Positions 1 through 48,603 of a stretch of 48,603 nucleotides of DNA are shown here, one piece after another (positions within the stretch are counted from its first letter, which is position 1; each line of letters starts with the position of its first letter). The notes under the pieces are model-generated. The model saw nothing but the letters and a program-made list of their open reading frames with translations. It was not told where the DNA came from and ran no database searches. The stretch covers positions 1 to 48,603 of the forward strand of contig JADGJG010000083.1 in assembly GCA_027596195.1 (NCBI GenBank), read 5' to 3'. The translations under genes were made by a program, and so were the position numbers. The stretch is from Podochytrium sp. JEL0797. Taxonomy: Eukaryota > Chytridiomycota > Chytridiomycetes > Chytridiales > Chytriomycetaceae.

Positions 1-2
1 AA

Positions 3-212
3 CGCAAGCGGGAGGACGAGGGTCGTCTATCGTACTGTGTGGATGGCAGCAATCAGGAGTCCAAGATTGCCAAACCAGAGTCTCGCAGCTCGATTCACAA
101 CAGTACCTCGTTCGCCTCCCTCACTGGAGCGGGTAGTCCACTGCGACTGAACCACGTCCATGACGAAAACAATTGTGAGTCACAAATTTTTCTCAAAGAT
201 TTACAAATCTGA
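3..212 (+). CDS. 3' end of an unrecognised gene, truncated by the window edge
   Basis: An open frame enters from the left edge (codons starting at position 3) and reads a Ser-, Asn- and charge-rich stretch (RKRED near the start, then SSIHNSTSF, then LRLNHVHDENN) before TGA at 210-212. No domain is recognisable in this fragment. A good 5' splice site, GTGAGT, lies at 175-180 and a CTGAC branch-like motif plus TACAG follow at about 209-247. The frame may therefore leave through an intron, with the 212 stop inside it. The continuation would run antisense into the 3' end of the next gene, so I report the simple reading. The putative intron has a near-identical inverted copy at the right edge of the window. 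Confidence 0.4.
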   Translation, partial: RKREDEGRLSYCVDGSNQESKIAKPESRSSIHNSTSFASLTGAGSPLRLNHVHDENNCESQIFLKDLQI

Positions 213-250
213 CAATTCCGAAACGCGCTTCTTTCTCAAAAAATACAGTA
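187..250 (+). repeat. 64-bp intron-like repeat, left copy
   Basis: This segment matches the reverse complement of 48489-48552 at 60 of 64 positions by eye, with no gaps. It corresponds to the body of the putative intron 175-247. The similarity extends a few bases further toward the GTGAGTCA donor, where the right copy reads ATGAGTCA. Both copies carry CTGAC and end in TACAGTA. Confidence 0.75.
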
Positions 251-306
251 CGTTTATCCCTCGAAGATTTCATCATCATCCCTTCCAACTTCATTTTTTT
301 CTCCTT

Positions 307-888
307 CTACTCCTCCTCCACAATCGAATACACAAACGAATCGCGATACTGTCCCTTATAAAACCGATGTTTCCGCAACACACCTTCAAACACGAACCCA
401 ATCTTCACCGCCGCCTTCTGACTCGCCACATTCTCATGATGCGCGGACCATTCGACGCTTTGAATCTTCCCGGGGACGGAGAACGCGTGTTGGAGAAGGA
501 GGTACGTTGCTTCGGGTGCGTACCCTTTTCCGTGGAACGCGGCCCCGATCCAGACGACGCTGATTTCGACTCGTTTGTCGTCCGGGGATCCGTGGAGGAA
601 CGAGAAGGAACCCATAGGTGCGTTGTCGGAGTTGCGGTGTAGGATGTACACGAGGGCGTCGGATGTGGAAGTGAGGTGGAGGTAATGGTCGCGGAGGGCG
701 GTTGCGGTCGTGAATGGGCCGAGGGTCATATGTTGGAAGAGGTCGATAGTCGGGTTGCTGTTGGCAGCTGCGAGGAGGGAGGTGAAGAGGGTGGTTGTTT
801 CGGGGGATGCTGGGTTGGAGAGGTCGAGAGGGATGAGGGTGAGGGTGGGGCCCGGGAGGGCTGTGGCGGCGAGCATTGCGCGAGCCAT
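307..888 (-). CDS. GNAT family N-acetyltransferase
   Basis: Single-exon gene of 193 aa, predicted to transfer an acetyl group from acetyl-CoA to an amine; the substrate is unknown. Family marks are the N-terminal strand LTLIPLDL, an ISVVWIG strand, the acetyl-CoA loop GAAFHGKGYAPEA (the Q/R-x-x-G-x-G position reads F-H-G-K-G-Y) and the C-terminal KIGFVFEGVLRKHRF typical of the RimJ/RimL-like Acetyltransf_3 group. The frame is open upstream to 1002, but the Met at 888 immediately precedes the family-like start MARAMLAA and gives a normal length. It is only distantly similar to the five-gene GNAT array at 15-20 kb: it lacks their Ser/Pro-rich insert and their conserved GWTVWEIERDGF ending. Its 3' end converges on the truncated gene at the left edge. 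Confidence 0.8.
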   Translation of the reverse strand: MARAMLAATALPGPTLTLIPLDLSNPASPETTTLFTSLLAAANSNPTIDLFQHMTLGPFTTATALRDHYLHLTSTSDALVYILHRNSDNAPMGSFSFLHGSPDDKRVEISVVWIGAAFHGKGYAPEATYLLLQHAFSVPGKIQSVEWSAHHENVASQKAAVKIGFVFEGVLRKHRFYKGQYRDSFVYSIVEEE

Positions 889-1042
889 TTTTCCGCAATT
901 AATTAATGGGCTGGCTTGTAATTTGATACCACAGATGTGGCGTCTGATTAATGCGCTGTCGCGACTTCGTCCACTCTCTCTTTGAACAGAGTGATTGTAC
1001 ATGCGTCGCGCGACTTGCGCGCATTCTCAATTCGATCATTTA

Positions 1043-2022
1043 TTACAAAAAGTATTCCGGTTTCTTGATATTAATTCCATGCTCCCCCAACGCGCCGCTG
1101 AGGTCTTCCATGGTCAGAACGGTTTTCTGAAGAGAGAGTGAGAGCAAAAATAAACTTTTAGAATTCCAAACCCCTAGAAACCCTTCGACAAGCTCTCTCA
1201 CCTTCACAACACCCTTCTTCTCCTTGGACAACGCCTGTTGGCGAATCTTGGCGTAATGGAAAGCGTCTTGGGTAATGTCGGCCAAGAATTTCTGTGTGGC
1301 AAGGGCGAGCAGTCGTTTACTGTTGTTGTGGAGCGGAGATTTGGGTAGGTGTGTGACGGGGTTCGATGAAGGAAATCAGCACGAGGAGAATCGGGATCGG
1401 GCGTGTTGGGGGGAGGAGAGTTGGGGTGAGAGTTTCGAGTTTGATGCAGAACGGCGTGAAGAGCAGCAACAGGATTCCAGGGCAGTCACAATGCGGGTTC
1501 GAATCGGTGGGTACATTCAGAGATTCGAGACTGCTGTGGATGCATCGATGCGCACGGAGATGTTGAAACTTTCGCAGGGGCTCGCAAGTCGCAACACAGC
1601 GCCAACGCTCGCTTCTTTCGCACACACACACACACACACACACGCACATTCTGACATCGTCGCACTCGAAGCCGGCCTTTGCGAGGTAGTAGTCTGAGAC
1701 AGCGTCAGGGATCTGTGGGAGAGTGAGACGGGAGTACTACCACACAGCGAGTACCACACAGGTCACCCACCAGCGGCGCCGAGTCCTCCATTGTAGCCAA
1801 CAGATCGAGCAGATTCTTTTCCCTGCGCTCCTGGTCCTTGTCTTGACGGCCCGTCTTTGCGTCGAAGGCGGCGTCCTTGTCGCCGTGTTCGGACTCGTGC
1901 GCCGAGAGTCCGTCGCCGTCAGAGTCGTTGCCAGAGCCGAGCGAAGACGACGCGTCGTCGCTGTGGTCGCCGGAGTCGCTACTCGAGGACAACTCAGAGA
2001 CATGTTTGCGTTTGGGTGGCAT
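1043..2022 (-). CDS. TAF10: TAF10, TFIID/SAGA subunit with histone fold
   Basis: Subunit shared by the TFIID and SAGA complexes in the nucleus. Four exons: 2022-1771, 1712-1648, 1319-1202 and 1126-1043, summing to 519 nt and 172 aa. Residues 1-70 are an acidic/Ser-rich tail (MPPKRKHVSELSSSSDSG). The histone-fold region follows: LLDLLATMEDSAPL, then IPDAVSDYYLAKAGFEC (exon 2), then RLLALATQKFLADITQDAF (exon 3), ending in LTMEDLSGALGEHGINIKK and PEYF, the signature end of TAF10. Donors are GTGGGT, GTGCGT and GTGAGA. Exon joins give the expected EDSAPL-IPDAV and DDVRI-KRLL junctions. Intron 2 contains a CA microsatellite starting next to the donor. The upstream flank is occupied by a decayed F-box/LRR copy ending about 40 bp from the start codon. 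Confidence 0.93.
1621..1643. repeat. (CA)n microsatellite in TAF10 intron 2
   Basis: An almost perfect CA repeat (TG on the coding strand) of about 11 units lies inside TAF10 intron 2. It starts 3 nt beyond the GTGCGT donor at 1647-1642 on the minus strand, so length variation would directly alter the sequence next to the 5' splice site. Confidence 0.9.
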
Positions 2023-2062
2023 CGCTCTTTGAAAAACTTTTTGTTTCCAGTCCAGTCAAAGA

Positions 2063-2660
2063 ACAGTTTGTGAGTCCCAAGTACTTCAGGTCAGTCAGAT
2101 TGCTCAGCTCCACCGGCAAACGTCCCCCAAGATTCGAGTTCTCGCCGAGGTTCAGTATCCAGAGCTTGGCACACAGTGTGAGTTCAACCACCCGACAGTT
2201 GGTTTTGGAAGAGAAAAAGGCTTTCCAACTTCTTCAACTTCGCGATACTAGCATGGATAGATACAGGAGATTCTCCAAAAGTTCGATTTCAATTGGATTT
2301 GTACCCCTCAACGCACAGCCCTCGAATACTAAACTGGTCAGCTGCTTGGATGCCGAGACTCCAATAGACGACTTCCAGTTTTCCCCACCACTTGCGAATA
2401 TACTCCGATTGGTATGTCGCAGGGCCGAAAAGATAGATGAGATCATCTGGTGTTGATTTCTCGGACTTAGTCACAGTTAGGTTTGGAAGCGGGACGGAGC
2501 GGACCATGTTTTGAAGAGCAAATGACTTGGACGAAATCACGGGTTGGAATGCCTTCGACAGCCTTCGGAGCTTCCAGACTTGTCTCGGAGGAATCCAGCT
2601 GAAGATACGTGAGACTAATTTCTCGCGGGAGGCTCGTCAAGCGGGTGTAATGCGTTGGGT
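2063..2660 (-). pseudogene. Decayed F-box/leucine-rich-repeat gene copy
   Basis: Read on the minus strand, an F-box-like start LTSLPREISL (about 2645-2610) shifts frame into IFSWIPPRQVWKLRRLSKAF and SSKSFALQNMV. Then comes PDDLIYLFGPATYQS with RKWWGKLEVV, another frame change to FEGCALRG, and an LRR block LNLGENSNLGGRLPVELS with NLTDLKYLGLTNCSLTG. At least two frameshifts break it. The order and wording match the copy at 28.5-29.4 kb in inverted orientation. Similarity stops at about 2063, in the middle of the CSLTG repeat and about 40 bp upstream of the TAF10 ATG, so the copy was truncated there. F-box/LRR proteins normally select substrates for SCF ubiquitin ligases; this copy cannot make one. 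Confidence 0.8.
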
Positions 2661-2712
2661 TTTGGAGCTGCATTTGACAATTCCCTTTCCTTTCCATTTT
2701 CACTCACTACCT

Positions 2713-2790
2713 TAAATGCATGGCAGCGCCGACCGGACAAGACGCAGAAGGAGACTGCCAAGTGCAACGGCCCCAACCCTATTCCAATGC
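2713..2790 (+). pseudogene. Remnant of a first exon homologous to the gene at 28.3-28.5 kb
   Basis: The plus strand reads WQRRPDKTQKETAKCNG, closely matching CQRRLGKTQNETAKGNG encoded on the minus strand at about 28350-28410; about 43 of 53 bases agree by eye. A stop follows shortly after. It lies upstream of and divergent from the F-box/LRR relic, exactly as the intact exon does at 28 kb, so it marks the far edge of one duplicated block. The cysteine at the start of the motif is tryptophan here, so the presumed metal site is lost. Confidence 0.6.
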
Positions 2791-2985
2791 ACTGACAACG
2801 AATTGCGAAGCAGTAAGTAAAGAGAAAGTAAATGGGGTATTTCTGTTGACGATAACCTTTGTCGTCAAATCAAAAAGCACTTATGGAAAGCAAACGAGCG
2901 CGTCAGCCCATCGAGAGAGAATTTTATGATTTGATTTTGTTTTTGTTTTGTTCGGACTCGATTCTTTTTTCGGCGAAAACGACGC

Positions 2986-5238
2986 ATGGGTGAGCCACGC
3001 TCATGCACGCCTCGCACACACTCACACTCACACTCACCGCCCCAGGACACTCCGACTCTGATCCGTACGACTTTGAAGCGACAAAGAAAGGTGACTTCTT
3101 TTGCCCTCGCTTCACTGCCTGCTTCTTCTACTGCGGCGCACTACTCACTCTGCCGCAGCCCCGACTCGCCTCGCAGACCGCATGGCCACAAAGGCGCCCA
3201 CGCCAGGCACAGCGAAAAAGAAACTCACCACCAAGCCCGTCGTCCCCTGGTCCACGAAGGCTGACAAGGCCAGCAAGCCCAAGGAAACTCATTCCGCTCC
3301 TGGCACAACCACAACCACAAAGCAGAACAAACCCAATCATGCCAACACGGCTACAAACCACCCACCAACTACTACCACTACAGCCGCAAAGAAACCCAGC
3401 CGCGCTTCGACGAGAAATCCCAAGGAAAAACAACACGTGCTGCCCAAGCACGCCGTCTCCCCAACACGCGAAACTCCGATCTTCGACGATGCGAGTCCTT
3501 TTGTTTCGAAGCACAAGGTCGATCGCGGTGCGCAGGATCCCGGTAACAACTCTCGTTGTGCGTGATCGTGCGAACGCACTCAAAAAATCAACAGACAACA
3601 CGTTCCAATACAAGTTCTCTGACGACGAGGGAGAAGGCGATCAAGATCTCGATACCCGCAACAAAACCAACGGCACAACGCGTCCTTCCAAACCCGTGCC
3701 TTCTGCCACAATCAAACCAACCAAGGCCGCGACACCCCTTCAAAAACGTTCCGTTACGCCTTCTCTCGCCACTTCTGTTTCGAGTGGACTGGAGGACGAG
3801 GATCCAGACAAGACGATCGTGGTCGCCGATCGCGGAGAATACAAGGAGGGCGGCAGAGAGGACAACCTTGATGAAGAGGAATGGCTCAAGGATGTACCAA
3901 GGTTTGTGTGGTTTTTGGATACAAATATCCTCCTTTGGGGTTTCCTCGTGTTTTTGCTCGAATCCCTTACCAACATTTTCGCAAACACTCAGACCAACCG
4001 CCCGTCGCCCAAAGGACCCACAACACGTCAACTCCGATCTCGACGACCAGCGCTTGAGCGAGGACGATGATGCCGCTCACGACTACGATTTCTCGGACTG
4101 TAGCTCCATTGACCTGTCCCCGCCGACGGCTGCCAAATCCACCAAGACGACACGCCGCGCGCCTCCAAAAACAGCCGAGACGTCTCCCAGACGCGTTGCT
4201 GCTGGTCGTCGCAAGCCCGTTGCTGCTGCCAAGACTGTTTCGAAGCGTTCCGGTGGGGGTGGTGCGAGTGCTGGCACTCGTGGTCGCGGACGCGGGAGCA
4301 AGGCTGTCGAGGGTGTGGAAGCGGAGGAGATGGAATTCATGTCCGGCGACGAGGAAGAGGCTGCGCCCAAGACGACGGCCAAGATGGGCAGAAAGCGCTC
4401 CGAGAGTGCATCCAAAGCGGGTGGTGGGGGCTCGCGACGCGTCGCAAAGGACGATTCGATGGATTTTGAGAACGAGTTGATGGAACAGATTGAAAAGGTG
4501 AGAGAGCTCCTTTTTGTTACTGTGTGTGGGTCTCCAGCGCTATCTGACTTTCCTTTCTTTTTCGACGGCAAAAAAGGCGACCGCGTTCTTTGCAAGCTTT
4601 GAAAACGAGTGGTAAAAACTTGCATCACGCGTTTCTCTCCGCTCAACTCCTTGCCCTTGCGCGCATTTTTGCCTACTGATGCAACGCACTCATTTTCCAG
4701 TCAACAAGCCGTCAAATCCGAATTCCAACCCCTCGACCGCCTCCTCCACCACCAAAGTTGAGTTATCACCCCCCCACGGATCTCTTTCCGTCCCCACTCA
4801 CAACAGTCCAAATCACCACAAAAACAGAACAATCAATCCCCAAAGTCCGTCGCGAAGAGTCCAAAATGTTGAAAGGGTTCCGCGAATCCATTGACACGTT
4901 CCAAGAGTTGGCGCATACGAAACGTGAACAGATGCGGTTGTTTGTGCGGGAGACGGAGGAAACGTGTTTGTATTTCTTGTATTTTTTGAGGGTGGTTTCT
5001 TAATCGGAATTTGGGTGGGATCCACGCGCGTTGAAACTATTCCTCTCCCTCAAAAAACATACACACACACACACATGAAAAAACTCCAGTCTCGCAAAGC
5101 AAGACTGGACTCGATACGTTGATTGGCAAGATGCATGCCCGCAAGCGCGCGGTGCTCGAACAGACGCGTGGGAAGGTGGAGGACGAGTTTGCGACGAGTT
5201 TGGTCAGGAAGGTGATGGAGGATTTGAATGACTTGTGA
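2986..5238 (+). CDS. Basic low-complexity protein with C-terminal coiled coil (hypothetical)
   Basis: Best model: nine exons, 2986-2989, 3046-3090, 3177-3542, 3595-3901, 3993-4497, 4577-4611, 4701-4756, 4807-4965 and 5090-5238. The sum is 1626 nt (541 aa) and stays in frame throughout. Residues 1-130 are Lys/Thr/Pro-rich, followed by acidic and Ser-rich patches (FSDDEGEGDQD, LDEEEWLKD) and an Arg/Gly stretch (GTRGRGRGSK) before RKRSESASK. From about residue 400 the protein becomes helical: FENELMEQIEKATAFFASF, RREESKMLKGFRESIDTF, AHTKREQMRLFVRETEET, KMHARKRAVLEQTRGKVEDE. This looks like a nuclear or chromosome-bound protein with a dimerising tail, perhaps of a chromosome-axis type, but I recognise no family. 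An in-frame alternative acceptor at 3158 would add six residues. Intron 8 holds a short AC repeat (about 5059-5075). Confidence 0.65.
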
Positions 5239-5489
5239 TTTTGTTTTGTTTTGTTTTTTTGTTTCTCTTTCTTTCGGGGATTTGGGTTGTTTTTCTCCGT
5301 TTGTTTTGCTGTTCTTTTGACTTTTTGTTGCAATTACAACTATTCGCGTTTGCAAGCTCCCTCTCTTTCTGACCTTAAGGTTGATATGGGCTGGATGGAG
5401 CTGTCAAAACCCTTTCTATGGCGGCCGAGACAAGGGTGTGTCACAGAAAGGAGCAATTCAATCCATCGTTTTAGCAAAAATGAGTCTCC

Positions 5490-5692
5490 GCAAACTAACC
5501 AAAAGTTACTTAAACTCTAAAACTTGGCTTCAAATTCACCAGCCAACGCATCCTAGCGCAAGTCAAGAGTCTCCAGTTCACCAAATTGAAACAGCAGTTT
5601 AGGAATTTAAGCTTCCCGTACTCGGCTCGCAATGGCCCACCAATATCTCTGTATGGAATAGACTTCCTCAACCCGTCAGATTCGAGGTGCAA
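5490..5692 (-). pseudogene. LRR gene fragment, frame-shifted
   Basis: On the minus strand, GGPLRAEYGKLKFL continues, after a shift of one frame, into LETLDLR, an in-frame stop, and DALAGEFEAKF. This is the L-x-x-L-x-L and N-x-L-x-G-x-x-P rhythm of LRR units in damaged form. It is separate from the better preserved LRR relic just to the right and may be part of the same dead gene. Confidence 0.45.
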
Positions 5693-5853
5693 CCCCCTTC
5701 GGCTGTTGACACATCATTGAATGATCTCCATATTTGCACGCAACTGGCGGCATAAAATCGTAAAGCATTGGAAAAGAATCCGCGAATCAATAGCAAATGT
5801 AAACATTTATGGAGAATTTTAGATGATCATTCCCCCATTTCCACTTTAGTTCC

Positions 5854-6300
5854 TCAAATCGAAAAGTCCACACCGTCACGGAAAGCAAACGGGCATGTCA
5901 GCCCTTGATTCTCATTAAAAAGCGCTCCCGACAGCTCCCTCAAATCCCCAAGCTCGATGGGAACTTCTCCCGTCAATGCGTTCTCTTCCACCCATAGCAT
6001 CTCCAATTTCACCAACCTCCCAAATTCGCGAGGAATGTGACCGGTCAACGAACAGTTTCCAGGTGACAAGTAGAGTAGACAAGTGAGATTGCTCAGCTCC
6101 ACAGGCAATGGACCCCCAAGATTCGGATTGTTACCAAGGCGAAGAGAAGCCAGCTTGGAGCACTGTGCGAGTTCCAAAGGAATGCCCGCCTGACAGTTGG
6201 TTTCGGTGGAGAGAAAGCGCCATCAGCTTGCCCAACTTGCCGATACTCTCGGGGATAGGAGCCCTCGAGAGAGTTGGATCCCAAATCCAGCCAAGAGAGA
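5854..6300 (-). pseudogene. Decayed LRR gene copy
   Basis: An uninterrupted stretch 6177-5854 reads MELAQCSKLASLRLGNN, then LGGPLPVELSNLTCLLYL, GHIPREFGRLVKLEML, GEVPIELGDLREL and ends PFAFRDGVDFSI. It aligns along its whole length with the C-terminal half of the LRR frame at 29063-29387 (ending RGDVEFSI). Upstream, repeat units (VSLSWLDLGSNSLEGSYP) occur in another frame at about 6300-6240, so a frameshift or deletion separates them, and no F-box is seen. The 324-nt ORF could still be translated, but without the front end it is best called a relic. Confidence 0.7.
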
Positions 6301-6335
6301 CTAACGCCACCTACATAAGACAATTCCAAAAAAAG

Positions 6336-6414
6336 AACAGAAATCAGTCCTGGAGCTGGAGAGGTCTCCTTCAAAAAAATAACAGAAATCAGTCCTGGAG
6401 CTGGACAGGTCTCC
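6336..6414. repeat. Tandem duplication, 45-bp period, two copies
   Basis: The segments 6336-6369 and 6381-6414 are nearly identical (33 of 34 positions by eye, both beginning AACAGAAATCAGTCC), with poly-A-rich spacers. They sit just upstream of the decayed LRR copy, in what would have been its coding or intron region. Confidence 0.8.
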
Positions 6415-6600
6415 GCCTTTCCCTCATTAATTATGAGTAGTGAAATATGAGCGTGTTTCCTAGCCAGATTCGGTATTTGGACCCCTGAGTTCAATGGATC
6501 CAAAGCCTCGCGTCACCAAAATATAGGCACAACATCTTTTTTCACACAGTTTGTGCTTATATGAAACCCACCCTCATTAATCGGAGAACAGGCGCAGTTC

Positions 6601-7205
6601 ACCATGACTGGCTACGACTCTTCCGCCCACATGACAGATTAAACCAGTCGCACCGATGTTGCTGGTCCCATCGGAATCATCATGGCGATCGGCATGTTAA
6701 CTTTGACGGTCTTCTTCTTCATTGTCGGACTCCTGTTTGCTGAACCGTCACGGGCGTGCTACTCGCGCAAATCCTCCTCAACGAGACCAATACGAACATT
6801 GCCAACTTCCACGATCGTCAACATTGTATGCTGCTGGCCCTGCGCATAGTCACGTCATTTACGACTTTTCGCGAGACGATGTCCAGACTCTGGCACCAGA
6901 TTGACCCCAAACTCCAGATCCCATTCAATGCCACCTGGCTTGCTATATTCCTCTACTCGATCCTCGCTCTGCCTTATCTCGGCTTTCACAGCCACCACTT
7001 CCATATGCGACAATCGAACTCTCCATATGGGATCCCGATAGCGTGCAAGCTCATGAATCCGAAGCTGATTTACGCGGGTATGCTTTCGTTGGGGAGGTGG
7101 AGCATGGTGGTGAATGTGAATTCGTTGTTGTGGGTTTGCTGTCTCACGGTTTTGTTTGTGATTGGTGTGCCCGTGACTGCTTCCATATGCGATTATATAA
7201 TCTGA
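6601..7205 (+). pseudogene. Amino-acid/choline permease (APC superfamily) pseudogene
   Basis: The plus strand reads TMTGYDSSAHMTD, a hallmark of fungal GABA/choline-type permeases (usually GYDxSxHMxEET). A TAA stop follows where the EET should be, then VAGPIGIIMAIGMLTLTVFF. A frameshift near 6745 moves the protein into the frame ending at 7205: VTGVLLAQILLNETN, CMLLALRIVTSFTTFRETMS, LQIPFNATWLAIFLYSILAL, then LSLGRWSMVVNVNSLLWV and PVTASICDYI, matching the last transmembrane helices of the family. The N-terminal half is missing. One nonsense codon, at least one frameshift and the truncation make it non-functional. Confidence 0.75.
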
Positions 7206-7298
7206 TTGAAATCGTTTATTTGAACTCGGGTGTAATTTTTTAATTGGTACTAAAAAGGAATAAGAAAGGAAGAAAGCACAGCCCGCATCCATGTCAGC

Positions 7299-7954
7299 TC
7301 AGTCGAGAAGAAAGCGCAACGACATTTTGTCCGGGTGAGAAATCATTGCTGCGGGGTATTGTTTGTCACGCGCCGCGAAAGTGGGCTTGGCAGGATCCTC
7401 ACGAGGAAAAAAGTGAAGGTCGTCACGCAGCGGCGAGAGCGGCGGCGACAAGGGACCCGATTTCGATTGAATTTGGGGTGGGCGGGAAGAAGGCAGCGTC
7501 TCGCGACTAGTTGGCGGCGGCGGCGCGTGATGGTTTGCGCTCTGCTCCTTTTGCTCGGCAGACACACGTCTCGTCCTCTCTCTCGTGACTGCGGCGTTCG
7601 CGCAGAGGTCGCCCCTGCGCTTGTGCATCCGAAGGTGGCGGAGGAGTTCGTCGCTGCGGCCAAACGGGGAAGAGCAGACCGTGCAGAGAAACTCTTTGAT
7701 TCCGAAATGCAAGCACTTGACGTGACGATTCAAGTGTTCAATGCGGCTGAAGGCTGTTTGTTTTGGACGCTTTTAAATGATGACAAGTACTGGAGAAGAG
7801 CAAATGAGGAGAATGGATGCGTGGGGCAGGGAGCGGCTGAGGACCCGGCAAGGCCCTTTCCCCCCCCCCCCCCCCAGCCAAGCAGGGCAACAAAAGGATG
7901 AAACGTACATTTGGGACACAAAAGGCAGGCGTGTGAGGTCCTAGTAGGGGGCAT
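7299..7954 (-). CDS. Small C2H2 zinc-finger protein
   Basis: Two exons, 7954-7909 and 7753-7299, 501 nt, 166 aa. Donor GTACGT and acceptor AACAG join CLLCPK to SFSRIEHLNRH across the intron, restoring finger 1 (C-x2-C...H-x4-H form), followed directly by finger 2, FLCTVCSSPFGRSDELLRH with LRMH. The rest is Arg- and Pro-rich and disordered. Paired N-terminal C2H2 fingers with RSDELLRH-type helices are typical of fungal sequence-specific transcription factors, so a nuclear DNA-binding role is inferred. The start MPPTRTSHAC is chosen because it immediately precedes finger 1; the frame is open upstream to 8029. The intron contains a 16-base homopolymer (G on the coding strand). Confidence 0.72.
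7860..7875. repeat. 16-base poly-C tract (poly-G on the coding strand) inside an intron
   Basis: Sixteen consecutive C on the plus strand fall within the intron 7754-7908 of the zinc-finger gene. In the nascent RNA this is an uninterrupted G run able to form a G-quadruplex, in a 155-nt intron. Confidence 0.85.
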
Positions 7955-8699
7955 TTTGCGTTGTTGCGAGGATGTTTGGGTTTGTGGTGTTTTTCGTGAG
8001 CCAAGCAATGAGGAGTCCTGGGCAAGCAATTTTTTTTATGGGCCTGGATTGCGAGGACCCATCCCACGTGGGGATGCCAAATGCATTCCTTGGGAGGGCC
8101 CGATGTGGGGGGTGGGTCGTTTATGACAAGAATTTTCAATATGCTGCCCTTATTTCAAATCCATTCACCGACCGCGCTGTTTCAAAGCCAATCCGGAATG
8201 TCAGTCAAATATGTCAAAAGTTTCCTTGTAACTCATGTTCGAGATCCATTTGGTGGGGGGCTCGGGCTGGGGGGTGATGCTGATCTGCGCGCGGATCGAC
8301 GCGATCCTTCCAGTTTTGATTCGAGATCCACGCCTTCTCTTCTGCGGTTCGTCAAGCTCGTCGTGACAAGTCGGCCGAGTGAATAAATTCACGCGATATT
8401 TATTTATTTATTTCAAGAATTAGACGATCCCTTTTTTTTTGGAGTTTCGACGTGTGGCAGAAACCGAGCAGATTGTCTCATGTTTGCAGAGTCGCGTGTT
8501 TGCAGGAAATCAGTGACAGGATGACCTCGCCAGACATTAAAAAACTCAACTGGCTGGACACCAGCTCGCCAAGGCATCTGGTCGTCTCATTCTCGGGATT
8601 TTTATGCATGTGGGATGAATGGAGTATTGGGAGATAGGTGAAGTAAGAGTGCGGACATTCTGAACCCAAGCACTAATTATATGCTGGTTTAAAATTCTG
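7955..8699. other. Intergenic, no gene recognised
   Basis: I see no open frame with family similarity, splice support or coding character on either strand. The sequence has T-rich and G-rich patches. It separates the zinc-finger gene (whose promoter must lie in its left part) from the chitinase remnant. Confidence 0.6.
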
Positions 8700-8905
8700 T
8701 TGGGTAGGGGCTCTGGTCTCGCTGGAATCATTGCGTGGGAGTCTTTGAATGCTGTTCGCGATTCTAAAAAAAGCAGAAGCTGGATGGTTGCCATTAACAG
8801 GTGCTTGGCGTCGGATCCAAGAAGAAACCAAGGAGCGTCTTGGCCAAGGGTTGCTCCTCGACTGCGGTGGCCCCTTGCACAAACAACGCGTGGGTGGTAA
8901 AGGGT
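8700..8905 (+). pseudogene. Remnant of a chitinase 3' end
   Basis: The frame reads GSGLAGIIAWES and then VAINRCLASDPRRNQG, closely matching GLAGMFAWEAS and AAMNRCLASDPRRNHG of the intact chitinase at 10405-10515. A second match follows out of frame: the bases encoding ATCTNNAWVVK in the intact gene recur here (TTGCACAAACAACGCGTGGG) but are read as LAQTTRGW. At least one frameshift separates the blocks. Only the end of the catalytic domain and the start of the chitin-binding tail survive. It lies about 250 bp upstream of the intact gene and in the same direction, so it is probably the relic of a tandem duplication. Confidence 0.75.
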
Positions 8906-9140
8906 CAAGTTTCCCTTGGATTCTGCCACAACGTCCTCCATTCCATTCTCGTATGATGCCGATCTCGGCACGATCGCAAGATTAAAAATGCTGGTGAAAC
9001 ACAGGCAAGACACACGGAAGACACTCTCTTGGCGATGAAAAATTTAATTTGATTTGATTAATAACTTTTGATTAATGGCTTTTGCATAAAGCACGGCAAG
9101 TCCTGGGCAAGTCTCTCTTATCACAAAGTTCATTCCTAAA

Positions 9141-10662
9141 ATGCATCCAGTCATCTTCTTTCTAGCTCTTGCTGCCGGAGCGAAGGCACAAAGCGCCTCT
9201 GCGGTTCCTGCAAGCGCGGCTCTCGACTCGCCTCCTTCCGCCGGTGCAGGCAATATTTCTGCCATTTCGGCATCCGCCAGCAACGGGTTCTCTGCGCCGC
9301 TGAACCCGAAGCCGATTACCTTCCCGTCCGGCAAGCGCAGCGCAGTGTATTTCGCCGAATGGGACACGTATTCGGGTTTTCAAGTCGCTGATCTGCCAAT
9401 TAATCTGTTGACCGATGTGAACTACGCCTTCTGGGTGATTGGAAACAAGACTGCCGGAACAATGTCTGAAGTCCCCCTCACGGAAGATTCGTATGCCGAT
9501 TTCCAGAAAGTCTTCGACGCCAGCAACACCGACCACCACGTGGGCGCGTACGACAAGCCTGGACAAAAGTATTTCGGCAACTTTGGCCAGTTTATGAAGC
9601 TCCGCAAGACGAACAAGTTCAACTTTGGGCTCTCGATCGGCGGTGGAGGCTTTTCGAGCGCCATGACGCACCCGAGCACGTTCGTTGACGGCATTTTCGA
9701 TGCGCTGGCGCAGTTCCCTGGACTCTTTAACCGCATGGACATGTAAGAAACGCGTTTTCCCATCATTTTTGACGGACTTCCTACTCACCTCCCTTCTCTC
9801 CCCCTTTTTTAGTGACTGGGAATATCCAGCGACCGCCATCGACGCGACCAACTTTGCGCAATTCTTGCGAATCTTGCGCACCCGCCTCAACAAAGCTGGC
9901 CTCACCAATTTCGAAATCAGCTTCGCCGCCTCTGCAAACCCAACCAATTTGGCGCTCCTCCCGTTCCCGGCCATGGTCAAGAACCTCGATTTCATCAACG
10001 TCATGACTTACGATTTCGTCTCCTCTTCTTGGGGCGACGCTATCGCCGGTCCGCAATCCAACGTGTACACTGTGGCCCCGTATGCGCCATTCTCGGTCGA
10101 TTTGGCTGTCCAGACATTACTAAAGAACGGCGTGCCTGCGAAAATGATCAACATTGGTGTTCCAATGTATTCTGATATCAACGGCAATACGACTGGAATG
10201 GGACAGTCCACAAGTGGACAGGGAGTCAACAACTGTGGTGGAAACTGTCTGTACAATGCGCTTCCGTTGGCTGGGAGCGCCGAATTCTGGGACAGCCGCA
10301 GCAAGAGCACGTATTCGTTGGACCCAAGCACTGGCGACATGTTGACATACGATTCGATTTACTCCGTTTCCGAAAAGTGCCAATACGTGTGGGATCACGG
10401 GCTCGCTGGGATGTTTGCTTGGGAGGCTTCCGGCGATGTGGCATCCAACGACCCTCGGAGCCTGATTGCGGCCATGAACAGGTGTTTGGCTTCGGACCCA
10501 AGGAGAAACCATGGAACGGCTTGTAGAACCAAGAAGGATACGAAGGGATGTGCCGCGACCGCGTTGGCCACTTGCACAAACAACGCGTGGGTGGTGAAGG
10601 ATTGCCCCAGTGGACAAGTTTGCCAGGGGGTGGGCGCCGCTACTCATTGTGCGCTTCCTTGA
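9141..10662 (+). CDS. Secreted GH18 chitinase with C-terminal chitin-binding module
   Basis: Two exons, 9141-9742 and 9813-10662, give 483 aa. Residues 1-17 are a signal peptide (MHPVIFFLALAAGAKAQ), followed by a Ser/Ala-rich linker. The GH18 barrel begins at SAVYFAEWDTYSGF. The SxGG strand is LSIGGGGFSS, and the splice junction rebuilds the catalytic strand FNRMDIDWEYP. The catalytic Glu and the last two Asp of DxxDxDxE are present, but the first Asp position reads Asn. FINVMTYDF and MFAWEASGD are further GH18 strands. The last 45 residues (CAATALATCTNNAWVVKDC, then PSGQVCQGVG) form a cysteine-rich module like CBM19. It cleaves beta-1,4-GlcNAc polymers, for wall remodelling or for nutrition. 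The catalytic domain is of the small, subfamily C-like or fungal/plant type; subgroup not assigned. Confidence 0.92.
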
Positions 10663-10721
10663 ATTCTCTTTCTTTCTCATTCATTTAGATAGAATAAAGC
10701 TATTTTTTGCCAAATTGTGTT

Positions 10722-10915
10722 ACGCGAACGCCCCCGCGGCTCCAACACTTGATATGGAATTACGCAATGGCTTGTCCTTGAGCGACGCAGTGTCCCTGAA
10801 GCATTTGCACCACTTTTCGGGGTCGCGTTTCGTAAGGATGACTTTTGCATTGGGATGCTTGGCCATGAGCTCTTTAGAATACGCTGTGGGGAATGGGTTG
10901 TATTGTACCTTTAAA
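10722..10915 (-). pseudogene. Fragment of a P-loop sulfotransferase-family gene
   Basis: The minus strand reads YNPFPTAYSKELMAKHP then NAKVILTKRDPEKWCKCF, the central signature of the fungal/animal Sulfotransfer family (normally YPNAKVILTxRDPExW, part of the PAPS-binding region). The frame ends soon after at 10720. No P-loop and no C-terminal domain are found on either side. It abuts the 3' end of the chitinase in convergent orientation. Confidence 0.55.
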
Positions 10916-10919
10916 AAAA

Positions 10920-12014
10920 TCCTGCCACGAACCTGCTGAATATACCCCTTCCCCCTCCCCCCTGAAATGGTTGATTCTCTTCTCCACGCTTTCTCCTTCC
11001 GACATTCCTGTAATGCCAATATCGAAAAAACCTTAATACAAGAATATTTTGGTAAATTCGACCAGCAGGAGACTGAGGCTTTGCAGCAAGGTGACCCCCA
11101 CTCCGATTAGCCTGATCTTTCACTCACTTCAAGATTATAAGCCACCGCAGCCGTCCCTGCTTGCACCACCTCGCGGACCTCAGAATCTCCAACAACACGT
11201 ACACACGAATGAAAATCTACTTGTTGAAAGATGAGAAAGCCTACTTGTTGAAAGATGGGAAACCAATGGTGGGTTTGAAGGAGAAGGAGAAGGAGGGAAT
11301 CGTTTTGGAACCCATTCGACAATAGGGCGCTGCTGATTCCGAATGGCAGAACAATCTGTGAGAAAAGAACAAATAAAACAATCCGAGTAACAAGAAACAC
11401 GTACGAACGAAAGAAAGTTTACGGGTTCAAACAAAATATCTCACACCAAACTATTGCCTGACACGTCGACGTTTATTTCAATTGCATAGACCGAAATATT
11501 CCTGCTACTCTGGGATTGACTGGGTTTCGCCTTTGGATTTCCTTGACTTTGCCGTTTATCTCAACGTCAAACACAATCATGCTACCACATTGCTTCTCCC
11601 TCTCTAGTCTCTGTTTGGCATCAGATAGCTATCCTTGTGGAAAATCAAATTACCAGGCAAGCCAATTTTTTGAAATGCTTTGCCAAGAAACTCCAAGAAA
11701 TAGAGAGCGCGACACATTATTTTAGAAAATTCTGCCAGTTTACCACTCATTCGGTATTGTAGAGAATGGTTAAGGGAAAGCCGTAATGTCCTTCGCTTTT
11801 AATTCGCGTTGCCGAGCGCCAATCTGTTCCATTCTTGCGACGCATCGCCCAATGGGAACCGTAAGTGTTGCGAGGATTGTTCTTTTGAAATTGACGTCCA
11901 CTCCCCTCCCAAAACGGCAAAACTCGCCTAAAACCGCTAAATGACAGCACGTGCGGGAAAGGCTTGTGTCAGGCTCGTGACCGCACAAAAAATTGTTCGA
12001 AAAACTCCCGGACG
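10920..12014. other. Intergenic, no gene recognised
   Basis: Several short ORFs occur on both strands, but none shows family similarity or plausible splicing. A 24-bp direct repeat (core CTACTTGTTGAAAGATG) is present in two adjacent copies at about 11217-11263. The right end must hold the promoter of the membrane-protein gene starting near 12015. Confidence 0.55.
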
Positions 12015-12904
12015 ATGCCGTTTCCCAAGTTTCCCGTGAGTGACCCCCCTTGTGGTCCTCTACCCTCTATCACTTCATGAGCACCTCTTAACTGTGTGAA
12101 TCCACTGTGGCCTTGTCGGCTGGTTCTGTGCATGTCGCGGAGACCAAAATCATTTTTTGAGTGGCTTGTTCGACCGGGGGCATTTCGAGTTGATTCACGT
12201 CTGACAGTCATGCAGCAGTTTCCTTGTCACCTATACAAGATTAATTCACCCTCAAATCCTCACAGAGCCTCCAAGAAATCCGTGATGCCAAGCCTCTCCC
12301 GCAAGGCGCCGGCCAGCAACCCGGCATGCCCACCGAGCCCATCGCGCGTGGCCGCCCCCTGTCGACCTATATCCCCATCTACCTCGTCGTCATCCCCATC
12401 CTGTTTATTGTAGCCGTTGCGTATAGCAGTTACTCGCACAGCCGACTCGGTCTCCCCCTTTTCTCGCCCGATGTCATCTTTTCCATCGTGGAGCTCGTCA
12501 TCATGATTGGATTCAACGCGCTCGGATTCAGTGCCGTGAGACACATGATTCCCGAGTACATGTCGGTCTTCATTTACTTTTACATCATTAATGCCGGGGT
12601 CAAGATGGCGTGGTCCGCGGTGTACGCGTTTGTGCTGTTTCGGCAGGAGCTCCCCACGGTCATCAATGGAAAGGCCGTCGTGCTCGATCAGAGCTTAATT
12701 TCTCAAGTGTTGTTGACGACTTTTTTGATTTCCACAGTCATGACGCTTTTGTACACGTGGTGGATTGTGGTGAGAATGTTTATTCCGTTTAGGGAGTATG
12801 CGTTGGCGTGTAGGAAGGTGTTGGAAGGTGGGAATGACCTAAGTGAAAATGCGACTGCTGCTCCTGTGTATGCGGAAGTGACGGTTGGCAAAGTAACCGC
12901 ATGA
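12015..12904 (+). CDS. Four-helix membrane protein, unknown function
   Basis: Modelled as two exons: 12015-12035 (MPFPKFP, followed by a GTGAGT donor) and 12266-12904, giving 219 aa in frame. If the short first exon is wrong, the Met at 12326 gives 192 aa. Four hydrophobic segments are visible: YIPIYLVVIPILFIVAVAY, VIFSIVELVIMIGFNALGF, MSVFIYFYIINAGVKMAW and LLTTFLISTVMTLLYTWW. A short C-terminal tail (RKVLEGGNDLSENATAAP) follows. The layout recalls MARVEL-like or tetraspan proteins, but no diagnostic residues are seen. The protein at 25587-26553 has a similar four-helix plan without clear sequence similarity. Confidence 0.65.
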
Positions 12905-13201
12905 TATAAACCCGCTTCTAAAATAAGTAATGCGGAGAATTGAGAAGCATGATTATTTTTAAAAAACCCGCGTCACGCGGCCTATTACCCCTCTCTTCAT
13001 GCTGACATATGAGGTCTGCAGGGAGCACTTTGTCGGGTGTATCACGGTTCTGTTCCCCTTGTAAGTTGCTGCCAAGACATTCGAAACGCGATTTCCAATA
13101 CGCGATTTCAATGGGGCCAGTCACCGACTTGCAAACGGCGGAAAAGGTACGCGAAACCGAGATTTTGTAGCAGCGAATGCCAATGTATTCTGAGAAATCC
13201 T

Positions 13202-14011
13202 CTACGCATTCAACGTCCCCTTGGTCGACGGAACATCACTCCCCCCCGTCACAACCACCGCCTCCCTCAACGCCACCGCCGCCGCCTTAAACGCACTCTC
13301 GGACCGATGATGATCATTAAACCCCTTCAACACATCCACATGCATCGTGACCCCCGCCGCCGTTGCAAAACTCTCAAACACGTGCGGAATCATTTCACAA
13401 GACAAGTCGCCAATCTTTTCGCGTTTCAAGCCGAGATCGATGGAGGCGTGCGGGCGGCCGGAGATGTCGACTACGCAGCGTGAGAGGGCTTCGTCGAGGG
13501 GGGCGTAGGCGGATCCGAAGCGTTTGATTCCGCGAGGTTCGCCGAGGGCGATTTTGAAGGCTTGGCCAAGGGCGATTGCCACGTCCTCTATTGACAAGGA
13601 ATCGGTTTCGAGGTGTTAGCGATTCGGGACTCGAGTTTTTGTAATCCGAGGGGATGTTATCGAGGGATCGTGGGTGGGGATAGATAAGGGACGCACCTGC
13701 GGTGTGGTGGTCGTCGACGTACAAATCGCCCGTACACTTCAACACGAGGCTCCAATGCGCATGTTTTGCAAGGGCGTGCAGCATCTAATCAAAGAAACAG
13801 AATCAGGGCCGCGGAAGGTGTATTCTTGCCAAATCGATCATACGTGGTCGAGAAATCCGATCCCCGTGTGGATATCGATCTGGGCATTGGCAGGTGCACA
13901 GCTCTGGCCGGTGGAGTAGCTGGTGGTTGGGGGCAGTGTGAGAGTCAGCGAGATGTCCGTTTCGTTGGTCTTGCGAGTGATGGTCGCTGTGCGGATCGTG
14001 TTCGAAGCCAT
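13202..14011 (-). CDS. HIS3: Imidazoleglycerol-phosphate dehydratase, histidine biosynthesis
   Basis: Catalyses the sixth step of histidine synthesis, dehydration of imidazole glycerol phosphate to imidazole acetol phosphate, with two Mn ions. Three exons, 14011-13844, 13784-13697 and 13587-13202, sum to 642 nt (213 aa). Start [19 protein letters not shown] is typical. Metal-binding motifs appear in order: [18 protein letters not shown] (joined across intron 1), [12 protein letters not shown] (joined across intron 2), [17 protein letters not shown] and [12 protein letters not shown], ending DVPSTKGTL. All expected His and Glu ligands are present and length is normal. It is divergent from the zinc-finger gene at 14454. 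A TGAGTC core at 14283-14288, about 270 bp upstream, could be a Gcn4/CPC1-type site, but a 6-bp match is weak evidence. Confidence 0.96.
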
Positions 14012-14453
14012 TGTGATTTCTTAGGCACGTTTTCTCAAGTTTTCACCCCCCACTGTTTTCCCTTTCACCGATTCCAACGAATACCGCAGCGATCCGATCA
14101 AGCAATCTCCATCTGAAATGATATCGTTGCAAAGTTGGAACACGAGTGCCAGAAAGGGTTCAACCGTTTCCTGGATGAATCAAAACGATCTTTTCGCGTC
14201 ATTGTGATTTGTGAGCTCAACAAAAAGCGTTGGGCGAAATGAATCATTTGCAGCCCCGCTCGTCACAATCCGCGCATCATTTTGAGTCGATGATTTTTGA
14301 TATCAGAATGCAGTTCGGACATCGTCTGGGAGCAGGAGCCCCCCTCTATCTACATATCTTGTAGAAAACGCGCGATGGAGATCCATAAACTTCTTCGTTA
14401 AAACAAATGCGGCGTGTCTGCCGCATTTCATTTTTTTTAATTAACCTTCAAAA
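14012..14453. other. Divergent promoter region between HIS3 and a zinc-finger gene
   Basis: A 442-bp spacer with no coding signal. It must contain both promoters. The only motif I noted is TGAGTC at 14283-14288. A T-rich stretch at 14429-14445 lies just before the right-hand ATG. Confidence 0.6.
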
Positions 14454-15352
14454 ATGAATTCCCAACGCTGGACCTGCAGCGAATGCGACGACGTCTTCAC
14501 CCGCCACTATAGCCTTGTGCGACATCAGCGCCGCTTTCATCCATTCCCTGAAATCCCAATTGAAGCCATCGAGGATTCTGAGGATGAGGAGAGAGAAACG
14601 ATGGACGCCGGCGACGAGAGCGTGCCATCCGATCGCGACTCCATGGACGTTCCATTCGACAATTCGTCCACACTTCCTGCAGTGCCGCACGTCAACGATT
14701 CGAACAAACACAGATTGAGTGACGATGATTCCGCCAACGATGTAGCGACGCCGGGTTCGAATGAATTCAAGCTCGATGTTGCCGACTTTGAAGAGGATGC
14801 AGCCGACCAAATATTCGCTCTTCTCACCGATATGAGCGCGAAAATCTCGGAACTTTACGCCGCTGAGGTTGAGCGTGCTCGTGTTCATGAAGCTCCCCAC
14901 GGTGAACCTCGTCTTCCAAAAGATTGGCAAAGTATTGGTTGTCATGCGGTGAAAGAGAGCAGCATGTCGTTGGCTTCCACCGCGTTTGGTTACAAAAAGT
15001 TTGACCTCGAGGCTACACTCGTGAGTAATTTGACACTTTTTTTTGTCAAATGCGACCTCAACAGATGCCTTCATTGCAGCGCAAGACTCCCGAGTCGTTC
15101 CAAGCTCTCTTCAAGGCGCTCCGCATGAATTCGACGCAAAGAATCGGGTTTACAGAGTTCCGCGCTTCCCCGAAAATTGGGGCAATTATTGGCAGTGAAT
15201 TTGATGACTGGTTGGTTGTATTTGCGCGGGAATGGCCGGGGTGGGTGCCGATGCCTTTCGAACCCTCCCACCAAATTTTTGGTGGCTGCGGTTCGGCATG
15301 CACCCCCACCAATGAATCATTTTTTATTTTCCCGAAAAAAAACAAAACATGA
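14454..15352 (+). CDS. Single C2H2 zinc-finger protein, unknown role
   Basis: Exon 1 14454-15020 encodes an N-terminal C2H2 finger (WTCSECDDVFTRHYSLVRH, then QRRFH) and a long acidic region with Asp/Glu and Ser. A helical segment follows, DAADQIFALLTDMSAKISEL. Donor GTGAGT at 15021 and an acceptor at 15064 (or 15079, in frame, five residues shorter) lead to exon 2, which stays open to 15352; total 284 aa. One finger plus a large acidic domain suggests an accessory nuclear factor rather than a classical DNA binder; function unknown. The 3' end is odd: the TGA at 15350-15352 overlaps the ATG of the next gene (15349), and the last 25 codons cover that gene's promoter element. A missed intron near the end, or a shorter true C-terminus, is possible. 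Confidence 0.65.
15276..15289 (+). promoter_or_regulatory. Shared upstream element of two GNAT genes, copy 1
   Basis: TTTTTGGTGGCTGC ends 60 bp upstream of the ATG at 15349. The same 14 bases lie 47 bp upstream of the paralogue at 18521. The surrounding spacers are not otherwise alike, so this may be a retained core promoter or regulatory element. Confidence 0.5.
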
Positions 15353-15951
15353 ACCCGTTCACCAAAACACTTTCGACGCCGCGACTCCGCCTTGTCCCAC
15401 TTGTGCGCAACCACCGACTCGGCACTGAAGCGGAGCTCAAGGAGATTGGCGCTGCGCTGCGCTGGGCCGCCGACGAGTCCACGCCCGAAGATGCCCAGTT
15501 GCGGTGGGCGATGGCCAAGGACGGTGCCTTCATCGGCGTCGTTGAACTCGATGCTGCCACGCCAGGCGACGCCGAGGACATGGACGACGACGACCACCTC
15601 AGCCTCGACAGCGCTGCCTCATCACCGCTCCTGTCGCCGCTCTCAGCGCCGAGCGCCGTCCTCAAAGTCAGAATCAACAAGGACTTTGCGGGTTTCGGAT
15701 ACTCAACAGAGTCCGTCAAGGCCCTGCTACTCCACCTCTTCAACGAAAACACTTCCAACGTATCGCGTGTCCACTCCGTCTTCTCGACAACGTATCCCGA
15801 AAAGGCAAAGGCCGAGAACGCCATGGAACGTCTCGGATTCTCAATCACAGAACAAGTCTCGCCGAGTATGCGCAGGGATGGAACCGCCGTAGAAGGGTGG
15901 ACCGTGTGGGAGATTGAGCGTGATGGCTTTATGGAGCTGTGGGCATCTTGA
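15349..15951 (+). CDS. GNAT N-acetyltransferase, array member 1
   Basis: Intronless, 200 aa. The array pattern is clear: N-terminal LSTPRLRLVPL, a segment ending LRWAADESTPED, an ID-type strand AFIGVVELDAA, an acidic/Ser-rich insert (about residues 72-102), then the acetyl-CoA segment VLKVRINKDFAGFGYSTES (motif A, G-F-G-Y) followed by VKALLLHLF, an AENAMERLGFSITEQ helix and strand, and the family ending GWTVWEIERDGFMELW. It should acetylate an amine from acetyl-CoA; the substrate is not predictable. It retains the region that members 2 and 3 have lost. Its ATG overlaps the stop of the zinc-finger gene. Confidence 0.85.
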   Translation: MNPFTKTLSTPRLRLVPLVRNHRLGTEAELKEIGAALRWAADESTPEDAQLRWAMAKDGAFIGVVELDAATPGDAEDMDDDDHLSLDSAASSPLLSPLSAPSAVLKVRINKDFAGFGYSTESVKALLLHLFNENTSNVSRVHSVFSTTYPEKAKAENAMERLGFSITEQVSPSMRRDGTAVEGWTVWEIERDGFMELWAS

Positions 15952-16410
15952 ACTGCTCTTTTTGGCATTTTGTCCGTCTGTTGTTATTAGCTGGCCTTCT
16001 TTTTTATTCCCCATCTTTATTGCTCTGTGTATGCTCTGTGTTGATCGTAGAACACCCCTCTTCCCTCTTCTTAGCTCGTCTCTGTATTCTTTGAATTTTC
16101 CGATACCTCTCTCTTGCTGTTTGCGCACAATAAATCAGAATTTTTTTGATTTCTATCGATATTTCATTACTAGGATTGATCGATAAGATGTAGTATCTCT
16201 CATATGCAAAATCAATAACGAAAATGAATTAATGATTTTTTTCAAAATTGGCAATCAAATAAATACAAAATTTTAATTATCGACGCAGAAATTAATTGCC
16301 GTCAGCTGATCGCGGCAGAAACAGCAATCAACAGCAGAAAGTGGCGTGCCACCCCCACCAGCCTCCCGGCGTATTTCAGCTGCTTTGCGCCAGAAATCGA
16401 TCGTCCCAAG
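15952..16410. other. Intergenic spacer within the GNAT array
   Basis: T-rich 3' flank of member 1 followed by AT-rich sequence (about 16170-16290) and the promoter of member 2. No coding signal. The TTTTTGGTGGCTGC element found upstream of members 1 and 4 is absent here. Confidence 0.6.
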
Positions 16411-17016
16411 ATGAACCCCCAATCAAAAGCTTTGACAACACCGAGATTGCGACTGTTGCCGCTTCACGACCAGGAGTCCGGCAGCTCCAATTGCTTGACC
16501 TGGTCCATGACAAAGGACTCGCGATCGATTGGATCCCTTCAAGTTGAACTCCAAGCCAATAATGTCCATACCACTACACCGATCGCAAAACCAGTCTCCT
16601 TTGTGAATGAAGCGCGGCCACTCCCCACTCCCTGCTCATCCCCACGTTCATCCAACGCAATCAAGAGCATCTCGAGTCCATCCAGTTGCGTCTCTCGATC
16701 CGCTCCCCACACGGCTTTCCTGACTGTCAACATCGATCCAACCTGCACCGGAAACGGATACAGCACCGAAGCCGCCCGAGCAGTCCTCATGCACGTTTTC
16801 ACGAGTACCGAATCGAGTGTGGTGCGAGTGCAATCTGTGCTTGGAAACACGTGTCCGAGCAAGATTTTGGCCGAAGCCGTACTCGAGCGAATTGGGTTCA
16901 CCGTAATGCAGCACGTTTCTGCGAGCAGAAGTCGGGATGGAATGGTGGTGGAAGGATGGACGGTGTGGGAAATTGAGCGAGATGGGTTCAGAGAACGGTG
17001 GTGTTCTTCATTCTGA
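16411..17016 (+). CDS. GNAT N-acetyltransferase, array member 2 (shortened N-lobe)
   Basis: Intronless, 201 aa, very similar to member 3. It opens with LTTPRLRLLPL, but the stretch between that strand and the SRSIGSLQVEL strand is only about 25 residues, where members 1 and 4 have 45-60 including the RWAADE-type helix. A Ser/Pro-rich insert separates the lobes. Motif A is NIDPTCTGNGYSTEAARAVL, followed by LAEAVLERIGFTVMQHV and GWTVWEIERDGFRERW. Cysteines at the VLGNTCPSK loop and the SRSRDG stretch, where others have SMRRDG, differ from its sisters. It may be active with altered substrate binding, or may be in early decay. Confidence 0.8.
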   Translation: MNPQSKALTTPRLRLLPLHDQESGSSNCLTWSMTKDSRSIGSLQVELQANNVHTTTPIAKPVSFVNEARPLPTPCSSPRSSNAIKSISSPSSCVSRSAPHTAFLTVNIDPTCTGNGYSTEAARAVLMHVFTSTESSVVRVQSVLGNTCPSKILAEAVLERIGFTVMQHVSASRSRDGMVVEGWTVWEIERDGFRERWCSSF

Positions 17017-17269
17017 GAAGAAGACAAATTTCCCTTCCGTTTATTGGCTAGCTATGAAAGACACTTTCCTTTATCTATTTTTGATTAAAGGGGAAGGGAG
17101 ACGAACTTCGGACAAAAATCGCACTCTTTGAATCTTCGAATTATGTAGATATTTGTTACTGTCTCTCATTGAAATCATTGCTGGAAAACTCCACATTTCT
17201 AATGTAATGACATTTTAAATAGTGTGTCTTTCGAAGACTCACACTTGAAGTGGGAGTGATCCTCAAAAA

Positions 17270-17860
17270 ATGAGCCCGCAATCCCAAGCTTTGACAACAC
17301 CAAGATTGCGACTGTTTCCTCTGGAAGATCAGGAGCACGGCACCACCATTTTGACCTGGGCCATAACAATGGACTCGCGATCCATTGGAACCATTCAACT
17401 TGAACTCCGACCCGACAATGCCGATGCCACCACACCAATGACCAAACCAGCCGCTTTTGTGAATGCGCAGCCACGCCTTCCCACTCCTTCCTCATCTCCA
17501 AGTTCATCCAACGAGAACCTCTCGAGTCCATCCAGTTGCGGCTCTCGAACCGCTCCCCACACGGCTTTCCTGACTGTCAACGTTGATCCAACCAGTACCG
17601 GAAACGGATACAGCACCGAAGCTGCGAGAGCCGTCCTCATGCACGTTTTCACTAATCCCGAATCGAGTGTCGTGCGAGTGAACTCCGTGTTTCGAGACAC
17701 GTATCCAAACAAGATTTTGGCTGAAGCCGTGCTCGAGCGAATCGGGTTTACCATCACGGAGGACGTTTCTGCGAGCATGCGGCGGGATGGGGTGGTAGTG
17801 GATGGATGGACGGTGTGGGAGATTGAGCGAGATGGGTTCAGAGAAAGGTGGTGTTCATAG
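17270..17860 (+). CDS. GNAT N-acetyltransferase, array member 3 (shortened N-lobe)
   Basis: Intronless, 196 aa, the closest relative of member 2; long blocks such as GNGYSTEAARAVLMHVF and LAEAVLERIGFT are identical, so the duplication is recent. It shares member 2's short N-lobe (PRLRLFPLEDQEHGTTILTW) and the Ser-rich insert. It keeps the ancestral loop SASMRRDG and the VFRDTYPNK stretch that member 2 has changed. The ending is GWTVWEIERDGFRERW. The promoter spacer is only about 250 bp. Confidence 0.82.
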   Translation: MSPQSQALTTPRLRLFPLEDQEHGTTILTWAITMDSRSIGTIQLELRPDNADATTPMTKPAAFVNAQPRLPTPSSSPSSSNENLSSPSSCGSRTAPHTAFLTVNVDPTSTGNGYSTEAARAVLMHVFTNPESSVVRVNSVFRDTYPNKILAEAVLERIGFTITEDVSASMRRDGVVVDGWTVWEIERDGFRERWCS

Positions 17861-18457
17861 ATGATTCTAAATGCTTCTTTCTTTGAAATTTCAGCCTGAC
17901 GAAGTTGGGGGAGGGTGTTTATGGGAAGTTCAATTTCGGACAAAAATCGCACTCTCCGGGATATGAGCTGGCACTTTCGAAAGCAATTATATAACAAATG
18001 CATACAATGAAATATCGCTTCCTCTTTTCCAGCGCTTTTCCGGTAAGGGTTTTATAGACAACCAAAAAACTATAATGCCAAAACAAATCAATCACAATTT
18101 ACTCTTGAAAACAAGATCAGAAGAATCTCTTTAGAGAGTTTAAATGCATTGCGCTTAATTTCTCAACCGTGGTCCTATCAATTTGCTTTCTCGCCGATAA
18201 CACTGGTTTTATCCGTTGCTCGTTGTTGCATTCCCAATCCTCTCGAGAAAAACCTCAATTTTATCTAATGCGGACCCCTCAAAGTAATTCATTCATGAAA
18301 TTCTCTAAAAGTTATTTATTGGAGATTCATTGGTGACCGCCAAACATTGACTCATGCTGTCAAGAGCAATGACGTCATTGCTCATGTGCATTCATTTTCA
18401 CGCTTACTGGTGGCTGGAAACGAAAGTGGTCCAAGCCCAGCAAAGCCCTTGTGGCCA
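17861..18457. other. Intergenic spacer, no gene recognised
   Basis: An AT-rich spacer between array members 3 and 4 with no coding signal on either strand. The only other item is the direct echo GACAAAAATCGCACTC at about 17939-17954, which also occurs at 17112-17127 downstream of member 2. The 3' flanks were therefore co-duplicated with these genes. Confidence 0.55.
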
Positions 18458-18460
18458 TTT

Positions 18461-18474
18461 TTTTTGGTGGCTGC
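18461..18474 (+). promoter_or_regulatory. Shared upstream element of two GNAT genes, copy 2
   Basis: TTTTTGGTGGCTGC, identical to 15276-15289, ends 47 bp upstream of the ATG at 18521 and is extended by three further T on its left. Confidence 0.5.
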
Positions 18475-18520
18475 AAAGCAGCCTAAAACCGCGTTGTTAC
18501 CGTTTCTTTGATTCACAAAA

Positions 18521-19216
18521 ATGAAACCGTATTCCGCCATTCTCGCGACTCCACGCCTTCATCTCGTACCTCTCGTCCTCAACTTTCGCTACGGCCCGGA
18601 ATGGGAACTCAACTGCATCGTCGCGGCACTGAAATGGGCTGCCGACGCGACCCCGCACATGAACGAAGACGAACAAGAAAACGCCACCACGCGGCAACGC
18701 TGGGCCATTCGTCACGAATCCGCGCGATTCATTGGAATCGTTGAACTCGTGCGTGCTTGTCCAGACGACCGTCTTCCCAGCGTGGAGGAAGAGGAAGGAA
18801 TCGAGGAGTCACCACTCTCAAGCGGCATATCTACCCCGCGTTTGAAATCCACAGGATCGGCGGGCGGATCGTCCCCGTTATCCTCGTCTCCCACTGGCGC
18901 GTGTTCCATTGGCACTTGCGTCCTCCTTAAAGTTAGGATTGACGCGGACCAGGCCGGAAACGGGTACAGCACTGAAGCGGCCAGGTCGGTGCTGATGCAT
19001 GTCTTCAACCACGCCGATTCGAGTGTGACCAAAGTCCAGTCCGTGTTCACGACGGCGTATCCACACAAGAAAACAGCCGAGGCGGTGATGGAGAGACTAG
19101 GGTTCTGTGTTACTGAGCAGGTATCGCCGAGTATGAGACGTAATGGGACGGCGGTGGATGGGTGGACTGTTTGGGAGGTGGATCGGGATGGTTTCATGGA
19201 GCTTTGGGGATCGTGA
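18521..19216 (+). CDS. GNAT N-acetyltransferase, array member 4
   Basis: Intronless, 231 aa, the longest array member. It has the full N-lobe (LATPRLHLVPLVLNFRYG, then LKWAADATPHM and TTRQRWAIRHESARFIG). A long Ser/Gly-rich insert follows (about residues 85-140, with VEEEEGIEESPLSSG). Motif A is IDADQAGNGYSTEAARSVL, then a TAYPHKKTAEAVMERLGF helix and GWTVWEVDRDGFMELW. Length and intact motifs suggest an active enzyme. With member 1 it shares the full N-lobe and the upstream TTTTTGGTGGCTGC element, so these two look like the older lineage of the array. Confidence 0.85.
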   Translation: MKPYSAILATPRLHLVPLVLNFRYGPEWELNCIVAALKWAADATPHMNEDEQENATTRQRWAIRHESARFIGIVELVRACPDDRLPSVEEEEGIEESPLSSGISTPRLKSTGSAGGSSPLSSSPTGACSIGTCVLLKVRIDADQAGNGYSTEAARSVLMHVFNHADSSVTKVQSVFTTAYPHKKTAEAVMERLGFCVTEQVSPSMRRNGTAVDGWTVWEVDRDGFMELWGS

Positions 19217-19451
19217 CTTGACGCGTTCTCTCATTCTTTCTTTATCGTTATAATAAGTATATTAATATCAGTGGAAAATACCAAATAAAAATAGCAGTGC
19301 ATCTAATTCTTGGGGAGGAAAAGAGAGAGGAAGTGGGCAAGCTGTACACGCTCCAAGGCAATCAAATTCAGCAATCAAAATTCAAATGCATTCCCATTAT
19401 TATATATATGTATCTTCTTTCTTGTACACGAGTCTTTACAATGCATCAACA

Positions 19452-20060
19452 CTACGACGTCCACAACTCTGCGAACGCGTTCCGCTCAATCACCCACACG
19501 GTTCCATTCCCAGCTTTGAGGTTACGGTCCTTTACAAACCCGATCCGTTCGAGAAGCGCCTCCGCACATTTTCTGTGAGGGTGTTGCGTTTGGACAGCCG
19601 ACTCAACACGTGTTGCTGTCGTCGAAGCGAACAAATGCCTCAACACGGCCTTGACGGCTTCGAACGAGAAGCCCTTTCCAATATGTCCTGGCGCCGTGAC
19701 GATTCGCAGCTGTAGACAGTCGGAGACATCGGCATGTAGCGTCGCGCAGCTCTGGCGGGTTTCTTCATCGAGCGGGTCATTGTCGGGTCGAAACGCTTCG
19801 ATCCCTGAAACCTCGACGACCCCGGCGTATTCCGTACGTGTTTTCCCCGGTTCGCTAAACACCCACGCGAGGTTCGAGGCGAAGACGGTGTGTCCGTGTG
19901 CTTCAGACATCCAAGCACGTGCCGATTCGGTTTCTTGCGCAAGACTCTTGTGGCTGTGTGTGTGGTCCTCTTGGTTGGGGGTGGAGATCGGAATGAGAAC
20001 GAGGCGGGGAGTGGTGAGGCGGGCATGGACTGGGAGTTGCTGCGGCGAAGACAGGCGCAT
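19452..20060 (-). CDS. GNAT N-acetyltransferase, array member 5 (opposite strand)
   Basis: Intronless, 202 aa from the Met at 20060 (MRLSSPQQLPVHARLTTPR); the frame is open to a Met at 20117. The later start is preferred because a TATAAAA at 20125-20119 sits about 60 bp upstream of it and only 2 bp from the earlier one. It has LTTPRLVLIPIS, a TEYAGVVEVSGIEAF strand, motif A TAPGHIGKGFSFEAVKAVL, AEALLERIGFVKDRN and the ending GTVWVIERNAFAELW. It lacks the Ser-rich insert in the same form and is the most divergent member, convergent with member 4. Confidence 0.82.
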   Translation of the reverse strand: MRLSSPQQLPVHARLTTPRLVLIPISTPNQEDHTHSHKSLAQETESARAWMSEAHGHTVFASNLAWVFSEPGKTRTEYAGVVEVSGIEAFRPDNDPLDEETRQSCATLHADVSDCLQLRIVTAPGHIGKGFSFEAVKAVLRHLFASTTATRVESAVQTQHPHRKCAEALLERIGFVKDRNLKAGNGTVWVIERNAFAELWTS

Positions 20061-20118
20061 CCGAGTTCCAATAATTTTTTTGTCAGACCAGGCAGGGGGG
20101 TGCTGGTGGCGAAACACG

Positions 20119-20125
20119 TTTTATA
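20119..20125 (-). promoter_or_regulatory. TATA box of GNAT array member 5
   Basis: TATAAAA on the minus strand, about 60 bp upstream of the preferred start codon at 20060. Transcription would then begin near 20090, inside the longer open frame, supporting the shorter protein. Confidence 0.45.
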
Positions 20126-20525
20126 ACCCTGCTTTTTTATTAGTTCCTTTACGAGGGGATAGGTGCGTATTGCTTGTTATCATTTCAGGCCCCGAGTTTC
20201 GTTGTTTCCTACTCACGAAGATGCAGAACCATGCCAAGCTGCCCATATTGGCGACCACGTGTCCAATTCGTGACCAAACCTTTTAAGTTCAGAGCGCTCA
20301 CCTCCAAGGAATCAATTCGTTATCCCATTTCATGTCAAGGATCATGCCGTTGATTCGCGTTGCAATTCGAGTACGAGTGGGAGCGCGTTTCTGCATTACC
20401 AAAACAACGTGTATCATTCGCGCTCAATTACGTACCCTCCCTTCTTACCGAATCACGTTCACTGATATTTCTAGAGTGCGCCTCAAGTGCGCATCCTTTT
20501 TTCCAAAAGTATTTAACCTCCTGAA
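20126..20525. other. Divergent promoter region, GNAT member 5 / DOM34
   Basis: A 400-bp spacer with no supported gene. It must hold the DOM34 promoter. Short ORFs here lack any family similarity. Confidence 0.55.
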
Positions 20526-22216
20526 ATGAAGCTGGTCAAGAAAGACATTGATGCGAAGGACGGCAGCGGCTTCGTGACGCTGATTGCCGAGGAAGCCGAG
20601 GACATGTGGCACGCCTACAATCTTGTCCTCGCGGGAGACACGCTGAAGGGATCAACCATCCGGTAACGCCCCGTTGTGATCTGAAGGCCGAGATTTCGAG
20701 TCAAACTACTTACTGAGCCATTGTCTGCAACAGTCGAGTCGTTACCGAAACTGTGACCGGATCCACAGACAAATCATCGGTTCGAATGACACTCACAATC
20801 AAAGTCGTTTCGGTCGAATTTGACACACAAGCGTGCGTCATGAGAGTGAACGGGAGGAACGTGGTTGAAAACAAATACGTCAAGGTACCTATTTGCACTG
20901 GCCCGGCTTTCGTGAAGCAGTTTTGGATCTGAAACTTGGGGCCTCGTTTCTTTTTTCAGTTGGGCGGTTACCATACGTTGGATCTCGAGCTTCACAAGCC
21001 ATTCACGATTACAAAGGAATGCTGGGACTTGATTGCATTTGATCGAATTCAACAGGCCTGTGATGTGGCGGCGAGAGCTGAAATCGCGGCGATTCTGCTG
21101 GTTCGTATTTGTCTCCTCGCCTCGAATTAGTCACGGCACCAATCCTACCGCATTGTAGGAAGAAGGACTCGCAACACTCTGTCTCGTCACAGCCAGTATG
21201 ACCCTCGTTCGCGGCCGCATAGAAGTGAATGTGCCGAGAAAGCGAAAGGGAAGCTCGGGACACGAAAAGGGAATGAAACGCTTCTTTGAACAATGTTATC
21301 AAGCGATTCTCAAGTCGGTTGATTTCGAGGTTGTCAAGGTCTTGATTGTCGCAAGTCCTGGGTTTTACAAGGTTTGGACTTCGTTGGAAGGAGCTGTTGA
21401 CGCGTGTGCCAAAACTGAATGTGGTTTCTTGTCTGCCAGGACCAACTATTGGAGTATATGAAGCAGCAAGCCATCCAAACGGAAAACAAACCGTTCTTGC
21501 AGTTTCTGCCGAAACTGTTGTTGATTCATTGCTCCAGCGGGCAAAAGCACGCGTTGGGCGAGGCTCTTCAAGATGTTGGCGTGCAATCGCGGTTGGAAGA
21601 CACGAAATTCGCTGTCGAAGTACGAGCATTGGCCAAATTTTTCGAAATGTTATCCAGAGACCCCGATCGCGCGTTTTACGGTTTCAAGTGAGTCGGGGAT
21701 TGGAGGCGCTTTCTTGTGACTGATTTTCCTCGCAAGGCACGTGGAAATGGCGGCAGAAAAGGGCGCGATTGGAACTCTGCTGCTTTCGGACGATCTGTTC
21801 AGGTAAACTTCATTACGCCAAGTTTCCAAATTTGCTCACATCTTTCCAAAAAACAGATCGAATGATATTGCAACGCGTAAAAAGTACATTGCCCTTGTGG
21901 AACACATAAAATCCACCGGCGCCGCCGTCATGATCCTATCGTCTCTCCACACATCGGGTGAGCAGTTGAAAAACTTGACGGGGATCGCTGCGATTCTGAA
22001 TTTCCCCTTGCCCGAGTAAGTCTTGTTTCCCTGCTCTTCTTCTTTCTCAATGGACATGACTGATTCCCATGAAAATGCAGCTTGGAAGACGAAGCGGAAC
22101 TTGCGGAAGACGAGGAAAAGAAGCGGATGGAAGAGGAGGAGGATATTTTGGACGCCATGCCCGAAGGTGGAAACCGTGCGCGCGAGGATGCTTTCGATTT
22201 TGAAGACATGATGTGA
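20526..22216 (+). CDS. DOM34: Dom34/pelota ribosome-rescue factor
   Basis: eRF1-like protein that, with Hbs1, enters the empty A site of stalled ribosomes and triggers subunit splitting (no-go and non-stop decay). Eight exons: 20526-20662, 20734-20884, 20960-21100, 21159-21371, 21440-21687, 21737-21802, 21857-22015 and 22081-22216; 1251 nt, 416 aa. Domain 1 begins MKLVKKDIDAKDGSG with EDMWHAYNLVLAGD and STIRVVTETVTG, then VKLGGYHTLDLELH. Domain 2 contains EEGLATLCLVTASMTLVR and IEVNVPRKRKG, then FDFEVVK-type VDFEVVKVLIVASPGFYK. Domain 3 has EVRALAKFFEMLSRDPDR, AFYGFKHVEMAAEKGAI and LLLSDDLFR, SSLHTSGEQLKNLTGIAAI. There is no GGQ, as expected for pelota. The C-terminus is acidic (EDEEKKRMEEEED). 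Length is slightly above the usual 385 aa. Confidence 0.96.
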
Positions 22217-22527
22217 TCATTAATAAATGCCGCTCAGTTCTGCTCGGCGGCTTTCTTAAGTTGAAGCAGAAATCGCGCGGTAATTTGAAGTTTCTATATG
22301 GTTGTCGGAAACGGAAACGGAACACTGTGGCGGTTTCGGACGCGAAGATCTTGATTTTTCATATTCGTGAAACTCAAGCAGAAGACGAACGTTCGATTGT
22401 GAAGCTTGGGGTTGGATTGGGGGGATATAATTTTCAAATGATGGCCCCTTAGACTTCTTGAAATTAAATTTGGCAATTATATATGAGGCCAAACTTTATA
22501 GAATAATCATAGACTAACAAAAAGCAA

Positions 22528-24575
22528 TTACACGTCTTCGCCCTCCCCGCTCTTCCTCTTCAACCCCTTCATCTCATCCTTCACAAACAACGCACAGACA
22601 ATCACCAACCCCACCACAGGAACCAAACACAAAAACGCAATCCGAAACGCGTCGACAAACTCCCCCTTCAACAACCCCAACGCTTTTTCAGCTCCAGGAA
22701 CCCCACTCCCCACCAACCCCTTCAACACGGTCAGAGCAACAAGAGGCTGCGACAAGTCCTGCCCTTGTAGGCCCGGTAGACTTGCCAAGGTGGCGAGATA
22801 TGCCGATAAGGAAGAATTCGCAGCGACAGCATTCGAAAACAGATTGTTGAAAATGGTGCCAATAAGGGCGATCCCGAAAGCTCCGCCAAAGCCGAAGAAC
22901 ATGTTGGAAATTGCTGTGACTGAGGCAACTTGGAGAGGCTTGACAGAAGCTTGAACCCCAAGGATTCGGGTTTCTTCACGCGTGAACCAATGTAAAATGG
23001 GTTAGAAAAATTAACAATTTTAATGGCGTCTAAAAACTCACGCAGCAATGACCCTGTCCCAAGGCCAAACACAATTAAGTACACAATCTGCAGGGCAAGT
23101 GGCGTGGATTCCGAGAACATGGAGATCAAAAAAGCCCCGACAATCATGAGCACAGGGCCAACATAAAGGAATGGCACAAACGAGAGGAATTTTTGCACAT
23201 ATATTCCTGAAAGAATGGTCATCATAACAGCGGCAAGCGCGTTGGGGAGTTGCTGGAGTCCAGCAGCGGTGGGCGACATGTCATTGACGAATTGGAAGAA
23301 GAGCCTTTTTTTGGAAACGAACATATCCGCGTGAGACTCAATTTCCGAATGCGAACCATCAGCGAAGAATACGAAGAAAAATAGAGCACTCACGAAACAT
23401 AGTAAATGGCTGCAAAAAACCCTGCCGAAAACAGCAACGCCACAAGCAACAAAGGAAACACGCTTTGGTTCACAAACAACTCCAACGGGATCATCGGATG
23501 CTTGCTCCGCGTCTGCCACCAGATCGTAAACGCGATCAAAAACGGCGCGAGAGCAAAAGAGACAAGCACTTGCGCACTGTTCCACGCCCAGACTGTTCCT
23601 CCATTCTGAATCGGAAGCAAAAGCGCCGTCACTGTGGCCATGATGGCCGCGGTCCCAATCAAATCAATCTTGTTGAATTTCTGTAACAAGGTGCCCTCCG
23701 GGATCGGCATGTGTATGAACATGAAGACAGCAAGCAAGAAAGCACCGCCCGGGAGGTTGATGTAAAAGCACCACCGCCAGTTGAGCTTGTCACTGAGCAC
23801 TCCTCCAATCACAGGCCCTAGAATTGAGCCGACACCGAAAATGGCGCCAAAGATTCCCTGGTAGACACCTGTCGCGAAAACCGCGGGAAAAGCTGCGATC
23901 AGTGACCCCTTATCATGCAAAAATGGTGCCGCCGTGCTTTCGACTTGGCACGCAAAACGCGTGACCAATTTCGGAGATAATATCCCAACGCTCGCCCGCC
24001 ACTCACCTCTGTCTTTCAGGGACACGATATCCGATATCAAGATTGTAGACAAGGAGAAAAGACCCCCCACCCCAAATCCAGCGACAGCGCGGCTCGCAAT
24101 CAACATCTCGATAGACGTGGATGCTCCACACAAAGCCGATCCAATCAAAAACAATGCGATCGCAGCAAGGAAGGGATATTTGCGACCATAAACGTCTGCC
24201 AGCTTGCCATACTAAGATCTCGTGAGTAGGAAGATGGATCCTATCCAGGGGGACTTTTCCGGGGATCCAAAGTCATCAATGATCCTGGGAAGAGCGGAGG
24301 AGACGACGGTTCCATCAATTACGGCCAGCTGGGGTAAACAGTTGATCAGATAATCGGTGGTAACAGCAGAGAACACAAACCAGGAAGGCCGCACCCATGG
24401 AAATGAAAACCAAGGTGAATTGTAGCTTGGAAAGAGGGATCAAGATGATGTCGAGATCCTCCTCGGTAAGACCAGTGCTCTGTGCAGGCTCCTCCTGGGA
24501 AGGACCAGTGCTCTGGGCGGACTCCTCCTTGATAGGAGCTGTGATATCGGCAACAATAAAGGCGGGTTCGTTCAT
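22528..24575 (-). pseudogene. MFS drug:H+ antiporter-like transporter with an in-frame stop
   Basis: Five exons, 24575-24381, 24328-24007, 23868-23394, 23304-23042 and 22973-22528, sum to 1701 nt in one frame. The protein would be a 14-helix (DHA2-type) multidrug or polyamine exporter in the plasma membrane. Motifs: LAVIDGTVVSSALPRIIDD (motif D1), YGKLADVYGRKYP (motif A), ASRAVAGFGVGGLFSL, IFGVGSILGPVIGGVLSD (motif C), NWRWCFYINLPGG and QTRILGVQASVKPLQVA. A TAG at 24214-24212 interrupts it between SIFLLTRS and YGKLADVYG, where about five residues seen in relatives (AFQPL region) are also absent. All splice sites and the rest of the frame are intact, so the lesion is recent, a sequence error, or bypassed. 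The N-terminal tail has a short Glu/Ser/Gly tandem repeat (AQSTG twice). Confidence 0.75.
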
Positions 24576-25586
24576 TAAGCGAGAGAAATATTCCGATAAA
24601 GGCCGGCAAACAAGCCACCAGGCGCCCAGTCTCGATGTTGGCCGGTCAAAAAAATCTGGAGACTAGTGAAACCCGAGGGGCTTCCGGTGCCAATTACATA
24701 CTTCCTCAAAGTGGCGAGCAATTGAAAAACTTGACGGGGGCAGTTCGGCTCGGCGTAGGGTTCGCCTTATACATACACGAAGTAATCATACGCGTATAAT
24801 TTTGATAACAAAAACTAGTGTACGTGTATACTTCTGTTTGACTGGAAGCTTGGTGATTCCGCCCAGCTCAGCCCATCGTTGGGGAAAAGGGCGAGTCGAG
24901 GGGAATCCCAACGGTCACACGTCTTGTGTTCTTTTCCCCACCCACTCCACCTCCTCCACGACCTCCTCCACGACACTGAATCTAAAGCCTGATTTCTTTT
25001 TTTCAGTATGGGTTCTGTTGAGACTCGCGCGCCCCTCTTTAAACTTACCGCTTATAGTAAGGGATTGGTCCCAAAGCTTGATGGCTTCTAGTTGGAGTTG
25101 AACCAGTCTGCAGCGACGTTTGTTTTGTTGGAGAGACTTCGGAAGCGTCTGCAGGAGGTGTGTCACAGGCCATTCGGCTGCACTTTGGTGTGGACGCGAA
25201 TGAGCGTAGGGAATTATGGGTGTGCTAGTTCTGTCTATATTGACAATAAAGGAGGGGAGGAAGTAGAGAGGCGGAGAAGAGAATTAACAATTTCAACGGA
25301 GGGCCAGGGTCATATTGCTCCAGTTTTGATATTGTGCACTATAGACCTTCAGAAAGCCAATGCAAGGCTTTTTTTATTTGGGAAATTGGCAGGAAGCTGG
25401 TACCATTTTATTTTGGGCTTCCAGGAGGGTTTTGAACTGAACTCGATCTAATGGCATGGATCAATCAACTGGATCAAAATCAAATGGATCAAAATGGATC
25501 ATCAAATTCACTCAAGTTCAAATCCCCTTTGAGTATCCACGTGCGCCCAAAAATTTCGTTTCGTTTCACCCACGAAGCGCCGCCCG
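24576..25586. other. Intergenic, gene-poor; small DOM34-derived fragment
   Basis: No gene is supported. At 24715-24738, 23 of 24 bases match DOM34 exon 7 (21960-21983), the part encoding EQLKNLTG, so a tiny copy of that exon lies here. Around 25090-25200 one frame reads LELNQSAATFVLLERLRKRL, which looks protein-like but is not recognised. At 25452-25500 there is a loose GGATCAA-type simple repeat. The right end is the promoter of the next gene. Confidence 0.5.
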
Positions 25587-26553
25587 ATGTCCCATCCACA
25601 ACAGTCCCACCAACGGCCAGGCCAACCCACCCAAGCCGCCCAACGACAATGGGAACACCAAATCCCCATGACCGAACTCACCCCAGCATCCGCCGACACT
25701 TCGATCGACTCTGAAACAGCTTACGTACCGGACCCCAAACGACTCTCCCGCACCAACCTCATCCCCTCCTCCACCGATTCACCTGTTTCAACCTCCGCCA
25801 TGCCCCGAAAAAAGCTCAACGACGGCGCATCCCCTGCAGTTCCTGCACCCCGCCCGAAAAGTCAATTCAGCTCAAGACTCGCACACCTCTACACGAAATA
25901 TTACCGCATCCTACTCATGTGTCATTTCCTCTTCATCCTCTTCAACTGCGGCATCTTGATCCCACTCACATACGTGATCCATCCTTCGGAGATTACGACG
26001 GACTTGGAAGTCGCTTACCAATCCGTCCTGTTTTGTCGATACCTCGCCATCGTATCCGCGTTTCTATACCTATGGACTCTTGTGTTAGTCACGTTTGATG
26101 CAGCAGCGAGGGGAAATGCGAGGCTGTGGCGGGCAGTGTTGGGGGTCAAGAGGCGGGGTTTGTTTTGGTGTTGTTTTGTGGGTGTGAACATGTCGCAGGC
26201 GGTTTTATGGGTTGTAGTGACGGTGTTGTTTTGGCATGTGAATTGGATATGTACGGCGAGGGGGGAGGGGGCCGAGTTGATTCCATTTGGGGTGAGTCCC
26301 CCCGCAGGATTTCCCATTTCGCCACCCCAGGTGCTGACTATGTTTTTGACAGGAAAACTGCAATGAGTTATCAAGTGTATGGTGGTACGCTGCCTTCAAC
26401 GGACTCTCGATTTGTCTGAACCTCGTGCTGCTCGTGATGGAGGAATTCAAACACCTCACGGACGCGAGGGAGGAGGTGATTCGGTATTACACGCGGGACG
26501 TGTATCGCAAGAGTCGGGGACCGCATTTGGCTGGGGTGGGGGTTGTGTTGTAA
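25587..26553 (+). CDS. Four-helix membrane protein with long disordered N-terminus, unknown function
   Basis: Two exons, 25587-26291 (donor GTGAGT) and 26353-26553 (acceptor GACAG), giving 301 aa. Residues 1-105 are hydrophilic, rich in Gln, Pro, Ser and Thr. Four hydrophobic segments follow: ILLMCHFLFILFNCGILIPL, LFCRYLAIVSAFLYLWTLVL, LFWCCFVGVNMSQAVLWVVV and WWYAAFNGLSICLNLVLLVM. A short charged tail (EEFKHLTDAREEVIRYYTRD) ends the protein. No family is recognised. A second start, the Met at codon 28 (MTELTPASADTS), is possible. Confidence 0.7.
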
Positions 26554-26728
26554 AAAAACTAGAGAATAATAAATAGAAGATACACGGTTTTTTGAATTCA
26601 TGTGAACCAGGAGAAGAGAATTGGAATTTAATTTCTAAGGGGGCCCATCAGAAAGTGAACAGAGAGAGAAAGAAAGACAGTGAAATACGACGAAAAACAA
26701 AAATCGGCCGTCCGGACAGCCGAAACCT

Positions 26729-28467
26729 TCACCCCACCGCATTCGAAGCCTGCATCGCAATCTTCAACGCCTCCTCCATCCCTTCCATCCCACTAAACTC
26801 CACATTCTGCCCCTCTCCACCCACACCAATCTCCACACCCCCCTCCTCCCCTCCCTTTCCCCCTTCCCCTTCCGCCTCCTCTTCCTCCTTCTCATAAACA
26901 ACCACCCGCACCGCCTCCAACCCCAACAACGCCTCCTCCGCCGCCTTCACAACCTCCACCGCACTACTCAACACAACCCCCTCCTCATCCGCACCCTGCC
27001 GAAACACAACCACACTCCCCAGCACGCCCTTCATCCGCGCGCTGAGGGTATCAATCCGTTCTAACGATAACACGAGGTCCCGCGCGAGAGACTTGTTGGG
27101 CGAAGAGCGTGCAATCGGGGCCCAGGACCGTGCGATCCCGCGGCCGAGGAAGATGATTTCTTTGGCTGTTTTGATGTAGGTTTGGGTGTGGTGCGTTTGG
27201 AGGGTGGGTGGGAGAGTGTTGGTTGCGCGGCGGTAGAGCGCGGCATGGTGTGTTTGGAGGTCAGAGAGGCGGGTGGTGAGGAGGTGGTGGAGGAGTGTGA
27301 GGTTCGTCATGTCGATGGGTTTTCTGCGGCGTGTGGAGCTTGTGCGGGAGAGGGTTGGGGTTGGGGATGGGGGGCGGGAGGTCGAGACGAGGGTTTCGGA
27401 GTCGAGGTGGAAGTCGTAAGAAAGGACGGAGTGGGTGTCGTTGGTGGAGAAGGCGGTGGGGTTGCGGGGAATGGTGAGGGAGAAGTCGTCTTCGTGGGGG
27501 AAGGAGGGGTCTTCGGGGGTGGAGGGGGGGTATTCTTGGGGCGGGGAAGTTGTTTGTTCGGTTGCATTGGTGATTGGCGAATCGAGGCGTTCTTGATGCT
27601 CGACGGTTGATGGTTCAGGGTCGATGGTGGGAGTTTGAAGGGGGATCATGACCGATTCGCTGGCGGAAAAGGGCTCTTGAACATCCTGGATAGATTCCGG
27701 CAATTCCTCAGATTCTATGAAGTCGAATTGCTCGGTCGATTCGGTCACGCCGGATTCGGTATCTCCCCGAATCAAATTAGAAACGGGTGATTCCGAAATG
27801 GACGCACGTGGGGCGGGTATGAAAGCGGACAAGCCGCGGAATCTAGAAGTCGATGCAGGAGGAGAGTCGGTAGATGACGAGGTGGTAGCAGCCAGGGATG
27901 GATCTGGCGAATCGGAGAGGGCAGAAGCGATAAGGGGGGAATCGGATGATGGATTATTTTCACGCTCTCGACCAGACTCGAAATCGGACGCATCCTTGCG
28001 CGCATTCGCAGTTGGAGAGCGCATTGGGATAGGCAGCATTGTTCTGTTCTTTGGCGTGGCAGAGGTGCCTGGCGAGCGGGACTGGAATGCGGCCACGGAG
28101 TTGCTTCTGCTGAGCGACGGGATGCGCGAGTCTCCGCTGGGCGGAGAAGCGATGGCGCGCGAGGGAGTCAAAGGCAAAGAGGCGCCTTTGTCCTTCGACG
28201 CCACGTGAAGCGGACACCACGCTTCAAACGCAGTGAACGCAAAGCCAGGCTTGTTGCTTTTGCGCTCTTCCTGTTTAACACTAGTCAACAAAGTGCATTC
28301 CTTAACAAAACAGATTCACTCACAACAAGCCCATAGCTCTGCCACTCCTTCGGGTGCAGCCCGTTGCCCTTGGCGGTCTCGTTCTGCGTCTTGCCCAGCC
28401 TGCGCTGGCATGCGGGGCAGCTGGCTCGCGGGTGGTAAGTGGGGACCCGCTTTGCGTGCGGTTGCAT
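26729..28467 (-). CDS. Protein with N-terminal Cys/His motif and C-terminal helical domain, unknown
   Basis: Exon 1 28467-28324 and exon 2 28270-26729 (donor GTGAGT, acceptor AACAG, phase 0) give 561 aa. The N-terminus reads HPRASCPACQRRLGKTQ, then KEWQSYGLV and FTAFEAWCPLHVASKDKG: a C-x2-C pair followed about 45 residues later by C-x2-H, a possible zinc-binding fold. Residues about 80-330 are Ser/Pro/Thr-rich and acidic. The last 180 residues are helical: LTLLHHLLTTRLSDLQTHH, YIKTAKEIIFLGRGIARSW, ARDLVLSLERIDTLSARMKG. This looks like a helical bundle of the kind found in scaffold or adhesion proteins; family not assigned. The first exon has a decayed duplicate at 2713-2790. Confidence 0.68.
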
Positions 28468-28499
28468 GCGTGAAAATCGATGATCCGAAACAAGATTTT

Positions 28500-28811
28500 C
28501 TCGATGCGAATAACCAAGAAGCATTACACCCCCCCGACGAGTCTCCCAAGAGACCTGGTCTCATGCATCTTCAGCTGGGTTCCCCCGAGACAGTATGGAA
28601 GCTCCGAAGACTGTTGAGGGCGTTCCAAGCCGTGATCTCGTCGAAGTCGTTTGCTCTTCAAAACATGGTCCGCTTCGTCCCGCTTCCACACCCCACAGAA
28701 GCTGAATCCTGGGATCCAACGCCAGATGATCTCATTTATCTTGTTGGCCCCGCCACATACCAATCGGAGTATTCTCGCAAGTGGTGGGGAAAGCTGAAAG
28801 TCGTCACTTAG
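28500..28811 (+). pseudogene. F-box part of an F-box/LRR gene, frame-shifted
   Basis: One frame reads TSLPRDLVSCIFSWVPPRQ, an F-box start; one base later the next frame continues VWKLRRLLRAFQAV and SSKSFALQNMVRFVPLP, PDDLIYLVGPATYQS and RKWWGKLKVVT before a TAG at 28809-28811. A single-base lesion in the F-box and the premature stop disconnect it from the LRR frame downstream. It is homologous to the inverted copy at 2.3-2.66 kb and overlaps the divergent promoter and first-exon flank of the gene at 26729-28467. Confidence 0.7.
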
Positions 28812-28856
28812 AGACTCAGCTATGATACATTCCACTGCACAATCCCTTCCGCACTC

Positions 28857-29387
28857 ATGTATTCCAAGCAGGTTATAGTCTTCATACTCGAGTCCTGCGC
28901 GTTGAGGGGCACTATTCCAACCGAAATTGGACTTCTGGAGAATCTCACAGAGTTGAATCTCAGCGAAAACTCTCTTGAGGGCCCTCTTCCGGCCAGTATT
29001 GCCAAGCTGACGAAGCTGAAAGAGCTTTCTATCTGCCTAAACCAACTGTCAGGCGGAATTCCTGTCGAACTCGCACAATGCACGAAACTCTCGACTCTGA
29101 ACCTCGGCCAGAATCCTAATCTTGGGGGTACATTGCCTGTGGAGCTGAGCAATCTCACCGACCTGGAGTACTTTGGACTCGAAAACTGTTCCTTGACCGG
29201 TCACATTCCTCGTGAATTTGAGAGGTTGGTGAAATTGGAATCGCTACATTTGGAAATGAAGGTGATGACGGGAGAGATTCCGGTTGAGATTGGGGATTTG
29301 AGGGAGCTGTCGGGGGCGCATTTTGATGAGAACGAAGGGCTCACGTGCTCGTTTGCTTTCCGCGGTGATGTGGAGTTTTCGATTTGA
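28857..29387 (+). CDS. Leucine-rich-repeat protein, probably the surviving half of an F-box/LRR gene
   Basis: A 176-aa frame with about six 24-residue LRR units: GTIPTEIGLLENLTELNLSE, NSLEGPLPASIAKLTKLKEL, IPVELAQCTKLSTLNLGQN, LPVELSNLTDLEYFGL, HIPREFERLVKLESLHLE and IPVEIGDLRELSGAHFDEN. The consensus L-x-x-L-x-L-x-x-N-x-L-x-G-x-I-P is the plant-type (PS-LRR) repeat. No signal peptide or membrane helix is present. The stop at 28809 and the frameshift further upstream separate it from its F-box, so it is either a free LRR protein or part of the dead gene. It is the template-like copy for the relics at 2.1 and 5.9 kb. Confidence 0.55.
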   Translation: MYSKQVIVFILESCALRGTIPTEIGLLENLTELNLSENSLEGPLPASIAKLTKLKELSICLNQLSGGIPVELAQCTKLSTLNLGQNPNLGGTLPVELSNLTDLEYFGLENCSLTGHIPREFERLVKLESLHLEMKVMTGEIPVEIGDLRELSGAHFDENEGLTCSFAFRGDVEFSI

Positions 29388-29473
29388 GGAAAGAAAAAAG
29401 GGGGCGGGATAACTGTGGAAATTCTCAATAAATGCTTAAACGCGATCTCATTGGCCTGCTTTGAACTCTTTCA

Positions 29474-29553
29474 CAGGACCGATTCCTCGTGAATTGAGGC
29501 TTTTGGGGAACTTACTTATTCTGAGCTTGCGTATTCAAGGGGGGTTTACATAA
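29474..29553 (+). pseudogene. Short LRR fragment
   Basis: About 25 codons read GPIPRELRLLGNLLILSLRI and end in a TAA. This is one LRR unit, with no flanking repeats. It lies 90 bp downstream of the LRR frame and in the same direction. Confidence 0.5.
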
Positions 29554-29696
29554 AGGGGGTCTGAGAAATTTGGAGGGAATTTGGGATTGAAAGCGTGTTT
29601 ACAATTTATGGGCGAGTGTGTTATGAGGAATTTTATTAAGAAAATGGCTGTGGGTGCAAGCATAGAATCGAATAATCGAATCAAAACATTACCAAA

Positions 29697-31244
29697 ATGA
29701 GCAAGAGTTCTTCATCCAGCGACGACTCCTTTGCCAGTGCGCCTGAGTCACCGACCAGCGACACCGAGTCCTTTGAGACAGCCCGCTCCCAGCGCAGCCA
29801 GCGCCGAACAAAGCGCAAAACGAGGAAGCCAAAAGTGACGTTTTCGCCAAACACCAAACGCTCTTCGCTTTCTCCGTCTCCTTCTTCTCTCCGCGAAACT
29901 TCTTCGCTCCTCTCTGCCCCTGAATCCGTTGTCGACATCGACTCAGACGACTCTGCCATCCACGCCCCCGTCGAAGCTTCGCTCAACCCGCCCGCTGTTC
30001 CCCGACAAGCTTCCCGCCCGCCGCGCCTGGCCTCGCTGGACATTCTGCGCGGCGCTGCCATTCTCGGCATGATTGTGGCCAATTTCCAAATCCAGGACCG
30101 CGCGTTTCCCATCCTTCTGCATCCCGAGTGGATCGGTCTCTCGCTGGCGGATCTGGTCTTTCCGTCCTTCTTGTTCATCATGGGTGCATCGATCCCGCTG
30201 TCCATGAAATCACATAAGCGGTCGTATGCTTCGATTTTGGAGCGTTCTCTCAAATTGATTCTGCTTGGAATGCTCCTCAACGCGCCATTCACCACTTCTA
30301 TCGACACGTTCCGATTCGCCGGAGTTCTACAACGCACGGGGATCGTATTTGGCGTGACCGCCTCTGCATACAAATTGATTCGAAGCCCCGTCGCGTTCAA
30401 CTTTCTTCTCCCTACAACTCTACTGACCCTCTGGTTCCTGCTATCGTTCGCCTTCACTCCCGCACCGGGATCAACCCCATTTCCTGATCTGCCGAGCTGC
30501 CCAAACGCGACCGAACACGGCTTCTCATCCTTCTCCCCTCCCCATTGCACGGCCCAATCGTACCTCGACAATCTCCTTCTCGGAGGACGCAGTCATTTGT
30601 ACCGCGGCCTCCCCTTTGACCCGGAAGGCGTCCTCTCGACCCTCACGGCCTGCATGACCTGTATCGTCGGCGTCGTAATTGGAACCTCTCTCCAACGCGC
30701 CATGCAACGCGACTTGAGCGACGGAAAGTGGAGGTGGCGACTCGTTGTCCGGCTGTTTGTGCAAGGATTTGTGTCTGCTCTCGTGGCTGTCGGGATTCTT
30801 GTGATGGGGGTTCCTGTGAGCAAGAATCTGTGGAGTCCGAGTTTTGTTGGGGTCTGTGTTGCTGTCGGATGTATCGCGTTGTCGGGGGTGTTTTGGGCTG
30901 TGGATTGTGGTACCGATGTGGTGGGGGAACACGCGCGGTTGCTTGGGGCTCGGGAACACCGGGGGGATCGGGCTCCCGAATCGTCTCCGACTAACAAGAA
31001 CGCGATCTGGTCGACCCTCGCGAGTTGCGGCAAGAACCCGTTGACACTCTATGTGGCGCATGAAGTGGTAGTGATTGTGCTCGTGAAACTCAATTGGTAT
31101 GGGCCAATCTTTGAGGCGTTGTTTGGTTGGATTCGGACTCCGAAAGGAATCGCGAGTTTGCTGTGGAGTTTGTTTTGGGCGGTTGGGATTGTGGCGCCTT
31201 TTGGGGTGTATTTGGACGAGGTGGGGTGGTATTGGCGGTTGTAA
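29697..31244 (+). CDS. HGSNAT/NagX-like multi-pass acyltransferase
   Basis: Single exon, 515 aa. Residues 1-105 are a Ser-rich cytosolic tail. The membrane domain starts RLASLDILRGAAILGMIVA, the signature of the heparan-alpha-glucosaminide N-acetyltransferase-like family (DUF1624/DUF5009), which moves acetyl groups from acetyl-CoA across a membrane to amino sugars. Further marks: LSLADLVFPSFLFIMGASIP, RFAGVLQRTGIVFGVTA, FDPEGVLSTLTACMTCIVG and GKNPLTLYVAHEVVVIVLV. About ten hydrophobic segments are visible. In animals the enzyme acts in lysosomes; in a fungus a vacuolar role in chitin or glycan breakdown is plausible but inferred. Only 86 bp separate it from the importin gene. Confidence 0.85.
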   Translation: MSKSSSSSDDSFASAPESPTSDTESFETARSQRSQRRTKRKTRKPKVTFSPNTKRSSLSPSPSSLRETSSLLSAPESVVDIDSDDSAIHAPVEASLNPPAVPRQASRPPRLASLDILRGAAILGMIVANFQIQDRAFPILLHPEWIGLSLADLVFPSFLFIMGASIPLSMKSHKRSYASILERSLKLILLGMLLNAPFTTSIDTFRFAGVLQRTGIVFGVTASAYKLIRSPVAFNFLLPTTLLTLWFLLSFAFTPAPGSTPFPDLPSCPNATEHGFSSFSPPHCTAQSYLDNLLLGGRSHLYRGLPFDPEGVLSTLTACMTCIVGVVIGTSLQRAMQRDLSDGKWRWRLVVRLFVQGFVSALVAVGILVMGVPVSKNLWSPSFVGVCVAVGCIALSGVFWAVDCGTDVVGEHARLLGAREHRGDRAPESSPTNKNAIWSTLASCGKNPLTLYVAHEVVVIVLVKLNWYGPIFEALFGWIRTPKGIASLLWSLFWAVGIVAPFGVYLDEVGWYWRL

Positions 31245-31330
31245 GTGCGATTCTGGACGGTCTTCTATGATTCCTCGTGGAGTTTGGACTGTTTTGACAG
31301 CATCGAGAAAAAAAACCAAAAAAACCAGAG

Positions 31331-34300
31331 ATGGAGGCATTGGCGAACCTGTTTGTTCGCCTGGCGTCGCAGAACGACAAGGCCGTAGAGCTTCAGCTGG
31401 AGACTTTGACACACCAACACATGCACCACTTTGCATTGCTGGTAAGGCCTTCACGAACGAGGAAGTGGAGTGGGATGCATGATCGTTTAACGCACCCCCT
31501 TTTGGTTCTTAGCAACTCTCGGCTGACCCGAATGTCCCTCACAATGCGAGACATCTGGCTGCATTGTATTTGAAGAACGGGATCGACAAGCACTGGCGAA
31601 AGAGCTCCAAAAGGTACATTTGATCCGAAGCCCCTGTCAGATCCTAGCGTGATCTTCGCGAACGCAATGCATTCGAATTCAAGATGAATGATCCAGTGTA
31701 CTGACTTGTCGTGAATTCCTTCCAGCCCGCTACAATTGGACGAAAAGGCGGCCATTCGGAACCTGATCTCCACGTTGGTCTGCGAAGAGTCTGGAAAGGT
31801 GACCTCACTCCCCTGAATATGCTACCTATTTGAAAGATTTGAACCAATCTACCTGTTTCCGCATACCTTCCAGCTCGTTCGCGCCTATGCCGAAGCGTAC
31901 TCCAAAATAGCTCAAATAGATTACCCACACGACTGGCCCGAATCCATCCCTTCCCTCCTCACAACAATCGAATCCACCTTCTCCCCAACCCTCGGCTTCC
32001 AGCTCCAACTCTCCCACGATCCGCACAACGTGCACCTCCTCAAACGCGTGCACCTCGCACAACAACACTCCCTGTACACCCTCCACCGCACCATCAAAGG
32101 CCTCTACTCGGTCCGCACGTTGCGCGTCAAACACGTGTTGTATCAAATGGCTCCCCAGATTTTCCAGAACCTGGCCAACCTGTTCACGTCCCACATGGGA
32201 ATGTTTGGGAACCAGTTCCCACAGGCCCCCGTGGCGCAGTGGCAGCAGGACGCGTTATTGGTGGAGAAGTTGGATGGGACGATTCAGATTGCGCGGTTGG
32301 CCGTTAAGATTTTGAGGAGGTTGATTGTGAATGGGTTTCCCGAGCGGGACGATTTGGTGCGGGTTCCTGCGGGCGTTGCGGCTGGGGAAGGGAATGTGGT
32401 GGCTGCGCCGGCGTTTTATCGGCCGTTTGAGAAGGTCGATGCTTGTGTGGTGAGTTTTTTCTATTTGACCAAAAACCCCACCGGCGGTTTCTATGATTCT
32501 AACGATACATTTGCAGGATCTCTTTGCCTCGCTGACTACCCACCTCCAACAAATGCTGCAAATGCGCAACACCCTCTCCACCTCCTCGCAAACCCTCAAA
32601 CCCTTGTTCCAAGCCACCACCAAAATCGCCATCACAATCGGAAAACTGTACGTGGACCTCCTGTCCTCGCGTGCCGTCAATTTCGTCGCGTGTCGCGGCA
32701 GTGTCGATGTGATTCGGTTCTACTGGGGACTCGTGGCGAATGGGAGTGTCAACGGTGCGCCCGATGCGAATGGGAATCCGGACGACTTTGTGGAGCGGAT
32801 TTTGTTGCAAGGGCTGGTGTTGGTGAGAGGGGTGGTCAAGAATTCGCAGTTTCAGTTGTTGCCGCGTGAGTTGGTTTTTTTTGGCGTGCGTTGTGCATTC
32901 CCTCCCTTGCCCCCGATTTTCCATCCCCTCGAGTTGTGTCTGTTGCTTACCAATGTTGTTATTTTCATGGATGCCACCTCTTCTTTGTTTACATTCTAAA
33001 CAAAGCTGATCGCCATCCTCAAACAGAAGAAGCGGTCGAGATGCTCTCGCAGCACCTCTTGACACCAGAGTTTGTCAAAACAGTTTTGGAGACGCTCGTG
33101 ACGAAGTACCTCGTGTATAGCCATGAAGAGCTCGATCGGTGGGATGAAGAGCCTGAAGGGTTTATGGCGGATGAGGAGGCGGATCAGTGGGAGTTTAGTT
33201 TGAGGGTGAGTGCTTTTCTTTGGTTGCATTTGTTTCGAATTCGTTGGTTGACTCACCTTCGTTTGGTTTGAAAGATGTGTGCGCAAAAACTTGTGATGGA
33301 TTTAATGAGCAAACATCGCGACGTGTTGGCGCCCGTGGTGATGGCGATGCTGCAACAAGTCGCTGAGGTGTCACCGACCTCGAACTCTGAATCTATTCTA
33401 TTGAAGGACGCGGTGTATTCCGCCGCTGCATATTGCTCCTGTGAGTCTTTCTATTTCCACTTCGTTTTAGGTTTTCTAAGTTCGCGTTGATCGACAACAG
33501 ACGACCTCTACGACTACGTCGACTTTGACCCTTGGTTCGAAACGCGTCTCCTCCCCGAAAGCATCACCCAACCCTCCCCCTCCTCCAACCCCCTCTGGAA
33601 ACTCATCCGCCGCCGCGTCACCATGCTCATTAGCTACTGGATCGCCGTCAAATCCGCCGCCACCATGCGCCCCTTATTCTACCGCCTCCTGATCCACATT
33701 GCGAGCCCGCACAACGAATCAGACCTCGTGGTGCGCTTGTCGGCCATCATGACTCTGCGGGTGGTGGTGGATGAAGGGATTTTGACAGACGCGGAGGTGT
33801 TTGAGCCGTTTGTGGAGGCGTGTGTTGGGGTGTTGGTGGAGTTGGTGGTGGAGGCGGAGGAGTTTGATACCAAGGTGGGAGGGTTGGCGGCGTTGAAGGG
33901 GGTGATTTATATGATGGGACAAAAGGTACATGTGTTTTTTTGATTCGAGGGTTTGTGTGGGGTGCTAACGAAATTGGGGAATGTGTAGATTGCTCCGTTT
34001 GCGGGAAAGATTACGGAACAGATTCCGAGGTTGTGGGAGGCTTCGTATGATCAAATCATGTTCCGGACTTCGATTTTGCTTGTGTTGACGACTTTGGTTC
34101 AGGTGGGGGTTGCTGCTTTTTCGATGGGAAAGTGTACTCAAACGAATCGCGTATGCGGGGTTCTTTTTGATTAGGCACTCAAAGAGCAATCCGTCATGCT
34201 CCACCCACTCGTCCTCCCAGCAATTCAAACCACCCTCCTCGGAAGCAACATGGCCGACCAGCTACACTTTTTGGAAGACTCCATCGACCTCTGGTCCGCC

Positions 34301-35299
34301 ACGCTCCAAAACAGTCCCGCATTAACACCCGAACTCGTCTCCCTGTACCCATGCCTCGCGGACCTGATTGAACTCGGATCTTCCGAACACCTCAAAGTCG
34401 TCCTCCGTCTCCTCGAAAGCTACTTTGTCCTAGACGCAACCACGTTTGCGCAAATCCCCGCGAGTGGGATCCTGTTTTCGAAACTCGCGGCGTACCTTGC
34501 GGATTTGAAACTCGAAGCCACGAAACATATTGCACGCGCGTTGACGGTTGTGTTGCGTACAGCGTTGCAAGCGAACCAGGTGCAACCGATTCAACAGCTG
34601 TTTGTGGATTCGAAACTGTTGCATACCCTTGTGACGGAGATGTTGCAGAGCAGTTCGAAAGGGATCGTGGATCACGTTGTTGCGGATTTTACTACCCTTG
34701 TGGCTCTGTTGGTGGTATGGGACGCGGCGTTTGTGGTTTCGTTTTTGCATGAGTTTGGGGTGCAGGTTGCGGGGAAGGGTGCGAGTGTGTTGCCTGAGTG
34801 TGTGGATGTGTGGAACCGCGTGTATGATGCCATGACGTATCCGAAGCAGCGGAAAGCGTTGGGGATGGCGTTGGCGACGTTGGTGGGGACGGCGAATTCG
34901 GATGTGTTGGGGAAGATGCAGGGGGTTTTGGGGACCCTCGCGAGTGTCATGTCGGAGGTGGATGGGATGAGTGGTGAAGAGTGAGTGATTTGATAGTTTG
35001 CTTGTATTTACGCGGTGAATTCTGATCTTTTCGTTTTGTTTTATTTCAGCGCGCGGTTGCATTGGCTCGAATCCATCCGCACGTCCTCCTTCTCCCTCAG
35101 CGACGATGATGAGGAATCGCCGGACCGCAAACGAAGGGCGCAACTCGAGAGTGCGGACCCGATCGCCATCGCGCCGCTGATTCCTTTCGTCAAAGAAAAG
35201 TTGACGGCGTGTGAGGCGGCGATAGGGGGTCAGCAGTGGAGTTTGATGATGCAGGGTGTCGATCGGGAGGTGGCGAATGAGTTGTTCAAGATGCTTTGA
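31331..35299 (+). CDS. Importin-11/Kap120-like nuclear transport receptor
   Basis: Karyopherin-beta that binds RanGTP and nucleoporins. Eleven exons: 31331-31441, 31513-31613, 31726-31798, 31874-32449, 32517-32865, 33027-33205, 33275-33440, 33501-33925, 33989-34102, 34175-34980 and 35050-35299; 3150 nt, 1049 aa, close to the usual 975-1030. The N-terminal importin domain reads AVELQLETLTHQHMHHFALL and ARHLAALYLKNGIDKHW. A mid-protein block LVYSHEELDRWDEEPEGF is the importin-11/Kap120 signature. HEAT-type helices continue to the C-terminus (IAPLIPFVKEKLTACE). Kap120/IPO11 cargo includes ribosomal and ribosome-assembly proteins. The acceptor of exon 6 could instead be at 33005, in frame, seven residues longer. 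Confidence 0.9.
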
Positions 35300-35409
35300 T
35301 GAGGTGGAAGTAAGGGGATTAAATTCATTAAAATAACGGACTGAATCTCATCATTTAACATTTTATATTCAGCTGGAAGAAAGAAAGAAAAGCACCCCCA
35401 AAAAAATCT

Positions 35410-37534
35410 CTATCCACGAGAGTTACTTCTATCGTGAACTTGTCTTGTGCCGCTCGAGTTTGCGCGACGACCGCGTTCCTCACGAACAGGCGAATGCGAA
35501 TCATCCCTCGCATTGCTCGAATGATCCATGTCCACGCGAGAAGGCCGCGAACGCATGCGTTCTCTGCTGTTTTCGGTCCTCGGTCGACGCGTCGACGAGC
35601 TAATCGAGGAAGTTTCCGCAGTTCTGGGACGGCGGCTGTTATTGCTTGCAGCTACAACTTCGTCCTGATCTCCGTGGTGGCGATGACGACTGCTGGCGCT
35701 GGAAGGAGCAACGTCTTCGTCTTGATCGTCTGTCTCGGCGGTTCTGGGACGACGAATGTTGGCACTGGAAACCGCGACATCATCGTCTTGCTCGTCCTCG
35801 TGGTAGCGAGAGTTGCCAGAAGGTGTCACCACCCGACTGGCTTGCGACGGACTACGCAGAGGAGCCACCTCCCGCGTTTGCGACGCGTTGCGACCCGTTC
35901 CACTGACTTGAGGAGTCTGCGCGCGCGTTTGCGAATCGGAGCGATCCGTTGCAACACGCGTCTGGGAAACGTTGCGACTCGTCCCGCTGCCCGTTTGAGG
36001 AGTCTGCGCTCGCGTTTGGGAACCGTCACGCACAATTGCGCTTCCTCGTCGGCTGCGTCCGTTGGCGCTTCCCGAAGTGTCAATCACGCTGATGCGACCA
36101 GTGGCGATTCCGGCCGCGTCAATCACGCTAAGTCGGTTGGTGGATTCGGTGGGGAGCACGTATGTGGCCTCACTCGCGGTAGAAACGTATTCCTTCGCGA
36201 TGTGAGCGTCCGAAGGAAGGGGTGGGGTGTGTCTGTCGATGGGTTTCGGGGCTTGTTCCGCGTACTTGTGGATATTGACAGCCTCGGACGCGGATTGGGA
36301 GCTCGACCGTTTTCTGGAATACGCGAATGCTCCAATGGCGAGAACCACGAAAGCACCGGCGGCGGCACCTCCGTAAAGGAGGGTGTTGGACTTTGCCGGC
36401 GGTGTCGTGGTTGTGTTGGAGGGGGAGGATCCTCCAGTGGACGGTGCATTGTTTGCATTGACGTTGATGGATCCACCGTTCGCAGGCGGGATGTTGCCAG
36501 CCGTTTGGTCAGAGTTTCCGGTCGCTTGGGCAACGCCAGCTGTTGCGGCGTCACCAGTAGTTGATCCATCCGAAGGAGTGTCATCAGGTGGTGGGGGAGC
36601 TTGTGGGGGCACAACGTTGCTTGGAGCGATAGGTGTGCCGTTCGCGTCGGCGCCAGAGCCGGCAGAAACAGGCGGTGGGGTGACTGGGGAAGCGGAAGCA
36701 GCAAAGAAACACTGTTGGATGGTGCAAGTTTTGCCGTCTGCGCTGAGAGACATTCCGGAACATGTTTCCCCGGTTTGGAGACGCGAGGTTGATGTACAAA
36801 AGCGCGTGCTTGTGCTGGGCTCTGCGTTCAAAATCGTCATGCTGATGCCAGAGAAGGTAACGGGAGACGTGACGACAGCTTGGTAGTATAGCTCGAGAAC
36901 AAGTTCCGCTCGGTTCTGAGCTTGTCCTTGCATATCGATGGAATACGTGACTTGGCAGCCGGAGGCCCCATTGACGCCGTTTCCCGGGCCCGAACAGGCC
37001 ACTCCTTGTCTCGTGACAGTCTGCACCCACACGGTTCCTTGCAGAACCATTGTCATCAAAAGGTTGTCTCCAGGCTGCACGTCCATCATATTTCCTCCCA
37101 GACATCCCTTGTGTCCAGCGACGGTTCCAGTGGGGTTCACATATTGCGCGGAAATGTGCCATCCTCGGTACACTGATACACCTTGAGGCTGATTTGGGGT
37201 GCATGCGGGACCGAATGTCAAGACGGGTTGCAAAACACCTGGTAGGAAGCAATCAGTTCCGCATCATCCCCCCAATTTGCAGGGATTTTTTGATCCCGAA
37301 CTCACCAAAGCCGATGGGGTTATAGTTCGTTGCCGCAGTATTGGTTTGCAGTCCAGGCCAGTAAAAGTACGTGGCATCCCCTGTTGCGGGCCTTGCAGGG
37401 ACGGGGGGGACGGTGAGGGTGGTGGTTAGGCTGGTGTATGAGTTGCCCTTGCCCAGCAGTGTCCAGTCGAACGCGGAGACCTGCGTGGCAGCCAGGAGGA
37501 CTGCCAGGAGGGATTGGATCGTATCGAGGCGCAT
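35410..37534 (-). CDS. Type I membrane protein with beta-sandwich-like ectodomain, surface protein 1
   Basis: Two exons, 37534-37306 and 37238-35410, 685 aa. The signal peptide is LLAVLLAATQVSA. The ectodomain (about 25-255) reads FDWTLLGKGNSYTSL, YFYWPGLQTNTAATNYNPIG, LQPVLTFGPACTPNQPQG, RGWHISAQYVNPTGTVAG, MMDVQPGDNLLMTMVLQG and WVQTVTRQGVACSGPG, with paired cysteines. This recalls concanavalin A-like or peptidase G1-like beta-sandwich proteins, but no catalytic pair is established. A Pro/Thr/Asn stalk (about 260-365), one helix (LLYGGAAAGAFVVLAIGAFA, then RKRSSS) and a 290-residue Ser/Arg-rich cytosolic tail with repeats (SQTRAQTPQ twice, RRPRTAET twice) follow. A role as surface sensor or adhesin is inferred. 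Its ectodomain is nearly the same as in the protein at 41304-43313. Confidence 0.8.
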
Positions 37535-37777
37535 TCGTTGCGGCAAGCGAGCAGGGGCCGACAACGGAAAAAGTCTGATTAAAATCGAGAAATGGAGATC
37601 TGCACACGAGGGAAATGGAATTTTTCGGAGTTCGACTGCTGTATCTTTGTGACGCGGTTGTGCGCGGATTTTAACTTTAATCGATGAGGTTAAATTGAGG
37701 GATCCTGACGGACCAGATTTTATTTTTTGACACGTGCTGCCATCGCCGTCCTCTGCATTTCGTTCCACGTTGCCTAC

Positions 37778-38745
37778 TCAAACCATGCGACCCTTTGTCG
37801 TCGTGAAGAATCTGCGAGAAGAAGAATGAGATGCCGTGTAGAATCACGAATCACAAATTGAAATACTCACTGGGTGATGTAGTAAATCTGGAATCCAATC
37901 ACCGCCGCAATCATGATAGCCTCAAAGAAAGTCCAATACAGAACGCGAGAATTCGTGCTTTCAGCGGCTGTAAGAGGAAATAGAACAGTCAAATTTCGAT
38001 AGGGTTTCGCGTTTCTCATCCAATTCAAACGTACTGCCGTGGTGACGCGCCAAACGGTTTCGAATGTACGACTGTTCATCAGACACTTGACTAATTGCAG
38101 ACGTGAGCTCGCGGACTTCCTTCTCGAGCCCTTCCTGCATGGCTGTTCATGGTGGCGAAACCAGAAACAGCAGTCAATATCCGGATCCGCAATCACGCCT
38201 CCAATCCTCACCCGTCTTGGCCGTGTCTCCACTCGCTGCTTTTGCGTTCGTCTTCTTTTGTTCATCCGGGCCGTTGATGGAAAAGGAGACGGCCTTCTCG
38301 GTTGCCCCAAAGGTCCCAATGTTGGAGATGCAATAGCGATAGTCTCCCTGCTTCGAGGCATCGAGACTGAAACTGCCGGTTGATGCGCGGAATTGGGACT
38401 TCACAATAACGTCATGCTTGTCGGTAATCTGTTTGACAGCGAGTTTAACGAAACTGCCGGTAACACCCCGAGAGCCTCCAAAGGGTCCCTCCATCGAATG
38501 AATGCATTTAATGTACCATGAAATCGACATCGAGATTGCCGTTGCCAAACACCTGCGTTGGAGGAGGTCAATAAAATAAACAAGTCAACGAACGTACAAA
38601 CCTGGTAGGAGACGCCAAAGAAGTCGCCAATCTCCAATGGCTCCACGAAACACTCCTTTTTGTGCGGCGGAACCGTGATGTGGAAGTTGTTGTTGGCGAG
38701 TGCCAGTTGGAACAAGGCGCCAAGGAGGATCAGGACCTGTCGCAT
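37778..38745 (-). CDS. emp24/gp25L/p24 family cargo receptor, copy A
   Basis: ER-Golgi cargo receptor of COPII/COPI vesicles. Six exons: 38745-38602, 38552-38517, 38428-38212, 38142-38035, 37967-37871 and 37811-37778; 636 nt, 211 aa. Signal peptide LLGALFQLALA, GOLD domain with FHITVPPHKKECFVEPLEIG, FFGVSYQVFGNGNLDVDFM and DYRYCISNIGTFGATEKAVS (paired Cys), coiled coil VRELTSAISQVSDEQSYIRN, helix LYWTFFEAIMIAAVIGFQIY. A tempting stop at 37869-37867 is part of a GTGAGT donor; splicing on adds the cytosolic tail FFTTTKGRMV, which supplies the FF motif needed for coat binding. STNSRVLYWTFFEA resembles the p24-beta (Emp24/TMED2) group. Confidence 0.88.
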
Positions 38746-38822
38746 GTTTTTCGATGAATTTTGACCAATCGAAACAACTCTCCTTTATTGCATATTCCAC
38801 ATGGAGAAAGATATGATTAGTG

Positions 38823-39719
38823 TTAAACCATGTGCATGTGATTCTTGTTGAAGAATCTGTGGAGAAAAACACATGTCAAAACAACGCCGAGCAGAACGCA
38901 GAGCCACGAAAACTCACGAAACGATCGAGTGGATCTGGAATCCCACGGCACAAGCAATCATCAGACCCTCGACAAACGTCCAATAAAATACGCGCGAGTT
39001 TGTGCTTTTCGCCGCTGCATTTCGAAAATGGCTTGTGAGTTTTCGATTTCCGAAGATAATCGCAAACAACCAACACTCAACTCGCATTGTGGCGGACCAA
39101 TCGCGACCGAATATAGGCCTGTTCGTCGGAAACAAGTTGGATCGAGCGAGAAAGGTCTTGGACTTCAGCCTGCAACACTTTCTGCGTTTCGTCCACGGCG
39201 GTCGTTGAATCGCCCTTTTTGTCACTCGCTCTCCGCTGTTCAGCTGGTCCGTTGATTGCGAATGATACAAGCTTCTCAACGTTTCCCATGTGCCCGAGGT
39301 TCGAGATGCAATACGAATACGATCCCTGCCTTTGCGCAGTCACACTCAAGGAGCCCGTGGAAGTGCGGAATGCACTTTGGACAATCAAATCATTGGGGTC
39401 CGTAACCTAAGAAGAGGAAGAGGGGATCAGAAACGGACAAAAACGACTGCGTGTTTGATTATTTCGCCGCACCCAGAAGTCTACGTCCAGGTTTTCGCCG
39501 CCATAAACCTGACAGTGAGAGAGTTTAGTAGTTGGTAGCAGCGATCACAAGCGATGAGTCAAACAAGCGCACCTGGAACGAAACGCCGAGAAAGTCGCCC
39601 ACTTCCATCGGCTCCATGAAGCAATATTTCGTCAATGGTTCAACCTCGATGTGGAAGTTGTTGTTGGCTGTCGCGAAACCGAGGAGGAAACTCAGCAAGA
39701 GAAACGGTGCGGTGAACAT
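38823..39719 (-). CDS. emp24/gp25L/p24 family cargo receptor, copy B
   Basis: Tandem paralogue of copy A, 78 bp upstream of it and in the same direction. Five exons: 39719-39573, 39508-39473, 39406-39082, 39014-38918 and 38856-38823; 639 nt, 212 aa. Signal peptide LLLSFLLGFATA; GOLD domain FHIEVEPLTKYCFMEPMEVG, FLGVSFQVYGGENLDVDFW, SYSYCISNLGHMGNVEKLVS; coiled coil QDLSRSIQLVSDEQAYIRS; helix VFYWTFVEGLMIACAVGF; tail FFNKNHMHMV reached through a GTGAGT donor that overlaps an apparent stop. Intron positions match copy A except that A has one extra intron between the GOLD domain and the coiled coil. Family members work as hetero-oligomers, so both copies may sit in one complex or be subfunctionalised. 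Confidence 0.88.
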
Positions 39720-39906
39720 TTTGGGGGTTTTTTTGGTGCTTTTTCAGCCCCCCTGGGGATGCAGTTGGAGAAAACCTTGGCCGAGTACCCATTAATGGGG
39801 GTTAAGATTTGAGAACTGTGATGATTGAAATGAAATGCAAAATAATTGAGATATTTGGGAATACATCGTGATGGAGCCTTTCTCTCTTTTTTTCCAACGA
39901 CTTCAT

Positions 39907-39976
39907 ATAGAATAAATCAGAGATTATCCCCTCCCTTCTGTTTTCCATTGTTATCCAAATGCGAGCGACGCGATTT
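39907..39976 (+). repeat. Diverged direct repeat, copy 1
   Basis: Two conserved blocks, ATAGAATAAATCAGAGATTA (39907-39926) and ATCCAAATGCGAGCGACGCG (39953-39972), recur in order at 40738-40794 with a shorter spacer between them. Confidence 0.7.
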
Positions 39977-40737
39977 GAAGGATTTCTACTTCCCTTTTCA
40001 TCTCACACATCTGTTGAATGCTATTTTTACAAACACGCGCATCTCCATCCCATCCACCTCCTTAAAACCTTCATCGAACGAAAGTCTAGAACTTCAATCG
40101 CAAAAATAAGAAGTTTTAGAAACGACGTGTTTTTCGTGGGCCGAAGGGGAGAAGTAAGAAATGCCTCGTTATTTCGATCGAATCCGTTTTCGGGCTTGCT
40201 GACCGGATGGAGATGCGATTTGAATAGAAAAGGGCATCAGGATTGAGGCGCAATTTTAACGAGAATTATATTTTTTTCACATAGCAAAATAACTGGATGT
40301 TGACTTTCATTTCAGCAACCACCTTGAACACATACAAGGAAAATGATTAAACCCACGCGACTTGTCCTTCAAAATTTGAATAGGTCCACCCCCGCGTTTG
40401 ACGCTGGATTAACCCACCACCTTTGAAAATACTTAGGTTCGCCCATATGCGTAAACATGTGAATGTCTCCGGCTTTGAGTTTGGCCGTTGTGAATCAGCG
40501 CGATGAATTTGCCGCCCTCGCCTGTGAAGGCCAGAAATTTTGGAATCCTTTGGTCTCTGTTGCAATGCATTGATCGACTTTGAGACCATTGGGGGAATCG
40601 TCCCTTGATGCGGTGTTGAGGAACTTGCTGCTTCTTGCGATGTTTGTTTTGGTTGACGTTTGGATTTTTTATGCTACCTCTCTTCCCCTCCTCCCTCTTG
40701 ATTTATTGCTCCGATCGCGATGCTGGATACGACTTTA

Positions 40738-40794
40738 ATAGAATAAATCAGAGATTATCCCCTTCGCTTTCATCCAAATGCGAGAGACGCGATT
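40738..40794 (+). repeat. Diverged direct repeat, copy 2
   Basis: Carries the same two blocks as 39907-39976, the second as ATCCAAATGCGAGAGACGCG at 40772-40791. The copies lie 830 bp apart in the same orientation in noncoding DNA. Confidence 0.7.
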
Positions 40795-41303
40795 CCAAAC
40801 ATGACCCTCCCTCCCCCCCGCCTCTCTTCTGAACTATATTCTTCACCTTCTCGCGCGACTCACCCACCTCAACCGCATTCGGCCTTGCTGCCTCCTCAAC
40901 CAAAAATCCCCCCTTTCTTTCTGTTTACACCTTGAGGCATACCAAGATCATAAAAATCAGAGAGATATGGATGTTTGGAAGTTTTGGACATGTGGCACTG
41001 GCTGCTTAGCACGGTTTTGAACGTTCGTGAGCAGGAAACTTCGGTGAGGGGATCATCAAGAGCACGGTTTCCAAATATTTTTTCCGCCGTCCCCATTCAG
41101 CAGAGCCCCCAACCACCTCCCTTCTCTGCTCCACAGCAAAAAGCTTGGCAGTCACTTTCTCTCTCGCTCGCCTATTCCGTCACTATTTCGTAAGACGCGA
41201 AACAAATGATTTCAAGACACGATCCGGAACGAAATTTTCATGTCGATTCGCCATGCGACGCCCAAATCTGAAACGAACTTTTCAGTTCCCAAATATTGTT
41301 TCA

Positions 41304-43313
41304 ATGTCTCCAACCATGCTTGCATCCATTCTCATCCTGCTGGCAACAGAGGCTGCCGCTTTCGATTGGACACTACTGGGTCCTGGAAATGCATATACCT
41401 CCTTGATCACCACCCTCACCGTTCCTCCGGTCCCTGCCAAACCTGCAACAGGGGATGCCACATACTTTTACTGGCCTGGGTTGCAAACCAACACTGCGGC
41501 CACCAACTATAACCCCATTGGATTCGGTATGTTGCAGATGGGCTTTTTTGTTGTGGTATCACACACTCACCAGCAAACCCCCCATTCGAATTCCAGGCGT
41601 CTTGCAACCGGTGTTGACATTCGGTCCCGCATGTACCCCGAACCAACCCGCCGGTGTATCAGTGTACCGAGGGTGGCACGTTTCCGCGCAATATGTGAAC
41701 CCAAGTGGAACGGTGGCTGGGCACACCGGGTGTTTGGGTGGAAACATGATGGATGTGCAACCTGGAGACAATTTGGTTATGTCTATGGTTCTGCAAGGAA
41801 CCGTGTGGGTGCAGACCGTCACGAGACAAGGAGTGGCTTGTTCGGGTCCGGGAAGCGGCGTCAGCGCCGCAGGGGGGTGCCAAGTCACGTATTCGATTGA
41901 TATGCAAGGGCAAGCGCAGAACCGAGCGGAACTCGTTCTCGAACTCTACTATCAGGCCGTGATCACGAGCAACGTTGTGTTCTCCGGGATTTCAATGACG
42001 ATTTTGAACAAGGAGCCTGTGAGCAGTTTGCGGTTTTGCACCCCGAGCTCGCGGTTGCAAGCGACTGAGACTTGTACGGGAATGTTGTTGAGTGCGGATG
42101 GAAAGACTTGCACGATTCAGCAATGTTTGTTCACGGCGCCAGCGATTCGTAAGTGTTTTTTGATTTCCCACACACACAGAAGGAGGATTTCTAACCCCTT
42201 TTTTTTATAGCTGTCGCTCCAGCTCCAGTTTCAAACGCATCCTCTGGATTGGACGGAAACGGCACCCCAATCAACCCGGCAGCCGTCATTCCAGCTCTGC
42301 CGCCAGCTGACACGTCCACATCGCCCGTTGACACCTCTCCACCCAGTTCCCTCAGCAATGGTGGTTCCACAGGTGGATCCGAGCCACTCGTCAACGTTGG
42401 CCCTGTTACTTCTCCCTCCTCTGGCGCGACTTCGACTACTTCGACTACTTCAAATTCCAACTGGTTGACTTCAGCCATCTCATCCCTCACCCCAAGCGTT
42501 TCAACCACCAATGGACCATCGTCAACCACTGGAAATACTTCTCTTACTGGAAGCACAGTTACTGGAAGCACGGTTAGTGGAAGCACGATATCGCCCGGCA
42601 ACGGGAGCGTCGTCGAAGCCGTAGCCCCCGCCGCTGCATCCGCTCCTCCAGCTTCGTCCTCCAAATCTGTGATTTACGGAGTCGTGGGAGCCGCGGCAGT
42701 CGCCCTTGTGATTGGTGGACTCGTCTTCATGCGCATGCGAGCCAAGAAGGCCGCCCCTGCCATGACTGTGCACGAGTTTGCATCAGACCCAGCCAAAGAC
42801 GCAACTTGGAACGGCACCCCACCACCACCAGCCCCCCTCACGGCAAGCAACGAAGACAAGATCAAAATGTACAACACGATGCCAGTTGCATACCCCCTCA
42901 TCCAAGAAAGGCCCACGAGCAACGTATTCATTCCGCCGCGTAGCCAGCTCCGCAGTGCCACAAGTGACGAGTCGTTGGAGAGTTTCAGTGGAAGCACAGT
43001 TGTGGGAGATTCATCGCGTGCGATGGAGTTGAGCAGTTCGAATGGAGTTGGAGTTGTGAATATTCCTCAGAGGAGCGATATCGGGAGGGCTATGAGAAGG
43101 GTGGACGCCGATGCGAGCGCCACAGGGCGGCCGTTGAGTACTGTATCGCCGCACTTGCTTGCTCCCAGGCCGTTGAGCCATGTTGCGGGTCCTCACGCGT
43201 CTTCCAATTCTCGTCGAGCGAGTTCGAGTGAGAGGCGCAGGAGTGTGACGGCTGGGGTGAGCGAACGCGGGTCGTCGAGGAAAGGGAGCCACAGCGGTGT
43301 GACGGAAGAATAA
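41304..43313 (+). CDS. Type I membrane protein with beta-sandwich-like ectodomain, surface protein 2
   Basis: Three exons, 41304-41526, 41597-42148 and 42211-43313, 625 aa. Signal peptide MLASILILLATEAAA. The ectodomain (to about residue 255) is nearly the same as in the protein at 35410-37534: FDWTLLGPGNAYTSL, YFYWPGLQTNTAATNYNPIG, LQPVLTFGPACTPNQPAG, MMDVQPGDNLVMSMVLQG. Then come a Ser/Thr/Gly-rich stalk with a GST-type repeat (LTGSTVTGSTVSGSTI), one helix (VIYGVVGAAAVALVIGGLVF) and a 190-residue basic, Ser-rich tail not alignable with that of surface protein 1. Intron 1 is at the same codon in both (after PIGF-G); the second intron here, at the ectodomain-stalk border, is unique. A conserved outer domain with free evolution of stalk and tail suggests ectodomain-specific selection. 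Confidence 0.8.
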
Positions 43314-43407
43314 TCTTCCTTGTGTTTATTTAAAATAAAACGGATAGATTTCGTTCTACAAACTATCGCGCTGAGAAGTTGTGCATTTTCCAATCGTACG
43401 ACAAAAA

Positions 43408-44038
43408 ATGTTTCCCGAAACAGGACTCGCCCGCTTCATTCTCGTGATTGGCGTGGCCGCAGTGTACAACTCGATCCAATGCTTCGTTCCCAAGATGCGC
43501 TTGACGTCGCGAATCTATGCTCGCAAACCGATGGAAGGTCCGTGTCGTTATTCCAATTTGGTGATATGATCGCCCAGGATGCTCACAAGCCCGCCACATC
43601 AGCAACACCCCTTGCCGCTCGCCAGATGGGACTGTGGACGTTCACCAGTGCCGTGATTCGCCTGTACTGCGCCTACAACATTGAAAACGCAGCGTGAGTT
43701 TCTCACAACATTCGATTCATCAAATCGGCTCAAATCGAATCTTGATTGATCAACACCCTCACCTTTCTGGTTAACGAACCCCTCGACCCGATTAGCTGCT
43801 ACCAAATGTGCATGATCACATTCGCTGTGGCGCTGTTTGCTTTCGTGGGCGAGGTGTTTATCCACAAAACTGCACCCATCACGTCGCCCGGAGTTTACCC
43901 TGCTTTGATGGTATCGAGTACGTATTTGGAAGTTTGTGCCCGTGGTTCACAGCGAAGGGCGAATTCTAACGGTCGTGATTGTTGGCAGGTTTCGGCTTCT
44001 TTTTCATGGCATTCAATTACAGCAATTATGTTCAATGA
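43408..44038 (+). CDS. ERG28: ERG28 sterol-biosynthesis scaffold protein
   Basis: Small ER membrane protein that tethers the C-4 demethylation enzymes of ergosterol synthesis. Four exons: 43408-43537, 43603-43693, 43796-43917 and 43989-44038; 393 nt, 130 aa, normal size. Motifs: LARFILVIGVAAVYNSIQCF (helix 1), YARKPMEATPLAARQMGLWT with FTSAVIRLYCAYNIENA, then CYQMCMITFAVALFAFVGEV, KTAPITSPGVYPALMVSS and FGFFFMAFNY. The exon 2 acceptor is the AG at 43601-43602; an earlier CAG at 43574-43576 would put the frame out. The gene is 92 bp upstream of APRT. Confidence 0.88.
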
Positions 44039-44130
44039 TTCCGTGATGGAATCTCTTGAGTCTTTAGAAGAACCCAAAGCGGTTAATAAAGTATTTCTCA
44101 GCGCGAACTTTTCAAAAAGAAAACCTCCAA

Positions 44131-45319
44131 ATGAGCGACGTTGCATACATCAAGAGCAAGCTGAGAGGTGAGCTGCCGTGCCATTTGCCCACTTGATCGA
44201 CTGTTCCTCCTCCTGTCTCCCAGAGGACCCAATCGAGTCGGCAGAGTTTGCTGAATCTGGACTGCCCAGTATCTAACGCTTTTGATCACAGCCATCCCGG
44301 ATTTCCCCAAGAAGGTACAAGTCGTTTGATCAGCCCTGTATCCCTGTGCTGTATGCATACTGTACTCGGTCTCGCTGTCGAAAGCAACGTTGGGTGCTCC
44401 AAATTGGCGAGGAGAGTTGAATTTCGAAATGGGCTTGAATCAATCGACGGGACTTTCATTTTGAACCAGCGATCGAGGCAATGACTCCTTCCATCAACCT
44501 GAATCATCTTCGAAGGAAGCATGAGGGATGTCAACAACACGTGAATCCGCATGTGCCAAAAATTTTTGGTCCCCTGTGTCCCCAAACTCTGTTGGCAACC
44601 TTCCTCAACTTATTTCTAATTATTCTTCTTCTTTCCCGTCTCTTCTCAGGGAATCGTGTTCCAAGGTGTGTTTCCCTCACTGTTTCGTTTTATGTCTCAT
44701 TTAAAACTGACCCATCTGATTGCAGACATCTTTGGAATCTTCCAGGACCCACTCGCTGTTGAGGTACGAAACATAAACGTTCCATGCTACTACTCCTCCC
44801 AATACTCACTCTCCGCTTCTTTTTTCCAACTCCCAGATGCTCGTCACCAACATTCTCCAAAAGCTCAACTCATCGAACCTTGGCAAAATCGACGCCATCG
44901 TTGGCCTCGATGCGCGTGGATTCTTGCTGGGACCCATCATTGCGCTGCGTTTGGGATGTGCGTTTGTCCCCGTTCGCAAGGCCGGAAAGCTCCCGGGGGC
45001 CACGTCGCAGGTGGCTTACACGAAGGAATACGGGGTGAGGTTCTTTTTCTCCGGAACAATCACGAGCCGATAACTAATCTAAAAAATGAATTAGACCGAC
45101 TACTTTGAAATGCACGAAGGCGCCATCACTCCCGGCCAGAACGTTGTCATTTTGGACGATTTGATCGCCACGGGAGGAAGCGCCAAGGCGGCGGGAGAGT
45201 TGGTCAAGATGAATGGAGGCAAGACTGTGCAGTATGTGTTCTTTATCGAGTTGAGCTTCTTGAAGGGCCGCGACGAGTTGGATGCGCCCACTTACGCTGT
45301 CATGACTTTTGATGATTGA
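44131..45319 (+). CDS. APT1: Adenine phosphoribosyltransferase, purine salvage
   Basis: Converts adenine and PRPP to AMP in the cytosol. Six exons, several tiny: 44131-44167, 44292-44314 (23 nt), 44650-44665 (16 nt), 44726-44763 (38 nt), 44837-45034 and 45095-45319; 537 nt, 178 aa, the normal length. The joined N-terminus gives [20 protein letters not shown], a hallmark of the family that exists only after splicing the micro-exons. Then come [40 protein letters not shown] and the PRPP loop [20 protein letters not shown], ending [15 protein letters not shown]. All catalytic features are present. Confidence 0.95.
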
Positions 45320-45430
45320 ATGGCCTGTTTTGGCGAGGAATATAATGTGTTTGAAGGGGCCAGTCCCTTTGGCTTCCGTGCGTCGATTACGAAATTTTCA
45401 GATTGAGAATCTGCAGAAAATCTTGTTGCC

Positions 45431-46573
45431 ATGGGGATCTCCGAAACGTGCAATGGAAGCTCTGCCTGCGAGGTCCTGCTCCAATACGTTGTTCCCTCAC
45501 TGTAAGTTATACCGTAAAGAGTTACACAGAACTGAACCCCCTTCAGTGGCAGTATCACGGCCGTGGCTCTCGCCCTCGCACCCCTCTCAGCTGTCAACCA
45601 GTGTATCAAGAACGGAGAACTCGGAGCTGTTAATACTTTGCCTTTTGCGCTGTGCGCCATGAACGCATCTATTTGGATCATTTACTGTGAGTTACACGTT
45701 GCATTTTGATGATTCCGCGACAAACTGACAGACACTCCCTCGACTCTCTGCTCAAACAGCCTGGTATATCCGCGACTACTTCATCTTCCTCCCAAACGTG
45801 ATTGGATATATTTCCTCCCTCTACTTTACCCTCTCGCTGCTCCCCATCAGCCCGCCGCAAACTGTGCGCCAAATCACTCTTGCCGTTTGCGGTATGTCCA
45901 CCTTCATTTTCCTGAGCACGGGCTTTGTGTTTCTCGTGAACCCGGATCAGGATACCGGAAAGCTTCTGATGGGGTGTTTTGCGAATGTCGTGTTGGGTGA
46001 GTCTGCGTGACTTCGATGTTGGGACGCGACGAGATTCGAAATTCTGAACGCGTTCACTTTTTGGCGTAATCAGTGTTGTTTTATGGAAGTCCTCTTGCGG
46101 TTTGTTTCAAGGTCATGAGGGAGCGGGATACTTCCTCGTTGAACTTGATGATTGGGGTGGTTTGGTGAGTTACTTCACTTTTGTGCAGTGTGTGGCATTT
46201 TTAGATTCGTTTCTAACACGATTCCAAATTATTTCGATCATCATAGCGCCATCAACTGCATTTTATGGACCGCTTACGGATTCGCCGTGCAAAATCGTGA
46301 GTTCTCGAAATTCCCATCGAATCCCAATGACCCAATCACAAAAAACTGAAATACGCGATCCTTTGCACAGCATTCATCTATTCACCCAACGGCGCGGGAC
46401 TCATATTTTCCATCTTTCAAATCCTGTTGATTTTCCTGTTTCCCAAGAAACCGCAGACACTCAGCGCGTCTGTGTCGGAGGAACGGTTGCAGTCTTCGCG
46501 TGAAGAGTCTGCAGTCCAAGATGTGGATGAACTGGAGGGAGAAGATAAGAAGCAACAATTCATGATTGTTTGA
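45431..46573 (+). CDS. SWEET-family sugar transporter
   Basis: Facilitative sugar uniporter of the MtN3/saliva family with two three-helix bundles. Six exons: 45431-45501, 45547-45686, 45760-45996, 46074-46164, 46247-46296 and 46371-46573; 792 nt, 263 aa. First bundle: SITAVALALAPLSAVNQCI, GELGAVNTLPFALCAMNASI with WIIYSWYIRDYF. Second: VLFYGSPLAVCFKVMRERDT, SSLNLMIGVVCAINCILWTA and YSPNGAGLIFSIFQILLIF. The conserved Pro residues after helices 1 and 5 and the Asn residues of helices 3 and 7 are in place. The tail is acidic (EEDVDEL-like, QDVDELEGEDKKQQF). SWEETs occur in early-diverging fungi but are absent from most Dikarya, which informs the taxonomic guess. Confidence 0.88.
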
Positions 46574-46761
46574 TTATGAGCAGCGGGGGTTAGAAACTTA
46601 ATTAAGACAAAAGCAATAAAGCGGTAAACGGATATATCCTGACAGCGGCTGAACCTCAATGATGCCAACTTTTGGGCGCCAGATAGGAAAAATAGATCAA
46701 AAGTGCATAAAAGCCGCATCTCCCAGAAAAAACGCGCCAAAAAAACACTTTCAAATCAAAA

Positions 46762-47944
<1,183 letters not shown>

Positions 47945-48007
47945 TCAGTGATGTGGTTGTTGCAGTGTTTTGACCCACCCCGGTTCCCTTTTCTCTTTTT
48001 TTTGCTT

Positions 48008-48091
48008 GTACGCGCGGGTGCCTTTTAACTCTTGGGCTGAGATCATACCGTTGCTACCCGATCACGGTAATTCGTGCGAGGGGATTCGTGC
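48008..48091 (+). promoter_or_regulatory. TPP riboswitch aptamer (THI box) in the THI4 3' flank
   Basis: The order of conserved elements matches the TPP aptamer. P1 is GTACG (48008-48012) with CGTGC (48087-48091). GGGTGC is at 48016-48021, and P2 can close as GGT with ACC (48047-48049). The pyrimidine-sensing J3-2 strand CTGAGA is at 48037-48042, followed by ATACC. The pyrophosphate arm has ACCCGATC (48056-48063), P5 CACG-GTAATT-CGTG (48063-48076) and GCGAGGGG (48076-48083), with P4 closing CCC to GGG. P3 is short and weakly paired. It lies 64 nt past the THI4 stop and 7 nt before AATAAA. Read by eye only; no covariance score was computed. Confidence 0.82.
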
Positions 48092-48097
48092 AATCGC

Positions 48098-48103
48098 AAT
48101 AAA
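48098..48103 (+). terminator. Candidate polyadenylation signal of THI4
   Basis: AATAAA inside an A-rich run directly after the aptamer. If used, the riboswitch lies inside the 3' UTR, and ligand binding could influence 3'-end choice. Confidence 0.5.
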
Positions 48104-48488
48104 AAAATCTACAAAAAAATTCTCTCAAAAATGAATCCTGGGATACTTGACTTTATCACGGAAAACTTGATAAGAGTGTAGCACTCGAGAAGGAGAATGA
48201 TAAGAATGGGGGTAAAAAGGAATGTTAAGGCGAAAATCTGTAAGCCTTCCCCTAACGATCTATCTATTCAAAAATGAGTGATGTGCCTAATGCGTATTAC
48301 AAACCTCTCTGCAAACCTCCCAACGTGAATCAGTCAAATCACTCCACTATCTGGGCACAAAATGGAATTAGGAGGCGTGCAACCGAAACTTGTCCGAGGA
48401 TCGCGTTTTTATCATTTGGTATTCTCGCTGTGGATGATTCCAAAGCGAGTTTGATTCGAGTATGCAAGCAGGGATTGCTTCAGTAAGC
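48104..48488. other. Right-edge region, no gene supported
   Basis: A-rich sequence with one 70-codon frame (48274-48486) that shows no recognisable domain and no splice support. A downstream gene beginning beyond the window, or on the minus strand, cannot be excluded. Confidence 0.5.
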
Positions 48489-48552
48489 TACTGTATTTTT
48501 TGAAGAAGAAGCGCGTTTCGGAATTGTCAGATATGCAAATCTTTGAGAAAAA
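48489..48552 (-). repeat. 64-bp intron-like repeat, right copy
   Basis: Inverted partner of 187-250 (60 of 64 identical by eye). On the minus strand it is preceded by ATGAGTCA where the left copy has GTGAGTCA, and it also ends TACAGTA. It may be an intron of a related gene entering from the right on the minus strand, or a mobile fragment. Confidence 0.75.
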
Positions 48553-48603
48553 AAGAGATGACTCATCTTCCATTGGCGTTGGCATAGTTTTCTACTTTGT
48601 GGA

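Follow-up and report, generated by a model that had tools for sequence, protein, structure and literature searches.

We report that TPP aptamers in the chytrid Podochytrium sp. JEL0797 (Chytridiomycota, Chytridiales, Chytriomycetaceae) stand at the 3' ends of genes: the copies share the aptamer fold, with covariation in its helices, and all seven of them (six intact and one degenerate) follow the stop codon of either a thiamine gene or a transporter gene. Our best reading is that they are 3'-UTR TPP riboswitches and form a set spanning most of this fungus's thiamine pathway. A location in 3' UTRs is very probable. The further reading that the set acts on 3'-end formation (cleavage/polyadenylation) is evenly balanced in our judgment, and as parts of it we infer TPP binding, an effect on 3' ends, and the direction of the response. 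Aptamers at the 3' end, often next to the signal at which the message is terminated, suggest a different mode of riboswitch action in fungi.

The window that we analyzed is the whole of contig C812 (48,603 bases), from a genome of 24.4 Mb in 995 contigs. Its THI4 gene lies on the forward strand and consists of three exons (46762–46968, 47075–47294, and 47376–47944) separated by introns at 46969–47074 and 47295–47375; the splice joins give a 331-aa protein with a Thi4 domain (PF01946, E 4e-101 in Pfam), ending at a TGA stop at 47942–47944. In a protein search, the product was identical to a deposited Podochytrium sp. JEL0797 protein, and the next-best matches after Podochytrium were two longer entries (551–556 aa, 57% identity), one of them labelled Hirondellea gigas. 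The product is also 84–86% identical to three chytrid proteins (P0004–P0006). The position of the stop codon is supported by the C-terminus ..GIVVA, which is common to the THI4 proteins of two Chytriomycetaceae, Rhizoclosmatium globosum and Chytriomyces sp. MP71 (P0004, P0005). A ten-residue motif in exon 3 carries the cysteine that we take as the donor of sulphur in fungal THI4. Contamination at this locus is ruled out by the introns, the Podochytrium deposit, and the identity to chytrid proteins, and the host is an early-diverging fungus, as a preliminary description of this DNA had supposed. Elsewhere in the window, five GNAT acetyltransferase-like genes (Acetyltransf_3; four on the forward strand and one on the reverse, one of the five slightly under the Pfam cut-off) are clustered at 15316–20120, and a sixth lies at 307–1026 on the reverse strand. 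Two similar genes in opposite orientation (35410–37777, reverse; 41031–43313, forward) encode proteins that both contain AFDWTLLG.GN.YTSL.TTLTVPPVPA, and a Pfam search with two pieces of this gene pair gave no match.

Beyond the THI4 stop, a 61-nt spacer with a T-rich tract at its end (47945–48005) leads into P1 of a full-length match to the RF00059 model at 48004–48102 on the forward strand (covariance model positions 1–105). The match begins 60 nt 3' of the stop and its conserved core 71 nt 3' of it. It scores 53.3 bits, with an E-value of 1e-9 in a 501-base stretch and 9.7e-8 in the entire window, one bit short of the RF00059 gathering cut-off of 54.3. A scan of the window at the gathering threshold lists nothing for that reason, the cut-off being a threshold of curation and no biological feature. 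The preliminary description had claimed an ordered TPP-aptamer signature here and had proposed scoring it with RF00059; every motif that it named is in place, and the model aligns from end to end. By helix and motif searches, the forward strand carries the P1 5' arm TTGTACG (48006–48012), the pyrimidine-sensing loop CTGAGA (48037–48042; kept in all seven genome copies), the P4-P5 arm with the GATC/GCG internal loop that forms the pyrophosphate sensor (48056–48083; intact in six of the seven), and the P1 3' arm CGTGCAA (48087–48093). Within the P4-P5 arm are ACCC-GATC (48056–48063), the P5 helix CACG/CGTG closing GTAATT (48063–48066 and 48073–48076), and GCGAGGGG (48076–48083). The ligand-contacting CUGAGA and GAUC/GCG internal loop are thus all present, and a 10-position gap in the alignment takes the place of the P3b hairpin. 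AATAAA, a hexamer like a poly(A) signal, follows 4 nt past P1 at 48098–48103, so that the element sits where it had been described, 3' of the stop of a fungal THI4 and directly 5' of AATAAA. We regard it as almost certainly a real TPP aptamer, and TPP binding by this and the other intact aptamers is predicted.

A scan of the genome with RF00059 (E ≤ 1e-3; 49 of 719 first-look candidates scored) yielded six intact aptamers, two of them above the 54.3 cut-off. On the same strand as the gene in each case, they follow the stop codons of genes for an MFS metabolite/H+ symporter-like protein (contig C983, 55.5 bits), NMT1/THI5 (C223, 54.5 bits), THI4 (C812, 53.3 bits), THI6 with ThiE and ThiM domains (C9, 51.8 bits), THI20 with ThiD and TenA domains (C279, 51.7 bits), and an SSF transporter that we call SSF-1 (C575, 39.6 bits), at stop-to-core distances of 27–87 nt. 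Because all six genome matches come after thiamine genes or transporters, the match at THI4 is more than chance. Among the relatives of SSF-1 is a chytrid protein that carries the label urea active transporter. The DUR31-clade SSF transporters of Candida transport thiamine, according to the available part of one report (PMC5997356), and SSF-1 is a candidate member of that clade. The evidence for conservation consists of copies within one genome, that of Podochytrium sp. JEL0797.

The seventh copy, which is degenerate, comes after another SSF gene (SSF-2) on the reverse strand of contig C789 (L042, positions 10700–12285 of the contig, with the aptamer at 795–888 of L042) and begins 49 nt past the SSF-2 stop. 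It scores 32.6 bits against RF00059 and 48.1 bits (E 1.4e-10) against a model derived from the intact six. CTGAGA is kept; the pyrophosphate-sensing loop is altered, since GATC reads TTC and GCG reads GGT. Neither AATAAA nor ATTAAA follows this copy within 250 nt. Either a relic or a changed specificity would fit, and we treat the copy as a natural negative control. As the genome scan with RF00059 missed it, more degenerate copies may exist. A P4/P5 pattern built from the six intact copies matched those six at zero mismatches and three more genome sites at three mismatches; against model R1, the latter scored 12.9 bits and 9.5 bits, with one unlisted. The pattern GGCTGAGA..ACCGT has 12 genome sites, six of which are known copies (C9, C279, C575, C789, C812, and C983; the NMT1 copy lacks the first G of the pattern), and a match to it alone means little because a reversed control pattern gives 14 matches. 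Among the six other sites, one scored 12.1 bits and five were unlisted at E ≤ 5, and RF00059 matched none at E ≤ 1. The second pattern search recovered five intact copies and the C789 copy, and the two pattern searches for further degenerate copies added none. A pattern match on viral contig L030, whose genes look phage-like by eye and in which RF00059 finds nothing at E ≤ 1, was set aside as chance; a protein scan of the viral contigs for relatives gave nothing.

The other thiamine genes that we sought in the genome were found. Thiamine pyrophosphokinase (PF04263) was not found in an exon-wise genome search, which may miss it. There is also a second NMT1/THI5-like gene (contig C371, at 21–824 of positions 1–6000), with AATAAA 13 nt past its stop; RF00059 does not match anywhere in the 6 kb that were scanned.

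Comparison of the six intact copies supports the fold. P1 is 7 bp long in THI4, THI6, THI20, and MFS, 9 bp in NMT1, and 10 bp in SSF-1, with mononucleotide-shuffle p-values of 0.0122 (THI4), 0.0002 (NMT1), 0.0084 (THI6), 0.0026 (THI20), and 0.0014 (MFS), and 0 of 5000 shuffles for SSF-1. The inner 7 bp form standard pairs in 42 of 42 cases over the six loci, against a mean of 3.2 of 7 when arms are swapped between loci, a comparison biased toward own-arm pairing in that the P1 arms were picked as the best helix beside the core. The shuffle test is the fairer control for P1 because the same arm choice is applied in it. The pair type varies at all seven P1 positions, with both sides changed. Of 90 cells in the core, 96.7% are paired, both sides change in 4 of 15 pairs, and the covariation score is matched by 1 of 500 shuffles, for a structure taken from the Rfam fold and a small sample of six related sequences from one genome. 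Covariation supports P1, the P3 stub, P4, and P5; P2 changes on one side only.

The start of AATAAA relative to the end of P1 is +4 in THI4, +1 in NMT1, +3 in THI6, –1 in THI20 (where P1 ends on the base with which the hexamer starts), and +15 in SSF-1. The hexamer therefore abuts or overlaps P1 in four of the seven copies, THI4 included, or four of the six intact ones; in the MFS locus, the stretch that runs from the stop to a point 250 nt beyond the core contains neither AATAAA nor ATTAAA. From a background of 74 AATAAA in 92,106 bases on both strands, the chance of four of six falling within 7 positions is ~9e-10, a figure to be read in the knowledge that the 7-position window was picked after the data had been seen and that 3' UTRs are likely enriched in AATAAA. 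An alternative estimate, by hand arithmetic with one AATAAA per gene placed evenly over 300 nt, is ~4e-6. Among 13 control genes (11 Pfam-supported frames, with GNAT3 under the Pfam cut-off, and two genes recognised by eye, one APRT-like and one SWEET-like), six have AATAAA within 300 nt past the stop, at 13–177 nt; other poly(A) signals may therefore be in frequent use in this chytrid.

We tentatively propose that the aptamers act on cleavage/polyadenylation; that they do so directly, across the whole pathway and without splicing, through a ligand-dependent helix locked against AAUAAA, is somewhat less probable than not. The RNA from the stop codon to the poly(A) signal would fold as a TPP aptamer, whose P1 in four of the intact six ends at or near AAUAAA. 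At low TPP, the aptamer would be unlocked and the machinery could reach AAUAAA, giving a normal stable mRNA. At high TPP, the ligand would bind and P1 would lock, and the rigid structure beside AAUAAA would impede cleavage; transcripts would then be extended or unpolyadenylated, expression would be lowered, and the feedback loop would be closed. In folding calculations, locking the aptamer costs 2.9 kcal/mol in THI4, 2.0 in NMT1, 6.9 in THI6, 8.9 in THI20, 3.2 in SSF-1, and 4.9 in MFS. The binding energy of TPP is about 10 kcal/mol, so the ligand could pay this cost and decide the fold.

How a locked P1 might impede cleavage can be narrowed by the predicted pairing of the hexamer. On locking, the probability that AAUAAA is unpaired drops from 0.81 to 0.33 in THI20, goes from 0.19 to 0.26 in THI4 and from 0.64 to 0.85 in THI6, and is almost unchanged in NMT1 and SSF-1; with longer flanks and P1 alone forced, it goes from 0.80 to 0.66 in NMT1, with the other loci similar. 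We therefore reject base-pair masking of AAUAAA as a general switch: only THI20 closes, THI4 is already paired, and THI6 opens. We likewise reject, as a general switch, an extended P1 in which a T-tract pairs with AAUAAA; it appears in the THI4 and THI20 folds and is kept as a local possibility, and against shuffles the T-tract/A-tract extension gives a fraction of 0.030 of 300 at THI4 (uncorrected) and 0.44–0.97 at the other five loci. Because adjacency is the common feature and masking is not general, we favour steric hindrance by the locked P1. Besides the lack of a general masking, other observations speak against the polyadenylation reading: the MFS and C789 copies have no AATAAA nearby, AATAAA is not universal among the control genes, and in Phaeodactylum, where the same idea was tested, no thiamine response was found, as far as the available text of that study goes (PMC9544697).

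Splicing is the main rival to the polyadenylation reading. TPP would here control alternative splicing in the 3' UTR, by which the poly(A) signal is either lost or retained, as in plant THIC; for the chytrid set we consider this unlikely. In its favour, a 3'-UTR TPP mechanism of this kind is characterised in plants (PMC10226581, available part), THI4 has two introns, and GTAAT occurs in the P5 loops of THI4, THI20, and SSF-1. The preliminary description had suggested that ligand could mask a splice donor, GTAATT, in the P5 loop; this motif is indeed in the THI4 loop, but a conserved donor is not, as GT stands in only three of the seven loops and is replaced by AT in NMT1, THI6, MFS, and SSF-2, and a donor masked in the P5 loop is out as a general mechanism. 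Between the stop codon and a point 250 nt beyond the core, donor-like sites are lacking in NMT1 and MFS, and those of the other four intact loci are unrelated to each other, in a scan that used a few hand-made patterns for donors only and that weak sites may escape.

TPP could also alter the stability, export, or translation of the mRNA through the 3' UTR while splicing and polyadenylation stay unchanged, a reading that we find distinctly unlikely. A mechanism independent of the hexamer would cover all copies, including the two of seven without a nearby AATAAA, but it leaves the abutment of AATAAA on P1 in four copies unexplained, and we know of no TPP riboswitch that acts through 3'-UTR stability, export, or translation alone. 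It is improbable that the aptamers are conserved yet unresponsive relics, as for the tested diatom THIC element. That precedent (PMC9544697, in the part available) and the C789 copy, which has lost its GATC and GCG residues, would fit such a history. However, six copies have kept their core residues while the P1 sequence has turned over and covaried with pairing kept, which suggests ongoing selection, and the decayed C789 copy displays what loss looks like. Least of all do we expect the aptamers to be 5' leaders of the next downstream genes, a very improbable reading that could draw on C279, where a second THI6-like gene without its own aptamer in the 5.5 kb scanned has its ATG on the same strand 254 nt past the THI20 stop, and on C812, which ends ~500 bases past the aptamer and so leaves a downstream gene out of view, but that is rejected for C983 and C223 because their next recognisable genes (Nas2 domain, E 7.6e-27, and GH76, E 7.2e-8) are on the opposite strand, and that also faces a long opposite-strand open frame of no assigned family next at C789 and an upstream thiamine gene or transporter in all seven copies. 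The second ThiE-ThiM (THI6-like) gene of C279 (L020) is placed at ~23936–24190 onward with the THI20 aptamer in between, and this aptamer may serve both genes.

The mechanism class would be new only if the polyadenylation reading is true. A fungus with this aptamer 3' of the stop codons of THI4, THI5, THI6, THI20, and transporters would show that the expression platform had been swapped across most of a pathway. The abutment of P1 on AAUAAA provides a natural multi-gene test of the idea that a metabolite by itself switches poly(A) site use, which failed in the one diatom in which it was tried, and the paralogous SSF-2 aptamer, without the residues of the pyrophosphate sensor, is a built-in negative control. 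In the surveyed literature, available in part, the 3'-UTR position has no precedent among fungi; a literature search on chytrid riboswitches returned none on the subject, and an earlier mention of fungal 3'-UTR elements is possible in a comparative study of fungal TPP riboswitches that reportedly appeared in Fungal Genetics and Biology in 2018. The primary papers on the plant THIC 3'-UTR TPP riboswitch date from 2007.

The four described types of fungal TPP riboswitch (I–IV) are all in 5' UTRs or introns in the available part of a 2018 survey (PMC5882874), and these four types recur in the available part of a survey from 2024 that covers 156 fungi (PMC11683625). The chytrid aptamers belong to the same family, with overlap in NMT1, THI4, and urea-type transporters (PMC5882874, available part); unlike types I–IV, all seven follow a stop codon. 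A 3'-UTR position is shared with TPP riboswitches of Micromonas and Aureococcus, found also after intron-less SSUA/THI5-like genes, but these are marine algae, and the available text names no pathway-wide THI4/THI6/THI20 set (PMC4260697). As in the plant THIC riboswitch (PMC10226581, available part), the aptamer lies 3' of the stop and 3'-end feedback is likely; the plant element works through a 3'-UTR splice, whereas the chytrid genes are different ones, and a scan of them with simple patterns brought up no donor that is conserved.

The 3'-UTR aptamers of diatoms are the nearest known system, judging from the available part of one report (PMC9544697). There, all TPP aptamers are described as located in 3' UTRs, with an A-rich P1 in which a poly(A) site is predicted; the proposal there was alternative polyadenylation, and a thiamine response was not found in Phaeodactylum. 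The diatom element has thus been tested and was unresponsive, whereas the function of the chytrid set is predicted from sequence. The two systems have in common the 3'-UTR position, the A-rich 3' side of P1, and a poly(A) hexamer at P1, and P2 begins GCGG in the diatoms (PMC9544697, same part) as it does in the THI4 and NMT1 copies. The chytrid set differs from that of diatoms in its fungal host, in its genes (THI4, THI5, THI6, THI20, and transporters), and in the AAUAAA that abuts P1 in four of them.
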